From assembly GCF_000027145.1 (NCBI RefSeq), contig NC_013891.1:1984001-2048000 (forward strand): a DNA stretch of 64,000 nt, written 5' to 3'. Shown here in pieces: positions 1 to 64,000 of this stretch. Position numbers and translations under genes: made by a program. Origin of the DNA: Listeria seeligeri serovar 1/2b str. SLCC3954 (GTDB lineage Bacteria > Bacillota > Bacilli > Lactobacillales > Listeriaceae). The notes under the pieces were generated by a model. The model worked only from the letters and a program-made list of their open reading frames with translations. It was not told where the DNA came from and did no database searches. Numbering within the stretch: the first letter of the stretch is position 1; each line of letters begins with the position of its first letter.

Positions 1-516
1 TAAGAATACCGCACTAACGATAACTCCTTTTAGTAGGTTAAACGGTATGATGGCATACGTGATTAACCAAGCAATATCCGTATTCGCCGGAAGTCCACCA
101 AGTTTAATATAAAATGGTAATAGTACAAAATAATTAAATATCGCCATAGCAATAGTCATTAATACTGTACCAACCGCTGTTGAAAGGAACATGCCTTTTG
201 TCGAACGGAACCACTGAAATAAATAATAAATCGGCAAAACATAAAATATTCCTGAAATAAAATTAGCTATCTCTCCAACTGGAACCCCTACTGGACTACC
301 AGAAACGATGTAAAGTAGCACATTCTTTATTAATTCGACTAAAATTACTGCTAATGGACCAAATAATAGTCCGCCAAGTAATGCAGGAATATCACTGAAA
401 TCTAACTTCAGAAATGGTGCACTTGGTAGTAACGGAAACTGTAGCATCATCAGTATAAACGCTATTGTTCCTAGCACCGCCACACTTACAAAAACCTTCA
501 TTGAATAATTCTTCAT
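1..516 (-). CDS. ribU: Riboflavin transporter RibU, 3' end missing
   Basis: This is the substrate-binding S-component of an energy-coupling-factor riboflavin importer in the membrane. The gene runs off the left edge: 172 codons are visible and the family is about 200 residues, so only the C-terminal part is missing. The visible protein is very hydrophobic with about five membrane helices. It carries the [12 protein letters not shown] stretch typical of ECF S-components, then a loop rich in Pro, Val and Gly before the next helix. The start was chosen because the AGGGAG at 525-530 sits 8 bases from the ATG at 516. An upstream ATG at 522 is only 2 bases away. The riboswitch and terminator upstream point to riboflavin/FMN as the regulated ligand. 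Confidence 0.9.
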
Positions 517-584
517 TGTCATTTCTCCCTTGATGTTCATCAAAAGAAGCGAGTGACATCACTTAACGAATGCAACCCAAGCAA

Positions 585-616
585 ATAAAAAACCTCAACT
601 AAAAAAGTTGAGGGAG
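585..616 (-). terminator. Intrinsic terminator of the FMN riboswitch
   Basis: On the minus strand CCTCAACT and AGTTGAGG form an 8-bp stem with a short T-rich loop, followed directly by TTTTTTATTTG. It lies between the FMN aptamer and the ribU start, so it is the likely off-state of the riboswitch. Confidence 0.88.
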
Positions 617-710
617 AGTTTGTGAATAATTAAACAAACACTAGATACTCAAATAAGCATCACAGCCTGCTCACACATGCTCGTGAAGACAAACGAAAAA
701 GGTCTGTCAA

Positions 711-828
711 CATCTTCTCCCATCCAGACTATACTGTCGGTCCTGGAATTACACCAGAGTCAACTGCCAAAAAAGCAGATCGTGGACTTTAACCACCGGT
801 CGGGAATTGCACCCTGCCCCGAAGATGA
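711..828 (-). ncRNA. FMN riboswitch (RFN element)
   Basis: The minus strand reads the conserved RFN blocks in order. The 5' arm is CATCTTCGGGGCAGGGTG and is followed by AATTCCCGACCGGTGG. Later come AGTCCACGA, then AATTCCAGGACCGACAGTATAGTC split across two helices, and a closing GGATGGGAGAAGATG that pairs with the 5' arm. The aptamer senses FMN. With the terminator at 585-616 it should stop ribU transcription when flavin is plentiful. Roseoflavin is known to act through the equivalent Listeria element. Confidence 0.96.
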
Positions 829-851
829 ACGAATATTTTCTTACAATTTTT

Positions 852-879
852 ATTTTACCATGAATAAATATTTTCGCAA
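852..879 (-). promoter_or_regulatory. Promoter for the riboswitch-ribU transcript
   Basis: Minus strand: TTGCGA (874-879), 16-bp spacer, TAAAAT (852-857), with a TG one base before the -10 hexamer (extended -10). It lies just upstream of the FMN aptamer. Confidence 0.65.
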
Positions 880-923
880 GCCCTTTTGTATATTTTTTCA
901 CGTAAGCGCTTTCTTATATAAAC

Positions 924-949
924 AAAAAACCAGAAATAAATCTGGTTTT
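924..949 (-). terminator. Terminator of the thioesterase gene
   Basis: Minus strand stem AACCAGA / TCTGGTT followed by a T-run, 8 bases past the thioesterase stop codon. Confidence 0.8.
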
Positions 950-956
950 CAATTCG

Positions 957-1475
957 TTACCATGGAATATTGGTTGACAACGATTCTGCTAATGATTGAT
1001 TTTCTTTTAAGCGAATTTTACGTGCAATACTTCTAGCTTCAGCGCCTGCATGAATTCTTTTTTGTTCTTCGGTTTCAGGCTCAACAAGCGGAACTTCTAC
1101 CGTTTTTCCATCTTTATCTAAGGCAACGAATGTTAAAAAAGAAGTGGCTGCTAAATAGCGTTCACCAGTTTTTAGGTTTTCAGCAATAATTTTAACAAAA
1201 ATTTCCATTGAACTTCTACCAGTAGAAGCAACATACGACTCTAAACAAACGGAATGGTCATTTTTAATTGGCTTTAAAAAATCTACTGAGTCCGTTGATG
1301 CTGTTACTATCTCTGTTCGGCAATGGCGGGAAGCACTAATAGATGCTGTGTCGTCAATATACGTCATTAAACGACCACCAAATAAAGTATTGTGATTATT
1401 AGTGTCAGATGGAAACACCCGACTAGTTTTAATTACAAGAGATTCTTTACAAAATTTTGTTTGTCTTTTTTCCAT
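957..1475 (-). CDS. Acyl-CoA thioesterase (YkhA-like, hot-dog fold)
   Basis: The protein hydrolyses acyl-CoA thioesters in the cytosol. It is 172 residues long, a single hot-dog domain of the YkhA/BACH type. The early motif NNHNTLFGGRLMTYIDDTAS contains the family's Asn-His...Gly-Gly and Asp residues of the active site. The ATG is preceded by GGAG with a 9-base gap. Only 15 bases separate it from the end of the upstream resE gene, so it may be read through from resDE, and a terminator follows it. The natural substrate chain length cannot be told from sequence. Confidence 0.85.
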   Translation of the reverse strand: MEKRQTKFCKESLVIKTSRVFPSDTNNHNTLFGGRLMTYIDDTASISASRHCRTEIVTASTDSVDFLKPIKNDHSVCLESYVASTGRSSMEIFVKIIAENLKTGERYLAATSFLTFVALDKDGKTVEVPLVEPETEEQKRIHAGAEARSIARKIRLKENQSLAESLSTNIPW

Positions 1476-1490
1476 TTTTTTCGCTCCATT

Positions 1491-3281
1491 CTATTTTTCA
1501 AGCGGTAAGGTAATAATAAAATCTGATCCTTTACCTAATTCACTTTTTACTGAAATTTTTCCGCCATGTGCTTCGACGATATTTTTAACGATGGCGAGTC
1601 CTATGCCAGTCCCCACTGCTTTTCCACGTTTTCTAGCTTTATCGGCCTTATAAAAACGTTCGAATAAATAAGGGATATCTTCTTCTGCAATTCCGCTTCC
1701 ATTATCAGAAACGGTAATAATCAGCTTATTGTTTGTTTCATCTATAGTTTGTTTTAAAACTACTTTGCCTTGATAACCTTCTTTTCCAGTGTGACGAATG
1801 GCGTTCATAATTAAATTAATTAAAACCTGCTCCATTCGATCTGGATCATAGGAATATTCTAAATTTGGTGTTTCTAACTCCAAGCCTAATTCGACAAAAT
1901 TTTCTTTTGCTAAGACGTCAAAGTTGGCCATCACTTTTTCAAGTAATGGTGCAAGTGGTAATTTCTGGTTGTCCATTTGATTAAAGCCAGCTTCCATTCG
2001 CGCAAGATCCAGCATGTCATTAACCAAACGACCGATACGAAGGGACTCATCATAAATAATTTGCGCAAACTCACGCACTTCTTCGTCTGATTGAGCGACT
2101 CCATCGATAATCGCCTCACTATATCCTTGTAGCATCGAAATCGGTGTCCGTAGTTCGTGCGACACATTATTCACGAAATCACTTTTCATTTTTTCTAATT
2201 GTTTTTCTTCGGTCATATCACGAATAACAGCGACAATACTTCGCACGTGCTCACCCGTATAAAGTAATGTCAAAATCGCTACATACGTCCGGTCAGCAAA
2301 AGTGATTTCACCAACTTGCGACTCCTTCGCTTCTAACGTATCATTTAATAAATTATCTAACGCCACTGGAATCAGTACTTTCTCTGCGTTTTCTGGGGAG
2401 AAAAACCAATTATGCAAAAATTCTTCAGCGGGCGGATTACTTAAAATAATCGTTTTATCAATGCTAAATTTAATAACTCCATCCGCCATCCCGACTAAAA
2501 TATTGGATAACTGCTCTTTTTCTTGCCGAAGCGCACTAACGTTATATTTTAATTGTTTGGCCATATCGTTAAATGCAACACCTAGCTCACCAATTTCATC
2601 GTGGGTGTATGTTGGGACACGATTATCAAAATTCCCTTTTGAAACAGCAATCGCAATTTTTTTCATTTCTCGCAGTGGAAAAGCCATTCTTGAAGAGAAA
2701 ACAAAAGATAAGATAGATGTGATAACTACGGCAATAATACCAGAAGCAATTAGCGTCGTCACCGTTTTCTTATTTACTTGTAAAATCGAGTTATACGATT
2801 GGTAAACATAAACTACCCCAGTATCGCCATTATCTAATACAAATTTTTGTGCGGAAACTTCTACTGGGAGCGAACTATTTTCTGTTTTAAAATTATATTT
2901 CATCGTGACGATGTCTTCTGTTTCTAAAGCTTTTCCCATTTCTTTATCTGCTATTAGTTTATTAGCAGAATCTGCGGAAACTTTATCAGGAGATTGTAAA
3001 TGGTACACATTTTTGCCGTTTTGCTCAATGATGACGCCCATGGTATTGTCTAACAAAGTAAGTGCTGAATCGTTATGATTTTTAGTGGAGATAACTGTGT
3101 TAGTTTCTTCCATCACATTAATAATACTAGTCGTTGTTTCTTCTAATTCCTTTGTGATTCTTTCCATATTGTTTTTTTCATAAATCATTGCCACCAAAAA
3201 ACCAGAAATAACTAAAATACCAATTAATAATAATATAATCGTGCTCCAAATTTTCCCAACAATACTATTCCATATTTTCAT
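1491..3281 (-). CDS. resE: Sensor histidine kinase ResE
   Basis: This membrane sensor kinase phosphorylates ResD. In order along 596 residues: membrane helix at about 12-33, an extracytoplasmic domain, a second helix at about 173-195, HAMP at about 196-250, a PAS-like region at about 255-350, a HisKA domain with the phospho-accepting His375 in SHELRTP, and a HATPase domain. The HATPase shows the N-box [16 protein letters not shown] and GTGIGLAI. In Bacillus and Listeria ResDE tunes respiration and aerobic/anaerobic genes. It lies 99 bases after resD, with a strong hairpin between them that could lower ResE relative to ResD. Confidence 0.93.
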
Positions 3282-3305
3282 CTATCTCACCTCGGTTCCC
3301 ATAAA

Positions 3306-3363
3306 AAAACAACGGAACAAAGCACGTGCGGCATAACACTTGCCGATTAAACGTCTTTGTCCG
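3306..3363 (-). terminator. Hairpin with T-run between resD and resE (possible attenuator)
   Basis: Minus strand: GGACAAAG-ACGT at one end pairs with CACGT-CTTTGTTCC at the other, with an inner CGGCA/TGCCG hairpin. The outer stem is followed within a few bases by TTTTTTT. It looks like an imperfect intrinsic terminator inside the resDE transcript; partial readthrough is inferred, not shown. Confidence 0.55.
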
Positions 3364-3380
3364 CTATCTTTGTAAGTTTA

Positions 3381-4097
3381 TTATTCTTCTGGAACTTCGA
3401 ATTTGTAACCAAGACCCCAAACCGTTACAATCATTCTTGCAGCGTCTTCGGATACATCAAATAATTTTTCGCGAAGTCTTTTTACGTGTGTATCAATCGT
3501 ACGTAAATCACCAAAGAATTCATAGCGCCACACTTCTTTTAAAAGCGACTCGCGATCAAAAACTTTGTCCGGTGATTTAGCTAAATAATACAGTAAATCA
3601 TATTCTTTCGGTGTTAAGCCAATTTCTTTTCCATCAACAATAACACGGTGAGCTTCATTATCAATTTTTAAATGTGGGAATGTAATAATATCTCCCGGTG
3701 CTCCACTTGCGCCTTCTTCTGAGGTTTGTTTTGCACGACGAAGAACTGCCTTTACTCGAAGCACTACTTCTCTTGGGCTGAATGGTTTTACTATATAATC
3801 ATCTGCGCCCACTTCAAAGCCTTGTACTCGGTTCGCTTCTTCCCCTTTGGCTGTTAGCATAACAACCGGTGTTGATTTATATTCTCTTAATTCGCGGCAT
3901 ACTTCAATTCCGTCTTTACCTGGCATCATTAAATCAAGTAGGATTACTTCATAATTATTGTTCAGCGCCATGTCTAATGCTTCGTCACCATCGCTTGCTT
4001 CTTCAATCCGATAGTTCTCTCGTTCAAGATACATCTTAAGAAGGCGTCGAATCCGGTCCTCATCATCCACAACAAGCACTCTAACTTGTTCACTCAT
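3381..4097 (-). CDS. resD: Response regulator ResD (OmpR family)
   Basis: This is a cytosolic transcription factor activated by ResE. The 238 residues hold a receiver domain with the acidic pair at Asp11-Asp12, phospho-acceptor Asp55 in LLDLMMPG and Lys104 in IVKPF, followed by a winged-helix DNA-binding domain from about 140 to the end, closing with the VWGLGYKF signature. It is first in the resD-resE unit. A possible -10 (TATAAT, minus strand, 4219-4224) lies about 120 bases upstream, but no convincing -35 goes with it. ResD usually controls cytochrome and electron-transport genes. Confidence 0.94.
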   Translation of the reverse strand: MSEQVRVLVVDDEDRIRRLLKMYLERENYRIEEASDGDEALDMALNNNYEVILLDLMMPGKDGIEVCRELREYKSTPVVMLTAKGEEANRVQGFEVGADDYIVKPFSPREVVLRVKAVLRRAKQTSEEGASGAPGDIITFPHLKIDNEAHRVIVDGKEIGLTPKEYDLLYYLAKSPDKVFDRESLLKEVWRYEFFGDLRTIDTHVKRLREKLFDVSEDAARMIVTVWGLGYKFEVPEE

Positions 4098-4298
4098 AAG
4101 TACTCATCCCCTAACTCTCATTTACATACAGAATTAATTAACATAACTTAATGGATATTCTCGTACCCACATACGAAAATACGTACCATTTCCTATACCA
4201 AATTTCCTACGAATTAAATTATACATGTTTTTCACAAAACACGCTATTAGAAAGTTCATTTGAAATGGGAAATTCATTTTTCCTGTAGTAGTTAAAAA

Positions 4299-5030
4299 TT
4301 ATTTTTTGTTGCCAAATCTAGCTTCAGTTTTCAACTGTTTTACTTCATGATGTGATAATTCTCGGCGTTCCCCTGCGTTTAAACCACGTAAATTCAAGAA
4401 AGAATATTCTTCTCTTGATAATTTTTGCACTTCAAATCCAACAGCTTCGAACATTTTCCGAACTTGGCGATTGCGACCTTCGTGAATAGTGATTTCAACA
4501 ATTGCTTTGTCTTTTGCCTTATCTGAAGAACGAATTTTCACTTTTGCTGGAGCGGTTTTGCGGCCATCAATTACAACGCCACGCTCTAATTCACGAATAA
4601 CTTCTCGTTCTGGAATACCTTTTATCCGAGCAATATACGTTTTAGAAACTTCATTTTTTGGATGCATTAGCAAATTCGCGAAGTCGCCATCATTCGTCAT
4701 TAAAAGTAGACCTGATGTATCGTAATCAAGTCTTCCAACTGGATAAAGTCGTTCTGGGATATCAGTAAAATAATCGGCCACAGTGGTACGACCTTTGTCA
4801 TCTGTGACAGCAGATACTGTTCCTCTTGGTTTGTAGAATAAGAAATAGCGGTGTTCTTCTTTTGTTAACTGGATCCCTTCGACTTCAATTCGTTCAGAAC
4901 CGCTAACTTTAACACCTAATTCAGTTACTACTTTGCCGTTTACTGTTACTTTACCCTCTTTAATCAAGGTTTCTGCTTTTCTTCTGGAAGTGATACCTGC
5001 ATTTGCAATTACTTTTTGTAAACGTTCCAT
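4299..5030 (-). CDS. rluB: 23S rRNA pseudouridine synthase (RluB family)
   Basis: It isomerises uridine to pseudouridine in 23S rRNA. The 243 residues comprise an S4 RNA-binding domain at about 1-60, then the catalytic domain with Asp102 in GRLDYDTSGLLL, the RluB/E/F family signature. The start has a strong GGAGGAGG. It begins 2 bases after scpB ends, so the two are likely translated from one message. This scpA-scpB-rluB order is common in Firmicutes. The exact target uridine is inferred from the family. Confidence 0.92.
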   Translation of the reverse strand: MERLQKVIANAGITSRRKAETLIKEGKVTVNGKVVTELGVKVSGSERIEVEGIQLTKEEHRYFLFYKPRGTVSAVTDDKGRTTVADYFTDIPERLYPVGRLDYDTSGLLLMTNDGDFANLLMHPKNEVSKTYIARIKGIPEREVIRELERGVVIDGRKTAPAKVKIRSSDKAKDKAIVEITIHEGRNRQVRKMFEAVGFEVQKLSREEYSFLNLRGLNAGERRELSHHEVKQLKTEARFGNKK

Positions 5031-5032
5031 TC

Positions 5033-5629
5033 TTATTCCTCCTCCTGTTCTTTATTTTGGTTAAACCGGTCAAAAAACAGGTCCATTTCGCTTTGGTCTG
5101 GTTCTTCCGCTTCTGGGTCAGCAAGCTTTGGTAAATCATCTAAAGAATTCAAGCCAAACGCGTCTAAAAACTCACTGGTTGTGACGTATAATTTCGCTCG
5201 TCCTGCCCCGTCAACGCGTCCTTTGTCAGTTACTAAACCCTTGGCAACAAGTGTACGGATTGGTCCGTCTGTTTGAACTCCACGCACCTCATCTACTTCC
5301 ATTCTAGTAACTGGCTGTCTATAAGCAATGATTGCTAATGTTTCGAGCGATGCCTGCGATAAAACAGTGTTACTAGGAACTTCGACTAATTTCCTTAAAT
5401 ATTCGGCGTGTGCTTTTTTAGTAGCAAGCTGAAATGTTCCAGCGAGTTCTAATAAAATAAGTCCTCTGTCAGGATTGTCATTATAACGTTCACTTAACAA
5501 TTCTAATAAGTTGAGCGCTTCAATGTGCGTGATTTCCATGACTCCTGTTAATTGTTCCGTTGAAAGCCCTGCATCACCCGCAGCAAAAAGCAAACTCTCT
5601 AAAACACCTAATTGTTCTTCTCTCGTCAC
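5033..5629 (-). CDS. scpB: Segregation and condensation protein ScpB
   Basis: This is the kite subunit of the SMC-ScpAB condensin that organises and segregates chromosomes. The 198 residues hold two winged-helix domains, with the conserved SLETLAIIAYRQPVTRMEVD block in the middle and an acidic, Glu-rich tail. The GTG start overlaps the scpA stop by 4 bases (GTGA), so translation is coupled to scpA. Confidence 0.94.
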   Translation of the reverse strand: MTREEQLGVLESLLFAAGDAGLSTEQLTGVMEITHIEALNLLELLSERYNDNPDRGLILLELAGTFQLATKKAHAEYLRKLVEVPSNTVLSQASLETLAIIAYRQPVTRMEVDEVRGVQTDGPIRTLVAKGLVTDKGRVDGAGRAKLYVTTSEFLDAFGLNSLDDLPKLADPEAEEPDQSEMDLFFDRFNQNKEQEEE

Positions 5630-6375
5630 GACTGTTCTTCCCCTTTACCTAACACATATAAATCAGCAAAACTTGCCACTTGCTCTATTTCGACTAATTT
5701 TCGTTTCATTAGTTCTAAAATCGCCAAAAACGTTACGACTAATTGCTCTTTCGTTTGTTCTTCAAATAGCTCATCAAACCGCAAGCGATGATTTTGCTGT
5801 TTTTGTAATTTTTCCATGACGGAATCCATTCTACCATCAATTGAAATCTCTTGCGACGTAATTCTCGTATGCAGTGGTTTATTCAATTTTTTCCGTCGCA
5901 GCATTTTGTTAAAAGCACTTAGCATATCATTTAAAGATACATCTAATTCTGCTACGTATGAGCCATCATCATATTCGGTCAAGTCCATCGGCGGTTTGCT
6001 GAAATAAAAGCTTCGTTCTGCTTCTTTTTCTTTGAGTTCTTTGGCTGCTTCTTTAAAGCGTTTATATTCCATTAGTTTTTCAACTAACGCATCACGCGGA
6101 TCCTCTTCTTCTACTAGTGTATCATAATCGATTTCTAATTCCTGTTTTGGAAGAAGCATTTTACTTTTTATTGCGAGTAAAGTGGCAGCCATAACCAAAT
6201 ATTCACTAGCTACATCGAGTTCCATCTCTTGCATCGTATGAACAAATTCCATATATTGGTCCGTAATCTCAGCCATTGGAATATCATAAATATCCACTTC
6301 TAACTGTCCAATCAAATGAAGAAGTAAATCAAGAGGTCCTTCAAACGCATCTACTTTAAAATTCATTTCTACCAT
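5626..6375 (-). CDS. scpA: Segregation and condensation protein ScpA (kleisin)
   Basis: This is the kleisin that bridges the two SMC heads in bacterial condensin. It has 249 residues, beginning with the family motif FEGPLDLLLHLI and ending in the winged-helix domain that contacts the SMC cap. The 15-base gap to lysA suggests shared transcription. An internal ATG three codons in (6366) is an alternative start; both have weak ribosome sites. Confidence 0.93.
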   Translation of the reverse strand: MVEMNFKVDAFEGPLDLLLHLIGQLEVDIYDIPMAEITDQYMEFVHTMQEMELDVASEYLVMAATLLAIKSKMLLPKQELEIDYDTLVEEEDPRDALVEKLMEYKRFKEAAKELKEKEAERSFYFSKPPMDLTEYDDGSYVAELDVSLNDMLSAFNKMLRRKKLNKPLHTRITSQEISIDGRMDSVMEKLQKQQNHRLRFDELFEEQTKEQLVVTFLAILELMKRKLVEIEQVASFADLYVLGKGEEQS

Positions 6376-6390
6376 GTTTGTCCCGCCCTA

Positions 6391-7701
6391 CTATAATGAA
6401 AGATCATTTTGCACTAAGTTCTCGTATGTTTCCCGAGCAACGACTAATTTATCCACGCCATCCTCCACAAAAACGACTGGTGGTCTTGGAATTCGGTTGT
6501 AATTACTAGCCATCGCATAACCATATGCACCTGTACAAAAGACTGCCAAAATTTCGCCAGCATCTGATTTTGGTAAAGGTAAATCCCAAATCAACATATC
6601 TCCAGACTCACAACATTTCCCAGCTATTGCTACCGTTTCTTCTGGTACTTTTTCCGGATTTGCCGCAAGCACAGCATCATAATGCGCATCATACAGCGCT
6701 GGACGAATATTATCGGACATGCCACCATCGACAGCCACATAATTTCTAATTCCTGGAACTTCTTTTCTAGAACCTACTTTATATAAAGTTGTTCCCGCTT
6801 CACCAACAAGCGAGCGACCTGGCTCAATCCAAATTTCTGGAATGGCGATATCATTAGTATTTGCCACATCGCGCACTTCTTCCATAATTTGGCGAACGTA
6901 CTCACTTGGCTCTAGTGGTTCATCTTCCGCCGTATAGCGAACCCCAAAACCGCCTCCAAGATTAAGTACTTTCGAGTCAAAACCAAGCGTTTGATGCCAT
7001 TCAACTAATTTATCCATAATCCGACGTGCTGCTAGTTTGAAGCCAGTAGTTTCAAAAATTTGGGAACCGATATGACAATGTAAACCGATTAAATCAAAGG
7101 CTGCACTTGCATGTAGCACTTGCTTAATTGCCGACTCCGCTTGCCCATTGGTTAATCCAAACCCAAATTTCGAATCATCTTGCCCTGTTAAAATATAATC
7201 ATGCGTATGCGCCTCGATACCTGGTGTAACCCGAATTAACACAGACGCTTTCTCATTTCTTTCTATTAAAATATCTTCTAATAAACTAATTTCATAATAA
7301 TTATCAATAACAAAACAGCCAATACCGTAATCAAGCGCCATATGGATTTCTTCTACGCTTTTGTTATTGCCATGAAAATGAATTCGCTCAGCCGGAAAAC
7401 CAGCTTTTATCGCGGTGTAAAGTTCCCCGCCAGACACTACATCCAGCGATAAGCCTTCTTCAGCCATCAATTGATAAATCGCAACAGCCGAAAACGCTTT
7501 ACTCGCATATGCAACTTGCGCCTTTACACCTAACTCTTCAAAAGTTTTTTTAAATCCTCTTGCTCGGTCTCGGATTAGCGCGACATCATAAACATATAAC
7601 GGCGTGCCATATTTCTCAGCCAGCTTTAAAGTGTCAACCCCACCAATTTCGAGATGTCCTTCTGCATTTACATTTACTGTTCCTAGCCGTTCAAACGTCA
7701 C
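6391..7701 (-). CDS. lysA: Diaminopimelate decarboxylase
   Basis: The last step of lysine synthesis: meso-diaminopimelate to lysine and CO2, using PLP. It has 436 residues with an alanine-racemase-like barrel. Lys68 in AYASKAFS binds PLP, HCHIGSQ and the glycine-rich NLGGGFG are cofactor contacts, and CCESGD supplies the active-site Cys at the dimer interface. The start is GTG with AAAGGTGGG upstream. It has its own promoter and is first in a unit with scpAB-rluB. Confidence 0.95.
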   Translation of the reverse strand: MTFERLGTVNVNAEGHLEIGGVDTLKLAEKYGTPLYVYDVALIRDRARGFKKTFEELGVKAQVAYASKAFSAVAIYQLMAEEGLSLDVVSGGELYTAIKAGFPAERIHFHGNNKSVEEIHMALDYGIGCFVIDNYYEISLLEDILIERNEKASVLIRVTPGIEAHTHDYILTGQDDSKFGFGLTNGQAESAIKQVLHASAAFDLIGLHCHIGSQIFETTGFKLAARRIMDKLVEWHQTLGFDSKVLNLGGGFGVRYTAEDEPLEPSEYVRQIMEEVRDVANTNDIAIPEIWIEPGRSLVGEAGTTLYKVGSRKEVPGIRNYVAVDGGMSDNIRPALYDAHYDAVLAANPEKVPEETVAIAGKCCESGDMLIWDLPLPKSDAGEILAVFCTGAYGYAMASNYNRIPRPPVVFVEDGVDKLVVARETYENLVQNDLSL

Positions 7702-7746
7702 GCCAATCCCACCTTTACATTATAGATTTTTAAAAGTTCTTTTATA

Positions 7747-7776
7747 TAGTAGCATACTAAGAAGCCGAGCGACAAT
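7747..7776 (-). promoter_or_regulatory. Promoter of lysA-scpAB-rluB
   Basis: Minus strand: TTGTCG (7771-7776), 18-bp spacer, TACTAT (7747-7752) with an extended TG one base before the -10. No lysine riboswitch is visible: the leader is only about 40 bases long. Confidence 0.6.
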
Positions 7777-7803
7777 AACTATCTGAAAATAATATCAAAT
7801 CAA

Positions 7804-7866
7804 TCAAAAAAGTCCAGCTGATTCCATTATCTTCTTTCTTCAGAAAATAACGAAATGAGCTGAACT
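7804..7866 (-). terminator. Long terminator after punA
   Basis: Minus strand AGTTCAGCT at one end pairs with AGCTGGACT at the other. The stem continues through ATTTCGTTATTTTC / GAAGATAATGGAAT with G-U pairs to make about 24 bp, followed by TTTTTTG. It ends the xerD-deoB-punA transcript. Confidence 0.87.
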
Positions 7867-7882
7867 TATGCAACCGATTATT

Positions 7883-8701
7883 TTAAGAAATTTTAGCCAC
7901 AATTGCTTTTACATATTGTAAAAACGTGCTACGAACTTGATCTGTTGTTTCGATTACTTCTGTGTGCGAAAGTGGTTGGTCCAAAATGCCAGCCGCCATA
8001 TTCGTAATACAAGAAATACCGAGAACGCGTAATCCCGCATGGTTAGCAATGATTACTTCTGGTACAGTCGACATTCCAACTGCATCTGCCCCAAGCGTAC
8101 GCATCATTTGAATTTCAGCTGGTGTTTCGTAAGTTGGACCACTAAAACCTGCATAAACGCCTTCGCGAATAGTTAAATCAAGTTCTTGCGCAATTAATCT
8201 AGCTTCCACACGTAATGCCAAGTTGTAAGCTTCTGACATATCTGGGAAACGTGGACCAAAATGTTCGTCATTCGGTCCGATAAGTGGGCTTGTTCCAGTG
8301 AAATTAATATGGTCAGAAATTAACATCAAATCACCTGCAGAATACAGCTCGTTAACCCCGCCCGCCGCATTCGTTACAACTAAAACTTCGACACCTAATT
8401 CTTTCATAACACGAACTGGGAAAGTAACCTCTTGCATCGAATAGCCTTCATAAAAGTGAAAACGACCTTGCATAGCCACTACTTCTTTGTTTTCTAATTC
8501 GCCAAACACAAATTGGCCAGCATGTCCTTCTACTGTCGAAACTGGAAAATGAGGAATCTCACTATAAGAAAGTTTGGTTGGTTGGTTGATTTCATCCGCA
8601 AGCACACCTAAACCTGACCCAAGAATCAAACCAATTTTCGGTGTCCCTGTATAACTTTCTCTAATTTTTGCAACTGCTTCATTTACTTTTTCTAAACTCA
8701 T
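7883..8701 (-). CDS. punA: Purine nucleoside phosphorylase (trimeric type)
   Basis: It splits purine (deoxy)nucleosides with phosphate into base and (deoxy)ribose-1-phosphate. At 272 residues it fits the trimeric PNP family, with GSGLG near the N-terminus, GRFHFYEGYSM, the NAAGG phosphate/purine-site motif and GPTYETPAE. Downstream of deoB in one operon, its product deoxyribose-1-P is the DeoB substrate. It has a strong GGGAGG site. Confidence 0.92.
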   Translation of the reverse strand: MSLEKVNEAVAKIRESYTGTPKIGLILGSGLGVLADEINQPTKLSYSEIPHFPVSTVEGHAGQFVFGELENKEVVAMQGRFHFYEGYSMQEVTFPVRVMKELGVEVLVVTNAAGGVNELYSAGDLMLISDHINFTGTSPLIGPNDEHFGPRFPDMSEAYNLALRVEARLIAQELDLTIREGVYAGFSGPTYETPAEIQMMRTLGADAVGMSTVPEVIIANHAGLRVLGISCITNMAAGILDQPLSHTEVIETTDQVRSTFLQYVKAIVAKIS

Positions 8702-8719
8702 TTTTGTTCCTCCCTTTTC

Positions 8720-9904
8720 CTATTTCAAGTCTGCTAAGAAACTTTTTCCATATTCAGGCATTTTAACATCAAAATTGTCTGCTACCGTCGCCCCAAGATC
8801 CGCAAAAGTTTTGCGCAGCTCAAGTTCGGACCCGCCGTTTTTAAAGCGTGGTGAGTAAACAAGTAGTGGAACAAATTCACGCGTGTGGTCTGTCCCTGTG
8901 TACGTTGGGTCGTTTCCGTGGTCAGCTGTGATAATAAGTAAATCATCATCCGTTAATTTTCCCATTACTTCTTCTAAACGACCATCAAAATCAACTAGCG
9001 CATCCGCATAACCTTGTGGATCACGGCGATGACCAAATAGCGCGTCAAAATCTACTAAGTTAAGGAAACTCATACCATTAAAGTCTTTGTCTAGTACCGC
9101 GATAAATTGATCCATTCCATCCATATTGGATTTCGTGCGAATAGATTCTGTCACACCTTCTCCGTCAAAAATATCGGAAATTTTCCCAATCGCAATAACG
9201 TCTTTGCCACCATCTTTAAGTGCATCCATCACAGTAGGTTTAAATGGTTTTAGCGCATAGTCATGACGATTTGGTGTTCTGACAAAAGCACCAGGTTCGC
9301 CGACAAATGGGCGCGCAATAATCCGGCCAAGCATGTACGGATCATCTAGTGTGATTTTACGGCAGAATTCACAAATCTCGTATAACTCCTCTAACGGAAC
9401 CACATCTTCATGTGCCGCAATTTGTAACACGGAATCAGCAGAAGTATAAACAATTAACGCGCCTGTTTTCACATGTTCTTCGCCAAGTTCAGCCATGATT
9501 TCCGTACCACTAGCAGGTTTATTGCCTATTACTTTTCGACCAGTTTTTGCTTCGATTTTGTTGATTAAATCATCTGGAAATCCGTCCGGGAAGACACGGA
9601 ACGGGGTATCAATATAAAGTCCCATAATCTCCCAGTGCCCAGTCATCGTATCTTTTCCATTTGATGCTTCTTGCATTTTTGTATAATAAGCAAGTGGTTT
9701 TTCTGCTTTTTTAATCCCTTCAATTTCACGAATATTTGATAAGCCAAGTTTGCCCATTTCTGGCATTTTTAAGCCGCCAACATATTTCGCAATATGACCA
9801 AATGTATCTACATCAAAATCACCAAATTCAGCAGCATCTGGAGCTTCTCCAATACCAACTGAATCCATTACAACTACATGTACTCGTTTAAATTTATCTG
9901 GCAT
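8720..9904 (-). CDS. deoB: Phosphopentomutase
   Basis: It converts (deoxy)ribose-1-phosphate to the 5-phosphate, feeding DeoC. The 394-residue alkaline-phosphatase-fold metalloenzyme shows metal-binding motifs [11 protein letters not shown] at the N-terminus and TADHGNDPT...DHTRE at the C-terminus. The DTMTGHWE motif contains the phospho-accepting Thr. It sits 18 bases upstream of punA and 28 bases downstream of xerD. Confidence 0.95.
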
Positions 9905-9932
9905 TTTTACTCATCCTTTTCCATTATATTTT

Positions 9933-10826
9933 TTAAGCGCGCGGGTGAAATTGTTTGTATACATCTTTTAGGCGCAGCTTGGTTACATGGGTATAAATTT
10001 GCGTAGTGGAGATGTCAGCGTGTCCAAGAAGTTCTTGCACCGAGCGGAGATCTGCTCCGTTTTCAAGTAAGTGCGTGGCAAATGAATGACGCAAAGTATG
10101 CGGCGTAATCGGTTTTTCGATGCCTGATTCTTTCGCAATACCTTTTAAAATTTTCCAAAAACCTTGTCTCGTAAGTCCTTGACCGTGATGGTTTAAAAAC
10201 ACAAAATCATTGCGGTATTTTGGCCTTCTAAGCTTTGGTCTCGCTTCTTCTAAGTATTGTTCTAACACAGTTGTCGCCGTTTTTCCAAGTGGGATAATTC
10301 TTTCTTTATCACCTTTACCAATCGTTTGAATAAAACCCATTTGCAGATGTAAATCATCCATTTTCAGTTGAACAAGTTCAGTCACACGAAGCCCCGTCGC
10401 GTATAAAATCTCCATCATCGCTTGATCCCGAAGGCCAAGTGGCGTGCTTGTGTCTGAAGAACTAAGTAGCAATTCAACATCATCTAAGTTTAAAACTTTT
10501 GGCAAACCTTGTGCTTGTTTCGGCGTTTCAATTTGAATCATTGGGTCATGGGACATTTTTCCATCGTGCATTAAATAATGAAAAAAAGACCGCAGTGAAG
10601 CAATGTATCTCGCTACACTTCTTGCTGATTTCCCTTCTTTTCTGGCAAACGCCATGAAGCCAACTATATCGCTTCTCTCCAAAGTATTTGGATCCGTTAA
10701 TGGTCTCGCTGTATTTATATAAGAAACAAAATAATGTAAATCTCGTTCGTAAGCTTTTATCGTATTTGCGGATAAGCCTTTCTCTACAATTAAAAAATGT
10801 AAAAAATCATCTATCAAATCATTCAT
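9933..10826 (-). CDS. xerD: Tyrosine recombinase XerD
   Basis: With XerC (CodV) it resolves chromosome dimers at dif. It is 297 residues: an N-terminal SAM-like core-binding domain, then a catalytic domain with Arg147, Lys171, His243, Arg246, His269 and the nucleophile Tyr278 all present. The start was placed at the ATG at 10826 because GGAGG lies 8 bases before it. A longer GTG start at 10841 would put the start codon on top of the Shine-Dalgarno sequence. It leads the deoB-punA operon. Confidence 0.94.
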   Translation of the reverse strand: MNDLIDDFLHFLIVEKGLSANTIKAYERDLHYFVSYINTARPLTDPNTLERSDIVGFMAFARKEGKSARSVARYIASLRSFFHYLMHDGKMSHDPMIQIETPKQAQGLPKVLNLDDVELLLSSSDTSTPLGLRDQAMMEILYATGLRVTELVQLKMDDLHLQMGFIQTIGKGDKERIIPLGKTATTVLEQYLEEARPKLRRPKYRNDFVFLNHHGQGLTRQGFWKILKGIAKESGIEKPITPHTLRHSFATHLLENGADLRSVQELLGHADISTTQIYTHVTKLRLKDVYKQFHPRA

Positions 10827-10848
10827 AAGCATTTCCTCCACAAGTCCT

Positions 10849-10885
10849 ATTCTACCATGTTCCGTCTTCAGTGAAAACGTTTAAG
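10849..10885 (-). promoter_or_regulatory. Promoter of xerD-deoB-punA with a cre-like site
   Basis: Minus strand TTTCAC (10871-10876), 16-bp spacer, TAGAAT (10849-10854) with an extended TG. TGAAAACGTTTAAG at 10872-10885 (plus strand) matches the CcpA cre consensus except for its last two bases and covers the -35. That suggests glucose repression. Confidence 0.45.
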
Positions 10886-10937
10886 TAACGAAAAAAACAT
10901 GTAATACTTTTCGCGCAATTCAGTCCATCTTTTTTCC

Positions 10938-10970
10938 ACAAAAAAAGTTTGAGATAGGTTATCTCAAACT
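10938..10970 (-). terminator. Terminator of fur
   Basis: Minus strand AGTTTGAGATA and TATCTCAAACT form an 11-bp stem with a tiny loop, then TTTTTTT. The 5' arm overlaps the fur stop codon. Confidence 0.88.
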
Positions 10971-11428
10971 CAGCCATTATTTTTTTTGGATTTTTGTCTG
11001 CAATCTGCGCAAACTCCTTGAAAAGTTAGACGGTGATCTTTTACAAGAAAATTCCATTTAGATTCCACAATTTTTTCCACATCTTCTAGTAAATCTTCTT
11101 GAATTTCCTCTACTGAACCACATTCTAAACAAACAAGGTGATGATGGAAATGTTTCGCGCCTTCTTGTCGTAAATCATAACGTGAAACACCATCTCCAAA
11201 GTTGATTTTGTCAACCACGCGAAGTTCTGTAAGCAGTTCTAACGTTCTATACACAGTTGCCAGGCCAGTGTCAGGCGCAATATCTTTCACACGCAAGAAA
11301 ACTTCCTCTGCACTTAAGTGATCTTTTTCATTTTCCAGTAAAACGCGAACAGTTGCTTCTCTCTGTGGGGTTAGTTTATAGCTAGCATCATGAAGTTGTG
11401 CTTTAATGCGACCAATACGACCTTCCAT
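10970..11428 (-). CDS. fur: Ferric uptake regulator Fur
   Basis: An iron-responsive repressor of iron uptake genes. It has 152 residues: an N-terminal winged helix (TPQREATVRVLLE, then the recognition region DTGLATVYRTLELL), and a C-terminal dimer/metal domain with HHHLVCLECG and CADC. The two Cys pairs form the structural zinc site. Fur rather than PerR or Zur is chosen because it adjoins the fhu operon, which carries Fur boxes, and because its own promoter carries a PerR box. The start has GGGAGG upstream. Confidence 0.92.
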   Translation of the reverse strand: MEGRIGRIKAQLHDASYKLTPQREATVRVLLENEKDHLSAEEVFLRVKDIAPDTGLATVYRTLELLTELRVVDKINFGDGVSRYDLRQEGAKHFHHHLVCLECGSVEEIQEDLLEDVEKIVESKWNFLVKDHRLTFQGVCADCRQKSKKNNG

Positions 11429-11503
11429 TCTAATTCCTCCCTTAGTTGTCTGACAAGCTGCTGTTCTAAATTATCATCATTATCATTTAACAGTAACTAC
11501 AGT

Positions 11504-11518
11504 TTATAATAATTATAA
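11504..11518. promoter_or_regulatory. PerR box upstream of fur
   Basis: TTATAATAATTATAA is a perfect match to the PerR consensus TTATAATNATTATAA, 75 bases upstream of the fur start. PerR control of fur is known in L. monocytogenes. A degenerate Fur-like repeat (TGATAATGATGATAA, minus strand) lies closer to the gene at about 11471-11488. Confidence 0.88.
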
Positions 11519-11574
11519 ATAAAAAGCAAGTTCAAAATCCATTTTTCAGCTTATTAAATCACTCGCATTCAATT

Positions 11575-11615
11575 CCTATTGCTTATGTTTACTAAGATAT
11601 CACAAAAGCAATAGG
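11575..11615. other. Hairpin between fhuG and fur
   Basis: CCTATTGCTT and AAGCAATAGG form a 10-bp inverted repeat separated by 21 bases. Neither strand has a T-run after it, so it is not a standard terminator. It may protect the fhuG 3' end. Confidence 0.4.
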
Positions 11616-11669
11616 CTGTCTACAATGATTATCAATTACTAAATAATTTCTCGTTATTAATAATAATTC

Positions 11670-12695
11670 TTATTTAGCTTTAGCGAGTAAGAACAAGAAA
11701 TAAGGAGCTCCGATAACGGCCACCACAATCCCAGCAAATATTTCAGAAGGTTGAATTATTAAGCGACCAATCGTATCAGCTAGCAGTAACAAGAGTCCAC
11801 CTGAAAGCGCCGCAGTTACCATCACCCAGCGATGTGCCGAGCCAACTAACTTTCTCGCAATATGCGGTCCAATCAATCCAATAAATGCAATACCTCCACT
11901 AACAGATACACAAGCAGCCGCAAGCCCAACTGCGACAATTAAAAGAATAAATTTTTCTCGTTCTACGCGTACACCAAGTCCTGTAGCCACTTGGTCCCCA
12001 AAAGAAAGCACATCAAGGGTTTTTACTTTCATAAAAGCAACTGTACCTAAAACAACTAACCATGGTAACAAAGCAAAAACATATTGCCAGCTAGATGCCC
12101 AAATATTACCAGCCATCCATTCTGCATAACGTTGATAATTTTGCGGATCAAGTCGAATTGTTAATAGAGTAATAAGTGCCGCAATCGCCGCCGCAACAGC
12201 AATCCCAGTGAGCAACAAACGATTAGGAAGCAGCCCTTCGCTTCTACTGTAAGAAAGCCCATAAACAACAAACGCTGTCAAAATCGCACCAATAAAACCG
12301 ATAAATGGCATAAATAGAACTGGTACCTCCATTGTAGAAGGAAAGAAAGAAATATAGAGCATTACCGCCAAACCAGCACCATTATTAATCCCTAAAATCC
12401 CCGGATCAGCAAGTCCATTTCCAGAAATCCCTTGCAAAATTGTCCCTGATACAGCAAGACCCGCGCCTACTAAAAGCGCAATAACAATTCTCGGCAACCG
12501 AAACTCAGTAACAATTAGTTGCGTTCCCCCGTCTGCCATCCCAAAAAACGACTTGATTACTTCTAAAAATGGCAACTTAGAATATCCAGCATTGACACTG
12601 TATGTAAAAGTAAAAACAATTAATACCGTTAAAATAATTAAAGTCCAAACCCGCCGTGACTTTTTTTGTTTTTCCGCTGCTGTCATATACATCAT
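11670..12695 (-). CDS. fhuG: Ferric hydroxamate ABC permease FhuG
   Basis: A membrane subunit of the ferric-hydroxamate siderophore importer, FecCD/BtuC family. The 341 residues form about nine to ten helices with the family motifs GNGLADPGILGINNGAG and SGGIAFIGLIGPHIAR; the latter is the cytoplasmic loop that contacts FhuC. The start overlaps the fhuB stop by 4 bases. It is last in fhuD-fhuB-fhuG. Confidence 0.92.
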   Translation of the reverse strand: MMYMTAAEKQKKSRRVWTLIILTVLIVFTFTYSVNAGYSKLPFLEVIKSFFGMADGGTQLIVTEFRLPRIVIALLVGAGLAVSGTILQGISGNGLADPGILGINNGAGLAVMLYISFFPSTMEVPVLFMPFIGFIGAILTAFVVYGLSYSRSEGLLPNRLLLTGIAVAAAIAALITLLTIRLDPQNYQRYAEWMAGNIWASSWQYVFALLPWLVVLGTVAFMKVKTLDVLSFGDQVATGLGVRVEREKFILLIVAVGLAAACVSVSGGIAFIGLIGPHIARKLVGSAHRWVMVTAALSGGLLLLLADTIGRLIIQPSEIFAGIVVAVIGAPYFLFLLAKAK

Positions 12696-13723
12696 AAGTT
12701 CCTCCTTTCCTTACGAGCTACATATAGGAAGAAAGGAACCCCAATAAGCGCAAAAATAACACTAATCGGCGTTTCATATGGCGGATTGATAGTTCTTGCA
12801 ACAATATCAGCAACTAAAGTCAAGAAGGCACCAACGACAGCTGAACACGGAATAATCCACCGGTAATCCACTCCAACTAAAAATCGAACTAAATGAGGTA
12901 CAATTAACCCAATAAACCCAACCGGACCAACGACAGAAACAGCTAAACCAGCAAGTACTAGCACAACCACCATCGAAGCAATTTTGATAAAAGTCGTTTT
13001 TTCACCAAGCCCTACTGCAATATCGTCCCCTAAGCTTAAAATTGTAATGGATTTACTTAGTAGAATCGCCGCTATTAAGGCACCTAGTAACCATGGCCAA
13101 ATTGCTTGAAGCTGGCTCCACTTCACCCCAGCAACACCACCAGCATACCAGAATGCTAAATCTTGGCTTAATTTAAAATAAATCGCAATACCTTCACTAA
13201 GCGCCGTCAAAAGCGAACTAACCGCTGCTCCAGCAAGCACTAATCTTGTTGGCGACATCGCACTTCCTGCAATCGAGCTAACTCCAAACACCATAAACGC
13301 ACCAATTGCTGCTCCAACAAAAGAGAAGATAATCAATGAGTTATAACTAAGTCCCGGCATAAATGCAAAACAAATCGCCACCATAAAAGTAGACCCTGCG
13401 TTTAACCCTAAAAGCCCCGAATCTGCCAGTGGATTTCGTGTAATTCCTTGCATAATTGCACCAGCAACTGCAAACGCCGCTCCAATCGCCATATCCGCAA
13501 TTACTCTCGGAACCCGTAAACTACGAATAATCTGATGATCTGTTTCAGAACTATTATAATGAAAGATTGCATCCCAGACAGTACCTAAGTGAATATCTGC
13601 TGCTCCAACCGCAATACCAAATAGCGCCATAATAAGAAGTAATAACAGGCCTGCTGTAAGTATAAAAATAGCGACAGTTGGTCTTGTGTTCATTTTTAAC
13701 TGTTTTGACTTATCCATCTGCAC
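12692..13723 (-). CDS. fhuB: Ferric hydroxamate ABC permease FhuB
   Basis: The partner membrane subunit of FhuG, FecCD family, 343 residues. Motifs ITRNPLADSGLLGLNAG and VGPVGFIGLIVPHLVR are the substrate-path and ATPase-coupling loops. The start is taken as GTG with AAGG 5 bases upstream; an ATG two codons later is possible. A Fur box and promoter directly upstream suggest that fhuB-fhuG can also be transcribed separately from fhuD. Confidence 0.91.
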   Translation of the reverse strand: MQMDKSKQLKMNTRPTVAIFILTAGLLLLLIMALFGIAVGAADIHLGTVWDAIFHYNSSETDHQIIRSLRVPRVIADMAIGAAFAVAGAIMQGITRNPLADSGLLGLNAGSTFMVAICFAFMPGLSYNSLIIFSFVGAAIGAFMVFGVSSIAGSAMSPTRLVLAGAAVSSLLTALSEGIAIYFKLSQDLAFWYAGGVAGVKWSQLQAIWPWLLGALIAAILLSKSITILSLGDDIAVGLGEKTTFIKIASMVVVLVLAGLAVSVVGPVGFIGLIVPHLVRFLVGVDYRWIIPCSAVVGAFLTLVADIVARTINPPYETPISVIFALIGVPFFLYVARKERRNL

Positions 13724-13759
13724 AAATTCCTTCCATCTAAAATGTCCGCGCCTACCAGG

Positions 13760-13796
13760 TGATAATAATTATCAATCGTAAAGAAAATTATATCAA
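13760..13796 (-). promoter_or_regulatory. Internal promoter with perfect Fur box before fhuB
   Basis: TGATAATAATTATCA at 13760-13774 is a perfect 7-1-7 Fur box. It overlaps the -10 of a minus-strand promoter: TTGATA (13791-13796), 17-bp spacer, GATAAT (13768-13773). Confidence 0.82.
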
Positions 13797-13818
13797 TTTA
13801 GTTAACTAATCGCAATGT

Positions 13819-14760
13819 TTAGTTGGATTCTAGAAGTTTATCAACCACAATATCCAACTGACCTTCAACCGCTAACGGATCATAATAAAACATCGTATCA
13901 AAATCCATTTGGTAAACATGGTTTGCTTTAAATGTCGGTAAGTTTTTCCAAATTGGTGAACTTGTTAAATCTTTTAACGTTTTTTCGCCATCTTTTGCAC
14001 TACCGGAAGACGTATTCGTGACAAACATCCGATCAGCTGCATATTCTGGTAAAACTTCTAGTGAGATTTTCTGCCAGTCTTGACCGTTTAGTACCTCTTG
14101 CTGAATTTTGACTGGAGCTTTAAGCTGAAGTGCATTATAAATCGCTTGCCCCCCACGCCCCATGTTTTGACCCATAACATAAAAATCTTTATCTTGTACT
14201 TCATAAATACCAACCGTCTCATCTGGCGCTAGTTTTCCAGTAAGTTTCTCCCTTGCTTCTTTTGCCTTTTGGTGGAAACTATCTAGCCATGCTTCTCCGG
14301 CTTTCTTTTCTCCAACTAAATCAGCAATTTGGCGAACATCTTCTTCCACTGTTTTAGATGTTGCATATGGAATCAAAACAGTTGGAGCAATTTTCGACAT
14401 TTGTTCAAACTCATCTTCATTTGAAACAATAATTAGATCTGGTTTTAATTCTGCTACTTTTTCAGCAGAAACTGGGTCGCCAATATCTTGAATTCCTTTT
14501 ACTTTCCCTTTCAAGAAAGGATTTTCCATTTGTTTAGCTCTTGCACCAACTGGCTCCACCCCAAGCAACACCAGATTTCCTAGGTATTCGGAAGCTACTA
14601 TCCGTTTTGGATGAGTTGGTATTTCCACTTTTTTTCCGTTTGACATCGTATATGTACGCATCTCCACTTTATTATTTTCAGCCGAGTTATTATCTCCACA
14701 AGCACCTAAAACCAACATGGTCAAAAGCACAAATACCATTAAACTAATACTTTTTTTCAA
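13819..14760 (-). CDS. fhuD: Ferric hydroxamate-binding lipoprotein FhuD
   Basis: This extracellular receptor delivers ferric hydroxamates to FhuBG. It has 313 residues, with a lipoprotein signal (hydrophobic stretch then LGAC, lipidated Cys21) and the two-lobed helical-backbone binding fold of siderophore receptors. Visible pieces include PKRIVASEYLGNLVLLGVEP and LKPDLIIVSNEDE. The divergent region upstream holds two Fur boxes, one near each start, so it should be induced when iron is low. Confidence 0.93.
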   Translation of the reverse strand: MKKSISLMVFVLLTMLVLGACGDNNSAENNKVEMRTYTMSNGKKVEIPTHPKRIVASEYLGNLVLLGVEPVGARAKQMENPFLKGKVKGIQDIGDPVSAEKVAELKPDLIIVSNEDEFEQMSKIAPTVLIPYATSKTVEEDVRQIADLVGEKKAGEAWLDSFHQKAKEAREKLTGKLAPDETVGIYEVQDKDFYVMGQNMGRGGQAIYNALQLKAPVKIQQEVLNGQDWQKISLEVLPEYAADRMFVTNTSSGSAKDGEKTLKDLTSSPIWKNLPTFKANHVYQMDFDTMFYYDPLAVEGQLDIVVDKLLESN

Positions 14761-14778
14761 ATTTACCCCTCCTGCAAT

Positions 14779-14793
14779 TGATAATGTTTCTCA
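14779..14793. promoter_or_regulatory. Fur box near the fhuD start
   Basis: TGATAATGTTTCTCA matches the 7-1-7 Fur consensus TGATAATNATTATCA with two mismatches, 19 bases upstream of fhuD. Confidence 0.65.
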
Positions 14794-14881
14794 TTTAGTA
14801 TAGCGAAACTGTTCACATTGTCAACTAATATTAGCGAACTAACACTTGCATCTTTGACATAAAAACTCTATACTTAACCAT

Positions 14882-14896
14882 TGAGAATGATTATCA
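14882..14896. promoter_or_regulatory. Fur box near the fhuC start
   Basis: TGAGAATGATTATCA matches the Fur consensus TGATAATNATTATCA with one mismatch, 26 bases upstream of fhuC. Confidence 0.8.
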
Positions 14897-14922
14897 ACTT
14901 ATTTTAAATTGGAGCGATGAAG

Positions 14923-15747
14923 ATGAAAGACCTGCATACCGATAACTTACAAATTTCATACGACAAGCGAATCATTGTTGATGGTTTAGATATAGCCATT
15001 CCGGCGAACAAAATAACCGCTCTAGTTGGCGCGAATGGTTCTGGAAAATCGACTATTTTAAAAACAATGTCTCGGTTAATGAAGCCGAGTCACGGAGCTG
15101 TATATTTGGACGGCAAAAGTATTCATCGTCAGCCGACAAAAGAAATCGCTAAACAATTAGCGATACTACCTCAAAACCCTTCTGCGCCGGATGGATTAAC
15201 CGTATTTGAATTAATTTCTTACGGCCGTTCTCCGCATCAAAGTAGCTTCAAATCAATTACCGCAAAAGATCGAGAAATTATTTTCTGGTCGTTGCGCGTA
15301 ACTAATTTGACAGAATTTGCTGACCGACCAATTGATAGTTTGTCTGGTGGACAGCGCCAGCGAGCTTGGATTGCAATGGCTCTTGCCCAAGAAACAGATG
15401 TATTATTTTTAGATGAGCCGACAACATTTTTAGATATGACCCACCAGTTAGATGTCCTTAATTTACTCAAACAATTAAACCAATCTGAAAACCGGACGAT
15501 AATTATGGTTGTTCATGATTTAAACCACGCATCCCGTTATGCGCACCACATGATTGCTATTAAAGAAGGCCAAGTAATTGCAGAAGGAACCCCAGTCAGT
15601 GTGATGACCGAACAAACACTAGAAGATGTCTTTAATATCAAAGCAGATATCTTAATCGACCCACGTAGCGGCGTTCCACTTTGCCTTCCCTATGAAACTT
15701 GTAACGGTTGCGAAATTGTAAAGGAGCTTGATTCCATTGTCAAATGA
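14923..15747 (+). CDS. fhuC: Ferric hydroxamate ABC ATPase FhuC
   Basis: The cytosolic ATPase that powers FhuBG. It has 274 residues with Walker A GANGSGKST, signature LSGGQRQRA, Walker B VLFLDEPT and the switch His in VVHDLNH. The start was set at 14923 because GGAG (14911-14914) is 8 bases away; an ATG at 14917 is only 2 bases away. The C-terminal tail is unusual: LCLPYETCNGC has three closely placed cysteines. It is divergent from fhuDBG and is followed by an overlapping reductase gene. Confidence 0.92.
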   Translation: MKDLHTDNLQISYDKRIIVDGLDIAIPANKITALVGANGSGKSTILKTMSRLMKPSHGAVYLDGKSIHRQPTKEIAKQLAILPQNPSAPDGLTVFELISYGRSPHQSSFKSITAKDREIIFWSLRVTNLTEFADRPIDSLSGGQRQRAWIAMALAQETDVLFLDEPTTFLDMTHQLDVLNLLKQLNQSENRTIIMVVHDLNHASRYAHHMIAIKEGQVIAEGTPVSVMTEQTLEDVFNIKADILIDPRSGVPLCLPYETCNGCEIVKELDSIVK

Positions 15748-16735
15748 GCTTTATGATGTCACAATTATCGGCGCTGGGCCAGTTGGTCTTTTCGCCGCTT
15801 TCTATAGTGGTCTTCGTTCGATGAAAACAAAAATTATTGATGCTGAACCAGCAGTTGGTGGCAAAGTTCGTTATTTTTTTCCAGAGAAAATCATCCGCGA
15901 CATCGGTGGTATTCCTGCCATCAGTGGCGCTAATCTCGTGGCTAATTTAAAAGAACAAGCAGAAACATTCCATCCAGAAATTGTTTGTAATGAACGCGTC
16001 GTGAATGTCACTAAATTAACCGATGGAACATTTCAATTAACTTCGCAAAATGGTTCGATTCATTTTTCTAAAACCATTGTTATTGCAACAGGTAGCGGAA
16101 CTTTTGAAGTAAACCGTCTCGAAGCTTTACATGCAGAGAATTTTCCTGAAGCGATTTATTATGATGTTAAAAATATAGAGCAGTTTCGTGATAAAGTTGT
16201 GGCTGTTTCTGGTGGTGGAAACTCTGCCATTGACTGGGCACAAACTTTAGAACCTATCGCCCGGGAAGTTCACCTCATATACCGCGGGGAAGATTTTAAA
16301 GCTCATGAAGAAAGTGTCAATGCTTTAAAAAAATCCCGCGTTCAAATCCATATTCACCATGAAATAAGCGAATTAGCTGGCTTTAACAATCAACTTTCTG
16401 CAACAACGCTCTACTGTAAGCAAACAAAAACCACAAAGACTATTTCCACTGACGCCCTCATTGTCAATCACGGGGTCAAAGTAGATTTAGGAACAATGGC
16501 AGAATGGGGCTTTGAACTGGCTAATTTTGGCATCGTTGTAGATGATGAAATGAAAACAACCGTCCCTGGAATTTTCGCTTGCGGAGATAGTGCATCGTAT
16601 TCAAGAAAAATCCGTATCATCGCAGCTGGCTTGCATGAAGGACCAATTGCCATTAATAGTGCAAAGAAATATTTGGAACCCGCTGCAGCAGATGAAGCAA
16701 TGATTAGCACTCACCATGAAAGTTTTATAAATTAA
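15737..16735 (+). CDS. Ferredoxin--NADP+ reductase type 2 (YumC-like flavoprotein)
   Basis: An FAD/NADPH oxidoreductase of the thioredoxin-reductase-like FNR class. It is 332 residues: an FAD site IIGAGPVGLFAA, an NADPH site SGGGNSAIDWA, and the C-terminal FACGD FAD motif, but no CxxC redox pair, which separates it from true thioredoxin reductase. The TTG start is 10 bases after AAGGAG; the gene begins inside the last codons of fhuC (overlap 11 bases). Sitting in the Fur-controlled fhuC transcript, it may supply electrons for releasing iron from siderophores. That role is inferred. Confidence 0.86.
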   Translation: MSNELYDVTIIGAGPVGLFAAFYSGLRSMKTKIIDAEPAVGGKVRYFFPEKIIRDIGGIPAISGANLVANLKEQAETFHPEIVCNERVVNVTKLTDGTFQLTSQNGSIHFSKTIVIATGSGTFEVNRLEALHAENFPEAIYYDVKNIEQFRDKVVAVSGGGNSAIDWAQTLEPIAREVHLIYRGEDFKAHEESVNALKKSRVQIHIHHEISELAGFNNQLSATTLYCKQTKTTKTISTDALIVNHGVKVDLGTMAEWGFELANFGIVVDDEMKTTVPGIFACGDSASYSRKIRIIAAGLHEGPIAINSAKKYLEPAAADEAMISTHHESFIN

Positions 16736-16760
16736 ATAGGCAAATAACTTATCAAAGTAA

Positions 16761-16789
16761 AAAGCATTCCTTGAAACTGGAATGCTTTT
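16761..16789. terminator. Bidirectional terminator
   Basis: AAAGCATTCC and GGAATGCTTTT form a 10-bp stem with A- and T-runs on either side, between the convergent reductase and TetR genes. Confidence 0.85.
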
Positions 16790-16793
16790 CTTA

Positions 16794-17396
16794 TTATGCT
16801 TCACATATGCCAAACTCGACAATCCGCATCATTTCTGTAAAATCATTGGCAAGCGGGATAAAGTCTTCCATCGTTGCATTCGGATGTTTTTGTAAATAAA
16901 CCGTGCTAATTTGCGTAATATGATTAAAAAGCGCTGCCATTACTTTACGAGCCGCATCCATATTCACATCTTTTTTCAACGTCATTCTGCTTAAAACTTG
17001 ATTCATTTGCGCTTCTGAACGAGCTATTGCCTCATCAAAAAAGCCATCTAGTTTCCCTTCTAACTCACCCGGCGGATTTCCATATGCCTGCATTATCAAA
17101 CCGAATACAGCTGGATAGTTACGATTAAATTCCAGTTTTTGCTTTGTTGACCAGATAGCCATTTCGACAAAGTCTTTCCATGTTTCTTTTTCTACGTTAA
17201 CTTTATTCGTCGCAAAGTCAATCGCATACGAGACAGCCGCGATATAAAGTTTTTCCTTTGATCCAAAATAATGGAAAATCAAGCCTTTTGAAACCCCTGC
17301 TTTTGCACAAATTTGGTTGGTACTTGCGGCTTGATAACCTTTTTCCGTAAATTCTTCCATCGCTGCTTCTAAAATTTTTTTCCGTTTTTCATCCAT
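16794..17396 (-). CDS. TetR-family repressor of the adjacent ABC transporter
   Basis: A 200-residue TetR-type regulator with an N-terminal helix-turn-helix (YQAASTNQICAKAGVSKGLI, then FHYFGSKEKL) and a C-terminal ligand/dimer domain. It is last in a three-gene operon with an ABC permease and ATPase; its ATG overlaps the permease stop by one base (TAATG). Two matching 16-bp palindromes flank and overlap the operon promoter at 19117-19165, the likely self-regulated operators. The inducer is unknown, probably an exported compound. Confidence 0.87.
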   Translation of the reverse strand: MDEKRKKILEAAMEEFTEKGYQAASTNQICAKAGVSKGLIFHYFGSKEKLYIAAVSYAIDFATNKVNVEKETWKDFVEMAIWSTKQKLEFNRNYPAVFGLIMQAYGNPPGELEGKLDGFFDEAIARSEAQMNQVLSRMTLKKDVNMDAARKVMAALFNHITQISTVYLQKHPNATMEDFIPLANDFTEMMRIVEFGICEA

Positions 17397-18211
17397 TATA
17401 TTTTCAAATCCTTTTTCTTATACAAAATAAATGTGGCTGCAACCATTACGACAATTATGATACAAGAAATAAGCGCGTTTGTCCCTGTTATTCCACTATC
17501 CATAACTTCGGATGGTATCGCATAATTAATAGGAGAGAAATATTTTAAGAAATCGACATTATCATTCAGTCCGGCCATTATCCCTAAAATATAAGTTAAG
17601 AAAACAAGGGCTAGAGCAACCGGAGAAGCTTGTTTAGCAGAACGAAGCACGGAGGAAACCATAAAACCAGCACTCATAAATACTGTAGCTACAAGTAACT
17701 CGCTTGAGAAAACCCGGATTAACTCCATCACCAAATCGCCGCTATCTACGCCACTCGGTTTGAGAAATAAAATCAGGGCAACCGAAGCACCAAAAGTAAT
17801 CAACCAAAATGCGATAAAAGATAGTAAATTGCCCACCATTTTCCAAAAAACTAAATTTGAACGAGTGATTGGTTGTGCATATAAAAATTCAATCGTTCCA
17901 TCTGTTTCTTCTTTAATTAAAGCTTGAGCGCCAATCAAAGCTGCATATACACAAGCTGCAATGAAAATATACTGAAATACATAAGCAAAATAAGCATCAA
18001 TATTGGTTAAATCAGCCATCGAATCCATGTGCAAAACCTTCATCATATCTTGCGGTAAAGCATTCATTTTCGTATTCACTAAATCTTGCATCCCACTACT
18101 TTGCATACTCGGGAAAAAAGCCATAAATACGCCTAAAATAACGATAACAACAAGAGACCAAACAATCAAACTCCTAATTCTTGTTTTCCATTCAATGTGT
18201 AGAATATTCAC
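17396..18211 (-). CDS. ABC-2 type transporter permease
   Basis: A membrane subunit of an ABC exporter. The 271 residues hold about six helices, with the ABC-2 permease motif (ALIKEETDGTIEFLYAQPI) between the second and third, as in YhcI/EcsB-like antibiotic and lipid exporters. Its start overlaps the ATPase gene by 4 bases. It forms a transporter with the upstream ATPase; the exported substrate is not recognisable. Confidence 0.86.
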   Translation of the reverse strand: MNILHIEWKTRIRSLIVWSLVVIVILGVFMAFFPSMQSSGMQDLVNTKMNALPQDMMKVLHMDSMADLTNIDAYFAYVFQYIFIAACVYAALIGAQALIKEETDGTIEFLYAQPITRSNLVFWKMVGNLLSFIAFWLITFGASVALILFLKPSGVDSGDLVMELIRVFSSELLVATVFMSAGFMVSSVLRSAKQASPVALALVFLTYILGIMAGLNDNVDFLKYFSPINYAIPSEVMDSGITGTNALISCIIIVVMVAATFILYKKKDLKI

Positions 18212-19095
18212 TTGTTTTCGCCCCCTTCGTACAGTGTCATAAATTTATCTTCCAATTCTTGGTTAGTAATTGTCAAATCCGTAATTGCTTTTTCTTGTAA
18301 AATCGGCAAAATGGTTTTAATATCATCATCAAAAATAAGACGAGCTTTCCCTACTTCTTTTTCGATAACTCTAGCACCCGCACTTATTAATTTTTCTAAC
18401 GGTAAATTACTACCTTTTAGTGCGATTACTTTACCCGACATTTGCTGATTTAGAATGTCTTCTACCGCGATAATATTACCATTTCGAATAAAAGCGGCTC
18501 TTGTACAATATTCCTGTACTTCCCGCAGATTGTGGCTAGATAGAAAGATCGTCATGCCTTCCTTATTGCGATTGGTCATTTCCTTAAATAAATAATGTTG
18601 CATCAGAGGATCTAAACCATTCGTCGGTTCATCCAAAATAAATAACTTTGGTTCAGTAATTAGCCCAGCGACGATGGCTACTTTTTTCTTGTTTCCAAGT
18701 GACATTTCACCAAATCTTTTTTTAGGATCAATCGAGAACATTTCGAAATAATTTTTCATTTTTTTCGTTGCATTTTCAATATGATGGAACTTCGCTGCGT
18801 AGTGGATAATATCATTTGCTGTCATTTGTGGATAATAGCGCACTTCGCTTGGAACATAACCAACCATTTTTTTGATTTCAGCTGAATTTTTTACGACATC
18901 TTTCCCAAGAACAGTAGCCCCTCCACTTGTTGCATAAATAAAATTAAGTAAAACTTTAATTGTGGTTGATTTCCCTGCACCATTTGGACCAATAAAGCCG
19001 TACAATTCGCCTTCGTTGACAGTTAAATTCACATTTTCAATTGCTCGCTTTTTATGATAGTTTTTTGTGAGCGACTCCACTTTAATAGCTTCCAT
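18208..19095 (-). CDS. ABC transporter ATPase (exporter type)
   Basis: The ATPase of the three-gene exporter operon, 295 residues. Walker A is GPNGAGKST, the signature appears as MSLGNKKKV (a variant of LSGGQ), Walker B is LFILDEPTNGLD and the switch His is in SSHNLRE. This is the CcmA/DrrA class that pairs with ABC-2 permeases. It comes first after a TetR-type operator/promoter. Confidence 0.89.
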   Translation of the reverse strand: MEAIKVESLTKNYHKKRAIENVNLTVNEGELYGFIGPNGAGKSTTIKVLLNFIYATSGGATVLGKDVVKNSAEIKKMVGYVPSEVRYYPQMTANDIIHYAAKFHHIENATKKMKNYFEMFSIDPKKRFGEMSLGNKKKVAIVAGLITEPKLFILDEPTNGLDPLMQHYLFKEMTNRNKEGMTIFLSSHNLREVQEYCTRAAFIRNGNIIAVEDILNQQMSGKVIALKGSNLPLEKLISAGARVIEKEVGKARLIFDDDIKTILPILQEKAITDLTITNQELEDKFMTLYEGGENK

Positions 19096-19116
19096 ATTCT
19101 CTCCTCCAAACTCATA

Positions 19117-19165
19117 TTGACCAACTAGTCAAATAGAGTATAGGCGCTTTTGACCAGGTAGTCAA
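19117..19165 (-). promoter_or_regulatory. Promoter with twin TetR operators
   Basis: Minus strand TTGACT (19160-19165), 17-bp spacer, TATACT (19137-19142). Two near-identical palindromes, TTGACCAACTAGTCAA (19117-19132) and TTGACCAGGTAGTCAA (19150-19165), are centred 33 bp apart. One covers the -35 and the other the start region. They are the expected binding sites of the TetR protein encoded at the end of the operon. Confidence 0.88.
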
Positions 19166-19180
19166 TCAAAAACATTCCAC

Positions 19181-19210
19181 AAAAAAAGAAAACACCTTTT
19201 AGGCATTTTC
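19181..19210 (-). terminator. Terminator of nudF
   Basis: Minus strand GAAAATGCC / GGTGTTTTC (two G-U pairs) followed by TTTTTTT. The stem starts inside the last codons of nudF. Confidence 0.78.
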
Positions 19211-19756
19211 TTCCATTAATAGTAATAATTTCCAGTACTCCATTGCATACATTGTTTTAGCATCATGGATCAACTGTTGCAGCATTAATTGTTCTGCTTC
19301 ATCTGGCGTTACTTTGACGAGATTTAAAAATTCATCGGCGTCTTGCTTGAGCGGTTTTTCTACTTTCCGCAAATCTCGTGCCACAAAAATATGTAATAAT
19401 TCATTGGCAAACCCTGGCGACGTATAAAAAGAAGTTAAATACGTAAAATCATCTGACTGAAATCCAGTTTCTTCTTCCAGTTCACGTTTTGCTGTAATAA
19501 TTGGTTCTTCTCCTTCTTCCATTTTGCCAGCTGGAATTTCAATGATGGTTTTTTCTAGCGGTTTTCGAAATTGTTCTACTAAATACATCGAACCATCAGT
19601 TGAAAATGGGATAATCGCTACTGCCCCAGGATGCTTAATAATTTCGCGTTTGCTATGTTCCCCGTTCGGTAATTCCACCTCATCTACTTGCAACTCAATA
19701 ATATTCCCTTTGAAAAGCGTCTTTGAATGAAGTGTTTTTTCTTCAAGTGAATCCAT
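19199..19756 (-). CDS. nudF: ADP-ribose pyrophosphatase (Nudix)
   Basis: It hydrolyses ADP-ribose to AMP and ribose-5-phosphate. It is 185 residues; the full Nudix box begins GKMEEGEEP and continues RELEEETGF, fitting GX5EX7REUXEEXGU. The N-terminal region (LPNGEHSKREIIKHPGAV) is typical of NudF/YffH proteins. It has its own promoter just upstream and is a single-gene unit. Confidence 0.92.
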   Translation of the reverse strand: MDSLEEKTLHSKTLFKGNIIELQVDEVELPNGEHSKREIIKHPGAVAIIPFSTDGSMYLVEQFRKPLEKTIIEIPAGKMEEGEEPIITAKRELEEETGFQSDDFTYLTSFYTSPGFANELLHIFVARDLRKVEKPLKQDADEFLNLVKVTPDEAEQLMLQQLIHDAKTMYAMEYWKLLLLMEENA

Positions 19757-19783
19757 CTAAGCCACCTACTTCTTGTTTTTTTC

Positions 19784-19811
19784 ATTATAACATAACTAAG
19801 TCCGAGTTCAA
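19784..19811 (-). promoter_or_regulatory. Promoter of nudF
   Basis: Minus strand TTGAAC (19806-19811), 16-bp spacer, TATAAT (19784-19789) with an extended TG. Confidence 0.7.
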
Positions 19812-19903
19812 TTTACATCGCACGACTGATAACATCTATTTTCTAAATATGGTATGATAAGGACAAATAAAGCACACTTTCTAAAATATAAATACCCTTC
19901 AAC

Positions 19904-19932
19904 TTGCCTAGTTACGAGATACTAAATATACT
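19904..19932 (+). promoter_or_regulatory. Promoter of the xpaC-telA pair
   Basis: TTGCCT (19904-19909), 17-bp spacer, TATACT (19927-19932). A second possible start is the extended -10 TGGTATGAT at 19850-19858. The leader from the nearer promoter is about 90 bases and shows no clear riboswitch. Confidence 0.55.
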
Positions 19933-20027
19933 TAACTAGTAGATAACACGAAACATCATTTATTTTAGAAAAATATACCTAAGAAAAGCGGACCTTTCAA
20001 ACAGGTACTTAAAGGAGAAGATGTATA

Positions 20028-20687
20028 ATGACCGTTTTTAAAAAAATATTAGCATTCACAGGTTCCATTTTACTTGTCACTATTTTGGTTGGGATTCTTA
20101 TTTCCGTTATCCATAGTGGATTGATAATTGCAGCAATTGCTCTGGTTGTTACGGCTGTCCTATTTTTCTTTTCATCGAGAGCTGGGGACCGTGCACAAAT
20201 GATTGCCACTGGGTTAACTAAGAAAGAATACAAATATATTCGTACTAACTTAGAAGAAGCTCGTATAAAGATTGTTCGCCTTCAAAAAATCATGACCCAA
20301 AATAAAGCACTATACTCTTTCCAAGAACGCAACAAAACACTTTTACTTACAAAACGAATTTACGGTATCGTGAAAGAAGAACCAAAACGTTTTTATGAAG
20401 CAGAAGATTTCTTTTTCTCTCACCTAGATTCTTTGGTCGAACTTACGGAAAAATATGCTTTCTTAGAAAAACAACCTGTTAAAGACAAAAAAATCTACCA
20501 AACACTTTCTGACACGCGCACACTTTTAAATGATTTAAGTCGCGTTATTGAAAAGGATTTATTTACACTTTTAAATCAAGATGTAAACAATCTTGACTTT
20601 GAATTAGAAGTTGCAAAAAACTCCATTTCCAAACAGAAAAAGAAATTCGAAAGGGGTACAAAAGATGACCGAGAAGAAGCCAAGTGA
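20028..20687 (+). CDS. XpaC-family membrane protein
   Basis: A 219-residue protein of the XpaC family (named for a 5-bromo-4-chloroindolyl phosphate hydrolysis phenotype). Two membrane helices at about 9-47 are followed by a long charged helical cytosolic region. The family commonly precedes telA, as here, where the two genes overlap by 23 bases. The biochemical activity is not established; a role with TelA in envelope stress is inferred. The start has AAAGGAGAAG upstream. Confidence 0.82.
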
Positions 20688-21864
20688 AGAAACAAATGAA
20701 TTAAAAGATTTAGTAGTTGAAAAAGAATTTAATCAAACGTTAGATGATCTTCTTGCTAATCCTTTTGGAACAGAAGGAGAATCTGCTACAAGTATTGTTA
20801 ATAACGAAACAGACGCAGCTCCTCGCCTCGTAGACATGCTAACGGAAACGAATAAAAAACAAGCACTAGAATTATCGAAACAAATCGAACCTGGAAATCA
20901 AGCGGCTATTCTTGGTTACGGAGCACCAGCCCAAGCAAAACTACATGACTTCTCACATTCGATGCTAGCTCATGTTCAAAAACAAGATGTTGGTCCAATT
21001 GGCGATATTATCAGTGATTTAATGTATCGTTTACAAGAAGCGGATCCAGATGAACTAGCTGCTCGCAACAAAAATGTTTTCACAAAAATGTTCCATCGAG
21101 TAAAACAATCCATCAATGAAATTACTTCTAAATATCAAAAAATTGGTACCCAAATTGACCGCATCGCGTTGAAACTGGAACACTCCAAAAAGCGTTTAAT
21201 GGAAGATAACTCTTTCCTAGAACAGCTTTATGATAAAAATAAAGATTATTTCCAAGCACTTAATATTTACATTGCTGCTGGAGAATTGAAACTAGAAGAA
21301 ATTAATACAAAAATGCTCCCAGAACTTCGCAAAAAAGCGGAACAAACTGGCGACCAGATGGATTATCAAGAAGTAAACGATTTAACACAATTTGCGGATC
21401 GTCTAGATAAACGTGTGTATGATTTACGTTTAAGCCGCCAAATCACGATTCAACAAGCGCCACAAATTCGTTTAATCCAAAATACAAACCAAGCACTTGC
21501 AGAAAAAATTCAATCTTCTATTATGACTGCTATTCCGCTTTGGAAAAATCAAGTGGCAATCGCACTTACCCTGCTTCGTCAACAACAAGCAGTGGAAGCG
21601 CAACGTCAAGTTTCTGAAACAACAAACGAATTATTGAAACGAAACGCAGATATGCTGAAAACAAACGCTATCGAAACAGCGCGTGAAAACGAAAGGGGCA
21701 TCGTCGACATCGAAACCCTTAAGGAAACTCAATCTAGCTTAATTGAAACTTTACAAGAAACATTAAAAATTCAACAAGAAGGTCGCGCAAAACGTGCTGT
21801 GGCTGAGAAAGAACTAGTGACAATGGAACAAGAACTGAAGGAACGTTTACTCGAAATGAAATAA
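20665..21864 (+). CDS. TelA-family protein (toxic anion resistance)
   Basis: A soluble protein of about 399 residues, rich in helices and coiled coil, of the TelA/YceH family linked to tellurite and cell-wall antibiotic resistance in other bacteria. The mid-protein [20 protein letters not shown] and the later [20 protein letters not shown] are family blocks. The start was set at 20665 because AAGGGG lies 8 bases before; the open frame extends 18 codons further upstream without a ribosome site. In the EGD-e order I recall a PTS gene cluster between this gene and dinB; none is present here. Confidence 0.85.
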
Positions 21865-21865
21865 T

Positions 21866-21900
21866 AAAAAAAGGCTAGCGCTGCGGCGCTAGCCTTTTTT
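21866..21900. terminator. Bidirectional terminator between telA and dinB
   Basis: GGCTAGCGC and GCGCTAGCC form a perfect 9-bp stem with a 4-base loop and A-run/T-run flanks. Confidence 0.95.
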
Positions 21901-22969
21901 ATAATCCTTCTAATCGTAAATTTTCAAAATGGACTGGTTTTAAATTCGTTACAGTGAGTCCAATCAAGCGAATACTTTCTTTCCCTGTGTAGCTTTCCCG
22001 TAAAAGTAATGCTGCGGCTTGATAAATCTGCTGTGCATCGTGGATATATTCATTTAAAGTAAGTCTTTTTGTAATTGTAGTAAAGTCACTGTATCGAAGT
22101 TTAAGTACGACTGTTTTGCCGTGTTTTTGGAGTTTTGTTAGTCGTTCTTCTACTTTTTTTGCAAAGATCATTAAATTTTGCTCTAATACGCGTTCATCTA
22201 GAACATTAAATTCAAAAGTAGTTTCTTTCCCAACCGATTTCCGGTCGCGATGTGGATTCACAACATTATTGGATCGTCCCCGCACATGGCGATACAAATG
22301 ATAACCTTGTTTGTGTAGCTCCCGAATTAAGTCCCATTCGCTCCACTTCTTCAAATCAGCCCCGTTTTCTATTCCTAAACGATGTAGTTTTTCTGCGGTT
22401 ACTTTTCCAACACCATAAAACTTTGTTACTGGAATTCTTTCTAAAAAAGCCTCGGCCTCTTCGGGTGAAACAACGGTTATTCCAGCAGGCTTATGATAAT
22501 CAGAGGCGATTTTAGCGATGAACTTATTAAAGGAGACACCTGCTGATGCAGTGAGTCCAAGTTCACGGTAAATCGTTTGTTGAATATCACGAGCAATCAA
22601 TGTTGCCGACTTCATTCCTTTTTTATTTTCCGTGACATCTAGATAAGCTTCGTCCAAAGATAATGGTTCAATTAAATCTGTATATCTGGAAAATATTTCG
22701 CGTACTTGTCCGGATACTTCCACATAATGAGCCATATTTCCATGAATAAAGATACCATTTGGACACAGCATAACCGCTTGTCTCGTGGGCATAGCAGAAT
22801 GCACCCCAAATTTACGCGCTTCATAAGAACAAGTTGACACTACGCCACGCTTATTCGGATCCCCGCCAATAATTAATGGCTTTCCGCGGAATTCAGGATG
22901 GTCGCGTTGTTCTACAGATGCATAAAAAGCGTCCATATCAATATGAATAATTTTTCTACTCGTATCCAT
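21899..22969 (-). CDS. dinB: DNA polymerase IV (translesion)
   Basis: A Y-family error-prone polymerase that bypasses DNA lesions. It has 356 residues. Catalytic acidic residues lie in IHIDMDAFYASVE and in SLDEAYLDVT, and SYEARKFGV is a Y-family motif. Little-finger and beta-clamp contacts are expected at the C-terminus. The start at 22969 follows AGGAGG by 7 bases; the open frame extends 9 codons upstream through the ribosome site. An SOS box sits between promoter and start. Confidence 0.95.
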   Translation of the reverse strand: MDTSRKIIHIDMDAFYASVEQRDHPEFRGKPLIIGGDPNKRGVVSTCSYEARKFGVHSAMPTRQAVMLCPNGIFIHGNMAHYVEVSGQVREIFSRYTDLIEPLSLDEAYLDVTENKKGMKSATLIARDIQQTIYRELGLTASAGVSFNKFIAKIASDYHKPAGITVVSPEEAEAFLERIPVTKFYGVGKVTAEKLHRLGIENGADLKKWSEWDLIRELHKQGYHLYRHVRGRSNNVVNPHRDRKSVGKETTFEFNVLDERVLEQNLMIFAKKVEERLTKLQKHGKTVVLKLRYSDFTTITKRLTLNEYIHDAQQIYQAAALLLRESYTGKESIRLIGLTVTNLKPVHFENLRLEGL

Positions 22970-22989
22970 AATCGCACCTCCTAAAAAAA

Positions 22990-23038
22990 CGAACAAATGT
23001 TCCTTAATAATTATAAACTTAAACCAATTTAATTACAA
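22990..23038 (-). promoter_or_regulatory. dinB promoter with LexA (SOS) box
   Basis: Minus strand TTGTAA (23033-23038), 17-bp spacer, TATAAT (23010-23015). CGAACAAATGTTCC at 22990-23003 fits the Gram-positive LexA box CGAACNNNNGTTCG with one mismatch and lies at the transcription start. DinB is a known SOS gene in Listeria. Confidence 0.85.
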
Positions 23039-23152
23039 GTCAAAAATTCATTGCTAAAAATCACCTTCCTCTGAAATGTTTTGCTGGTATCTCCAGTTAA
23101 CGAGTCCAATCTCATTTCACTGTCCATAAATAATAGTATTTTTGCTATTAAT

Positions 23153-23299
23153 TTGACAATTTCAAGGTGATATTATATTATCTTTCCCGCCAATAAGCCT
23201 GCTTACTGCACCAATAGAGCGATTAGAGCGTCTTATAAAATAATTCTCTCCTAATTAAAGCCTAGATGTTTTCAGTTGCTTAAACTATCAATGGGGTAT
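23153..23299 (+). promoter_or_regulatory. Candidate promoters of the beta-propeller gene
   Basis: The 22970-23336 gap holds, beyond the dinB promoter, a sigma-A promoter TTGACA (23153-23158), 17 bp, TATTAT (23176-23181). Nearer the gene, GTTG (23275-23278), 15 bp, GGGTAT (23294-23299) differs from the Listeria sigma-B consensus GTTT-N13-17-GGGWAT by one base. The second would give a short leader of about 28 bases. Confidence 0.5.
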
Positions 23300-23336
23300 A
23301 TGGTTAGGTTAATCCAATTGAAAGGAAGCGTTTATA

Positions 23337-24842
23337 ATGACTTATAATAAAACTGTTCCAAACCCTTTTCTATCAGCTGCTACTTATGCTTTAACACACA
23401 TTGATTCTTCACAGAGTGATGTTGTTCCATATGAAGTAAAACGAGGTACATTTGAGGTAGATTTAAGAACTAGCCCACGGGTTCCTACAGGTCCAATAAG
23501 CATTATTACTTTGGCCTCCGCAGATTCAAATTATATGTGGGGTGTTTCTACACAAGCAATATCCTATATAGACGTTTCAGATAACAAATTTAAAGAAGTT
23601 GTTCATTATAAAGACCCAGCAGCTAAGGATACTCCTGATGGGAAATTAGATAGAGTATTACAAGAAACATTTAAAACAATTGATGATGTAAAAAAAGCGG
23701 TTAATGTCGAAATGGGCATGGACGAAAAAGACATTTTTGCAAATATCTATACAATGGTTGATAAAGATAATAATTTATATTCAGCTTATAAGAGAAAAAT
23801 TCGTGTCTTTTCACTAGTTGATGCAAGCAACCCTGAAGCTGGGATTGAATTAGTTCGTGAAGTTGACTTTGAAAATGATGTCGCAAAAGGTGAAACGTAC
23901 TTTGCAATGCTTGTAAACATGACTTATGATGGAAAACTTATTGTTGTTGGTTCTCAATCAGCTCGTATTCTAGACCGCGAAACTCTAGAAGTACTTGGTA
24001 AAACACAGTTTGGCGATGATGAATTAATTACCAATTCCATTGCGGTAGATAGCGATAATGGAATTTATGTAGCTTCCGACAAAGTAATGCGAAAATTAGT
24101 TTGGACAGGCACAAAATTATCCACAGATGAAAGCGATGGCGCATGGTCTTCTGAGTACTCTTATGGTGATACTCCTCCAAGTGTTAAATTCGGTAAAGGT
24201 ACAGGTTCTACTCCAACCTTAATGGGATTTGATGACAATGATGATCGGCTTGTTGTTATTACAGATGGCGTAAACCAAATGAATATTGTTGCATTTTGGC
24301 GTGATGAGATTCCAGATTATGCAGTACAAGTGGCTGGAACAACTTCCAAACGTATCGCAGGTCAGCATAAAGTAACTTGTGGACTTGATCCAAAACCAGC
24401 ATTTATCCAAAGTGAACAATCAGTTGTTGTAAAAGATTATGAAGCTTTTGTTGTTAACAATGTTCGCGAACACGGAGATGAAGATCATTTGATTGACGTA
24501 TTTGCAGGTGGACCAGTACTTGACCCAGCATATGGTTGTGAACGATTTGAATGGGATACAAAAACACATGCTTGGAAGTCAGTATGGACGCGTAATGACG
24601 TAATATCCATCAGTACAGTTCCAGTTGTCAGCGGTCCATCCAATATCGTCTTCACTAATGGTTTCTATAAAGACACTGGCTGGGAAGTAACAGGTTTGGA
24701 TTGGAACACTGGTGAAACAGTATTCCGCACAGTATTTGGTTTTGATAATCTAGGTAATGGAGCTTATTCTATTATTCAATTCTTTGAAAATGGTGATTTG
24801 TTGTTTAATAGTCTAGGCGGACCAACTAGAGTCAAACTATAA
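23337..24842 (+). CDS. Predicted cytosolic beta-propeller protein, function unknown
   Basis: I do not recognise this 501-residue protein. It has no signal peptide or membrane helix, so it should be cytosolic. The sequence is a run of short strand-turn repeats with aspartate-rich turns: TYDGKLIVVG, DSDNGIYVAS, GFDDNDDRLVVITDG, GNGAYSIIQFFENGDLLF. This pattern fits a six- or seven-bladed propeller of the strictosidine-synthase/PQQ-like type. It holds only two cysteines (348 and 401). It is convergent with the arylsulfate sulfotransferase, itself a propeller enzyme, and shares its terminator. AAAGGAAG precedes the ATG. An enzymatic or binding role with the sulfotransferase is possible but unproven. 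Confidence 0.8.
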   Translation: MTYNKTVPNPFLSAATYALTHIDSSQSDVVPYEVKRGTFEVDLRTSPRVPTGPISIITLASADSNYMWGVSTQAISYIDVSDNKFKEVVHYKDPAAKDTPDGKLDRVLQETFKTIDDVKKAVNVEMGMDEKDIFANIYTMVDKDNNLYSAYKRKIRVFSLVDASNPEAGIELVREVDFENDVAKGETYFAMLVNMTYDGKLIVVGSQSARILDRETLEVLGKTQFGDDELITNSIAVDSDNGIYVASDKVMRKLVWTGTKLSTDESDGAWSSEYSYGDTPPSVKFGKGTGSTPTLMGFDDNDDRLVVITDGVNQMNIVAFWRDEIPDYAVQVAGTTSKRIAGQHKVTCGLDPKPAFIQSEQSVVVKDYEAFVVNNVREHGDEDHLIDVFAGGPVLDPAYGCERFEWDTKTHAWKSVWTRNDVISISTVPVVSGPSNIVFTNGFYKDTGWEVTGLDWNTGETVFRTVFGFDNLGNGAYSIIQFFENGDLLFNSLGGPTRVKL

Positions 24843-24887
24843 AAGAAAAAAGGATTCCAACGAGTTAATTGTTGGAATCCTTTTTTG
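24843..24887. terminator. Bidirectional terminator between the two propeller genes
   Basis: GGATTCCAAC and GTTGGAATCC form a perfect 10-bp stem flanked by an A-run and TTTTTT. Confidence 0.93.
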
Positions 24888-24894
24888 CTAAAAT

Positions 24895-26541
24895 TTATTC
24901 ATCTTCTGTCATTTTATAATCATAACTTGCTGGATATAAACTAAATCGTTCTGCTCGGTAAGCCCAGGCAGATTCTGGAAAGGACGTCAAATTCATTTCG
25001 AAAACTATTTCGCCTGCTTGATTTACTTCGATAATGCTACTTTCTTTACCGTCTTTACGATGGCCAAAGTTAACTAAGTAATTACCAGTGGTTTCCATAT
25101 AACGTGCCCCACCTACTATTTCAGTCCAATAATCTTCGCCTAAATCTTTACCGAATGAGAACACCATTTCTACTTTCTTCGTTTTCTCATTAATTCGGTA
25201 TTGAACAGCTTCACTATATTTACCCGATTCTTCTTCGTCCCCACGTGTAATAACTTCATTATTATCGTAAAGCAAAATATCTACTGTATCAGAATTATCG
25301 TCTTGATCTGGTAAAATTTCGACTGCATGCTGACCAGCTGGATATTTAAAATTATCGCCTGTTGGGTTAAGTAAATACTTTTTGTAGGAATCTGGCCAAC
25401 CTTCTTTATCAGACAGGATCCATTTTATTTTAGTTGAATTATAATCAATTTTCATTACTGTGTCTTGACTCCGACTAGAAATAATAATACTATCATCACT
25501 TTCATCGTACCAGATTGCGTTTTGGTGGAACCAGTCTACTTTTCCATCTGAACGAGCTTTGTAATCTTTGTAGAATTCTTCTGGTAAAATGTCTTTCAAA
25601 TCAATCGTTTTTACTACTTCTCCAGTTTGACGATCAATTTCGATCATTGTGTCTTCCATGTATTTCGTATCATCATTAATAGTAAGAAGTAAGTTTCCTG
25701 ATGGTAATTCGATAGCGTCATGATGGATAGCTGATTTTGAAGATGAGCCAGATTGTTCACTCTCAGCCTCGGTTGTCATCGAATACGCATGATAAATCTT
25801 CCCTAAATAATCTGTTTCTAACAGTAAAGAATACGTATCGTCCGCATTATCATACTTTGTTAAATATAATAAATGACCATTTTCTAATTCTTTAAAAACG
25901 TGGCTATTGTATTTATTTGAGTACCAACGCACGTCCCCATTTGAGTCAACCCCATAAGCATATTTCGTACTTGGTGTAATAAAAGTAAGCTGATTACCAG
26001 TTTGTTCCATTTTTTTAGTGTCACTCGTTTTAACATCAATTGTTGGCATTTCAGCTGGTAATTTGTCTGTTTGAATCGTGATGGTTTTTTCGGTTTTTTT
26101 GCCGTCTTGTGTTACTGCCGAGATTTTTACAGTGTTGGCTTTATCAGCATATAGCCCTAAAACTGCTACTTCATGTTCCGTTGTGTACTCTGAACCTACT
26201 TCAGATTCGATAGTGGTGTCTGCATTTTCCCCTTCTACTTCTACAGTAATCTTCATTTTTTCAGCTGTATTAAATAAAAGTAATGCTGTTAATGGGCTGG
26301 TACCGTATGGATTTAATTTAACATATGGCTTCTCTAGTGTAGCGTCTTCGCTGTCCGCTTTTAGTTGTTTTTCAATAGCAGTTTGCTCATCAACAAGATC
26401 AGTATCGAGCATATAATAATCCTGCTTAGTTGTTTTTTGTTTATCTTGATAAAAGTAGTAGCCCATCCCGGCCGAAATGAGAATGATGCAACTTGCCACG
26501 ATGATAGCTATGATTTTTCTTCGTTTTGGTGTTTTTGTCAT
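24895..26541 (-). CDS. Membrane-anchored arylsulfate sulfotransferase (ASST)
   Basis: A PAPS-independent enzyme that moves sulfate from one phenolic ester to another phenol. It has 548 residues: a single N-terminal membrane anchor at about 10-31, an Ig-like N-domain at about 75-158, then a six-bladed propeller. The four active-site residues known from the E. coli enzyme have counterparts: His274 (in IHHDAIELP), His339 (WFHQNAI), Arg357 (SSRSQD) and the sulfate-accepting His405 (GQHAVEIL). The 18-residue His339-Arg357 spacing equals that of E. coli. There are no extracellular cysteines, so no disulfide is needed. It should face outside the cell. The acceptor is unknown. Confidence 0.88.
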   Translation of the reverse strand: MTKTPKRRKIIAIIVASCIILISAGMGYYFYQDKQKTTKQDYYMLDTDLVDEQTAIEKQLKADSEDATLEKPYVKLNPYGTSPLTALLLFNTAEKMKITVEVEGENADTTIESEVGSEYTTEHEVAVLGLYADKANTVKISAVTQDGKKTEKTITIQTDKLPAEMPTIDVKTSDTKKMEQTGNQLTFITPSTKYAYGVDSNGDVRWYSNKYNSHVFKELENGHLLYLTKYDNADDTYSLLLETDYLGKIYHAYSMTTEAESEQSGSSSKSAIHHDAIELPSGNLLLTINDDTKYMEDTMIEIDRQTGEVVKTIDLKDILPEEFYKDYKARSDGKVDWFHQNAIWYDESDDSIIISSRSQDTVMKIDYNSTKIKWILSDKEGWPDSYKKYLLNPTGDNFKYPAGQHAVEILPDQDDNSDTVDILLYDNNEVITRGDEEESGKYSEAVQYRINEKTKKVEMVFSFGKDLGEDYWTEIVGGARYMETTGNYLVNFGHRKDGKESSIIEVNQAGEIVFEMNLTSFPESAWAYRAERFSLYPASYDYKMTEDE

Positions 26542-26649
26542 AGAGATACTCCTTTCACATTACATAAAAGTTTAACAAAAAAGTTTGAATAAACTATGAA
26601 CGTAATGCAAAAAAGTATAACCTTTATTTTTGGCTTGTTTAGTTAATTT

Positions 26650-26727
26650 CTATTTGACGTTTTTTATCTCTAACACAATTATTCCGAAGATTAATAAGGT
26701 CATTGCTAAAAAATGGGAATGAGGCAT
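26650..26727 (-). CDS. Small membrane peptide, 25 residues
   Basis: A short open frame starts with MPHSHFLAMT, continues as a hydrophobic helix (LLIFGIIVLE) and ends in a basic tail IKNVK. The ATG has AAAGGAG (26737-26743) 9 bases before it. It lies between the SDR gene and the ASST gene on the same strand, 36 bases after the SDR stop, with no terminator between. The ribosome site can pair with the start of the frame (GAGTGAG with CTCATTC), which might limit translation. It resembles holin-like or type I toxin peptides in length and layout only; the function is unknown. Confidence 0.5.
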   Translation of the reverse strand: MPHSHFLAMTLLIFGIIVLEIKNVK

Positions 26728-26763
26728 TCGTTCTCACTCCTTTGTATCACCAACTTATAAGAA

Positions 26764-27555
26764 TTACTTTTTCAAAAAGGCGCCTTTTCCGAAAAATTCA
26801 ATGACTTGAGGCATCACTTGGTATAAGCGTGTAGCGACATTCATTACAAACGGTAAATTAATTTCTCGGCGTTTCGTGCCCATTATTTGTACTGTTTTAC
26901 GAGCTACTTTTTCGGGTTTTAATACCAATTTCCCAACTGTATCTAAGTAATTCCCAGATTTATCCGCAACATCAAAAAAGTTTGTCGCAATTGGTCCTGG
27001 ATTGATGGTTGTAACTTTTATATTATCTGGAATTAGTTCTAATCGTAGTGCATTAGAAAAACCTAGCACTGCGTATTTTGTTGCTGAATAGACTGTTGAC
27101 TTTGGCGTTGCGATTTTGGCTGCTTGAGAAGCGATATTGATGATATGACCAGTCTTGCGCGCTTGCATTTTTGGTAGAAGTAACTTTGTTAATTGAATCA
27201 AGCCTAGGACGTTTGTGTCAAACATTTTTTCGATTGTTTCAAAGGGAATATCTACTGCGTTTTCAAATAAACCAAATCCAGCACAATTCACTAGTACATC
27301 AATATCAAAGCGTTGATTTACTTGCTCACTCACTTGCTTTACTTGTTCGAAGTCAGTCATATCTAACGTAAAGTAATCCACTTTGACAGGATGGTTCGTT
27401 GTAATTTCATTTTGTAAGTTGATTAGTTTTTCTGTACTTCTGGCGGTGATAATGACATTTGCTCCTGAAGCGGCAACTTGTCTGGAAATTTCAGCGCCAA
27501 GACCATTTGATGCTCCTGTAATTAATACGTTTTTATTCTTCAAAAAAGGATTCAT
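26764..27555 (-). CDS. Short-chain dehydrogenase/reductase (YqjQ-like)
   Basis: An NAD(P)-dependent oxidoreductase of 263 residues. The Rossmann motif is TGASNGLG (13-20), followed by the NCAGFG motif, catalytic Ser143, and Tyr156/Lys160 in YSATK. The substrate is not predictable; the family member in Bacillus, YqjQ, likewise follows rnz. It starts 4 bases after the rnz stop, so the two are cotranscribed. Confidence 0.87.
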   Translation of the reverse strand: MNPFLKNKNVLITGASNGLGAEISRQVAASGANVIITARSTEKLINLQNEITTNHPVKVDYFTLDMTDFEQVKQVSEQVNQRFDIDVLVNCAGFGLFENAVDIPFETIEKMFDTNVLGLIQLTKLLLPKMQARKTGHIINIASQAAKIATPKSTVYSATKYAVLGFSNALRLELIPDNIKVTTINPGPIATNFFDVADKSGNYLDTVGKLVLKPEKVARKTVQIMGTKRREINLPFVMNVATRLYQVMPQVIEFFGKGAFLKK

Positions 27556-27559
27556 TTTG

Positions 27560-28480
27560 TCACTCTCCTATTTGGAAAACAGCTAAGTCATACGCTATTT
27601 CGGTATTTTCAAAAACAGATTTTGCTTCTATTAATAATGCTTTGCTTGCTTCGCGGTCATATCTTGAACTTATATGGGTTAAAATTAATTTTTTTACACC
27701 AGCTTTTTTAGCGAGTTCTGCGGCTTGAATCGTAGTTGAATGCATATATTCTGCCGCCATCTTGCCCTTATCACCTTCAAATGTGGCTTCGTGAATTAAT
27801 ATATCTGCATTTTCGGCTAAAGCAAACTCGCTCGCTGTTTCTCTTGTGTCGCCAAAAATGCTAATAATTTTTCCTTTTTGTGGCGCTCCGATATAATTTT
27901 CCCCGTCAATTTCGCGACCGTCTGGAAGTGTAACAACTTCGCCATTTTTTAGCCTTTGGAAAATAGGACCAGGCTCTACTCCATCTTCTTTTAATCTCGC
28001 GGCATCTAGTGCACCTTGTTTGTCTTTTTCGACGATGCGGTAACCATAGCTAAGCATGCCGTGATCTAGTTCGTCAGCAGTAACTGTAAACATTTCATCT
28101 TCAAAAATTAAACCTGGTTCAATTTCCTCAAAAATAATTTTGTAAGTTAGCCTTGTACCACTTAGTTTTAACGACGTCTCAACATAGGCTTGAATTCCAA
28201 CTGGCCCGTATATGGTTAAATCAGAATCGCCACCTTGAAAAGAACGGCTACTTAATAAGCCTGGCAAACCGAAAATATGGTCGCCATGCATATGTGTAAT
28301 AAAGATTTTTTCTAATTTGCTTAGTTTAATTTGGCTAAGTAAAATTTGATGTTGCGTCGCTTCACCGCAATCAAACAACCAAATTGCGTTTCGTTCATTT
28401 AACATTGAAAGTGCTATGGATGTGACATTACGGCCTCGCGACGGTACGCCTGCTCCAGTTCCTAAAAAAACAAGTTCCAT
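27560..28480 (-). CDS. rnz: Ribonuclease Z
   Basis: The 3'-tRNA processing endonuclease that removes trailers from CCA-less tRNA precursors. It has 306 residues of metallo-beta-lactamase fold, with zinc ligands in THMHGDH (His63, His65, Asp67, His68) and further His and Asp residues at IFGDTRE and ILTHISSR. It has the N-terminal FLGTGAGVPS motif of the short form. It heads the rnz-SDR unit. Confidence 0.94.
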   Translation of the reverse strand: MELVFLGTGAGVPSRGRNVTSIALSMLNERNAIWLFDCGEATQHQILLSQIKLSKLEKIFITHMHGDHIFGLPGLLSSRSFQGGDSDLTIYGPVGIQAYVETSLKLSGTRLTYKIIFEEIEPGLIFEDEMFTVTADELDHGMLSYGYRIVEKDKQGALDAARLKEDGVEPGPIFQRLKNGEVVTLPDGREIDGENYIGAPQKGKIISIFGDTRETASEFALAENADILIHEATFEGDKGKMAAEYMHSTTIQAAELAKKAGVKKLILTHISSRYDREASKALLIEAKSVFENTEIAYDLAVFQIGE

Positions 28481-28615
28481 TTTCGTTCCAGTCCCTTCCC
28501 AGTTCGTGTCTTATTTTATCACATTCTTAATCGAACAGGAAATAAACATTTTCAAGCTAAAACCCTTACAATTCAGAAATAACTGTCAAATTAAAAAAAT
28601 AATCAGTTCAAACAG

Positions 28616-28644
28616 TTGCACAAATGCTTCTTTATAGATAAAAT
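28616..28644 (+). promoter_or_regulatory. Promoter of zwf
   Basis: TTGCAC (28616-28621), 17-bp spacer, TAAAAT (28639-28644). The resulting leader is about 130 bases. Confidence 0.7.
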
Positions 28645-28656
28645 AGTATGGACTAA

Positions 28657-28714
28657 TGAGGAAAATTAATAGCTCATTTATTAAAGGCCTTTTTTTATGG
28701 GGTCCTTTTTCTAA
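28657..28714 (+). other. Structured leader of zwf, possible attenuator
   Basis: AATGAG and CTCATT can pair first (28657-28680). Then AAAGGCC with a T-rich loop can pair with GGTCCTTT, followed by TTTT, giving a weak terminator-like hairpin at about 28684-28714. It matches no riboswitch family I know. Confidence 0.35.
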
Positions 28715-28781
28715 CTAGGATTTTGCTTCTAGTAGCTAATTTTTTGCCATTAAAGAGAACAAGAAAGAGGGTAAATGACGT

Positions 28782-30257
28782 ATGACAGATGAGTTAGAAC
28801 AAAAAGCATTGATTACTATTTTTGGCGGTACGGGAGATTTGGCAAATCGCAAACTTTACCCTTCGCTATATCATCTATTCAGTAAGGGCTCTCTTGGCGA
28901 CAATTTTGCTGTCATTGGAACAGCCCGCCGTGAATGGAGTAATGATTTCTTCCGTGACAAAGTGAAAGAGTCCATTAAAGACATTGAGGGCTCTGAAAAA
29001 AACGCGGATGCATTTGCTTCTCATTTCTACTACCAATCTCATGATGTGACAAATAAGGATTCTTATGTGAAATTGAAAGATTTGTCTGATGAATTAGATG
29101 CAAAATATGAGCTAGAAGGCAATCGTCTTTTCTACCTTGCAATGGCACCAAATTTCTTTGGAACAATTGCAAGCCGAATTAAATCAGAAGGCTTTGTAGA
29201 TACGAAAGGTTTCCATCGCTTAATTATTGAGAAACCGTTTGGGCATGACTTAGCAAGTGCGGAAGAATTAAATAATTCCCTTCGCCAAGCTTTTAATGAA
29301 GACGAAATTTATCGTATTGATCATTATTTAGGCAAAGAAATGATTCAAAATATCTCGGTAATTCGATTTGCTAACTCGATTATTGAGTCGCTTTGGAATA
29401 ATCGTTACATTGATAATATCCAAGTTTCTTTAACAGAGGTGCTTGGTGTAGAAGACCGCGGCCGTTATTACGATGAAAGTGGCGCACTTCGAGATATGGT
29501 TCAAAATCATATTCTCCAAATCGTTTCCTTATTAGCAATGGAGCCTCCAATCAACTTAACTACTCGCGAAATCCGCCATGAAAAAGTTCGCGCGCTTCGT
29601 TCTTTACGCGTTTTTGAAGGAAAAGAAGTACATCAAAACTTTATCCGTGGTCAGTACGGTCCCGGTGAAGTAAATGGCAAAGAACTAAAAGGTTATCGTC
29701 AAGAAGACAATGTCGATCCACATTCCAATACTGAAACATTTGTTGCCGCAAAACTGGAAATTGATAACTTCCGCTGGGCTGGCGTTCCATTTTACATTCG
29801 TACTGGTAAACGTCTAGCGAAGAAAACTACCCAAATTGCGATTCAGTTTAAAGATGTACCACTTAATTTATTCGGGCAACAACAATCGCTTGGTGGTAAT
29901 GTGCTTGTCATTCATATTCAACCTGACGAAGGAATCACACTTCACTTAAACGTAAAAGAACCTGGTCAAGGAATGGTGACAATGCCAGTAAACTTAAACT
30001 ATATTCATTCTTCTCCAGATGGCATGAATACACCAGAAGCATACGAAAAACTAATTTTAGACTGTTTACGCGGTGACGCGACTTACTTCTCTCATTGGGA
30101 TGAAGTATCGCTATCATGGAACTTTATCGACCATGTAGCAGATGTTTGGACGAAAACAAAAGACCACTTCCCGAACTACAAATCCGGTTCAATGGGACCA
30201 AAAGAAGCGGATGATTTAATTCAACATGACGGATTCCAGTGGTTCCCAATCGATTAA
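28782..30257 (+). CDS. zwf: Glucose-6-phosphate 1-dehydrogenase
   Basis: The first step of the oxidative pentose phosphate pathway, making NADPH. The 491 residues show the NADP site FGGTGDLANRKLYPSLY, the active-site motif RIDHYLGKE with the catalytic His further on, and FIRTGKRL in the C-terminal domain. Length fits the family. It is preceded by a structured leader and followed by a terminator, so it is a single-gene unit. Confidence 0.96.
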   Translation: MTDELEQKALITIFGGTGDLANRKLYPSLYHLFSKGSLGDNFAVIGTARREWSNDFFRDKVKESIKDIEGSEKNADAFASHFYYQSHDVTNKDSYVKLKDLSDELDAKYELEGNRLFYLAMAPNFFGTIASRIKSEGFVDTKGFHRLIIEKPFGHDLASAEELNNSLRQAFNEDEIYRIDHYLGKEMIQNISVIRFANSIIESLWNNRYIDNIQVSLTEVLGVEDRGRYYDESGALRDMVQNHILQIVSLLAMEPPINLTTREIRHEKVRALRSLRVFEGKEVHQNFIRGQYGPGEVNGKELKGYRQEDNVDPHSNTETFVAAKLEIDNFRWAGVPFYIRTGKRLAKKTTQIAIQFKDVPLNLFGQQQSLGGNVLVIHIQPDEGITLHLNVKEPGQGMVTMPVNLNYIHSSPDGMNTPEAYEKLILDCLRGDATYFSHWDEVSLSWNFIDHVADVWTKTKDHFPNYKSGSMGPKEADDLIQHDGFQWFPID

Positions 30258-30260
30258 TTT

Positions 30261-30303
30261 AAAAAACCAGAAACCGGGCATTTTCCCCTACTTCTGGTTT
30301 TTT
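30261..30303 (+). terminator. Terminator of zwf
   Basis: AAACCAGAA and TTCTGGTTT pair around a 19-base loop, followed by TTTTG. Confidence 0.82.
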
Positions 30304-30309
30304 GTTTAC

Positions 30310-30337
30310 TTGCAAAAGCCCTTTAACATGTTAGAAT
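30310..30337 (+). promoter_or_regulatory. Promoter of the YueI gene
   Basis: TTGCAA (30310-30315), 16-bp spacer, TAGAAT (30332-30337) with an extended TG. Confidence 0.6.
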
Positions 30338-30372
30338 AGAGAGAGAATGAACTAGTTAAAGGAGCTCATATA

Positions 30373-30807
30373 ATGGCTGAAAATATTGATGACTACTTAG
30401 AAAAAGGCATGTATGGAGCAAAAGAAATTAATCCCGCTGAGAAGAAGAAATATTTAGGAACTTACCGCGAACGTGTTTTAGTGGCACTCACGAAAGAAGA
30501 AGTATTATCGCAACAATTTCTTCCAGAGCTAGAAAAAGCAATACTGGAAAGTCCTGACTCCAAGCTTCTACTAAACGGATTATTACACTATAATTCCATG
30601 CGTCCTTATATCAAACTAGCTGAAAAATGTAAACATGAATTTTCAATTGTAAGTCGCTTAGAAGGCGAAACAGATCTTTACCTCGTGCTTGCTTGTCAAA
30701 AAGCAATTAATAAGGAAGACATTCATTTATATAAAGAAGAAACACCTGAGGAAACTGAGCAAGAGCCAATATCCTTACTTGAAAAAGTCCGAAAATTATT
30801 CGATTAA
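30373..30807 (+). CDS. YueI-family protein (DUF1694)
   Basis: A 144-residue cytosolic protein of the YueI family, unknown function. Family blocks visible are GMYGAKEINPAEKKKYLGTY near the start and RVLVALTKEE. The C-terminus is acidic. AAAGGAG lies before the ATG. A 45-residue membrane peptide gene follows 22 bases later, probably in the same transcript. Confidence 0.82.
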   Translation: MAENIDDYLEKGMYGAKEINPAEKKKYLGTYRERVLVALTKEEVLSQQFLPELEKAILESPDSKLLLNGLLHYNSMRPYIKLAEKCKHEFSIVSRLEGETDLYLVLACQKAINKEDIHLYKEETPEETEQEPISLLEKVRKLFD

Positions 30808-30829
30808 GCTTCATTTAGGAGGTCGATTT

Positions 30830-30967
30830 ATGCTACATGTTATTACTGTTTCACTCGCGATTTTAATGGCTTTACAAACAATTTATTTCTTTATTCGCAA
30901 AAATGTTAATATGGGTGTGCTATTCTTACTTATTACTGCCGCACTTCTTTTACTTAGTACTATTTAA
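30830..30967 (+). CDS. Small two-helix membrane protein, 45 residues
   Basis: A short hydrophobic protein beginning MLHVITVSLAILMALQTIYF, with two predicted membrane helices joined by a short basic turn (FFIRKNVNMG). The ATG has a perfect AGGAGG 7 bases before it. It follows the YueI gene and overlaps the 3' end of the convergent DUF6884-like gene by 18 bases. No family is recognised; function unknown. Confidence 0.72.
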   Translation: MLHVITVSLAILMALQTIYFFIRKNVNMGVLFLLITAALLLLSTI

Positions 30968-31414
30968 CGGGATTCCCGTTTCGATGGCTTGTTTTAGTTT
31001 TTGTTGCATCACACCAATACCAGATAATCCTGTAAGTGGAAAGTCAAATTTTTGTTTATTATCTGTAATCGAACTTAATAACCCTCTGAACTTTTTGCCA
31101 CCTAACATTGGTATTTGTTCAGTAGGGTTTATTTGTAGTTTTTGCCACATCTGTTTCAGTTCCGCTAATTGAATTGTATTTTCACTCGTTCCTTTCATCG
31201 TAAAGCGAACATCATACGTTCCTGCGACTACATCATCTGGCCTGAGAAATCCATATTTGGGTGATAAAATTAAATAGCTCTCTGCAAACTGTTCTGCGTA
31301 AGCTTTACTTAAATGGTGAAATGTTCCTGTATAGGCTTCACTTGCTTTGACTGGTCCTAGGTCTGGAAATTTATCCCATATTTTTGGTTTACCTGATGGA
31401 ATGATTATTAACAT
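30950..31414 (-). CDS. DUF6884-like protein
   Basis: A 154-residue protein with the start MLIIIPSGKPKIWD, then ASEAYTGTFH and YLILSPKYGFLRPDDVV, resembling the DUF6884 group, whose function is not settled. The start is taken at 31414, where its ATG overlaps the last codons of the GNAT gene (7-base overlap), giving translational coupling. A GTG at 31435 is an alternative that has a better ribosome site. No terminator follows; the 3' ends of this gene and the 45-residue protein gene overlap. Confidence 0.7.
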   Translation of the reverse strand: MLIIIPSGKPKIWDKFPDLGPVKASEAYTGTFHHLSKAYAEQFAESYLILSPKYGFLRPDDVVAGTYDVRFTMKGTSENTIQLAELKQMWQKLQINPTEQIPMLGGKKFRGLLSSITDNKQKFDFPLTGLSGIGVMQQKLKQAIETGIPLNSTK

Positions 31415-31935
31415 TGTTTTATCGGAAATTCCCACATCATCACTCTTCCCTGGCGTTCAAAAACGTCCTTTTCTGCTATATGTACTAAATGGTTATGTTT
31501 GAGCACTTGTATGGATGCTTCATTACTCTCATAGCAACGTGCAAAAATACGGTGAATCTCTGGCTGTTCTTGTAGCCATCCAATCATCCCTATTAAGGCT
31601 TCTGTCATGTAACCTTTATTTTGATAGTCATGCACAATACTGTAACCTATCTCTATTTCCCCTGTTTCTTCTGGAATTCCTTGGCCACCGATTTCGCCAA
31701 TAATTTTGTTTTCTGCTTTAAGTACAACCAGCCTCGTCCACTTAATCATCCGATCGTCTTTTTTCACATTTTCTAATACATATGGTAAATAAAAAAAGAA
31801 ATCAATTCCTGGCCAGTCTTTGGATACATGGTAACCACTTGCTTGTTCTAAGCTTTCTGTCCCTTTTATCGTTGCTTGAATCATTTCAAGCGTATAATTA
31901 ATTAATATTAGTCGCTCCGTCTCTATTATTTCCAC
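31408..31935 (-). CDS. GNAT acetyltransferase (RimJ/RimL-like)
   Basis: A 175-residue acetyl-CoA-dependent N-acetyltransferase. The acetyl-CoA-binding core is IEIGYSIVHDYQNKGYMTEA, and the later IFARCYESNEASIQVLKHN is the typical RimJ/RimL C-terminal block. The substrate is unknown. It is translationally coupled to the DUF6884-like gene. Confidence 0.86.
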   Translation of the reverse strand: MEIIETERLILINYTLEMIQATIKGTESLEQASGYHVSKDWPGIDFFFYLPYVLENVKKDDRMIKWTRLVVLKAENKIIGEIGGQGIPEETGEIEIGYSIVHDYQNKGYMTEALIGMIGWLQEQPEIHRIFARCYESNEASIQVLKHNHLVHIAEKDVFERQGRVMMWEFPIKQC

Positions 31936-32080
31936 AACTAAAACCCAGCTTTCCTGCTAATTTTATACTTTCAATTTAGCAGAATTATATAGCACTTCGC
32001 AACTATTGTGTCATTTATTAATTAAATAGTAAAAAAAATAAAAATAAAACTATTCTGACTATATACTTGACCTTTATATT

Positions 32081-32108
32081 TTGAATGCGCTTCCATTTAA
32101 GTTATACT
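32081..32108 (+). promoter_or_regulatory. cre-like site overlapping a possible distal promoter upstream of ilvD
   Basis: TGAATGCGCTTCCA (32082-32095) matches the CcpA cre consensus TGNAARCGNWWNCA with one mismatch. TTGAAT (32081-32086), 16 bp, TATACT (32103-32108) could be a distal promoter. In Bacillus CcpA activates ilv-leu from an upstream cre. Confidence 0.5.
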
Positions 32109-32194
32109 TTAAATATAAGACCAGGTACTAATTTCGCTTCAAACAATAAGTTGCTTGAATTGTGCAAACTAACGGAAAACTTTCAAAATAACAA

Positions 32195-32223
32195 TTGACA
32201 ATCGCTTGGCAACCGTTTATATT
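32195..32223 (+). promoter_or_regulatory. Main promoter of the ilv-leu operon
   Basis: TTGACA (32195-32200), 17-bp spacer, TATATT (32218-32223), a near-consensus sigma-A promoter about 95 bases before the leader peptide. Confidence 0.85.
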
Positions 32224-32317
32224 AAGTAATAACATAACATTTCTTGATATTCATTGTTTTCAAAAATGTGCGACTAATCGAAAATCTAAAACCATTTGAT
32301 GAAGGGGATAATGACTT

Positions 32318-32359
32318 ATGAAAACGACTAAATCCGTCATTACAATTTTATTACTCTAA
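32318..32359 (+). CDS. Leader peptide of the branched-chain amino-acid operon
   Basis: Thirteen codons, MKTTKSVITILLL, end 2 bases before the first attenuator hairpin. Six of the last seven codons are Val, Ile or Leu, as expected for a ribosome-stalling sensor of branched-chain amino acids. AAGGGG lies 10 bases before the ATG. An equivalent leader in L. monocytogenes (Rli60) has been described as a ribosome-mediated attenuator. Confidence 0.88.
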   Translation: MKTTKSVITILLL

Positions 32360-32360
32360 A

Positions 32361-32464
32361 AGGACTTTGAACACTGTAGCAAATTACAGTAGTTTGAGTC
32401 CTGTTTACATTAAATGGGATTCTTGCAAAGCATCCCATTGTTTTCATCATTGGGGTGCTTTTTC
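32361..32464 (+). terminator. Attenuator of ilv-leu (Rli60-type)
   Basis: Three structures follow the leader peptide. A long hairpin is closed by AGGACT/AGTCCT (32361-32402). AATGGGAT/ATCCCATT (32413-32439) can form an antiterminator. AGCATCCCA/TGGGGTGCT (32429-32459) followed by a T-run is the terminator. The last two share bases 32432-32437 and exclude each other. The 32465-32609 stretch after it shows only the ilvD ribosome site and an AATTCT/AATTC-type short repeat. Confidence 0.87.
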
Positions 32465-32609
32465 TTTAGCTAGATTTCGAGTTTTCGAGCAAAAAACAGC
32501 TATCAAGTAAGCTAATACTTATTACTATATATTAATGCCACGCTATTTTGTGAATTCTAAAAATTCAGCGTCGGCAAATAATTCTTAATTGGAAATGGGG
32601 TAAATTCAT

Positions 32610-34304
32610 ATGCGTAGTGACAAAATTAAAAAAGGTGTCGACCAAGCGCCGGCAAGAAGTTTGCTGCATGCTACAGGTCAAATTAAAAGTCCAGGTGATA
32701 TGGATAAACCATTTATCGCAATTTGTAATTCTTACATTGATATCGTTCCTGGTCATGTCCACTTGCGAGAGCTTGCTGATGTGGCAAAGGAAGCAATTAG
32801 GGAAGCTGGCGGTATCCCATTTGAATTTAATACGATTGGTGTAGATGACGGCATCGCTATGGGACATATTGGTATGCGTTATTCCCTACCCTCTCGTGAA
32901 GTTATTGCGGATGCAGCAGAAACAGTTATTAATGCCCACTGGTTCGATGGAGTTTTTTACATTCCTAACTGTGACAAAATCACACCAGGAATGTTACTTG
33001 CCTCGGTTCGTACTAACGTCCCTGCTATCTTTTGCTCAGGTGGCCCAATGAAAGCCGGATTATCTGCTCACGGGAAAGCATTAACACTTTCTTCTGTATT
33101 CGAAGCTGTTGGTGCATTTAAAGATGGTAGCATGTCACAAGAAGATTTCTTAGATATGGAAGCCAATGCTTGTCCGACTTGTGGTTCATGTGCTGGTATG
33201 TTTACAGCTAACTCAATGAACTGTTTGATGGAAATCCTTGGAATGGCTGTTCCAGGAAATGGTACAACACTTGCTGTTTCTGACGCTCGCCGTGACCTAA
33301 TTAGACAATCCGCTTTCCACTTGATGGATTTAGTTAAAAAAGATATACGGCCCCGCGACATTATTACGAAAGATGCGATTGATGATGCTTTTGCACTGGA
33401 TATGGCAATGGGTGGCTCTACTAACACTATTTTACATACTCTTGCCCTTGCGAATGAAGCTGGCATTGAAGACTACGATTTGGAGCGCATCAATGATATT
33501 GCTAAGCGTGTTCCTTATCTTTCCAAAATCGCCCCTTCTTCTTCTTACTCCATGCATGATGTCCATGAAGCAGGCGGCGTATCTGCTATTGTAAAAGAAT
33601 TAGTCGATCTTGGCGGAGCAATCCATCCTGACCGCATTACTGTTACCGGAAAAACAATCCGTGAAAATGTGGCTGATGCCAAAATTAATAATACCGATGT
33701 TATTCATCCAAAAGAAAATCCTTATAGCCCAGTTGGCGGACTTTCGATGTTATTTGGAAATATTGCACCAAAAGGAGCCGCTATCAAAGTGGGTGGTGTT
33801 GACCCTTCCGTAAAAGTTTTCAAAGGAGAAGCGATTTGCTTTAGCTCCCACGATGAAGCGGTAGAAGCGATTGATAACCATACTGTCCGCGAAGGGCATG
33901 TAGTTGTGATTCGCTACGAAGGTCCAAAAGGTGGTCCAGGAATGCCAGAAATGCTTGCACCAACGTCTAGCATTGTCGGCCGTGGACTTGGAAAAGATGT
34001 TGCACTGATTACAGATGGTCGCTTTTCCGGGGCTACTCGTGGCATCGCAGTTGGTCATATTTCTCCGGAAGCTGCTGCTGGTGGTCCAATCGCACTTGTC
34101 AAAGACGGCGATATTATCACTATCGACTTACCAAACCGGACATTAAATGTAGACGTCCCTGATGATGTTTTAGAAGCAAGACGAAAAGACCTACCTAGAT
34201 TTAAAGCAAAAGTAAAAACTGGTTATCTTGCAAGATACACAGCCTTAGTAACAAGTGCTCATACAGGTGGTATCTTACAAATTCCAGAAGATTTAATCGA
34301 CTAA
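32610..34304 (+). CDS. ilvD: Dihydroxy-acid dehydratase
   Basis: An iron-sulfur dehydratase making the 2-keto acid precursors of valine/leucine and isoleucine. It has 564 residues; cluster and metal-binding Cys residues lie in [10 protein letters not shown] and [20 protein letters not shown]. It is first of nine genes in the operon. GGGG precedes the ATG. Confidence 0.96.
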
Positions 34305-34321
34305 AAAACGAGGTGATAAGC

Positions 34322-36043
34322 GTGATTGATACGACAAAGAAAAATGAAAAAGCGACAGAAAAAATAAGTAAAAGTGGTGCAGAATTATTAATCGACTCCT
34401 TGCAAAAACAACATGTCGAAATGATTTTTGGATACCCTGGTGGCGCAGTCTTACCTCTTTATGATGCTTTTTATGACTGCGATATCCCTCATATCCTAAC
34501 TAGACATGAACAAGGCGCCATCCACGCGGCAGAAGGTTATGCTCGTGTTACAGGTAAACCGGGCGTAGTTGTTGTCACAAGTGGTCCGGGAGCAACCAAT
34601 GTCTTAACTGGAATTGCCGACGCGATGAGCGACTCGATTCCACTTGTTATTTTCACTGGACAAGTTCACACACCCGGAATCGGAAAAGATGCTTTCCAAG
34701 AAGCCGACATGATTGGCCTAACCATCCCGATTACTAAATACAATTATCAAGTACGTGATGTTCGGGACTTACCAAAAATCGTCAATGAAGCTTTTCATAT
34801 CGCAAATACCGGACGTAAAGGGCCTGTTGTCGTTGATATTCCAAAAGATATGGGAATCATCCAAACAGACGCTGTTCACCCTGATACGATTGATTTGCCA
34901 GGTTATCAACCGACTTACTCACCTAACCCACTACAACTCGAAAAATTGATGCAAGCTTTATCAGCAGCAAATAAACCACTTATTCTCGCTGGTGCTGGAG
35001 TCAATCATTCCCGGGCAACTGCTGAACTTTTGGAATTTGCTGAGCGCTATCAAATTCCAATTGTGAATACACTACTTGGATTAGGAAGTTTCCCTCAAAG
35101 CCATGACTTATTTTTAGGAATGGGTGGAATGCACGGGTCCTATGCGGCTAATATGGCGCTTACTGACTGTGATCTGCTTATCAATTTCGGCTCAAGATTT
35201 GACGATCGTCTTGCAAGCGCCCCTAAAGAATTCGCGCCTAAAGCAACTATCGCTCATATCGACATTGATCCAGCAGAAATTGGCAAAATTATCGAGACAC
35301 AAATTCCTATAGTTGCTGATATTAATGAAACACTTACGCAGCTACTTCAAATGGAATTGCCTGTTTACCCGGATACTTCTCATTGGTACAAATTAAATAT
35401 GACACGTAAAAACCGCCATCCCTTTAATTTTGATAAGACGAAAAAAGCAGAAATTAAACCACAACGAGTAATTGAATTGATTGGAGAAATTACGCAAGGC
35501 GAGGCGCTTGTATCAACTGATGTTGGGCAACACCAAATGTGGACCGCACAGTTTTATCCATTCCAGTTCGATCATCAAATTATCACAAGCGGCGGTTTAG
35601 GAACAATGGGCTTTGGTTTTCCAGCGGCAGTTGGAGCACAGCTTGCTTTCCCAGATAAAACGGTTGTTGCAATTGTTGGTGATGGCGGCTTCCAGATGAC
35701 GAATCAGGAACTCGCAATATTAAATGATTATCAAATAAATGTAAAAACAGTCATTATCAATAATGGCTCGCTAGGAATGGTTCGTCAGTGGCAAGAAAAA
35801 TTCCACGGCGAGAGATATTCCCACTCCATTTTCACCAGCCAACCAGATTTTGTAAAACTGGCGGAAGCTTACGGAGTGAAAGGTATGCGCCTCACGAATC
35901 CAGAAACACTTGAAAAAGATTTGAGAAAAGCCTTCTCGCATCCTGGACCAATTGTAATTGACGTTCATGTTGCTAAAGATGAACTAGTTCTTCCGATGGT
36001 TCCAAGTGGTAAACCAAATCATCAAATGGAAGGGGTGGAATAA
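34322..36043 (+). CDS. ilvB: Acetolactate synthase, large (biosynthetic) subunit
   Basis: A ThDP/FAD enzyme condensing two pyruvates, or pyruvate with 2-oxobutyrate. The 573 residues include the catalytic Glu63 in RHEQGAIH and the ThDP site starting GDGGFQMTN and ending in IINN. The start is the GTG at 34322, with GAGGTG 6 bases before; an in-frame GTG at 34313 lies within that ribosome site. It ends directly against ilvN (TAAATG). It differs from the catabolic AlsS at 56-58 kb, which has no small subunit. Confidence 0.95.
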
Positions 36044-36535
36044 ATGCGCCGAATTATTACTGCAACTGTCAACAACTCATCAGGCGTACTAAATCGGATT
36101 ACTGGGGTTATCTCTAGACGCCAATATAATATCGATAGTATTTCTGTTGGCTGGACCGAAATCCCTAATGTTTCGCGGATTACCATCGTTGTCCATGTCG
36201 ATTCCCTTTACGAGATTGAGCAAGTCACAAAACAACTCAATAAACAAATCGATGTGTTGAAAGTAAGCGATATTACTGACGACGCGCATATCGAACGTGA
36301 ACTTGCTTTAATTAAAATTAACTCCCCCGCCGCCTTGCGTTCCGAGCTAAATGCTGTCATCGAACCATTTAGAGCGACCGTTATTGATGTCGGTACAAAA
36401 AATGTTGTCATCCAAGTCACCGGAACAAGCGAAAAAATCGACGCCTTTGTCGATATCGTCCGCCCTTATGGAATTAAACAAATGGCAAGAACTGGCGTAA
36501 CCGGCTTTACACGAAGCGCCAAAAAAATGAATTAA
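36044..36535 (+). CDS. ilvN: Acetolactate synthase, small regulatory subunit
   Basis: The regulatory subunit that gives IlvB valine feedback sensitivity. It has 163 residues with an N-terminal ACT domain (NNSSGVLNRITGVISRRQYN) and the C-terminal activation domain. It begins on the base after the ilvB stop. Confidence 0.95.
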   Translation: MRRIITATVNNSSGVLNRITGVISRRQYNIDSISVGWTEIPNVSRITIVVHVDSLYEIEQVTKQLNKQIDVLKVSDITDDAHIERELALIKINSPAALRSELNAVIEPFRATVIDVGTKNVVIQVTGTSEKIDAFVDIVRPYGIKQMARTGVTGFTRSAKKMN

Positions 36536-36575
36536 GTACCTACAGAACAAGCAAATCAGGTGTTCTGAAATATAA

Positions 36576-37598
<1,023 letters not shown>

Positions 37599-37607
37599 TA
37601 CTTAAAA

Positions 37608-37692
37608 CGATTGCTAGGCGAGAAATCTTGCCTAGCAACCGTTTATCCATTTTCACTATGAGTTTAAGAAAGAAATGTTTCTTTCCTAAACT
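37608..37692 (+). other. Two hairpins between ilvC and leuA
   Basis: TTGCTAGGC/GCCTAGCAA (37611-37638) is followed by a 15-bp arm AGTTTAAGAAAGAAA with TTTCTTTCCTAAACT (37661-37692, one mismatch). Neither has a T-run. They may be processing or stabilising elements inside the long message. Confidence 0.6.
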
Positions 37693-37754
37693 GATACTGA
37701 AAGCAGGAAAAATCCAAGCTTCCCTATCTAATATAAAACAAGAGGTGAAATCGA

Positions 37755-39293
37755 ATGAAGAAAATCCAGTTTTTTGATACTACACTACGAGACGGCGAAC
37801 AAACCCCTGGAGTTAATTTTGACGTAAAGGAGAAAATCCAGATCGCCTTACAACTCGAAAAACTCGGGATTGATGTAATTGAAGCCGGCTTTCCGATTTC
37901 TTCTCCTGGAGATTTTGAATGCGTCAAGGCCATTGCAAATGCGATTAAACATTGTTCTGTAACAGGGCTAGCTCGCTGCGTTGAAGGAGATATCGACCGG
38001 GCAGAGGAAGCACTTCAAGAAGCTGTTTCTCCGCAAATACATATCTTCCTAGCAACAAGCGATGTACACATGGAATACAAACTAAAAATGAGTCGGGCGG
38101 AAGTGCTTACTTCCATTAAACACCACGTAAGTTATGCAAGACAAAAATTTGATGTAGTTCAATTTTCACCAGAAGATGCAACAAGAACGGAGCGAGCGTT
38201 TCTTATCGAAGCTGTCCAAACAGCGATTGATGCCGGGGCAACTGTTATCAACATTCCCGATACAGTCGGTTATACAAATCCAACTGAATTTGGTCAATTA
38301 TTCCAAGACTTGCGCCGCGAAATCAAACAATTTGATGATGTTACTTTTGCCTCCCACTGTCACGATGACCTTGGTATGGCGACTGCTAATGCACTTGCTG
38401 CTATCGAAAATGGTGCAACACGAGTCGAAGGAACAATTAATGGTATAGGCGAACGTGCCGGGAATACTGCACTAGAAGAAGTCGCAGTTGCGCTTCATAT
38501 TCGCAAAGATTTTTATCAAGCAGAAACGAACATTGTTTTGAATCAATTTAAAAACTCTAGTGATTTGATTAGTCGGTTGTCGGGGATGCCTGTTCCACGT
38601 AATAAAGCGGTTATTGGTGGAAATGCCTATGCCCACGAATCCGGCATCCATCAAGACGGCGTGCTAAAAAATCCAGATACGTACGAAATTATTACTCCTG
38701 CTCTTGTCGGCGTCGATAAAAACTCCCTGCCGCTTGGAAAACTTTCTGGTAAACATGCTTTCAATACCCGCATGGAAGAAATGGGTTATGCCCTTAACGA
38801 ACAAGAACAAAAAGATGCCTTCAAACGCTTTAAACAACTAGCTGATGCGAAAAAAGAAGTAACCGAAGAAGACCTTCATGCGCTTATCCTAGGTCAGTCT
38901 TCTGAGTCGGCGGATGATTTTGAATTAAAACATTTACAAGTCCAATATGTTACTGGCGGAGTTCAAGGTGCTATCGTTCGAATTGAAGAAAAAGACGGCG
39001 CTACTCTTGAAGATGCAGCAACAGGTTCTGGAAGTATTGAAGCTATTTATAACACGATTAATCGCCTGATGAAACAAGATATTTCCTTAACCGATTATCG
39101 CATTCAAGCAATCACAGCTGGACAAGATGCACAAGCAGAAGTTCACGTTGTAGTTAAAAATGCTAACGGCGCTGAATTTCACGGTATCGGAATTGATTTT
39201 GACGTATTAACTGCAAGCGCTAAAGCTTACTTACAAGCATCCGGCAAAAGCAAAACCGTCACCAACCAAGCTGATTTTGAGGAGGTAAAATGA
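37755..39293 (+). CDS. leuA: 2-Isopropylmalate synthase
   Basis: The first committed step of leucine synthesis: acetyl-CoA plus 2-ketoisovalerate. It has 512 residues: a barrel domain with [17 protein letters not shown] and the metal His pair in ASHCHDDLG, and a C-terminal allosteric domain that senses leucine. The upstream gap holds two hairpins. GAGGTG precedes the ATG. Confidence 0.96.
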
Positions 39294-39294
39294 C

Positions 39295-40347
39295 GTGACT
39301 TACAAAATTACCTCTCTAGCTGGCGACGGTATTGGTCCAGAAATTATGACAGCTGGTATCCAAGTCCTCCAAGCCATTGCTAAGAAATATCAGCACACAT
39401 TTGAAATCGAATCTCACCTATTTGGTGGCGCAGGTATTGACGCTACTGGAAATCCAATTCCTGACTCAACCCTCAAAGCCTGCCAAAATGCCGATGCGAT
39501 TTTACTAGGTGCAATTGGCGGTCCAAAATGGGATAATGCGGCAAAACGACCAGAAGATGGTTTACTTGCTCTTAGAAAAGCACTTGGTCTATTTGCTAAC
39601 ATCCGACCTATCCAAGTTCCAAGTTCGATTTCACACCTCTCCCCTTTAAAAAAAGATATTGTGGAAGGCACTGATTTTATCGTTGTTCGGGAACTTACTG
39701 GTGGCTTGTACTTCGGTGAGCCAAAACATTGGAATGAAGATGCAGCGGTTGATTCTTTAACTTATACGCGAGCAGAAATCGAACGAATTATCGAAAAAGC
39801 CTTCGTGATTGCTGCTACAAGAAATAAAAAAGTGACTTCGGTCGACAAAGCTAACGTACTCGCTTCTAGCAAACTATGGCGTCAAATTGCCGAAGAAGTA
39901 GCTAGCAAGCATCCAGATATTACTCTAGAGCATTTATATGTAGATGCTGCTGCGATGATACTTATACAACGTCCGACTACTTTTGATGTAATTGTTACGG
40001 AAAACTTATTCGGTGATATTTTAAGTGATGAGGCCTCTGTAATTACTGGCTCACTAGGTATGTTACCTTCTGCCAGTCATGCGGAAAGTGGCCCTTCATT
40101 ATATGAGCCTATTCATGGTTCAGCGCCCGATATCGCAGGTCAAAATATCGCTAATCCAATGTCGATGATTTCTTCCGTATCTATGATGTTGCGCCAATCT
40201 TTCGGACTTTTCATGGAAGCTGATGTGATTGATAAAGCAACAGCCGCAACAATGGAAGCTGGATTTTTAACCGCTGACTTAGGTGGAACTACATCTACCA
40301 CTGACTTTACGAATGAAGTACTAAAACAAATTGAAGGAGGAGAATAA
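39295..40347 (+). CDS. leuB: 3-Isopropylmalate dehydrogenase
   Basis: NAD-dependent oxidation and decarboxylation of 3-isopropylmalate. It has 350 residues of the isocitrate/isopropylmalate dehydrogenase fold, with [19 protein letters not shown] and [11 protein letters not shown]. The GTG start is one base after the leuA stop, with GGAGG upstream. Confidence 0.96.
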
Positions 40348-40349
40348 AA

Positions 40350-41738
40350 ATGGGGAAAACACTTTTTGATAAACTTTGGAACCGCCACGTCATTTATGGC
40401 AAAGAAGGTGAACCACAGTTATTATACGTTGACCTACATTTGATTCATGAAGTAACTTCTCCTCAAGCGTTTGAAGGGCTTCGAATGGAAAACAGACCAC
40501 TGCGCAGACCAGATAAAACTTTTGCGACGATGGATCACAACGTTCCAACTGAAGATATTTTTAACATTCAAGACCTTGTCGCGAAAAAGCAAATTGAAGC
40601 ACTACAAACAAATTGTGCTGAATTTGGTGTCACTCTGGCAGATATGGGTAGCGAGCGCCAAGGTATCGTTCATATGGTCGGACCTGAAACTGGACTTACT
40701 CAACCCGGAAAAGTAATTGTTTGTGGAGATTCTCATACCGCAACACATGGCGCATTTGGAGCAATTGGTTTTGGAATTGGTTCTAGTGAAGTGGAACATG
40801 TTTTTGCGACCCAAACTATTTGGCAACAAAAACCAAAATCAATGGGAATTGAAATTAACGGCAAACTTCCAAAAGGCGTCTATGCAAAAGATATTATTTT
40901 GCATTTAATTGCGACTTATGGTGTAGCATTTGGTACCGGCTATGCAGTGGAATATTACGGCGAAACTATTCGCAATATGTCGATGGAAGAACGGATGACG
41001 ATTTGTAATATGGCGATTGAAGGTGGCGCCAAAATGGGCATGATGGCTCCCGATGCAACAACTTTTGAATATGTTCGTGGTCGTGAATACGCTCCAAGTG
41101 ATATGGATGCAGCGATTCGTGACTGGGAAACACTCAGAACAGACGAAGATGCAACCTATGACCTTCATATTCAGATGGATGCAAGCATTTTGGAACCATA
41201 TGTCACTTGGGGTACTAATCCAGAAATGGGCGTCCCTTTTTCCAAAGCATTTCCAGAAATTAAAGATATGAACTACGAGCGAGCTTATGAATATATGGGG
41301 CTAAAACCTGGACAAACAGCGGAACAAATTGAACTTGGTTATGTTTTTATCGGTTCTTGTACAAATGCCAGACTTTCTGATTTGGAAGAAGCGGCACGTA
41401 TCGTTAAAGGAAATAAAGTGAAAAATAACATTCGTGCACTAGTCGTTCCAGGTTCTCGTCAAGTTCGTAATGCCGCCGAAGCAATTGGACTTGATAAAGT
41501 ATTTAAAGAAGCTGGATTTGAATGGCGCGAACCTGGTTGTTCGATGTGCCTAGGCATGAATCCCGACCAAGTTCCAGACGGCGTTCACTGCGCTTCTACT
41601 TCGAACCGGAACTTTGAAGGTCGCCAAGGAAAAGGCGCACGCACACATCTTGTTTCTCCAGCAATGGCTGCAGCAGCGGCAATTAATGGACACTTTATTG
41701 ATATTCGTAAGGAGGCGGTTATAAGTGGAAGCAATTAA
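40350..41738 (+). CDS. leuC: 3-Isopropylmalate dehydratase, large subunit
   Basis: An aconitase-type isomerase with a 4Fe-4S cluster, working with LeuD. It has 462 residues. Cluster Cys residues lie in [15 protein letters not shown] and in the C-terminal [23 protein letters not shown] is the family signature. It overlaps leuD by 14 bases. Confidence 0.96.
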
Positions 41739-42306
41739 AGTACACATTGGCAAAACAGTAGCACTTATGAATGATAACATTGATACCGACCAAATTATTC
41801 CAAAAAGTTTCCTAAAACGCATCGAGCGTACTGGTTTTGGTGAATTTCTCTTTGACAGTTGGCGCTATTTGCCAAACCGAAAACCAAATCCAGATTTTCC
41901 GTTAAATGCACCAGATAGACAAGAGGCAACTATTTTAATTACAGGTGATAATTTTGGCTGCGGCTCCTCTCGCGAACATGCTGCTTGGGCTTTGCTTGAT
42001 TACCGGTTCCGAGTTATTATTGCAGGAAGTTACAGTGATATTTTTTATATGAATTGTACCAAAAATGGTGTGCTTCCAATCGTTCTTCCAAAAGAAACGC
42101 GCGAAAAATTAGCGGAAATCCCGGCCGATGAACAAGTAACAATTGATTTACCAAACCAAGAAATTATTAGTTCAGTTGGAACCTATCCATTCGAAATAGA
42201 CGCAACATGGAAAAATAAATTTATTAATGGATTAGACGATATTGCTATTACATTTGAACATATTGATGCAATTAAAGCGTACGAACAAAAAGTCGATTCG
42301 ATTTAA
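41725..42306 (+). CDS. leuD: 3-Isopropylmalate dehydratase, small subunit
   Basis: The swivel subunit that completes the LeuC active site. It has 193 residues with the signature [13 protein letters not shown] and NIDTDQIIP. The GTG start lies inside leuC with AAGGAGG upstream. Confidence 0.95.
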
Positions 42307-42321
42307 GAAAAGGTAGTGAGG

Positions 42322-43593
42322 ATGATGGAATTAGTTGATTTATTAGTAACTGAAAAAGATGTCGAACAAGCCTATAACGTGCTAAAATCTGTCGTCAAAC
42401 ATACACCGCTCGAATATGATTTTTATCTTTCCGAAAAATATCATTGCAACGTGTATTTAAAACGAGAAGATTTACAACGCGTTCGCTCCTTCAAATTACG
42501 AGGTGCTTTTTATGCGATTTCACGACTTTCAGCGGAGAAATTAGAACGGGGAGTTGTTTGTGCAAGTGCAGGAAACCACGCGCAAGGAGTCGCCTATACG
42601 TGTAAAAGAATGACTGTACCCGCAACGATTTTCATGCCAACCACCACCCCGCAACAAAAAGTATCACAAGTGAAGTTTTTCGGTGGCAGTAATGTCGAAG
42701 TTGTTTTAACCGGAGATACATTCGATGCTTCTGCTGCAGCGGCAAAAAAATTCGCCGAAGAGCATGAACAAGCATTTATCCCGCCATTTGATGATCCAGA
42801 TATTATCGCTGGTCAAGGTTCGCTTGCTGTTGAAATGGTAGCAGATTTAAATAAGGCGCATGAGCAAGCCGATTATGTATTTGCTGGAATTGGTGGTGGT
42901 GGTTTAATTAGTGGTGTCGCTACCTACTTAAAAGCCAAAAGCCCAATTACCAAAATTATCGGTGTAGAACCTGAGGGCGCTCCTTCGATGACAGAAGCGT
43001 TAAAACAAAACCAAGTCGTTGTATTAGATAAGATTGACAAATTCGTTGATGGTGCTGCTGTTAGAGAAGTCGGTAATTTAACATTTGAGCATGCCAAAGT
43101 GTTAGTAGATGAAGTTACAACTGTTTCTGAAGGCTCAGTTTGTTCGACGATTTTAGATATGTATACAAAACAAGCTATAGTTGCCGAACCAGCCGGAGCC
43201 CTTTCCGTTGCAGCACTTGAAACTTATCGCGATGAAATTAAAGACAAAACCGTTGTCTGCATTATCAGCGGCGGTAACAATGATATAAACCGGATGCAAG
43301 AAATTGAAGAACGTTCCTTGCTTCATGAAGGATTAAAACATTACTTTATCGTTAATTTCTCTCAAAGACCAGGCGCACTAAAAGAGTTCGTTAACGATGT
43401 ACTCGGTCCGCACGATGATATTACTAAGTTTGAATATACCAAAAAAGTGAATCGTGGTAACGGACCTGTTATCATTGGCGTACTTCTACAAGATAAAAAT
43501 GATTATGAAGGATTGCTTGATCGAGTAGCTGCCTTTGATCCAAGTTATATTCCTATAAATGATAACCAAACTCTTTATACGCTACTTGTTTAA
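42322..43593 (+). CDS. ilvA: Threonine dehydratase (biosynthetic)
   Basis: A PLP enzyme that deaminates threonine to 2-oxobutyrate for isoleucine. It has 423 residues, the short Bacillus-like form with a single C-terminal ACT-like regulatory domain. The PLP lysine is Lys58 in [18 protein letters not shown] and GGGGLISG bind the cofactor phosphate. The start is placed at the first of two adjacent ATGs (42322 or 42325), 8 bases after AAAGG. It closes the operon; a terminator follows. Confidence 0.94.
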
Positions 43594-43595
43594 AA

Positions 43596-43630
43596 AAGGT
43601 TTCCTACTTTTTCGTAGGAGCCTTTTTATA
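43596..43630 (+). terminator. Terminator of the ilv-leu operon
   Basis: AAGGTTTCCTAC pairs with GTAGGAGCCTT (one bulge), followed by TTTTTAT, directly after the ilvA stop. Confidence 0.82.
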
Positions 43631-43738
43631 TTACAGTTTACCCCGCTGTTATAGTAACAGTTTATTGCAAGAATCGGTTTAAAATCTTTTGTTTACGGAT
43701 ATAAAGTAGTATAATGGCTATATAGAAAATAAACTGTA
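43631..43738 (+). promoter_or_regulatory. alsD promoter region with TAACAGTTT repeats
   Basis: Two tandem copies, TTACAGTTT (43631-43639) and TAACAGTTT (43655-43663), lie upstream; the second forms a 15-bp palindrome, CTGTTATAGTAACAG (43646-43660). The -10 TATAAT is at 43710-43715, preceded by AAAGTAG. A further AAACTGTA copy (43731-43738) is downstream of the start. The same layout occurs at alsS. Confidence 0.6.
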
Positions 43739-43786
43739 TTATTTATAATCAACTTTTTATATATAACAATTCAAGGAGTGGCAAAT

Positions 43787-44506
43787 ATGGACACAGTAAG
43801 AAAAAATCGATTATTTCAACATTCAACAATGGCGGCACTTGTCGGCGGGTTATTTAGTGGGACAACTAGTTTCAAAGAATTACTCCAACACGGCGACCTT
43901 GGTATCGGAACGCTTGACGAATTTGACGGAGAACTAATTATTTTAGATGGTGAAGCTTTTCAAATCCGTTCAGACGGGCATGCTTATAAAGTAAAGCCAG
44001 AAGACACAACGCCATACGCCAGCACTACTTTCTTTGATGCAGATACTTCTTTTAAAGTGTCAGAACCTACCTCAAAACAAGTTGTTGAGGAAAAAATTGC
44101 AGATTTAGTACAAGGACCGAATGTATTTTATGCTGTGAAAATGACAGGAAACTTCCGATATGTTGATACTCGAGTTGTCCCAAAACAACAAAGACCTTAT
44201 CCGCCATTAATTGAAGCGGTGAAAGAACAACCAACGTATCATTTTGAATATATTACTGGTACGATTGTCGGTTTTTGGACCCCTGCTTATATAAGCGGAA
44301 TTGGTGTCTCTGGTTACCATGTTCATTTTATTGATGATATGCGTAAAATTGGTGGTCATGTGTTTGACTACGAGATGTTAGAGGGTACAGTCGAAGTTGC
44401 ACAACAAACAGAATTCGAATTACAATTACCACAAACAACGGAATTTCTTAGAAGTGATTTAAGTACGCCGGATATGTTGGAACAGATTGAAGCTGCGGAA
44501 AATTAA
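43787..44506 (+). CDS. alsD: Alpha-acetolactate decarboxylase
   Basis: It decarboxylates acetolactate to acetoin, a neutral overflow product. It has 239 residues; metal-binding His residues lie in SGYHVHFIDD and GGHVFDYE. The start at 43787 has AAGGAG 8-10 bases upstream; a GTG at 43778 overlaps that site. Unlike Bacillus, it is not next to alsS, which is 12 kb away, but both promoters share motifs. Confidence 0.94.
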   Translation: MDTVRKNRLFQHSTMAALVGGLFSGTTSFKELLQHGDLGIGTLDEFDGELIILDGEAFQIRSDGHAYKVKPEDTTPYASTTFFDADTSFKVSEPTSKQVVEEKIADLVQGPNVFYAVKMTGNFRYVDTRVVPKQQRPYPPLIEAVKEQPTYHFEYITGTIVGFWTPAYISGIGVSGYHVHFIDDMRKIGGHVFDYEMLEGTVEVAQQTEFELQLPQTTEFLRSDLSTPDMLEQIEAAEN

Positions 44507-44550
44507 AAAAAGCGCCAAAGTTAATTAAATTAACTTTGGTGCTTTTTTTA
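44505..44550. terminator. Bidirectional terminator between alsD and pdp
   Basis: AGCGCCAAAGTTAAT and ATTAACTTTGGTGCT form a 15-bp stem (one G-U) with a tiny loop and A/T runs on each side. Confidence 0.93.
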
Positions 44551-45843
44551 TTCTGTAATTACTTTATGAATAAGGGTTGGTGCTACTGCTTGATTGGAAA
44601 TTTCAATGTTTTCGTAGATTTTTGCTTTAACGTTTTCTACATCTTCTTGGTCTGCAAAAATCGTTACTAGTGGTTCGCCTGCTTTGACAGGGTCTCCTAC
44701 TTTTTTACGGAGCATTAAACCGACCGCTAGATTAATTTCGTCTTCTTTTGTTGCGCGTCCAGCACCTAAGATCATTGCCGCGATTCCAATTTCGTCAGCG
44801 ATAATTTTGCTTACAAAGCCGGATGTTTTTGCTGGAACTTCGATTTGGAATTTAGCTTGTGGAAGTTTTTCAGGATGATCGACAATGCTTGCGTCGCCAC
44901 CTTGGTTAGCAAGGAAGGTCTTGAATTTTTCTAATGCTGCACCGTTTTCGATTACTTCGATTAGCTTGGCGCGCGCTTCTTCTAGTGTTTCCGCTTGTTT
45001 TGCTAAGACAACCATTTGGCTACCTAAAACTAATACTAATTCGGTTAAGTCTTTTGGACCTTCTCCTTTTAACGTATCAATTGCTTCTTTGACTTCTAGG
45101 GCGTTTCCGATTGCTTCACCAAGTGGTTGAGACATGTCAGAAATAACGGCCATTGTATTACGACCGACATTATTGCCGATTCGAACCATTGCATGAGCTA
45201 GATTTTCGGCATCTTCATCGGTTTTCATAAATGCACCAGCACCTGTTTTCACATCAAGCACGATGGCGTCTGCACCGGCAGCAATTTTTTTACTCATAAT
45301 CGAGCTGGCGATTAACGGGATGGAATTAACGGTTCCTGTTACATCACGAAGCGCGTACATTTTTTTATCAGCAGGAGTTAAATTACCTGATTGCCCAATA
45401 ACGGCTACTTTATCGCGATTGACTAAATTAATAAAATCTTTTTTGTCTAGTTCAATGTGGAAACCTGCGATTGATTCTAGTTTATCAATAGTTCCACCAG
45501 TATGACCTAAGCCACGACCGGACATTTTTGCAACTGGAACGCCGACTGCTGCAACTAGTGGGGCAAGAACAAGTGTTGTTGTATCGCCTACACCGCCTGT
45601 ACTATGTTTATCGACTTTGATTCCTTCAATTGCGGATAAATCAATCGTATCTCCGGAGCCAACCATTGCCATTGTTAAATCGGCGCGCTCCTCGTCATTC
45701 ATATCTTGGAAAAAGATGGCCATGGCTAGAGCACTTGCTTGATAATCTGGAATTTCCCCATTCGTATACCCATCAATGAAAAACTGAATTTCTTCGGTTG
45801 ATAAAGCTTTACCATCCCTTTTTTTGGAAATAATATCCACCAT
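44548..45843 (-). CDS. pdp: Pyrimidine-nucleoside phosphorylase
   Basis: It phosphorolyses thymidine, deoxyuridine and uridine to base and sugar-1-phosphate. It has 431 residues of the nucleoside phosphorylase II fold, with [10 protein letters not shown] (phosphate site), [17 protein letters not shown] and [10 protein letters not shown]. The start at 45843 follows CGGAGA by 8 bases; the open frame runs 18 codons further up without a ribosome site. Its product feeds DeoB and DeoC. Confidence 0.94.
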
Positions 45844-45904
45844 TCTCACTTCTCCGTCACCCTTTCTTTTCGTCCACTTTAGCATTTTATGTATCATTTT
45901 TGAG

Positions 45905-45936
45905 AACGGTTACACTTTTCAAGTAAACCGTTTTAC
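45905..45936. promoter_or_regulatory. Operator-like inverted repeats upstream of pdp
   Basis: AACGGTT (45905-45911) and AACCGTT (45927-45933) face each other, and GTAAACCGTTTTAC (45923-45936) is itself a near-palindrome with a CG-containing centre, like LacI-family operators. The LacI-type gene is directly upstream. The assignment is inferred. Confidence 0.5.
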
Positions 45937-45979
45937 TAAACAAGAACATGTACTAACATGCTCACTATATCGTACTCAC

Positions 45980-46990
45980 TTACTTGTTGTCAATACTTTT
46001 TGTACTGCTTCGATTGATTAGAGAAATATCGAGTAAACGATTCTCTAATTTCTCGGTTGGGTTTTGAATATTTTTTAGTAATAGTTCTGCAGCTATCGCG
46101 CCAATTCCATAAATCGGCTGGCGAATTGTCGTAAGCGGTGGCGTCATATATTCGGAAAGTTCAATATCATCAAAGCCAATCACACTTAAATCATTTGGAA
46201 CATTTAGGCCTTTTTCAAGAGCAGCACGATATGTCCCCATTGCCATTAAATCATTGGTCGCAAAAATCGCTGTGATACTCTCTGTTAATAATTTTTGTGT
46301 AGCAACATAACCAGCATTCATCGTTTGGTCCCCGCTCACAATCCAACTTTCTTCTACAACGAGATGATATTTTTTCATGCATGCTAAATATCCTTCATAA
46401 CGTTCGTGTACATTATAGAAAGACGTGTCTGAAATAATAATACCAATATTTGTATGCCCGAGATTAATTAAATGTTCGGTTGCCATGAATCCGCCTTTAA
46501 AATCGTCAATAGCAATATTGCCTTCCGGACGAGGATTACGCTGCCGATCGAGTAAAATGTACGGGGCGCGCTTTTCTTCCATGCGAGCAATGACGCCAGA
46601 AAGCAGAATATTCGGGCTGGCGATAATTAAGCCATCGACAGCCCGGTGTAATAATTCTTCTACGTATAAATCTTCGCGCGCTTTATCATTAGAAGAGTTA
46701 CAGAGCATAATCATATAACCTTCTTTATTTAAGTAATCTTCCGCCCCTTTAACCATTTGTGAAAAAAATGGATCGGTGACTTCCGGAACAATCATCCCGA
46801 TGGTGTTTGTGTGACTAACAATCATATTTTTAGCGAAAAAATTTGGTTTGTATGACATTTCTTTTGCTGTTTTAAGAACTTTCGCGCGGGTTAAATCGCT
46901 AAATCGTTCTCCTTTGCCATTCAAAATTTGAGAAATGGTCGTAATCGAAACGCCTGTTTTTTCTGCTATTTCGCGGATGGTTGCAGCCAT
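45980..46990 (-). CDS. LacI-family transcriptional regulator
   Basis: A 336-residue repressor: the N-terminal helix-turn-helix (TIREIAEKTGVSITTISQILNG, hinge RFSDLTRAKVL) and a periplasmic-binding-like sensor domain. It sits between pdp and deoC on the same strand, so it could sense a sugar phosphate or a nucleoside. The effector is not recognisable. An inverted repeat (TCTTCTTA...TTAAGAAGA, 47008-47034) lies just upstream of its start and may be a self-operator. Confidence 0.86.
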   Translation of the reverse strand: MAATIREIAEKTGVSITTISQILNGKGERFSDLTRAKVLKTAKEMSYKPNFFAKNMIVSHTNTIGMIVPEVTDPFFSQMVKGAEDYLNKEGYMIMLCNSSNDKAREDLYVEELLHRAVDGLIIASPNILLSGVIARMEEKRAPYILLDRQRNPRPEGNIAIDDFKGGFMATEHLINLGHTNIGIIISDTSFYNVHERYEGYLACMKKYHLVVEESWIVSGDQTMNAGYVATQKLLTESITAIFATNDLMAMGTYRAALEKGLNVPNDLSVIGFDDIELSEYMTPPLTTIRQPIYGIGAIAAELLLKNIQNPTEKLENRLLDISLINRSSTKSIDNK

Positions 46991-47069
46991 TTAAACTCCC
47001 CCAGTCAGATTATCTATTCTTCTTATTTTGACATATTTAAGAAGATTAATAAAGGGGTTTCATAGAAAA

Positions 47070-47741
47070 TTAGTAATTATCTGGTTTAGCTGATTTTTCG
47101 CCGGAAACGATTGCGACTCCTGCGCTTGCACCAATTCGAGTTGCGCCGGCTTCAATCATTTTCTCAACGTCTTCTTTTGTGCGAATTCCACCAGATGCTT
47201 TTACGCCAATATTTGGTCCAACTGTTTTGCGCATTAGAGCGATATCTTCTGCAGTTGCGCCACCAGTTGAAAATCCAGTAGATGTTTTAACAAAGTCTGT
47301 TCCTGCTTTTACAGCGATTTCACAAGCGCGAACTTTTTCTTCATCTGTTAACAGGCATGTTTCGATAATAACTTTGACTAGCGCGTGGCCTTTTGCCGCT
47401 TCAACTACAGCGTGGATGTCGCGTTCCACTAGCTCGTCATTTTTATCTTTTAACGCACCAATATTGATGACCATATCGACTTCTTTAGCGCCGTTTTGGA
47501 TAGCGTCTTTTACTTCAAAAGCTTTTAGTTCTGGTGTGTTTGCTCCAAGCGGGAAGCCAATAACAGTACAAACAACTGATTCTCTTCCTGCTAATTGTTC
47601 CGCAGATAATTTCACCCAAGTCGGATTAACACAAACGGAAGCAAAGCCGAATTCTCTCGCTTCTTTGGTAAGTGTTAAAATTTGTTCTTTCGTTGTGTCC
47701 GGTTTTAGGGCTGTGTGGTCAATCATTTTAGCAATATTCAT
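47070..47741 (-). CDS. deoC: Deoxyribose-phosphate aldolase
   Basis: It splits deoxyribose-5-phosphate into glyceraldehyde-3-phosphate and acetaldehyde. It has 223 residues: [10 protein letters not shown] near the start, the Schiff-base lysine in [15 protein letters not shown], and a second conserved Lys in VKASGGIRT. The start at 47741 has AAGGAG 9 bases before; the open frame extends 13 codons further. It completes the deoxynucleoside route with PunA, Pdp and DeoB. Confidence 0.95.
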
Positions 47742-47804
47742 TTCAAAAAACTCCTTTATAATTGGATTTGACTTTATCATAGCGTACTACAGAACATTTG
47801 TAAA

Positions 47805-48752
47805 CTAATCTATGAAATTTTGTTCAAGTAAGTTTTTCGCAGTAAATTGGTCTGTAATAAAGTGATTGGCATACCCACCACGAAGCGCGCCGTGAATCGC
47901 TTTTAATTTCCGCTCGCCACCTGCTACGAGAATGGTAGTTTCTTTTTGTTTTAAGTCTTGCAAATTAATGCCAATGGTCCGTTCATCCATTTTCTGATCA
48001 GCGACTTCTCCGTTAATAGTGAAAAATCTTGAACAAATATCGCCAACTGCTTTTTCTTTTAAGCGATTTTTTTCCACATCAGAAAAGTAGCCTAATCGAA
48101 ATAGTAGAGCCTCGTCGCGCACTGTTCCCACTGTAAAAATGGCCACATTTGCTTTTTTTCCTAGGTCAATAATATTTTTAATGTGTCTATCTGCTTCGAC
48201 CATTTGTTTAGCCACTGGATTGTCCAGCACAACCGGGAGTGGTAATGAAACAGGCGACGTATCAAAAGAAGTTCCAAATAGCGCTAAAGTTTCCGCAGCA
48301 TATGTATTAACATCCGAATGACTAACGCCACCTTTTAACTGTACTACTTTTATTTCAGTTTTTGAAGGGGTGAGTTTTTGGGCAATTTTATACATGGTTG
48401 TTCCCCAACTTACACCTAGAATGTCGCCGTCACGGATAATTTCTGTTAAATATTCTGCCGCACTTTGGCTAATTTGCTTGGTTATTTCTGTGTAGTCACT
48501 TGTTTGACTAAAAGCAACGGTAACATTTTTTAGTTGGTATTTTTCTTTTAAAGCTGTTGCTAGTTCGGTGAGATTCGCAAATGGATCTTGGACTTCGATT
48601 TTAACATAGCCTTTTGTTTTGGCATTTTGTAGTAGTCTGGAAACAGTCGGTCGCGAAACACCAAGCCTAGCTGCAATTTCTTGTTGGCCAAAATCAGCTT
48701 GATAATATAGTCTCGCAACTTCCACACTAAGCTGCTCTTTTTGTTTGTCCAT
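47805..48752 (-). CDS. SorC/DeoR-type regulator of deoxynucleoside genes
   Basis: A 315-residue regulator with an N-terminal helix-turn-helix (YYQADFGQQEIAARLGVSRPTV, split) and a C-terminal SorC-type sugar-binding domain. By its position before deoC it is the likely equivalent of Bacillus DeoR, which senses deoxyribose-5-phosphate. A strong inverted repeat overlaps its own -35. Confidence 0.86.
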   Translation of the reverse strand: MDKQKEQLSVEVARLYYQADFGQQEIAARLGVSRPTVSRLLQNAKTKGYVKIEVQDPFANLTELATALKEKYQLKNVTVAFSQTSDYTEITKQISQSAAEYLTEIIRDGDILGVSWGTTMYKIAQKLTPSKTEIKVVQLKGGVSHSDVNTYAAETLALFGTSFDTSPVSLPLPVVLDNPVAKQMVEADRHIKNIIDLGKKANVAIFTVGTVRDEALLFRLGYFSDVEKNRLKEKAVGDICSRFFTINGEVADQKMDERTIGINLQDLKQKETTILVAGGERKLKAIHGALRGGYANHFITDQFTAKNLLEQNFID

Positions 48753-48773
48753 TTTTTCCCTCCTGCTTTTTCT

Positions 48774-48824
48774 TTTTAGTATAACCCAAGAATGAGCAGA
48801 GTTCGAGGTTAAAATGGCTCGAAC
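48774..48824 (-). promoter_or_regulatory. Promoter and operator of the SorC/DeoR gene
   Basis: A perfect 7-bp inverted repeat, GTTCGAG (48801-48807) and CTCGAAC (48818-48824), covers the -35 TCGAAC (minus strand, 48801-48806). With a 17-bp spacer it reaches the -10 TATACT (48778-48783). This suggests autorepression. Confidence 0.6.
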
Positions 48825-48825
48825 G

Positions 48826-48865
48826 CAAAAAAGCAGAAATCCCCTTAAAGAATTTCTGCTTTTTT
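48826..48865 (-). terminator. Terminator of the mannose-family PTS operon
   Basis: Minus strand AGCAGAAAT / ATTTCTGCT followed by TTTTTTGCG, next to the IIA stop. Confidence 0.88.
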
Positions 48866-49282
48866 CTAAAAATCTTCTTCTACTTCTTCCACTGGGGTGA
48901 CATATTGATAAATCCCCAACTTGCCTGTGTCAGTTGCTTGTTTTGCTAGTTCAGCTAAAGTAAATGTTTCTCTGCCTAAAAACACTTCTAGTAACAATGG
49001 GATATTGACTCCGGTGACAAGTTCTGTTTGGTGATAATTCGCTAAAAGTCGAACTAATGCGTTGAACGGGGTACCACCTTTTAAATCAGTTAGAAATAAA
49101 ATCCCTTCTGTCAAATCAAGTTTTCCTACTTCAGCAATTATTTTCGTCTGTAGATTTTCAGCTGATTCACCTTCATCAAACGATACAAAACTTGTATTTT
49201 CTTGAATACCGCAAATCATTTCAGCTGAATGAATTAATTCTTTTGCGGCATTCCCATGTGTGCAAACAAAAATTGCTTTCAT
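48866..49282 (-). CDS. PTS mannose-family IIA component
   Basis: A 138-residue phosphocarrier of the mannose-class PTS (EIIA-man fold). The phosphorylated His is His9 in FVCTHGNAAKEL, and FLTDLKGGTPFNALVRLL is the family's mid-region motif. It is last in the operon IIB-IIC-IID-SIS-SIS-IIA. Confidence 0.92.
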   Translation of the reverse strand: MKAIFVCTHGNAAKELIHSAEMICGIQENTSFVSFDEGESAENLQTKIIAEVGKLDLTEGILFLTDLKGGTPFNALVRLLANYHQTELVTGVNIPLLLEVFLGRETFTLAELAKQATDTGKLGIYQYVTPVEEVEEDF

Positions 49283-49298
49283 TTCCCAAACCGCCTTT

Positions 49299-50294
49299 TT
49301 AATAGTCTAGCTGACGATAATATCTTCTAATTTCCATTGGATGACAGTTAATTTGCTCCACATGGACATCAATTCGATTATTGACTGCATGGATAATAAA
49401 TGGTGAAAGCGCCCCTCTGAATTTTGGAGAAATCCCTGGTAGTTCATAATCTTTAGCGTCAATGACCGTATAGTTAGCACAGATTTGCGGAATGAACTTC
49501 GCTACTCGTTCACTAAGCGAGCGCTGGCTATCTTCTGTTACATAAATAGTTACAGGCGTATCGCGTTCGACAATTTCAAACATGCCGTGGAAAAATTCAT
49601 GCGCTTCAATTGATTTCGTTTTAATCCAGTGTTGTTCTTCCCAGTAACACATTGCGTATGAATAAGTTGCGCCCCACTGATTTCCCGCTCCAACAAAATA
49701 GTGAATGTCATCTTGGTGGTGTTTCTGCGCAAAAGCTTTCCCAAATTCGTCCGCTGATTTCTCTACAGCGACAATCCCTTTGGCAAAATGTTGATCCATT
49801 TCTTGGTAAAATTCATCATACTCGTCAAATTCTCCCGCTAAGTACATGAAGCGATCAGCGACCATGAAGAATTTCAGTTGTTCGTTTAATGGGTAAGAAA
49901 TTAAGTGGTCTACCAGTTTCGCAAGTTCTGCCTCACTTTTGTCAATGAATCCCAATACCGTTGCACCAATTTCATTACATTTTTTGACTGCATCTACTAC
50001 TTCTTCTGTGCTACCTGTGACAGACGAAATTACAACTAACGTATCTTTTGTCACTCGTTTATTTCCAGTTGTTAAAAACACTGCTGCATTTTCATAAAAA
50101 GTTTCAAGTGCTGTTTTTTCTTTCATATGAACAACAGCTTGCATAGCAGACGCATAAGTTCCACCAATTCCGAGCCAGCAAATATTACTGAAACCACGAT
50201 TCTGAATTTCATCAACTATTTCATTAATTTGCGGACGTAATTTTAACGCCCCTTCCATATTTTCCAACACTTTTTGTTCATCAAACTTTAACAC
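49299..50294 (-). CDS. SIS-domain sugar-phosphate deglycase/isomerase (FrlB-like)
   Basis: A 331-residue protein with two SIS domains, binding phosphosugars; ICWLGIGGTYASAMQA and VVISSVTGSTEEVVDAVK are the substrate-site motifs. It resembles FrlB-type deglycases, which split sugar-amine 6-phosphates, more than the aminotransferase GlmS, since no glutamine amidotransferase domain is present. It is one of two SIS proteins in a mannose-PTS operon. Confidence 0.75.
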   Translation of the reverse strand: MLKFDEQKVLENMEGALKLRPQINEIVDEIQNRGFSNICWLGIGGTYASAMQAVVHMKEKTALETFYENAAVFLTTGNKRVTKDTLVVISSVTGSTEEVVDAVKKCNEIGATVLGFIDKSEAELAKLVDHLISYPLNEQLKFFMVADRFMYLAGEFDEYDEFYQEMDQHFAKGIVAVEKSADEFGKAFAQKHHQDDIHYFVGAGNQWGATYSYAMCYWEEQHWIKTKSIEAHEFFHGMFEIVERDTPVTIYVTEDSQRSLSERVAKFIPQICANYTVIDAKDYELPGISPKFRGALSPFIIHAVNNRIDVHVEQINCHPMEIRRYYRQLDY

Positions 50295-50315
50295 AATTCA
50301 TTCCCACTTTCTATT

Positions 50316-51380
50316 TTATATTTTGGATTTTGTTATTTCATCAAATTCTGGAAAAGCAGATATTTCTAAGTTCACATTTTTTTCTTGAGAGATTTTAAAA
50401 GATAATAAATGGACCGGAATCGTCATAAATAGCGGAGTAAGTAGCTCATTCACTTGCAAATTAAGTTCTAAATCAGACGTTTGCTTTTTACCTACCCCAG
50501 CATAGATTGTCCGAACTTTTTCAACATGCCCTACTAAAAAGTCTTTTAGTTTGTCGGCTCTATTTTCAAGTAAGCCTTGTGGTTCGATGAAAATAATATA
50601 ATCTTCTGGCGCTAAACCGATATACGGGCCATGCATGTACTCTTCTAATTCCTTACCAAAAGCCGTGATACGAATGGTTTCTGTTACTTTTGTTTCTCCC
50701 TCACGAGCAACCCCATAAGCTGCACCATATCCGATGAAAAAAATTCGTTTTGCTTCCATTAATTCCGCAGTATGCGAATCAACCCAACTTGCTGCTTTTT
50801 CAATAACTTGGGGTAACTCACGAGCAATTGCTTGCATTTCACTAAGATCAGTTTCGTAATCAGTAGCTTGGACTTTTCCTTGTAACTGTGCCATTTCAAG
50901 CGCTAATAGGTTTAAAACAAGGATGGTGGCACTATAGCCAAGCGTGACATAAGGCATTTCTTCCTTATCCATTCCCATACTAATTACATTGGTTGCTTTT
51001 TTAGCGATTGGACTTTCTAAATCGCTTGTGAGTGTGAAAACTGTTCCACCGCTTCGTTCAATTTCCTCCACTAAATGAATAGTTGAGTAACTATGCCCAC
51101 CTTGCGAAATGGCGATGTACAATGTGTCTTTATTCAAATGCAACATATAATTTGCCGAAACTGATGGTTCTTCTACATAAACTGGAATTTGTAATTTCGC
51201 GCTCATATAAAGCTCTGCTGCAAAGGCTGCATTTGAACTTGAACCTGTCGCAAAAATAACGACAGCTCGATAATCTTGATGTTTCATTTCGAGTAACTCT
51301 TTTAAAATCACTTTACGGTTACTGATAATATGCTGATAAACCGCTTGTTCTGACCTAATGTAATAATCCATATTTTTCAT
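50316..51380 (-). CDS. SIS-domain sugar-phosphate deglycase/isomerase, second copy
   Basis: A 354-residue double-SIS protein, with VVIFATGSSSNAAFAAELYM and IAISQGGHSYSTIHLVEEI as phosphosugar motifs. It differs clearly from its neighbour, so it likely acts on a different sugar-amine phosphate. Pairs like this handle fructoselysine-6-P and glucoselysine-6-P in Enterococcus and Salmonella. Which one acts on which substrate cannot be told. Confidence 0.75.
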   Translation of the reverse strand: MKNMDYYIRSEQAVYQHIISNRKVILKELLEMKHQDYRAVVIFATGSSSNAAFAAELYMSAKLQIPVYVEEPSVSANYMLHLNKDTLYIAISQGGHSYSTIHLVEEIERSGGTVFTLTSDLESPIAKKATNVISMGMDKEEMPYVTLGYSATILVLNLLALEMAQLQGKVQATDYETDLSEMQAIARELPQVIEKAASWVDSHTAELMEAKRIFFIGYGAAYGVAREGETKVTETIRITAFGKELEEYMHGPYIGLAPEDYIIFIEPQGLLENRADKLKDFLVGHVEKVRTIYAGVGKKQTSDLELNLQVNELLTPLFMTIPVHLLSFKISQEKNVNLEISAFPEFDEITKSKI

Positions 51381-51392
51381 TACTTCACCTAC

Positions 51393-52214
51393 TTATTTTA
51401 ATAAGCCTGTATAAGCACCTAAAATACCAATTCCTGCAATTAATAACAGAATCCAATGTGCTTTCAAACCTTTTTTATCTAACCAAAAAATAAAGAATGT
51501 AAATGCTAACGCTAAAATTCCAGGGACAATACCATCGAAAACACTTTGAACGGTTACGGCTTCATCTCCTGAACCAAATTTCATTGGCATATTGATGTTA
51601 ACCATCGTCGCAACCATTGCTCCAACAACACCTAAACCAATAATCGAAGCACCGTAAGATAATTTATCCATCAACCCAGTCTTTTGGATTTTTTCAATAA
51701 AGTTTGCACCAATATTGTAACCAATGAATAAACCATAATAACGAGTCAGAATAGCTGGAATATTGAAAATAAGAAGGAACAAAATCGGTCCTAAAATATT
51801 TCCTTGTAATGCAAGTGAGGTTCCAATCCCAGTTGCGATAACTCGTAATGTTCCCCAGAAAAAGGAATCGCCAATACCGCTTAGTGGTCCCATCAACGCT
51901 ACTTTGATATTATTGATGGAATCTGTATCAAATGTCTCATCTTTCGCTGATTGTTCTTCCATTGCAATCGAAATCCCAAGTGGAAAAGTAGAAAGCCATG
52001 GTGTCACATTATAAAATTCTAAATGTCTCTGATATGAGGAAATTCGTTTTTCCTTATCATTTTTAAAAATTTTGTTTAGTGCTGGTAGCATCGAAAAGCC
52101 ATAACCCATGTTGGATTGTCGTTCATAGTTCCATGACCATTCCATCGTGAACGAGCGCCAAAAAACTTTCATTAAATCTTTTTTCGTTAGTACATCAGAA
52201 CTCTTCATCTTCAT
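51393..52214 (-). CDS. PTS mannose-family IID component
   Basis: A membrane component of the mannose-class sugar permease, 273 residues. The N-terminal SFTMEWSWNYERQSNMGYGFS and MEEQSA are family motifs, with several helices towards the C-terminus. It pairs with IIC to form the channel. Its start overlaps the IIC stop by 20 bases. Confidence 0.93.
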   Translation of the reverse strand: MKMKSSDVLTKKDLMKVFWRSFTMEWSWNYERQSNMGYGFSMLPALNKIFKNDKEKRISSYQRHLEFYNVTPWLSTFPLGISIAMEEQSAKDETFDTDSINNIKVALMGPLSGIGDSFFWGTLRVIATGIGTSLALQGNILGPILFLLIFNIPAILTRYYGLFIGYNIGANFIEKIQKTGLMDKLSYGASIIGLGVVGAMVATMVNINMPMKFGSGDEAVTVQSVFDGIVPGILALAFTFFIFWLDKKGLKAHWILLLIAGIGILGAYTGLLK

Positions 52215-53019
52215 AGTTTATCCCTCCATCATTAGCAAGTGCTGGTTCTCTGCTACCTCCGCTTGGTCCGTTGTGATCATTATTTTTAAGTGTAGCGTAA
52301 CCTGTCAAAATAAGTGCTAAACAAGCGCCAAAAATGGCTACTCCTGTAACTGGTACTTTTAAATAAACTGCGAGTGCAAAACCAAAAACGAAAAATACCG
52401 CATTCTTTTTGTTTACCATTAATTTGAGAAGTAAAGCAAAACCGTAAGCTGGTAATAAACCAGTTGCAATGCCTAAGCCAGCAATAACAAAAGCTGGAAT
52501 TGCATCAAGGACATTTTGGATAACGGGGCTACCAACAAGATAAGATGTGGCAACAATAATCCCGATTGGTAAATTGATAGATAAGAAACCACCCAAGAGC
52601 TGCATTCGACTTATCCCTTTTGAATTACCTTCTAAAGCATACTTATCTGCTTTATGTACAAAATAAGGTAATACGAAAATAAAACATAAATTTTTAACAA
52701 CTAATACAAGTGAGGCAATTGGAATACCAAGTGCAAGTGCTACCGCTGTACTTTCGCCCGTAGAAATGGCAAATGCAGTCCCTAAAATACTCCCTGAAAT
52801 AATTTCTGGTGGAATGGATGCGCCAATGGAAAATGAACCTACAAAAGCTAATTCTAATGTCGCTCCCATAACAATCCCCATCTGCACGTCACCCATAATT
52901 AACCCTGCAAGTGTACATGTTACAAGTGGCCGCGATAACATTGATGAACCAAACAAATACTCACCATTTGCAAGCATGGCTGCGAGTGCAAGCAAAAGTG
53001 CTGTTCCTAATTGTTCCAT
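52195..53019 (-). CDS. PTS mannose-family IIC component
   Basis: The sugar-translocating membrane subunit, 274 residues and about eight helices, with family blocks RPLVTCTLAGLIMGD and GATLELAFVGSFSIGAS. The C-terminus carries a charged tail. It is 23 bases after IIB. Confidence 0.93.
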   Translation of the reverse strand: MEQLGTALLLALAAMLANGEYLFGSSMLSRPLVTCTLAGLIMGDVQMGIVMGATLELAFVGSFSIGASIPPEIISGSILGTAFAISTGESTAVALALGIPIASLVLVVKNLCFIFVLPYFVHKADKYALEGNSKGISRMQLLGGFLSINLPIGIIVATSYLVGSPVIQNVLDAIPAFVIAGLGIATGLLPAYGFALLLKLMVNKKNAVFFVFGFALAVYLKVPVTGVAIFGACLALILTGYATLKNNDHNGPSGGSREPALANDGGINYEDEEF

Positions 53020-53042
53020 AATTTATCCCTTCTTTCGTTTTT

Positions 53043-53510
53043 TTATGCTTCAAAATTCACTTTTTTCTCATTCGGTACTTGTTGCATGAAAACATCAATA
53101 GCGTCTTTTTGCAGTTCTTGTAGTTTTTCTACTTCTTCGGCAGTTAAATTGATTGCTTTCGAGAAATTTGTTGTTCCTTCTCTTTGTTTTGTGCCGCCTA
53201 AATTCAACATTGGAATCTTACCATTTGTTCCTTTTATCAATTTGTAAGCGTCTCCAACTGATTCCACCACAACTAATAAATTATATTTGTCGGTAACACC
53301 TGAATTGATGGAAGCAATACTTTCGTCAATACTCTTCATCACTAGTTTTGCAGCTTCGGGTTTAGCAAGACGAATGGCGGATTTACGAAAATCATCTGCA
53401 GCCACCCCATCATTTGCCACTAAAATTGTATTAACATCTAATGCATTAAACCAGGAAACTGCTACTTGCCCATGAAGTAAACGGTGATCTACACGTAGAA
53501 ATTGAATCAT
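53043..53510 (-). CDS. PTS mannose-family IIB component
   Basis: A cytosolic 155-residue phosphocarrier; the phosphorylated His is His13 in RVDHRLLHGQV. It takes phosphate from IIA and passes it to the sugar. The start at 53510 follows AAGGAGG by 8 bases; an open frame continues 11 codons upstream without a ribosome site. Confidence 0.92.
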   Translation of the reverse strand: MIQFLRVDHRLLHGQVAVSWFNALDVNTILVANDGVAADDFRKSAIRLAKPEAAKLVMKSIDESIASINSGVTDKYNLLVVVESVGDAYKLIKGTNGKIPMLNLGGTKQREGTTNFSKAINLTAEEVEKLQELQKDAIDVFMQQVPNEKKVNFEA

Positions 53511-53529
53511 TTTCTTTTCCTCCTTTTTC

Positions 53530-54237
53530 TTAGTTAAAATCAACTACATATTTGGTTGACTCAGCATCTTCATAATGATATTGAATAGCAATAGGCAACT
53601 GATTTTCGGCATAAAAAAGACTACTTAGTTTAAAAACAGGATCATTTTCTTTTAAATGCATATACTTCATTTGCTCATTGCCAGCTAAAACAAGTTGAAG
53701 TTCCTGTTCAAGCTCAAATAATTTATATTTACCTGAATTAACAAGTTCGATAATGTTGATAATATGAAGATCTTTTACTTGTAAATCAGGATATAAACCG
53801 AGTGGTAAAATCAAGCGATCAAGTGTAACAGTGTGTTCATTCTTTTGGATGAATTTGACAGAGTAAACTAATTCATTTTCTTTTATACCAAACTTTTCCG
53901 CATAGAAGGTACCGGCTTTGCGAACATAGAAATCTTTAATATCTTTCTTCGCATCTTCCTTGGTATCATTTTTTATAACACCTGTCATTTCTAAAATGTT
54001 TTGTGCAGTTAATTTTGGTTCGACGTATAAGCCAATACCATTTTTACGTATAACTAAGCCTTCCGCGACTAATAAATCAACTGCACGACGAATCGTGGTT
54101 CGACTACTAGAAAAAATTTCTTGCAGTTCAGATTCATTCGGCATAAGCATTCCCGCTTTATATTCATCGCGATTAATTTTCTCTCTTAACTCGTAAGCTA
54201 TCACTTCGAATAGTGGCTTTTTAGCACTCATCTTCAC
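53530..54237 (-). CDS. GntR/HutC-family regulator (downstream copy)
   Basis: A 235-residue regulator with an N-terminal winged helix (SELQEIFSSSRTTIRRAVDLL) and a C-terminal UTRA sugar-sensing domain. It is coupled to the previous regulator by a 4-base GTGA overlap; an ATG at 54231 is an alternative start. FrlR in Bacillus, which controls fructoselysine use, is the same family type. Confidence 0.86.
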   Translation of the reverse strand: MKMSAKKPLFEVIAYELREKINRDEYKAGMLMPNESELQEIFSSSRTTIRRAVDLLVAEGLVIRKNGIGLYVEPKLTAQNILEMTGVIKNDTKEDAKKDIKDFYVRKAGTFYAEKFGIKENELVYSVKFIQKNEHTVTLDRLILPLGLYPDLQVKDLHIINIIELVNSGKYKLFELEQELQLVLAGNEQMKYMHLKENDPVFKLSSLFYAENQLPIAIQYHYEDAESTKYVVDFN

Positions 54238-54965
54238 TCATCCTCCAAGTAATCAAATATATTTTTCGCATTGATTTTATACTTAATTTGATCACCAATT
54301 AGATATTGTTTACTGTACTCAAACGGCTCGTCATTTTGGTCAAATGCCTTACTCACTACTTCAAAAAGTGGTGTTTGCTCTTTGACTTTTAACACATTCG
54401 CCAAGTCTTCATTCGCTGATACAAAGCGTAATTCCTCGCGTCCGTATGTAGGCTTTATCTGGAAGCGTTCTTCTAACACATGGTAAAGTGATGTGTTATT
54501 TAAATCTATTTGTTCAATCCCTGGAAAACGCGCGCTATCTAGATACGATATTTCATAAGAAAAAGGTCTTCCTTCAACACTCCGCAATCTGACCAATTTA
54601 TAAAGCGGATTTTTTATGTCTGTTGTTAAAAAATGATTTACTTCTTTTACACCTTTTGTTATTTCACTCGAAAGTACGGTAACAGTTTGGTCAGAAGGCA
54701 ACTGGCTACTCATTGAATTCATCTTCAAAATATTAATCGTTTGTTTTGGATTGATTTCAATTCCTTTACGGCTTCTTTTTTGGATGACTGCTTCTTTTTC
54801 AAGCGTATCAAGTGATCTTCTTAATGTGGTTCTACTTACTCCTAATTCCGCTTCAAGTGTTCTTTCGGACGGAAAATCTAATTCGCCCCTTGCTGTCTTT
54901 TCTTGAATGAGTTGCCTTAATTGTTCTTCACTCTGTACAGCAGGCGATAAATCTTTGTATTCCAT
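54234..54965 (-). CDS. GntR/HutC-family regulator (first gene of the PTS operon)
   Basis: A 243-residue HutC-type regulator with an N-terminal winged helix (PSERTLEAELGVSRTTLRRS) and a UTRA domain. Having two related regulators in tandem ahead of one PTS operon is unusual and fits a two-substrate system. It is the first gene after a strong promoter with a cre site. Confidence 0.86.
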   Translation of the reverse strand: MEYKDLSPAVQSEEQLRQLIQEKTARGELDFPSERTLEAELGVSRTTLRRSLDTLEKEAVIQKRSRKGIEINPKQTINILKMNSMSSQLPSDQTVTVLSSEITKGVKEVNHFLTTDIKNPLYKLVRLRSVEGRPFSYEISYLDSARFPGIEQIDLNNTSLYHVLEERFQIKPTYGREELRFVSANEDLANVLKVKEQTPLFEVVSKAFDQNDEPFEYSKQYLIGDQIKYKINAKNIFDYLEDE

Positions 54966-55040
54966 AGCTACACCTCTTATTTATCAATATCTATCCAGCT
55001 TAACAAAAGATACAGGTTAACGTTTTTTTAATACCACTTT

Positions 55041-55069
55041 ATTGTAAACGGTTGCATCAAAGTTGTCAA
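55041..55069 (-). promoter_or_regulatory. Promoter with cre site for the PTS operon
   Basis: Minus strand TTGACA (55064-55069), 17-bp spacer, TACAAT (55041-55046). TGCAACCGTTTACA (55043-55056, minus strand) matches the cre consensus with one mismatch and overlaps the -10, consistent with CcpA repression. Confidence 0.78.
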
Positions 55070-55083
55070 TAGCATTTTAAAAT

Positions 55084-55119
55084 AAAAAAAGATGAAGCGC
55101 ACACGGCAACTTCATCTTT
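55084..55119 (-). terminator. Terminator of the aldo/keto reductase gene
   Basis: Minus strand AAAGATGAAG / CTTCATCTTT with a 12-base loop, then TTTTATTT. Confidence 0.88.
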
Positions 55120-55129
55120 GCTATTTAAA

Positions 55130-56125
55130 TTATTTTTTTGTTGGTAATGCTCCAACCACTGGATGAGGAATATATAATTCTTCTAAGTAGTTCACTTCTG
55201 TTTCCGAAAGTTTAATATCGAGTGCTGCTACTGCACTTTCCAGATGTCTTTCTTTTTGCGCTCCGATAATTGGAGAAGTAATTCCTTGTTTAGTTAACAT
55301 CCATGCTAGAGCAATTTTATCTCTTGTCACTTGATGTTTCTCCGCTAATTCAGCCACACGCTCGATAATTCCTTTGTCCGAATCTTGAGTACCATCATAT
55401 TTAGATTTTTGAATGGCATCCGTTTCTGACCGATAAGTAGTTTCAGTAAAGTCACGAGTTAGCCTTCCAGAAGCAAGCGGGCTATATGGTGTTATCGCAA
55501 TTTTTTCATCACGACAAAACGGAATCATTTCTCGTTCTTCCTCGCGGTAAATCAAATTGTAATGATTTTGCATCGAAACAAATTTAGTCCAACCATTTTT
55601 TTCAGCAACGCGTTGTGCTTTTTGGAACTGCCAAGCATACATCGCGCTGGCTCCGATATAACGCGCCTTCCCTGATTTAACAACATCATGCAAAGCGTAC
55701 ATCGTTTCTTCAATAGGAGTATTTTCATCAAAGCGGTGAATGATATATAAATCAACATAATCCGTTTCTAAGCGTTGTAAGCTATGATCAATTTCACTTA
55801 AAATCGCCTTTCTAGATAATCCCCCACCATTGGGACGCTCTGGACGCATGCTTGAATGCACTTTGGTCGCAAGTACAATATCATCTCTATTTGCATAATC
55901 TTTGAGTGCACGACCAACAATTCTTTCACTTTCTCCATAGGAATAAATATTGGCTGTATCAAAAAAATTAATCCCTAAGTCCAGCGCTTTTTTTATAATT
56001 GGGCGGCTGTTCGCCTCATCTAAAACCCATTTATGCACCCACTTGTCTTTATCACCAAACCCCATTGTTCCCAAACAGATTTTGGAAACGTCCATTCCAG
56101 TATTACCAAATTTAAGATATTCCAC
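55130..56125 (-). CDS. Aldo/keto reductase
   Basis: An NADPH-dependent oxidoreductase of the AKR superfamily, 331 residues. The catalytic tetrad is visible as Asp56, Tyr61, Lys88 and His130 (FFDTANIYSYG, ATKV, YIIHRF). The cofactor region is at the C-terminus (SPIIGAQKERHLE). The substrate is unknown; the MerR-type promoter upstream suggests induction by an electrophile or aldehyde. Confidence 0.9.
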   Translation of the reverse strand: MEYLKFGNTGMDVSKICLGTMGFGDKDKWVHKWVLDEANSRPIIKKALDLGINFFDTANIYSYGESERIVGRALKDYANRDDIVLATKVHSSMRPERPNGGGLSRKAILSEIDHSLQRLETDYVDLYIIHRFDENTPIEETMYALHDVVKSGKARYIGASAMYAWQFQKAQRVAEKNGWTKFVSMQNHYNLIYREEEREMIPFCRDEKIAITPYSPLASGRLTRDFTETTYRSETDAIQKSKYDGTQDSDKGIIERVAELAEKHQVTRDKIALAWMLTKQGITSPIIGAQKERHLESAVAALDIKLSETEVNYLEELYIPHPVVGALPTKK

Positions 56126-56156
56126 TAAAAACCCCTCCTTGTTATATGTTACTTAT

Positions 56157-56187
56157 AGCATAAACCCTGAATCCCACTCCAAGTCAA
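56157..56187 (-). promoter_or_regulatory. MerR-type promoter with 19-bp spacer
   Basis: Minus strand TTGACT (56182-56187), 19-bp spacer, TATGCT (56157-56162). The spacer starts TGGAGTGGGATTCAGGG, an imperfect dyad (CTTGGAGT / ATTCAGGG). The long spacer and the TTGGAGTG half-site are hallmarks of MerR-family activation. No merR gene is in the window. Confidence 0.75.
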
Positions 56188-56193
56188 GTTTTT

Positions 56194-56231
56194 TCAAAAA
56201 AAGAAAACCTTTACGGAAAATAAAGGTTTTC
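56194..56231 (-). terminator. Terminator of alsS
   Basis: Minus strand GAAAACCTTTA / TAAAGGTTTTC (11 bp) then TTTTTTT. Confidence 0.92.
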
Positions 56232-56241
56232 TAGCGTTTTC

Positions 56242-57939
56242 TTAATAAAATTGGTCTGGTAGCAAAGTTTCTCCTAGTTTGATATTATCACGATAATCAA
56301 TTGGAATATCTACTACTACTGGACCCTCTGTTTCAAGCGCTTCTTTTAAAACATCTGCTAATTCTTCTGGTTTTGTTACTCTAAGTCCTTTTGCACCAAA
56401 ACTTTCTGCAAATTTCACAATGTCAACGTCACCGAAACGAACAGCCGCTTCTTTGCCATATTTCATTTTTTGTTGGAAGGCAACCATGTCGTAGCTGCCA
56501 TCATTCCAAACGAGGTGAACAAGTGGCGCGCGGAGTCTAACGGCAGTTTCTAGTTCCATTGCAGAAAATAAGAATCCACCGTCTCCAGAAATCGAAACTA
56601 CTTTTTCTCCCGGATGAACGAGTGTTGCTGCAATTCCCCAAGGAAGAGCCACACCAAGCGTTTGCATTCCGTTACTGAAAAGCAGGCGACGCGGTTCATA
56701 GGAACGGAAATGACGCGCCATCCAAATATAATGAGAACCAACATCTACGGTCACTGTTACATTATCATCAATTGCCGAACGTAACGTTTGAATGACTGAT
56801 AACGGATGCACGCGATTTGTTTCATCGCTAACTGGCGGAACATCTCTTTCTTCCAAACGATCATGTAATTCTTTTAAAGTGGCTAGTTCTTTATCTGCTA
56901 ATTCTAAACCGCTAAATTTAGCATTTACACGGTCTAATGTTAGCGCAATATTCCCTACTAGTTCGGTCACTGGTTGGTAGTAATGATCAATATCAGCGCG
57001 AATGTCATCTAAGTGGACGATTGTTCGATCTCCAGATGCATTCCACGCTTTCGGATCGTATTCAATTGGGTCATAACCGATTGTAATTACTAAGTCTGCT
57101 TTATTAAGAAGGATATCCCCGGGTTGATTACGAAACAGCCCAACTCTTCCAAAGAAATTATCTTCTAAATCTCGAGAAATAACACCTGCTGCTTGGAAAG
57201 TTTCTACTACTGGGATACTTGTTTTTTGAAGTAAGCGACGGATCGCGCCTGTTACTTCTGGACTTGAGGCACGCATACCTAATAGTAAAACTGGTAATTT
57301 AGCTTTTTTCAAACGAGCGACTAATTTTGCAACTTGCTCTTTTGAGGCTGGTCCGTTTTCTGGTTTAGCTAGTGGGCGAATTGCTTTTACAGGTACGTTT
57401 GGTTCATTCACAATATCTTGTGGCAAACTGATAAAAGCGGCCCCTTGGTTAGGTTCAGCAGCCGAACGAAATGCGTTAGTAATCGCTTCAGGTATACTTT
57501 CGGCGTGGACAACTTCTTCACTGTATTTAGTAATTGGTCGGAATAAAGCAGCATTATCCATTGATTGGTGTGTTCTTTTTAGTCGATCTTGTCTTGTTAC
57601 ATTTCCGGCAATCGCCACAACTGGATCGCCCTCTGCTGTCGCTGTCACAAGGCCTGTTGCAAGATTAGATGCTCCTGGCCCACTAGTAACAAGAACAACA
57701 CCCGGCTTACCAGTTAAGCGCCCAATCGCAGCAGCCATAAACGCTGCATTTTGTTCATGACGACTGACAATCAGTTCAGGACCGCGTTCTTCCATCACAT
57801 CAAACACTTTATCAATCTTCGCACCAGGAATCCCAAATACATGTGTCACTCCTTGGTTAATTAAGCTATCAACAACTAAGTCTGCACCCGATTTACCTTG
57901 TTTCACTAATGTTTCTTGTTCTTTTTCCAGTTTTGCCAT
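56242..57939 (-). CDS. alsS: Acetolactate synthase, catabolic
   Basis: Condenses two pyruvates to acetolactate for acetoin overflow. The 565 residues include the catalytic Glu62 in SRHEQNAAF and the ThDP site from [13 protein letters not shown] to WND. No regulatory subunit gene adjoins it, and it is near the FAD-independent catabolic type. The start at 57939 has AAGG 9 bases before; an ATG at 57948 directly abuts it. Decarboxylation is done by AlsD. Confidence 0.94.
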
Positions 57940-57981
57940 CTTTATCATCCTTTGTTATATAAAATAATTAAATTTAAATAG

Positions 57982-58090
57982 TACAGTTTATATATAATAT
58001 TCATTTACAAGATTTATTATACTACTTAACGTAATTAATGCAAGATTGGCGACTTGAAAACTGTTATATAATTTTACGAAAACTGTTATA
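57982..58090 (-). promoter_or_regulatory. alsS promoter region with TAACAGTTT repeats
   Basis: On the minus strand two copies of TATAACAGTTTT (58079-58090 and 58057-58068, 22 bp apart) lie upstream of TTGCAT (58038-58043), a 16-bp spacer and TATAAT (58016-58021), preceded by TAAGTAG as at alsD. A downstream AAACTGTA (57982-57989) completes the same layout as at alsD. Confidence 0.65.
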
Positions 58091-58127
58091 CAAAAAAAGA
58101 AAGAACTTAGCATAACTAAGTCCTTTC
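58091..58127 (-). terminator. Terminator of the ABC transporter operon
   Basis: Minus strand AAAGGACTTAG / CTAAGTTCTTT (one G-U) with a 5-base loop, then TTTTTTTG. Confidence 0.9.
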
Positions 58128-58133
58128 GCTTAT

Positions 58134-59591
58134 TTATTCTTGTGATGCGCGGTAATCATCATATTGTTTTTGCATTTCTTTCATTACTTTTTTCATTCCC
58201 GCATCGTTTAGTTTATCTTTGAATTTCGCTGTATATTCTACTGGGTCCACTGTTCCAGTAAGAAGCGCTGGAGCAAATTCATTACATACATTGGTAATCG
58301 AGGCTATTTCCGTCCTTACTTTGGAAGAATCAAAGTAGAATCCTAGGCCTGGTGAAGCAACTGATTTATCATTGAACGCTTTGAATTGGTCCCATTTATC
58401 AACTGGTTCATCTTCATATAATTTTAAGATAAAGTGGTTTCCAAGCGCATAAGTAGGCATGCTATAACGTTCTACTCGCGCTGGTAAATCTTGAATCTTG
58501 CCATCTTCTAATTCTTTGTAGTGTGTTCCTTCAATACCTTTGTCAACTAGATTACGCAAATATTCATCTGTGTTTAGTAAATCAAGGAATTTCACTGCTT
58601 CTTTTGGATGTTGACTTGTAACAGATACTGCTTGAATCGCGCCTGTTACAGAATTATTTTTGATGATCGGTGTTTCTGCAATTGGTTGTGTTACTACTTT
58701 ATATTTACCACCAGTATTTTTGTCCCAGATATTTTCTGCGTATGGTTGATATTTTTCAATACGCACAAACCAATTTTCTTTATCATAAGACCATGGATCC
58801 GTAGAAGTTGCAATATCTTTCGTTACATAACCTTTTTCGTAGTAGCTGTGAAGTGCTTTAAGTGTTTCAAGCGTATCAGGTTGGTCGTAGAAATTGACGA
58901 TTTCTCCAGTGTCTTCGTATTGATTGACAGCGAATGGTAGTGGCACAGCATTATCAATCAAATAATCATAGGCAAAAGCTGGTTTGAAATCTTTATTTCC
59001 GCCAATTGGTGTAATACTTGGTTCATTTTCTTTAATAGTTTTTAGCAGTGGCTCTAAGTCGCTAAAGCTTTTTACTTTGGTTACATCCATATTGTATTTA
59101 TCTACTAAATCTTTGTTGAAAACGTACACTTGTTGTTCGCCGACTTCTTTATTGGAAGGAACGCCGTAAATATTCCCATCAATGGTCGCGCCTTGCCAAA
59201 GTACATCATTTAACTCAGCTTTCATTTTCTTACCTTCTTTATCTAAATACTTGTTAAGCGGTAAGAAAGCACCTTTTTGCGAATAAGAAACAAATTCACC
59301 AGCAGCGGTGTAAGCAATATCAAAATTTTCGCCTGAATTGATAACTGTTTGCATTCGTTTTCCGTAGTCGCCCCAGTCAATTTGAGTCATTTCTACTTTG
59401 ACACCGATTTTTTCTTCGGTATATTTATTTACTTCTTTCATAACTTCTTCCGTGTCTTTTTGTGGTGTTCCTATCATGTACCATTTCAGTGTTGGAACTT
59501 CTTCTGCATCTGCTTTTTCATCGCCCCCACAAGCACTTAAACCAAGCAGCAAGCAAAGTGACGCGATAATTACTCCCCATTTCTTTTTCAT
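58134..59591 (-). CDS. Extracellular solute-binding lipoprotein (sugar ABC importer)
   Basis: A 485-residue receptor with a lipoprotein signal ending LSAC (Cys21) and a long family-1-type binding fold, as in LplA/YtcQ for complex sugars. It is last of three transporter genes. The substrate is probably an oligosaccharide or cell-wall-derived glycan. The encoded ATPase is not nearby and is likely shared, as for other Firmicute LplABC systems. Confidence 0.9.
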   Translation of the reverse strand: MKKKWGVIIASLCLLLGLSACGGDEKADAEEVPTLKWYMIGTPQKDTEEVMKEVNKYTEEKIGVKVEMTQIDWGDYGKRMQTVINSGENFDIAYTAAGEFVSYSQKGAFLPLNKYLDKEGKKMKAELNDVLWQGATIDGNIYGVPSNKEVGEQQVYVFNKDLVDKYNMDVTKVKSFSDLEPLLKTIKENEPSITPIGGNKDFKPAFAYDYLIDNAVPLPFAVNQYEDTGEIVNFYDQPDTLETLKALHSYYEKGYVTKDIATSTDPWSYDKENWFVRIEKYQPYAENIWDKNTGGKYKVVTQPIAETPIIKNNSVTGAIQAVSVTSQHPKEAVKFLDLLNTDEYLRNLVDKGIEGTHYKELEDGKIQDLPARVERYSMPTYALGNHFILKLYEDEPVDKWDQFKAFNDKSVASPGLGFYFDSSKVRTEIASITNVCNEFAPALLTGTVDPVEYTAKFKDKLNDAGMKKVMKEMQKQYDDYRASQE

Positions 59592-59609
59592 TTGTTTCCC
59601 TCCATTTTT

Positions 59610-60581
59610 TTATTCTTTAACGCCGCCGATTGTTAGCCCACTAATAAAGTATTTTTGGAAAAATGGATACGTTACAGCGATTGGTAAAGTTGAGATAACT
59701 ACCATCGCCATTTTTGCCCCATCTTGTGGTATGGACTGGAATGCGCCGGCCGTATAAGCAATTTCTGAATTTTGTCGCATAAATTCTAAGTTGTTTTCAA
59801 TTTTCATTAGTAGCGACTGCAAAGGAACTAAACTCGGTTTATCAATGTAAAGTGATGCTTGAAACCAATCATTCCAGTAACCAAGCGTTGAGAAAAGTGC
59901 GATTGTCGCAAGCCCTGGTAATGAAAGCGGAATAACCATTTGCAAAAAGATTCGGAGTTCTCCCGCTCCTTCAATCCGAGCCGCTTCAAGAATCGGTTCT
60001 GGGATGGAACGCAAGAAGAAAGTACGCATAATCATAATGTAAAATGCATTCATAGCGAGCGGTAAAATCAGTGCCCAAATACTATTTCTTAAATGTAAAA
60101 ATTGTGTCATAACAATATACGCTGGTACCATACCACCACTAAATAGCATCGTGAAAAATGCGATAAAAGTGAATTGACGACGGTATTTGAATTGCGGTCT
60201 GGATATAGCATATGAATAAAGTGCAATCATCGCTACACTGCAAACTGTCCCAACTACTGTAACTATGATAGTTACTCCGTATGATTGTAATAATTGTCCT
60301 TTCATATTCCATAAATATTCGTACGCTTCCGTGCTCCACTCTTTTGGTATCAGTTGAAAGCCATTTGCCGCAAGAGATGCTTCACTCGAAAACGAGATAA
60401 CAATAATGTATAGAAATGGAAAGACACAAATAATCGCAAGGAAAGCGAGCAAAATATTCATCGCTATATTCATTTTTTTATTGAAACCAATAATATCTTT
60501 TGATGGTTGATTTTTACCCGGTTTTTCTATTTCGCCTCGTACTTGTTCTAATTCACTAGCTACTTCAAGATTTTCTGCCAA
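59610..60581 (-). CDS. Sugar ABC permease (LplC type)
   Basis: A 323-residue membrane subunit of about six helices. The EAA loop EAARIEGAGELRIFLQMVIP couples it to the ATPase. It sits between its partner permease and the binding-protein gene. Confidence 0.91.
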   Translation of the reverse strand: MAENLEVASELEQVRGEIEKPGKNQPSKDIIGFNKKMNIAMNILLAFLAIICVFPFLYIIVISFSSEASLAANGFQLIPKEWSTEAYEYLWNMKGQLLQSYGVTIIVTVVGTVCSVAMIALYSYAISRPQFKYRRQFTFIAFFTMLFSGGMVPAYIVMTQFLHLRNSIWALILPLAMNAFYIMIMRTFFLRSIPEPILEAARIEGAGELRIFLQMVIPLSLPGLATIALFSTLGYWNDWFQASLYIDKPSLVPLQSLLMKIENNLEFMRQNSEIAYTAGAFQSIPQDGAKMAMVVISTLPIAVTYPFFQKYFISGLTIGGVKE

Positions 60582-60599
60582 ATAAACTCGCCTCCTTTT

Positions 60600-61538
60600 T
60601 TAGAATAAAGCATACTCTGGGTTTATTTTTTTCACAATATAGTTTGTCAGTATCACGAGAATAAAACCAACAATCGACTGATAAAAACCAGCTGCTGCAC
60701 TCATACTCATATCTCCAAGCGAGGTTAGTCCTCGGTATACATATGTATCAATAACATCCGTCACTGGATAAAGTGGCCCTGAATTTCGCGGTAACTGGTA
60801 AAACAAGCCAAAGTCAGAGTTGAAAATTTTCCCGACATTTAAAATCGTTAAAATAACCATCAGCGGAGTTAAAGCAGGAATAGTTACATGCCTGATTTGT
60901 TGCCATTTGCCAGCCCCGTCAATCATTGCAGCCTCGTAGTAAGTGCGGTCAATCCCAGCAATAGCAGCTAAGTAGACAATACTTCCGTAACCAAGCCCTT
61001 TCCATACATTCATCATAATCAAAATAAATGGCCAATATTTCGGATCGTTGTACCATGAAATCGGATCTTGACCAAATGCTACTAAAATATTATTAACAAG
61101 TCCGCTATCTTCACTCAAAAAGCTGAATAAGAAGTAACTAACTACTACCCATGATAAGAAATGCGGGAAAAGCATCCCCGTTTGGTAAATTTTTGCTCCT
61201 CGTTTATTTAGTAAGCTGTTAAATATAATCGCTAGTGCTACACCAAGAACTAGCCCCACAATAATAAATACTAAATTATAAAGAACGGTGTTTCGGGTAA
61301 TAATAAAAGCATCGTCTGTTTGGAAAAGGAATTTAAAATTTTCAAGCCCCACCCAGTCGCTACTCATAATACTGGATAAAAATCCATTCCCATCAATCTT
61401 GTAATCTTTGAACGCAATAACCGTACCAAACATCGGCAGGTAGGAGAAAACCAGGAACCACAGAACTCCTGGAAGTACCATTAATAGCCAAATCCGATTT
61501 GCTCGAATTTGTGATAAAACTTTTTTCAATCCATCCAC
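60600..61538 (-). CDS. Sugar ABC permease (LplB type)
   Basis: A 312-residue partner permease of about six helices, with the EAA loop YYEAAMIDGAGKWQQIRHVT. It is the first transporter gene of the operon; a cre-like site precedes its start. Confidence 0.91.
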   Translation of the reverse strand: MDGLKKVLSQIRANRIWLLMVLPGVLWFLVFSYLPMFGTVIAFKDYKIDGNGFLSSIMSSDWVGLENFKFLFQTDDAFIITRNTVLYNLVFIIVGLVLGVALAIIFNSLLNKRGAKIYQTGMLFPHFLSWVVVSYFLFSFLSEDSGLVNNILVAFGQDPISWYNDPKYWPFILIMMNVWKGLGYGSIVYLAAIAGIDRTYYEAAMIDGAGKWQQIRHVTIPALTPLMVILTILNVGKIFNSDFGLFYQLPRNSGPLYPVTDVIDTYVYRGLTSLGDMSMSAAAGFYQSIVGFILVILTNYIVKKINPEYALF

Positions 61539-61548
61539 CCCTCTTTTT

Positions 61549-61562
61549 TGTAAGTGCTTTCA
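61549..61562. promoter_or_regulatory. cre-like site before the ABC permease genes
   Basis: TGTAAGTGCTTTCA matches the cre consensus TGNAARCGNWWNCA with one mismatch. It lies 11 bases upstream of the permease start, so it could block elongation. Confidence 0.6.
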
Positions 61563-61644
61563 ACATCTTAAGTTTATCTTTTTTAGAAGGGTTTAAACAG
61601 TTGCTGATGTTTAGATTTATAGACAAATATTAGAAATATATTTT

Positions 61645-63129
61645 TTATTGGTGGATTTTCCGGTAGCGGCTCGGCGTTTCTCCTGTGTGCTTTTTAAACT
61701 GCCGATAAAAGTAAGCCATATCCGTATAGCCCGATTTGCTTGCTATTACCGTCAAGTTGTCTTGTGACTGGAGCAACTCTTCTTTCGCATAATTTACCCG
61801 ATACCGGTTTAAATAGTCCGTAAAATGCTCCCCCATCTCTTTTTGGAAAAGTTGTCCTAAGTATACGGCGTTAATATGGAAGTCGTTCCCGAGTGTTTTT
61901 AATGACATTCCTTCTGCAAAATGTTCCTTAATATAGTTAAGCACATTTTGGATAATTGGGCTTTTGGACTGATCTGTTTGTTTTTTTCGATTGTAATAAC
62001 GGATCGCGTAAGTTAGGGTCGTCGCTTCCAGGCCTTCAATACTTGTTTCTTCGGCAATTTTTTCCATGGATTCAGTTAATTCTTTCGGATCTGCTTCGGC
62101 CATCAGAACAAGTAATTCACTTAAAATATGCAACATTTGATGTGGATCACTTTCTACTTTATGATCTAGCCACTCTTGGAAAAAACTCCTAATCCATGCT
62201 TTGATTTCTTTTTCATTATTCATTACTAATAACTTAGCGAGTTGATGTTGTTTCCGTTTGGGACGCCAAGTATGTTTCGTTCGTTTTTGAAAAGCAATCA
62301 AGCTTCCACTACTTTGGACTAAACGTTCTGGTTGTAATCTAGTTAACTGGCGAAAAGCTTGGGGATACATCATTTCTCCTTGTACCTTTTCGCTAACAAA
62401 TAAATAAAAGGCATCGTTTTTTAAATAGTTTTTAATATCACTTTGAATAGTTAGAACTTGCTCAGATAAAGAAGTGGTTTCTTCTATTCCTATGATAATT
62501 TCGTTTTCTGGTGTTAATAGCATGAACGGATATTTCAGTCGGTATTCTTCTGAAAGATTTTTCCAGTCTGCGTTATTTACTTCTTTGGTTGGTTGGATTT
62601 GGATAAGAACAGCATTTTTGGTTTGTCCAAGTGTCATGTCATATAATGCTAACCGCTCTTCCCATTCCTCTTTATTAATCCGCATGTGCAACCAGCGCCA
62701 AATCGTATTGTCACGTAAAATATAGTATGCTTCTTCCCTTGGTATGACTTTATTCGTCACTTGTTTGTTCTCTATTTGAATAAGTGTTTCTTTCAGTTCG
62801 AGTTCGTTTAACGGTTTTAAAAGATAGTTTTCGATACCTGCTGAAAGCCCTCTTTTTATATAATGAAAGTCTTCAAAGCCAGACAGTACAATCGTTTTGG
62901 TTGTTGGTTGTTTTTTCTTCCATGCATCAATTAATTCAAGCCCATCCATTACCGGCATTTGAATATCAGTTAAAAGTACATCTACGTGTTGTTCGCTAAA
63001 TAAATCAAGAGCTACTGCACCATTAGGGGCTGTTCCAACTATTTCTATTTCTTGTTCAAACTCTGGGATGATGCTTTCTAAACCTTTGACAATAAGTGGC
63101 TCGTCATCTACTAGTACTATCTTTAGCAT
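61645..63129 (-). CDS. Response regulator with AraC DNA-binding domain (YesN type)
   Basis: A 494-residue regulator: an N-terminal receiver domain with phospho-acceptor Asp55 in LLTDIQMPV, a long middle region, and a C-terminal AraC-type double helix-turn-helix (TVIASKSGYTDMAYFYRQFKKH, split). It probably activates the adjacent sugar transporter when its kinase senses an external sugar. Its start overlaps the kinase stop by one base (TAATG). Confidence 0.9.
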   Translation of the reverse strand: MLKIVLVDDEPLIVKGLESIIPEFEQEIEIVGTAPNGAVALDLFSEQHVDVLLTDIQMPVMDGLELIDAWKKKQPTTKTIVLSGFEDFHYIKRGLSAGIENYLLKPLNELELKETLIQIENKQVTNKVIPREEAYYILRDNTIWRWLHMRINKEEWEERLALYDMTLGQTKNAVLIQIQPTKEVNNADWKNLSEEYRLKYPFMLLTPENEIIIGIEETTSLSEQVLTIQSDIKNYLKNDAFYLFVSEKVQGEMMYPQAFRQLTRLQPERLVQSSGSLIAFQKRTKHTWRPKRKQHQLAKLLVMNNEKEIKAWIRSFFQEWLDHKVESDPHQMLHILSELLVLMAEADPKELTESMEKIAEETSIEGLEATTLTYAIRYYNRKKQTDQSKSPIIQNVLNYIKEHFAEGMSLKTLGNDFHINAVYLGQLFQKEMGEHFTDYLNRYRVNYAKEELLQSQDNLTVIASKSGYTDMAYFYRQFKKHTGETPSRYRKIHQ

Positions 63130-64000
63130 TACTTTTCTCCTCCCGTATGTTCTGGTACTTGGAATAAAATAATGGTACCTTCGTTTGGTTTACTCATGAT
63201 TGTTAGTTGATAAGCTTCACCGTATAGTAACTGCAATCGTTTATTTAAATTTGCGAGTCCAATGTGACTGGATTCTGTTTTCCCTTTAATCGTTTCTTGT
63301 ATTTCTGTTAATTTTTCCGCCGTCATTCCTGAACCGTTATCCATGACTTGGAAATACAAATTATTGTCTTTTGCTGTAACTATAATCGTAACTCTCGGCT
63401 GACGATTTTCTTTATACGCATACTTAAAAAAGTTTTCAATCAAAGGTTGTAAGGCAAACCGTGGTATAGAGGTGGTGGTGAAACGTTTTTCGATGTTGAT
63501 TTCTAGTTCAATTGGTTGCTCATGGCGCATTTCCATGAAACGGACATATTGCTTCACATAATTAATTTCTTCCCCAAGCGTGGTAATTTCGCGGTGGTTC
63601 GCAGTGTAACGTAACAATGTCGCGAGCTGATAAATCATGTCACTCGTTGCTTTTGCTCCCTCCACCCGTGCATTCATCCGGATTGCTTCGAGTGAATTAT
63701 AAAGAAAATGTGGCTGAACTTGTCCTTGAAGCGCTTTCAACCTTGCTTTTTGTTCCTCCATTTCAAGCGAATAAACCTTTTTAATATAAGCGTCTAGATT
63801 TTCAGTCATGTGATTAAAGCGTTCACTAATCATCGTTAGTTCATCGCCGTAATTGTCCACTGGTAGTTTCGCATCAAGCGTCCCGTTTTCCACTCGATTC
63901 ATTCCACCAATAATTGTCAAAATCCGTTTTGAGTAACGACGACTAATTATAAAGTTGATGCTAATTGAAAAAATTACTAACAGAAGACCGATTCCAAATA
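63129..64000 (-). CDS. Sensor histidine kinase (YesM type), 5' end missing
   Basis: The C-terminal part of a membrane sensor kinase that phosphorylates the YesN-type regulator. The gene continues past the right edge. Visible are the end of a membrane helix (LLLVIFSISINFII), a HAMP domain, the His_kinase motif with the phospho-His in QVQPHFLYNSLEAIR, and a HATPase domain with DNGSGM and GLANLNKRLQL. The N-terminal extracellular sensor lies outside the window. Confidence 0.9.
   Translation of the reverse strand, partial: FGIGLLLVIFSISINFIISRRYSKRILTIIGGMNRVENGTLDAKLPVDNYGDELTMISERFNHMTENLDAYIKKVYSLEMEEQKARLKALQGQVQPHFLYNSLEAIRMNARVEGAKATSDMIYQLATLLRYTANHREITTLGEEINYVKQYVRFMEMRHEQPIELEINIEKRFTTTSIPRFALQPLIENFFKYAYKENRQPRVTIIVTAKDNNLYFQVMDNGSGMTAEKLTEIQETIKGKTESSHIGLANLNKRLQLLYGEAYQLTIMSKPNEGTIILFQVPEHTGGEK

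Follow-up and report, generated by a model that had tools for sequence, protein, structure and literature searches.

A putative common operator at the separated acetoin genes alsD and alsS of Listeria seeligeri

In the 64,000-nucleotide stretch of Listeria seeligeri DNA analysed here (the window), alsD and alsS each carry an upstream pair of half-sites TANWACAG and a further half-site downstream, which are probably (at a probability of roughly 0.6) operators bound by a single transcription factor that is encoded elsewhere, acts at the pyruvate node and mainly represses through bridging. This factor would read the half-site TANWACAG, the upstream pair being a direct repeat of 22 bp at alsS and inverted around a 9-bp spacer at alsD, and the third, inverted half-site would sit past the -10 element. 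A multimeric protein may clasp all three half-sites together across 78–102 bp, mainly repressing both genes until an overflow of pyruvate or acetyl-CoA releases them. Surplus pyruvate can be disposed of as acetoin with less acid formed, and no linked AlsR-type regulator is seen in Listeria. An operator common to the acetoin genes and phosphotransacetylase, and in enterococcus-type genomes also to pyruvate dehydrogenase and spx, would offer an immediate route to the regulator and link carbon overflow with the Spx stress response. No description of it appeared in the titles or abstract openings of the open-licence PMC literature searched.

The gene alsD (43787..44506, + strand) was assigned to alpha-acetolactate decarboxylase from its open reading frame and PF03306. 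In the inverted repeat upstream of it, TACAG-N9-CTGTT, the left arm is the half-site TATTACAG (43629..43636, +) and the right arm, supported by conservation, is TATAACAG on the - strand (CTGTTATA; 43646..43653), a half-site that the earlier note had missed. The tandem copies claimed in that note are both present, TTACAGTTT at 43631 and a second direct copy, TAACAGTTT, at 43655..43663 (+). The predicted -10 element TATAAT (43710..43715, +), based on the sequence and the Listeria alignment, is followed 18 bp further on by the downstream inverted half-site CTGTATTA (43734..43741, -). The gene alsS (56242..57939, -), assigned to acetolactate synthase from its open reading frame, PF02775, PF02776 and PF00205, could alternatively start at an ATG at 57948. 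Both half-sites of its direct repeat, the proximal (58061..58068, -) and the distal (58083..58090, -), read TATAACAG, and the tandem copies described earlier, both TAACAGTTT on the - strand, lie at 58058-58066 and 58080-58088, one base off the positions first given (58057 and 58079). A -10 element TATAAT is predicted on the same grounds at 58016..58021 (-), with a possible -35 element TTGCAT, read from the sequence, 16 bp before it (58038..58043, -), and the downstream inverted half-site, TAGTACAG on the + strand or CTGTACTA in the sense of the gene, is located 29 bp past the -10 (57979..57986, +). The common -10 was correctly recognized, as was the copy just downstream of the start (AAACTGTATTATTTA at 43731 for alsD and AAACTGTACTATTTA at alsS), and the nearer copy indeed lies 46 bp from the -10 at alsD, whereas at alsS this gap measures 36 bp instead of the claimed 35.

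Conservation across the genus constitutes an independent test of the putative operator, and its result is strong, although the species are related and counts of loci and genomes are consequently not independent. The earlier note had named absence of the motif from other Listeria as evidence against it; the 22-bp direct repeat was found at alsS in 22/22 loci, and the best-kept form at alsD, the inverted repeat WACAG-N9/10-CTGTW, in 18 of 23. The single inverted half-site past the -10 is present in all 22 alsS and 21 of the 23 alsD loci. The 24-bp tandem pair at alsD occurs in 13/23 loci, and in two genomes (G011 and G024) the second tandem copy is gone and the inverted repeat (TACAG-N9-CTGTTATA) is kept. 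The gap between the nearer copy and the -10 is constant at 36 bp in 21/22 alsS loci and amounts to 46 bp in 13/23 alsD loci. The unit proposed originally, TWACAGTTT, is better described as the half-site TANWACAG, and the proposal of one regulator for both genes gains support from sites that are shared by alsD and alsS and conserved in Listeria.

The possibility that two AT-rich promoters resemble each other merely by chance has to be weighed against the frequency of each element. Taken on its own, the 9-mer TWACAGTTT is weak evidence, since the window contains 5 copies against 2.12 expected, a mild excess that is reached in 5 of 100 shuffles and is compatible with chance. Nor are upstream pairs alone rare: the window holds five, where Markov sequences have 1.02 on average and 7 at most, and eight more lie in 180 kb taken from elsewhere in the same genome. 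The composite of a pair followed by CTGTAYTA within 40–110 bp, a pattern drawn up after the sites were known, occurs in the window only twice, at alsD and alsS, and was found neither in those 180 kb nor in any of 200 first-order Markov windows, so that the combination is not attributable to chance. Genome-wide counts are less discriminating. Eight ACAGTT pairs were matched in the own genome, three of which (alsD, alsS and an OppA/DppE-like gene) were accepted as genuine, since other species have them at the same gene too; loose 22-bp pairs (up to two mismatches) were no commoner in genome scans than the reversed pattern; and a scan with the inverted pattern gave 59 matches against 45 for its reversed control, counts that alone barely exceed the control. 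Moreover, the sites are kept across genera while the bases between the half-sites change, and chance similarity, which appears extremely improbable, is contradicted by this conservation to the extent that sequence alone allows.

The spacing of the half-sites bears on how such an operator could work. In the window, the downstream half-site lies 78 bp (alsD) or 79 bp (alsS) away from the nearer upstream one, yet the -10 occupies different positions between them in the two genes. The same 78 bp are found in the 13 alsD loci with the tandem copy, and at alsS the distance is 78–79 bp in 15 Listeria loci and 67–68 bp, that is, one turn less, in the other seven, with no intermediate values among the 22. 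In Brochothrix-like genomes it measures 78 bp (G025) and, at variance with this pattern, 86 bp (G026). A distance that is kept though the -10 moves, or that changes by one turn, favours bridging, and looping between the upstream and downstream half-sites thereby appears better supported than could be known when it was first suggested.

These promoters could instead be activated, with the upstream pair in contact with RNA polymerase and no more than a tuning role for the downstream half-site, and this possibility, to which we give about one chance in four, is consistent with the nearly invariant 36 bp between the upstream pair and the -10 at alsS, with the weak -35 elements, and with the Enterococcus-type pta site, which lies upstream of the predicted -10. 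On the other hand, the distance between operators is conserved while the -10 moves from alsD to alsS. In addition, Enterococcus/Vagococcus alsS has its site immediately after the -10, and at the Listeria OppA/DppE-like gene the site falls in the interval from -35 to -10. Repression is favoured because of these last two positions.

The motif is thus common to alsD and alsS, as first described, but its range has to be extended to other genera and to genes outside acetoin formation. In Listeria, the same repeat precedes the OppA/DppE-like gene, exactly in 18 of 25 genomes (the gene itself was checked in 12), and it precedes pta in two genomes devoid of als genes (G006 and G008), whereas a regular pair at pta occurs in only 3/25 and the pdhA and spx promoters of the two genomes inspected (G000 and G024) carry no pair. 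Both Brochothrix-like alsSD loci (2/2) have the 22-bp repeat and the downstream site. An inverted or direct repeat is found at 20/23 Enterococcus/Vagococcus alsS promoters (simulated mean 0.27), or 20/24 if L319 (Enterococcus sp. MMGLQ5-1), which lacks the site, is included, and at 8/8 Lacticaseibacillus alsS promoters (simulated mean 0.12). By contrast, alsS is without the site in the f2 (0/5) and f4 (0/2) genomes, and only one of seven has it in f9. Across 12 genomes, the recurrent targets of the inverted pattern are alsS (10), pta (5), pdhA (5), and spx (4), the last three in genomes of the Enterococcus/Vagococcus type. Among the 59 matches, 26 and 14 loci (overlapping sets) were followed to a gene; those outside the four recurrent targets are mostly intragenic and a few are intergenic (e.g., L254 and L256), and conserved matches within rplM and pfkA were set aside as coding conservation. 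The recurrence of the site at acetoin and other pyruvate-using genes in relatives points to one common regulator and suggests the operator of a pyruvate-node regulon whose regulator is unlinked. More tentatively, this could be an old regulon of Listeriaceae, Enterococcus/Vagococcus and Lacticaseibacillus that comprises alsS, alsD, pta, pdhA, spx, and the OppA/DppE-like lipoprotein gene under a single multimeric regulator, encoded elsewhere and perhaps YtoI/SpxR-like, that reads TANWACAG in three geometries: as the 22-bp direct repeat, as the inverted repeat spaced by 9 bp, and as an isolated inverted copy beyond the -10 that is looped to an upstream pair at 78–79 bp or one turn less.

The alsSD neighbourhoods that were read have no recurrent regulator gene in common. 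In Bacillus subtilis, the linked LysR-type protein AlsR adjusts expression of a single alsSD operon, and with it acetolactate synthase and decarboxylase, to overflow and acid. The controlled function would be the same here, but the genes lie apart and no LysR-type gene was noticed among the window's open reading frames, read by eye or scanned, in agreement with the earlier note; the regulators encoded in the scanned part are LacI, SorC-like, two GntR, and one AraC-type response regulator. Moreover, the TANWACAG half-sites are unlike the LysR T-N11-A site. AraC-family proteins bind direct half-sites about 21–22 bp apart plus a distant half-site, a similar layout that allows looping, although no AraC-type gene is recurrent beside alsS; the AraC-type response regulator near alsS (61645-63129) is not among the neighbours at the other Listeria or Brochothrix-like loci read.

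LytTR regulators such as AgrA were considered first, as the directly repeated ACAGTT with its period of 22 bp resembles the motif of this family, two ACAGTT-like copies in direct orientation every 21–22 bp or so; both the period and the ACAGTT core are present at Listeria alsS, and an AgrA-like LytTR match is traceable in the genomes. AgrA was nevertheless rejected and is a very unlikely regulator of these sites, given that the conserved core extends to the left of ACAG (TANWACAG) and the Enterococcus and Brochothrix-like sites do not retain GTT, that inverted arrangements occur, that the agr upstream region, inspected in G000, carries no ACAGTT pair, and that the sole LytTR match in G004 and G010 is AgrA-like. 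CcpA, CodY, Rex, and PrfA likewise fit the alsD and alsS promoters poorly: the best matches to their consensus sequences were equalled in 90–200 of 200 shuffles, with the exception of a CodY-like stretch at alsS with three mismatches (23/200 shuffles as good), which has six at alsD.

A YtoI/SpxR-like protein that senses energy or acyl-CoA status and binds several half-sites as a multimer is a possible regulator, with odds of about one to three. The corresponding gene is present (G000:C1:1530444-1531871) and encodes DRTGG, two CBS, and HotDog (4HBT) domains and a weak HTH; a Listeria ytoI mutant reportedly produces more acetate. Pneumococcal SpxR is described as a positive regulator of about 20 genes in addition to the pyruvate oxidase gene spxB (PMC5214746). 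A second study, which also cites a paper on a Listeria ytoI mutant, describes SpxR as a multimer on two inverted repeats of a distal 37-bp element (PMC9888711), so that the likeness lies in an unlinked CBS-HotDog regulator (a candidate in our case), pyruvate metabolism, multimerization, and two repeats at a distal site. Against this, the gene scores 440 bits with the NCBIfam SpxR model, below the curated cut-off of 600, has no pair upstream of itself, and was not found beside dnaE in two Vagococcus-type genomes, where the dnaE neighbourhoods were inspected. Since the published pneumococcal motif, ACTAKWMTAGA, is matched at alsD and alsS no better than by chance (two mismatches at best at both promoters, equalled in 106 and 130 of 200 shuffles), the YtoI/SpxR-like protein is considered only a candidate.

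In the window (G000:C1:1984001-2048000, genome of 2,797,636 bases), alsD, encoding alpha-acetolactate decarboxylase (43787-44506, + strand), and alsS, encoding acetolactate synthase (56242-57939, - strand), are separate genes whose promoters share an operator built from the half-site TANWACAG. The earlier note had described this operator as two tandem copies of T(A/T)ACAGTTT upstream of each gene, a description that suits alsS better than alsD. The alsD copies lie where they had been placed, at 43631 and 43655, while those of alsS are at 58058 and 58080, one base beyond the positions first reported. The 9-mer itself is only mildly enriched, with five copies in the window against 2.12 expected, a number equalled in 5 of 100 shuffles.

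Conservation in other Listeria had been set beforehand as a refuting test, and the motif is kept upstream of both genes across the genus, as an alignment of promoter regions from 25 genomes (23 alsD and 22 alsS loci) shows. At alsS, the 22-bp direct repeat of WACAG and the downstream CTGTWY(T/A/C)A are present in all 22 loci; in G005 (L049), three 22-bp units stand in a row upstream instead of two, a natural variant in repeat number. At alsD, 14 of the 23 loci carry a direct pair (13 with 24-bp spacing and one, in G007, with 21 bp), 18 carry an inverted repeat WACAG-N8-11-CTGTW with a spacer of 9 or 10, and 21 carry the downstream element. Since the alsD promoters of G011 and G024 retain the inverted repeat after loss of the second of the direct copies, the inverted repeat is the better description of the alsD site. 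Moreover, the alsS half-site TATAACAG recurs in exact reverse complement at 43646-43653, as CTGTTATA. The two alsD loci without the downstream element belong to G021 and G007. G021 (L030) retains alsD, lacks the site and has no alsS match at E<=1e-200; in G007 (L034, L035), alsD is interrupted by stops and the downstream site is degraded.

Upstream pairs alone are not rare, with five in the window and eight in 180 kb taken from elsewhere in the genome as nine 20-kb stretches. The composite of a pair followed by CTGTAYTA within 40-110 bp, a pattern defined after the sites had been seen, occurs twice in the window, exactly at the alsD and alsS promoters, and is found neither in those nine stretches nor in 200 first-order Markov windows. 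Across the genus, the strict composite is present at 18 of 23 alsD and 17 of 22 alsS loci.

Measured from the nearer of the upstream WACAG elements, the downstream CTGT at alsD lies 78 bp away in the 13 loci that have the tandem copy and 78-81 bp away in five further ones. The alsS loci fall into two classes one helical turn apart, 15 with a distance of 78-79 bp and seven with 67-68 bp, and no intermediate values occur. Thus, the operator-to-operator distance is equal within one base at both genes (78 versus 78-79 bp), despite the differing placement of the -10, which precedes the downstream site by 18 bp at alsD and by 29 bp at alsS. This constancy speaks in favour of a loop in which a bound regulator would bridge the upstream pair and the downstream half-site. 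The evidence is suggestive and short of proof, because the alsS variants may stem from only one or two insertion events. Two genomes from a different genus of the family, presumably Brochothrix, have distances of 78 bp (G025) and 86 bp (G026), the latter out of phase; in both, alsS and alsD are adjacent and are preceded by the 22-bp repeat, a downstream CTGTATCATA and an additional inverted copy upstream.

The positions of the sites favour a repressor, as they lie past the -10 at both als genes in Listeria, just downstream of it at alsS of Enterococcus and Vagococcus, and within the core promoter of a gene for an OppA/DppE-like solute-binding lipoprotein (PF00496). A regulator that is not purely a repressor and contacts RNA polymerase would suit the spacing between the nearer copy and the -10 at alsS, which is constant at 36 bp (21 of 22 loci; G024 has 35 bp); the 35 bp previously given for the window is one base short, and the 46 bp given for alsD is correct and recurs in 13 of 23 loci, with 36-70 bp in the remaining measurable ones. 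For the favoured repressor, the signal may be pyruvate or acetyl-CoA.

No recurrent regulator gene stands beside alsSD in the neighbourhoods examined, where isolated regulators recognized from sequence include a MarR-like ORF in L203 and L204, neither of which has the site, and in L180 one that is DeoR-like. Directly upstream of alsS, the window holds an ABC sugar-type transporter, an AraC-type response regulator and a histidine kinase (58134-63920, - strand). Other genes occupy this place in G003, G001 and G014, so that the neighbourhood is variable while the operator is constant. A YtoI/SpxR-like protein encoded elsewhere in the genome is a doubtful candidate: its pneumococcal relative SpxR acts on pyruvate oxidase (PMC5214746) and occupies paired sites in multimeric form (PMC9888711), yet the published pneumococcal motif has no match at the alsD and alsS promoters. 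LytTR/AgrA is unlikely, and the consensus sites of CcpA, CodY, Rex and PrfA fail to fit both promoters. A third LytTR-domain match in the genome (G000:C1:1156111-1156371) contains an internal stop codon and adjoins an ORF resembling a cell-surface protein.

Over the 25 genomes, the third recurrent place of ACAGTTT-N13-17-ACAGTT is upstream of the OppA/DppE-like gene, exact in 18 genomes, with the gene confirmed by translation in 12; in G004 and G010, the pattern occurs with two mismatches, presumably before the same gene. The second copy falls between the -35 (TTTACA) and the -10 (TATAAT), where a repressor would be expected to bind. A terminator-like inverted repeat with a T run, recognized by eye, separates this promoter from the gene (L067, about 2720-2850, - strand); therefore, the product of the promoter may be a short RNA or a leader subject to attenuation. 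Rfam gave no match in L067. In G006 and G008, alsD has no match and alsS only weak ones; in these two genomes, the 22-bp repeat lies upstream of pta. Elsewhere in Listeria, CTGTA/TACAG elements are kept before pta in irregular arrangement, and a regular pair is present at 3 of all 25 pta promoters. The pdhA and spx promoters of G000 and G024 contain no pair.

Beyond Listeria, alsS was found at E<=1e-140 in 52 of 148 genomes of the order (15 Listeria, G026 and 36 others). Upstream regions, examined for 34 of these 36, carry a direct or inverted repeat in 15, distributed by genome group as 12 of 16 in f3, 2 of 4 in f8, 1 of 7 in f9, 0 of 5 in f2 and 0 of 2 in f4. A scan of named records, some probably of the same strains, yielded 80 alsD loci, 35 accompanied by alsS. 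The inverted repeat is present at 18 of 23 Enterococcus/Vagococcus alsS promoters, with a direct repeat in two more, and the direct repeat at 8 of 8 Lacticaseibacillus promoters (simulated means 0.09 and 0.08, respectively); none of the remaining four alsS promoters, one of them named Enterococcus, has a repeat.

Operators shared between promoters are nothing unusual, and the TANWACAG operator is, as far as searches show, undescribed in the open-licence literature. Other features of the window matched in Rfam are the Listeria sRNA rli60 (32245-32428, + strand) and an FMN riboswitch (708-830, - strand).

In 12 genomes scanned, ACAG-N8-11-CTGTAYTA has 59 matches against 45 for the reversed control, so the count alone shows little. 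Unlike their number, the recurrent places of these matches are informative: 10 lie at alsS, five before pta, five before pdhA and four upstream of spx, while the others traced to a locus are mostly intragenic. The inverted operator upstream of spx, which encodes a redox-stress regulator, occurs in 4 of the 12 genomes, all of enterococcus type (L237, L243, L245, L223), a possible tie between overflow metabolism and Spx.
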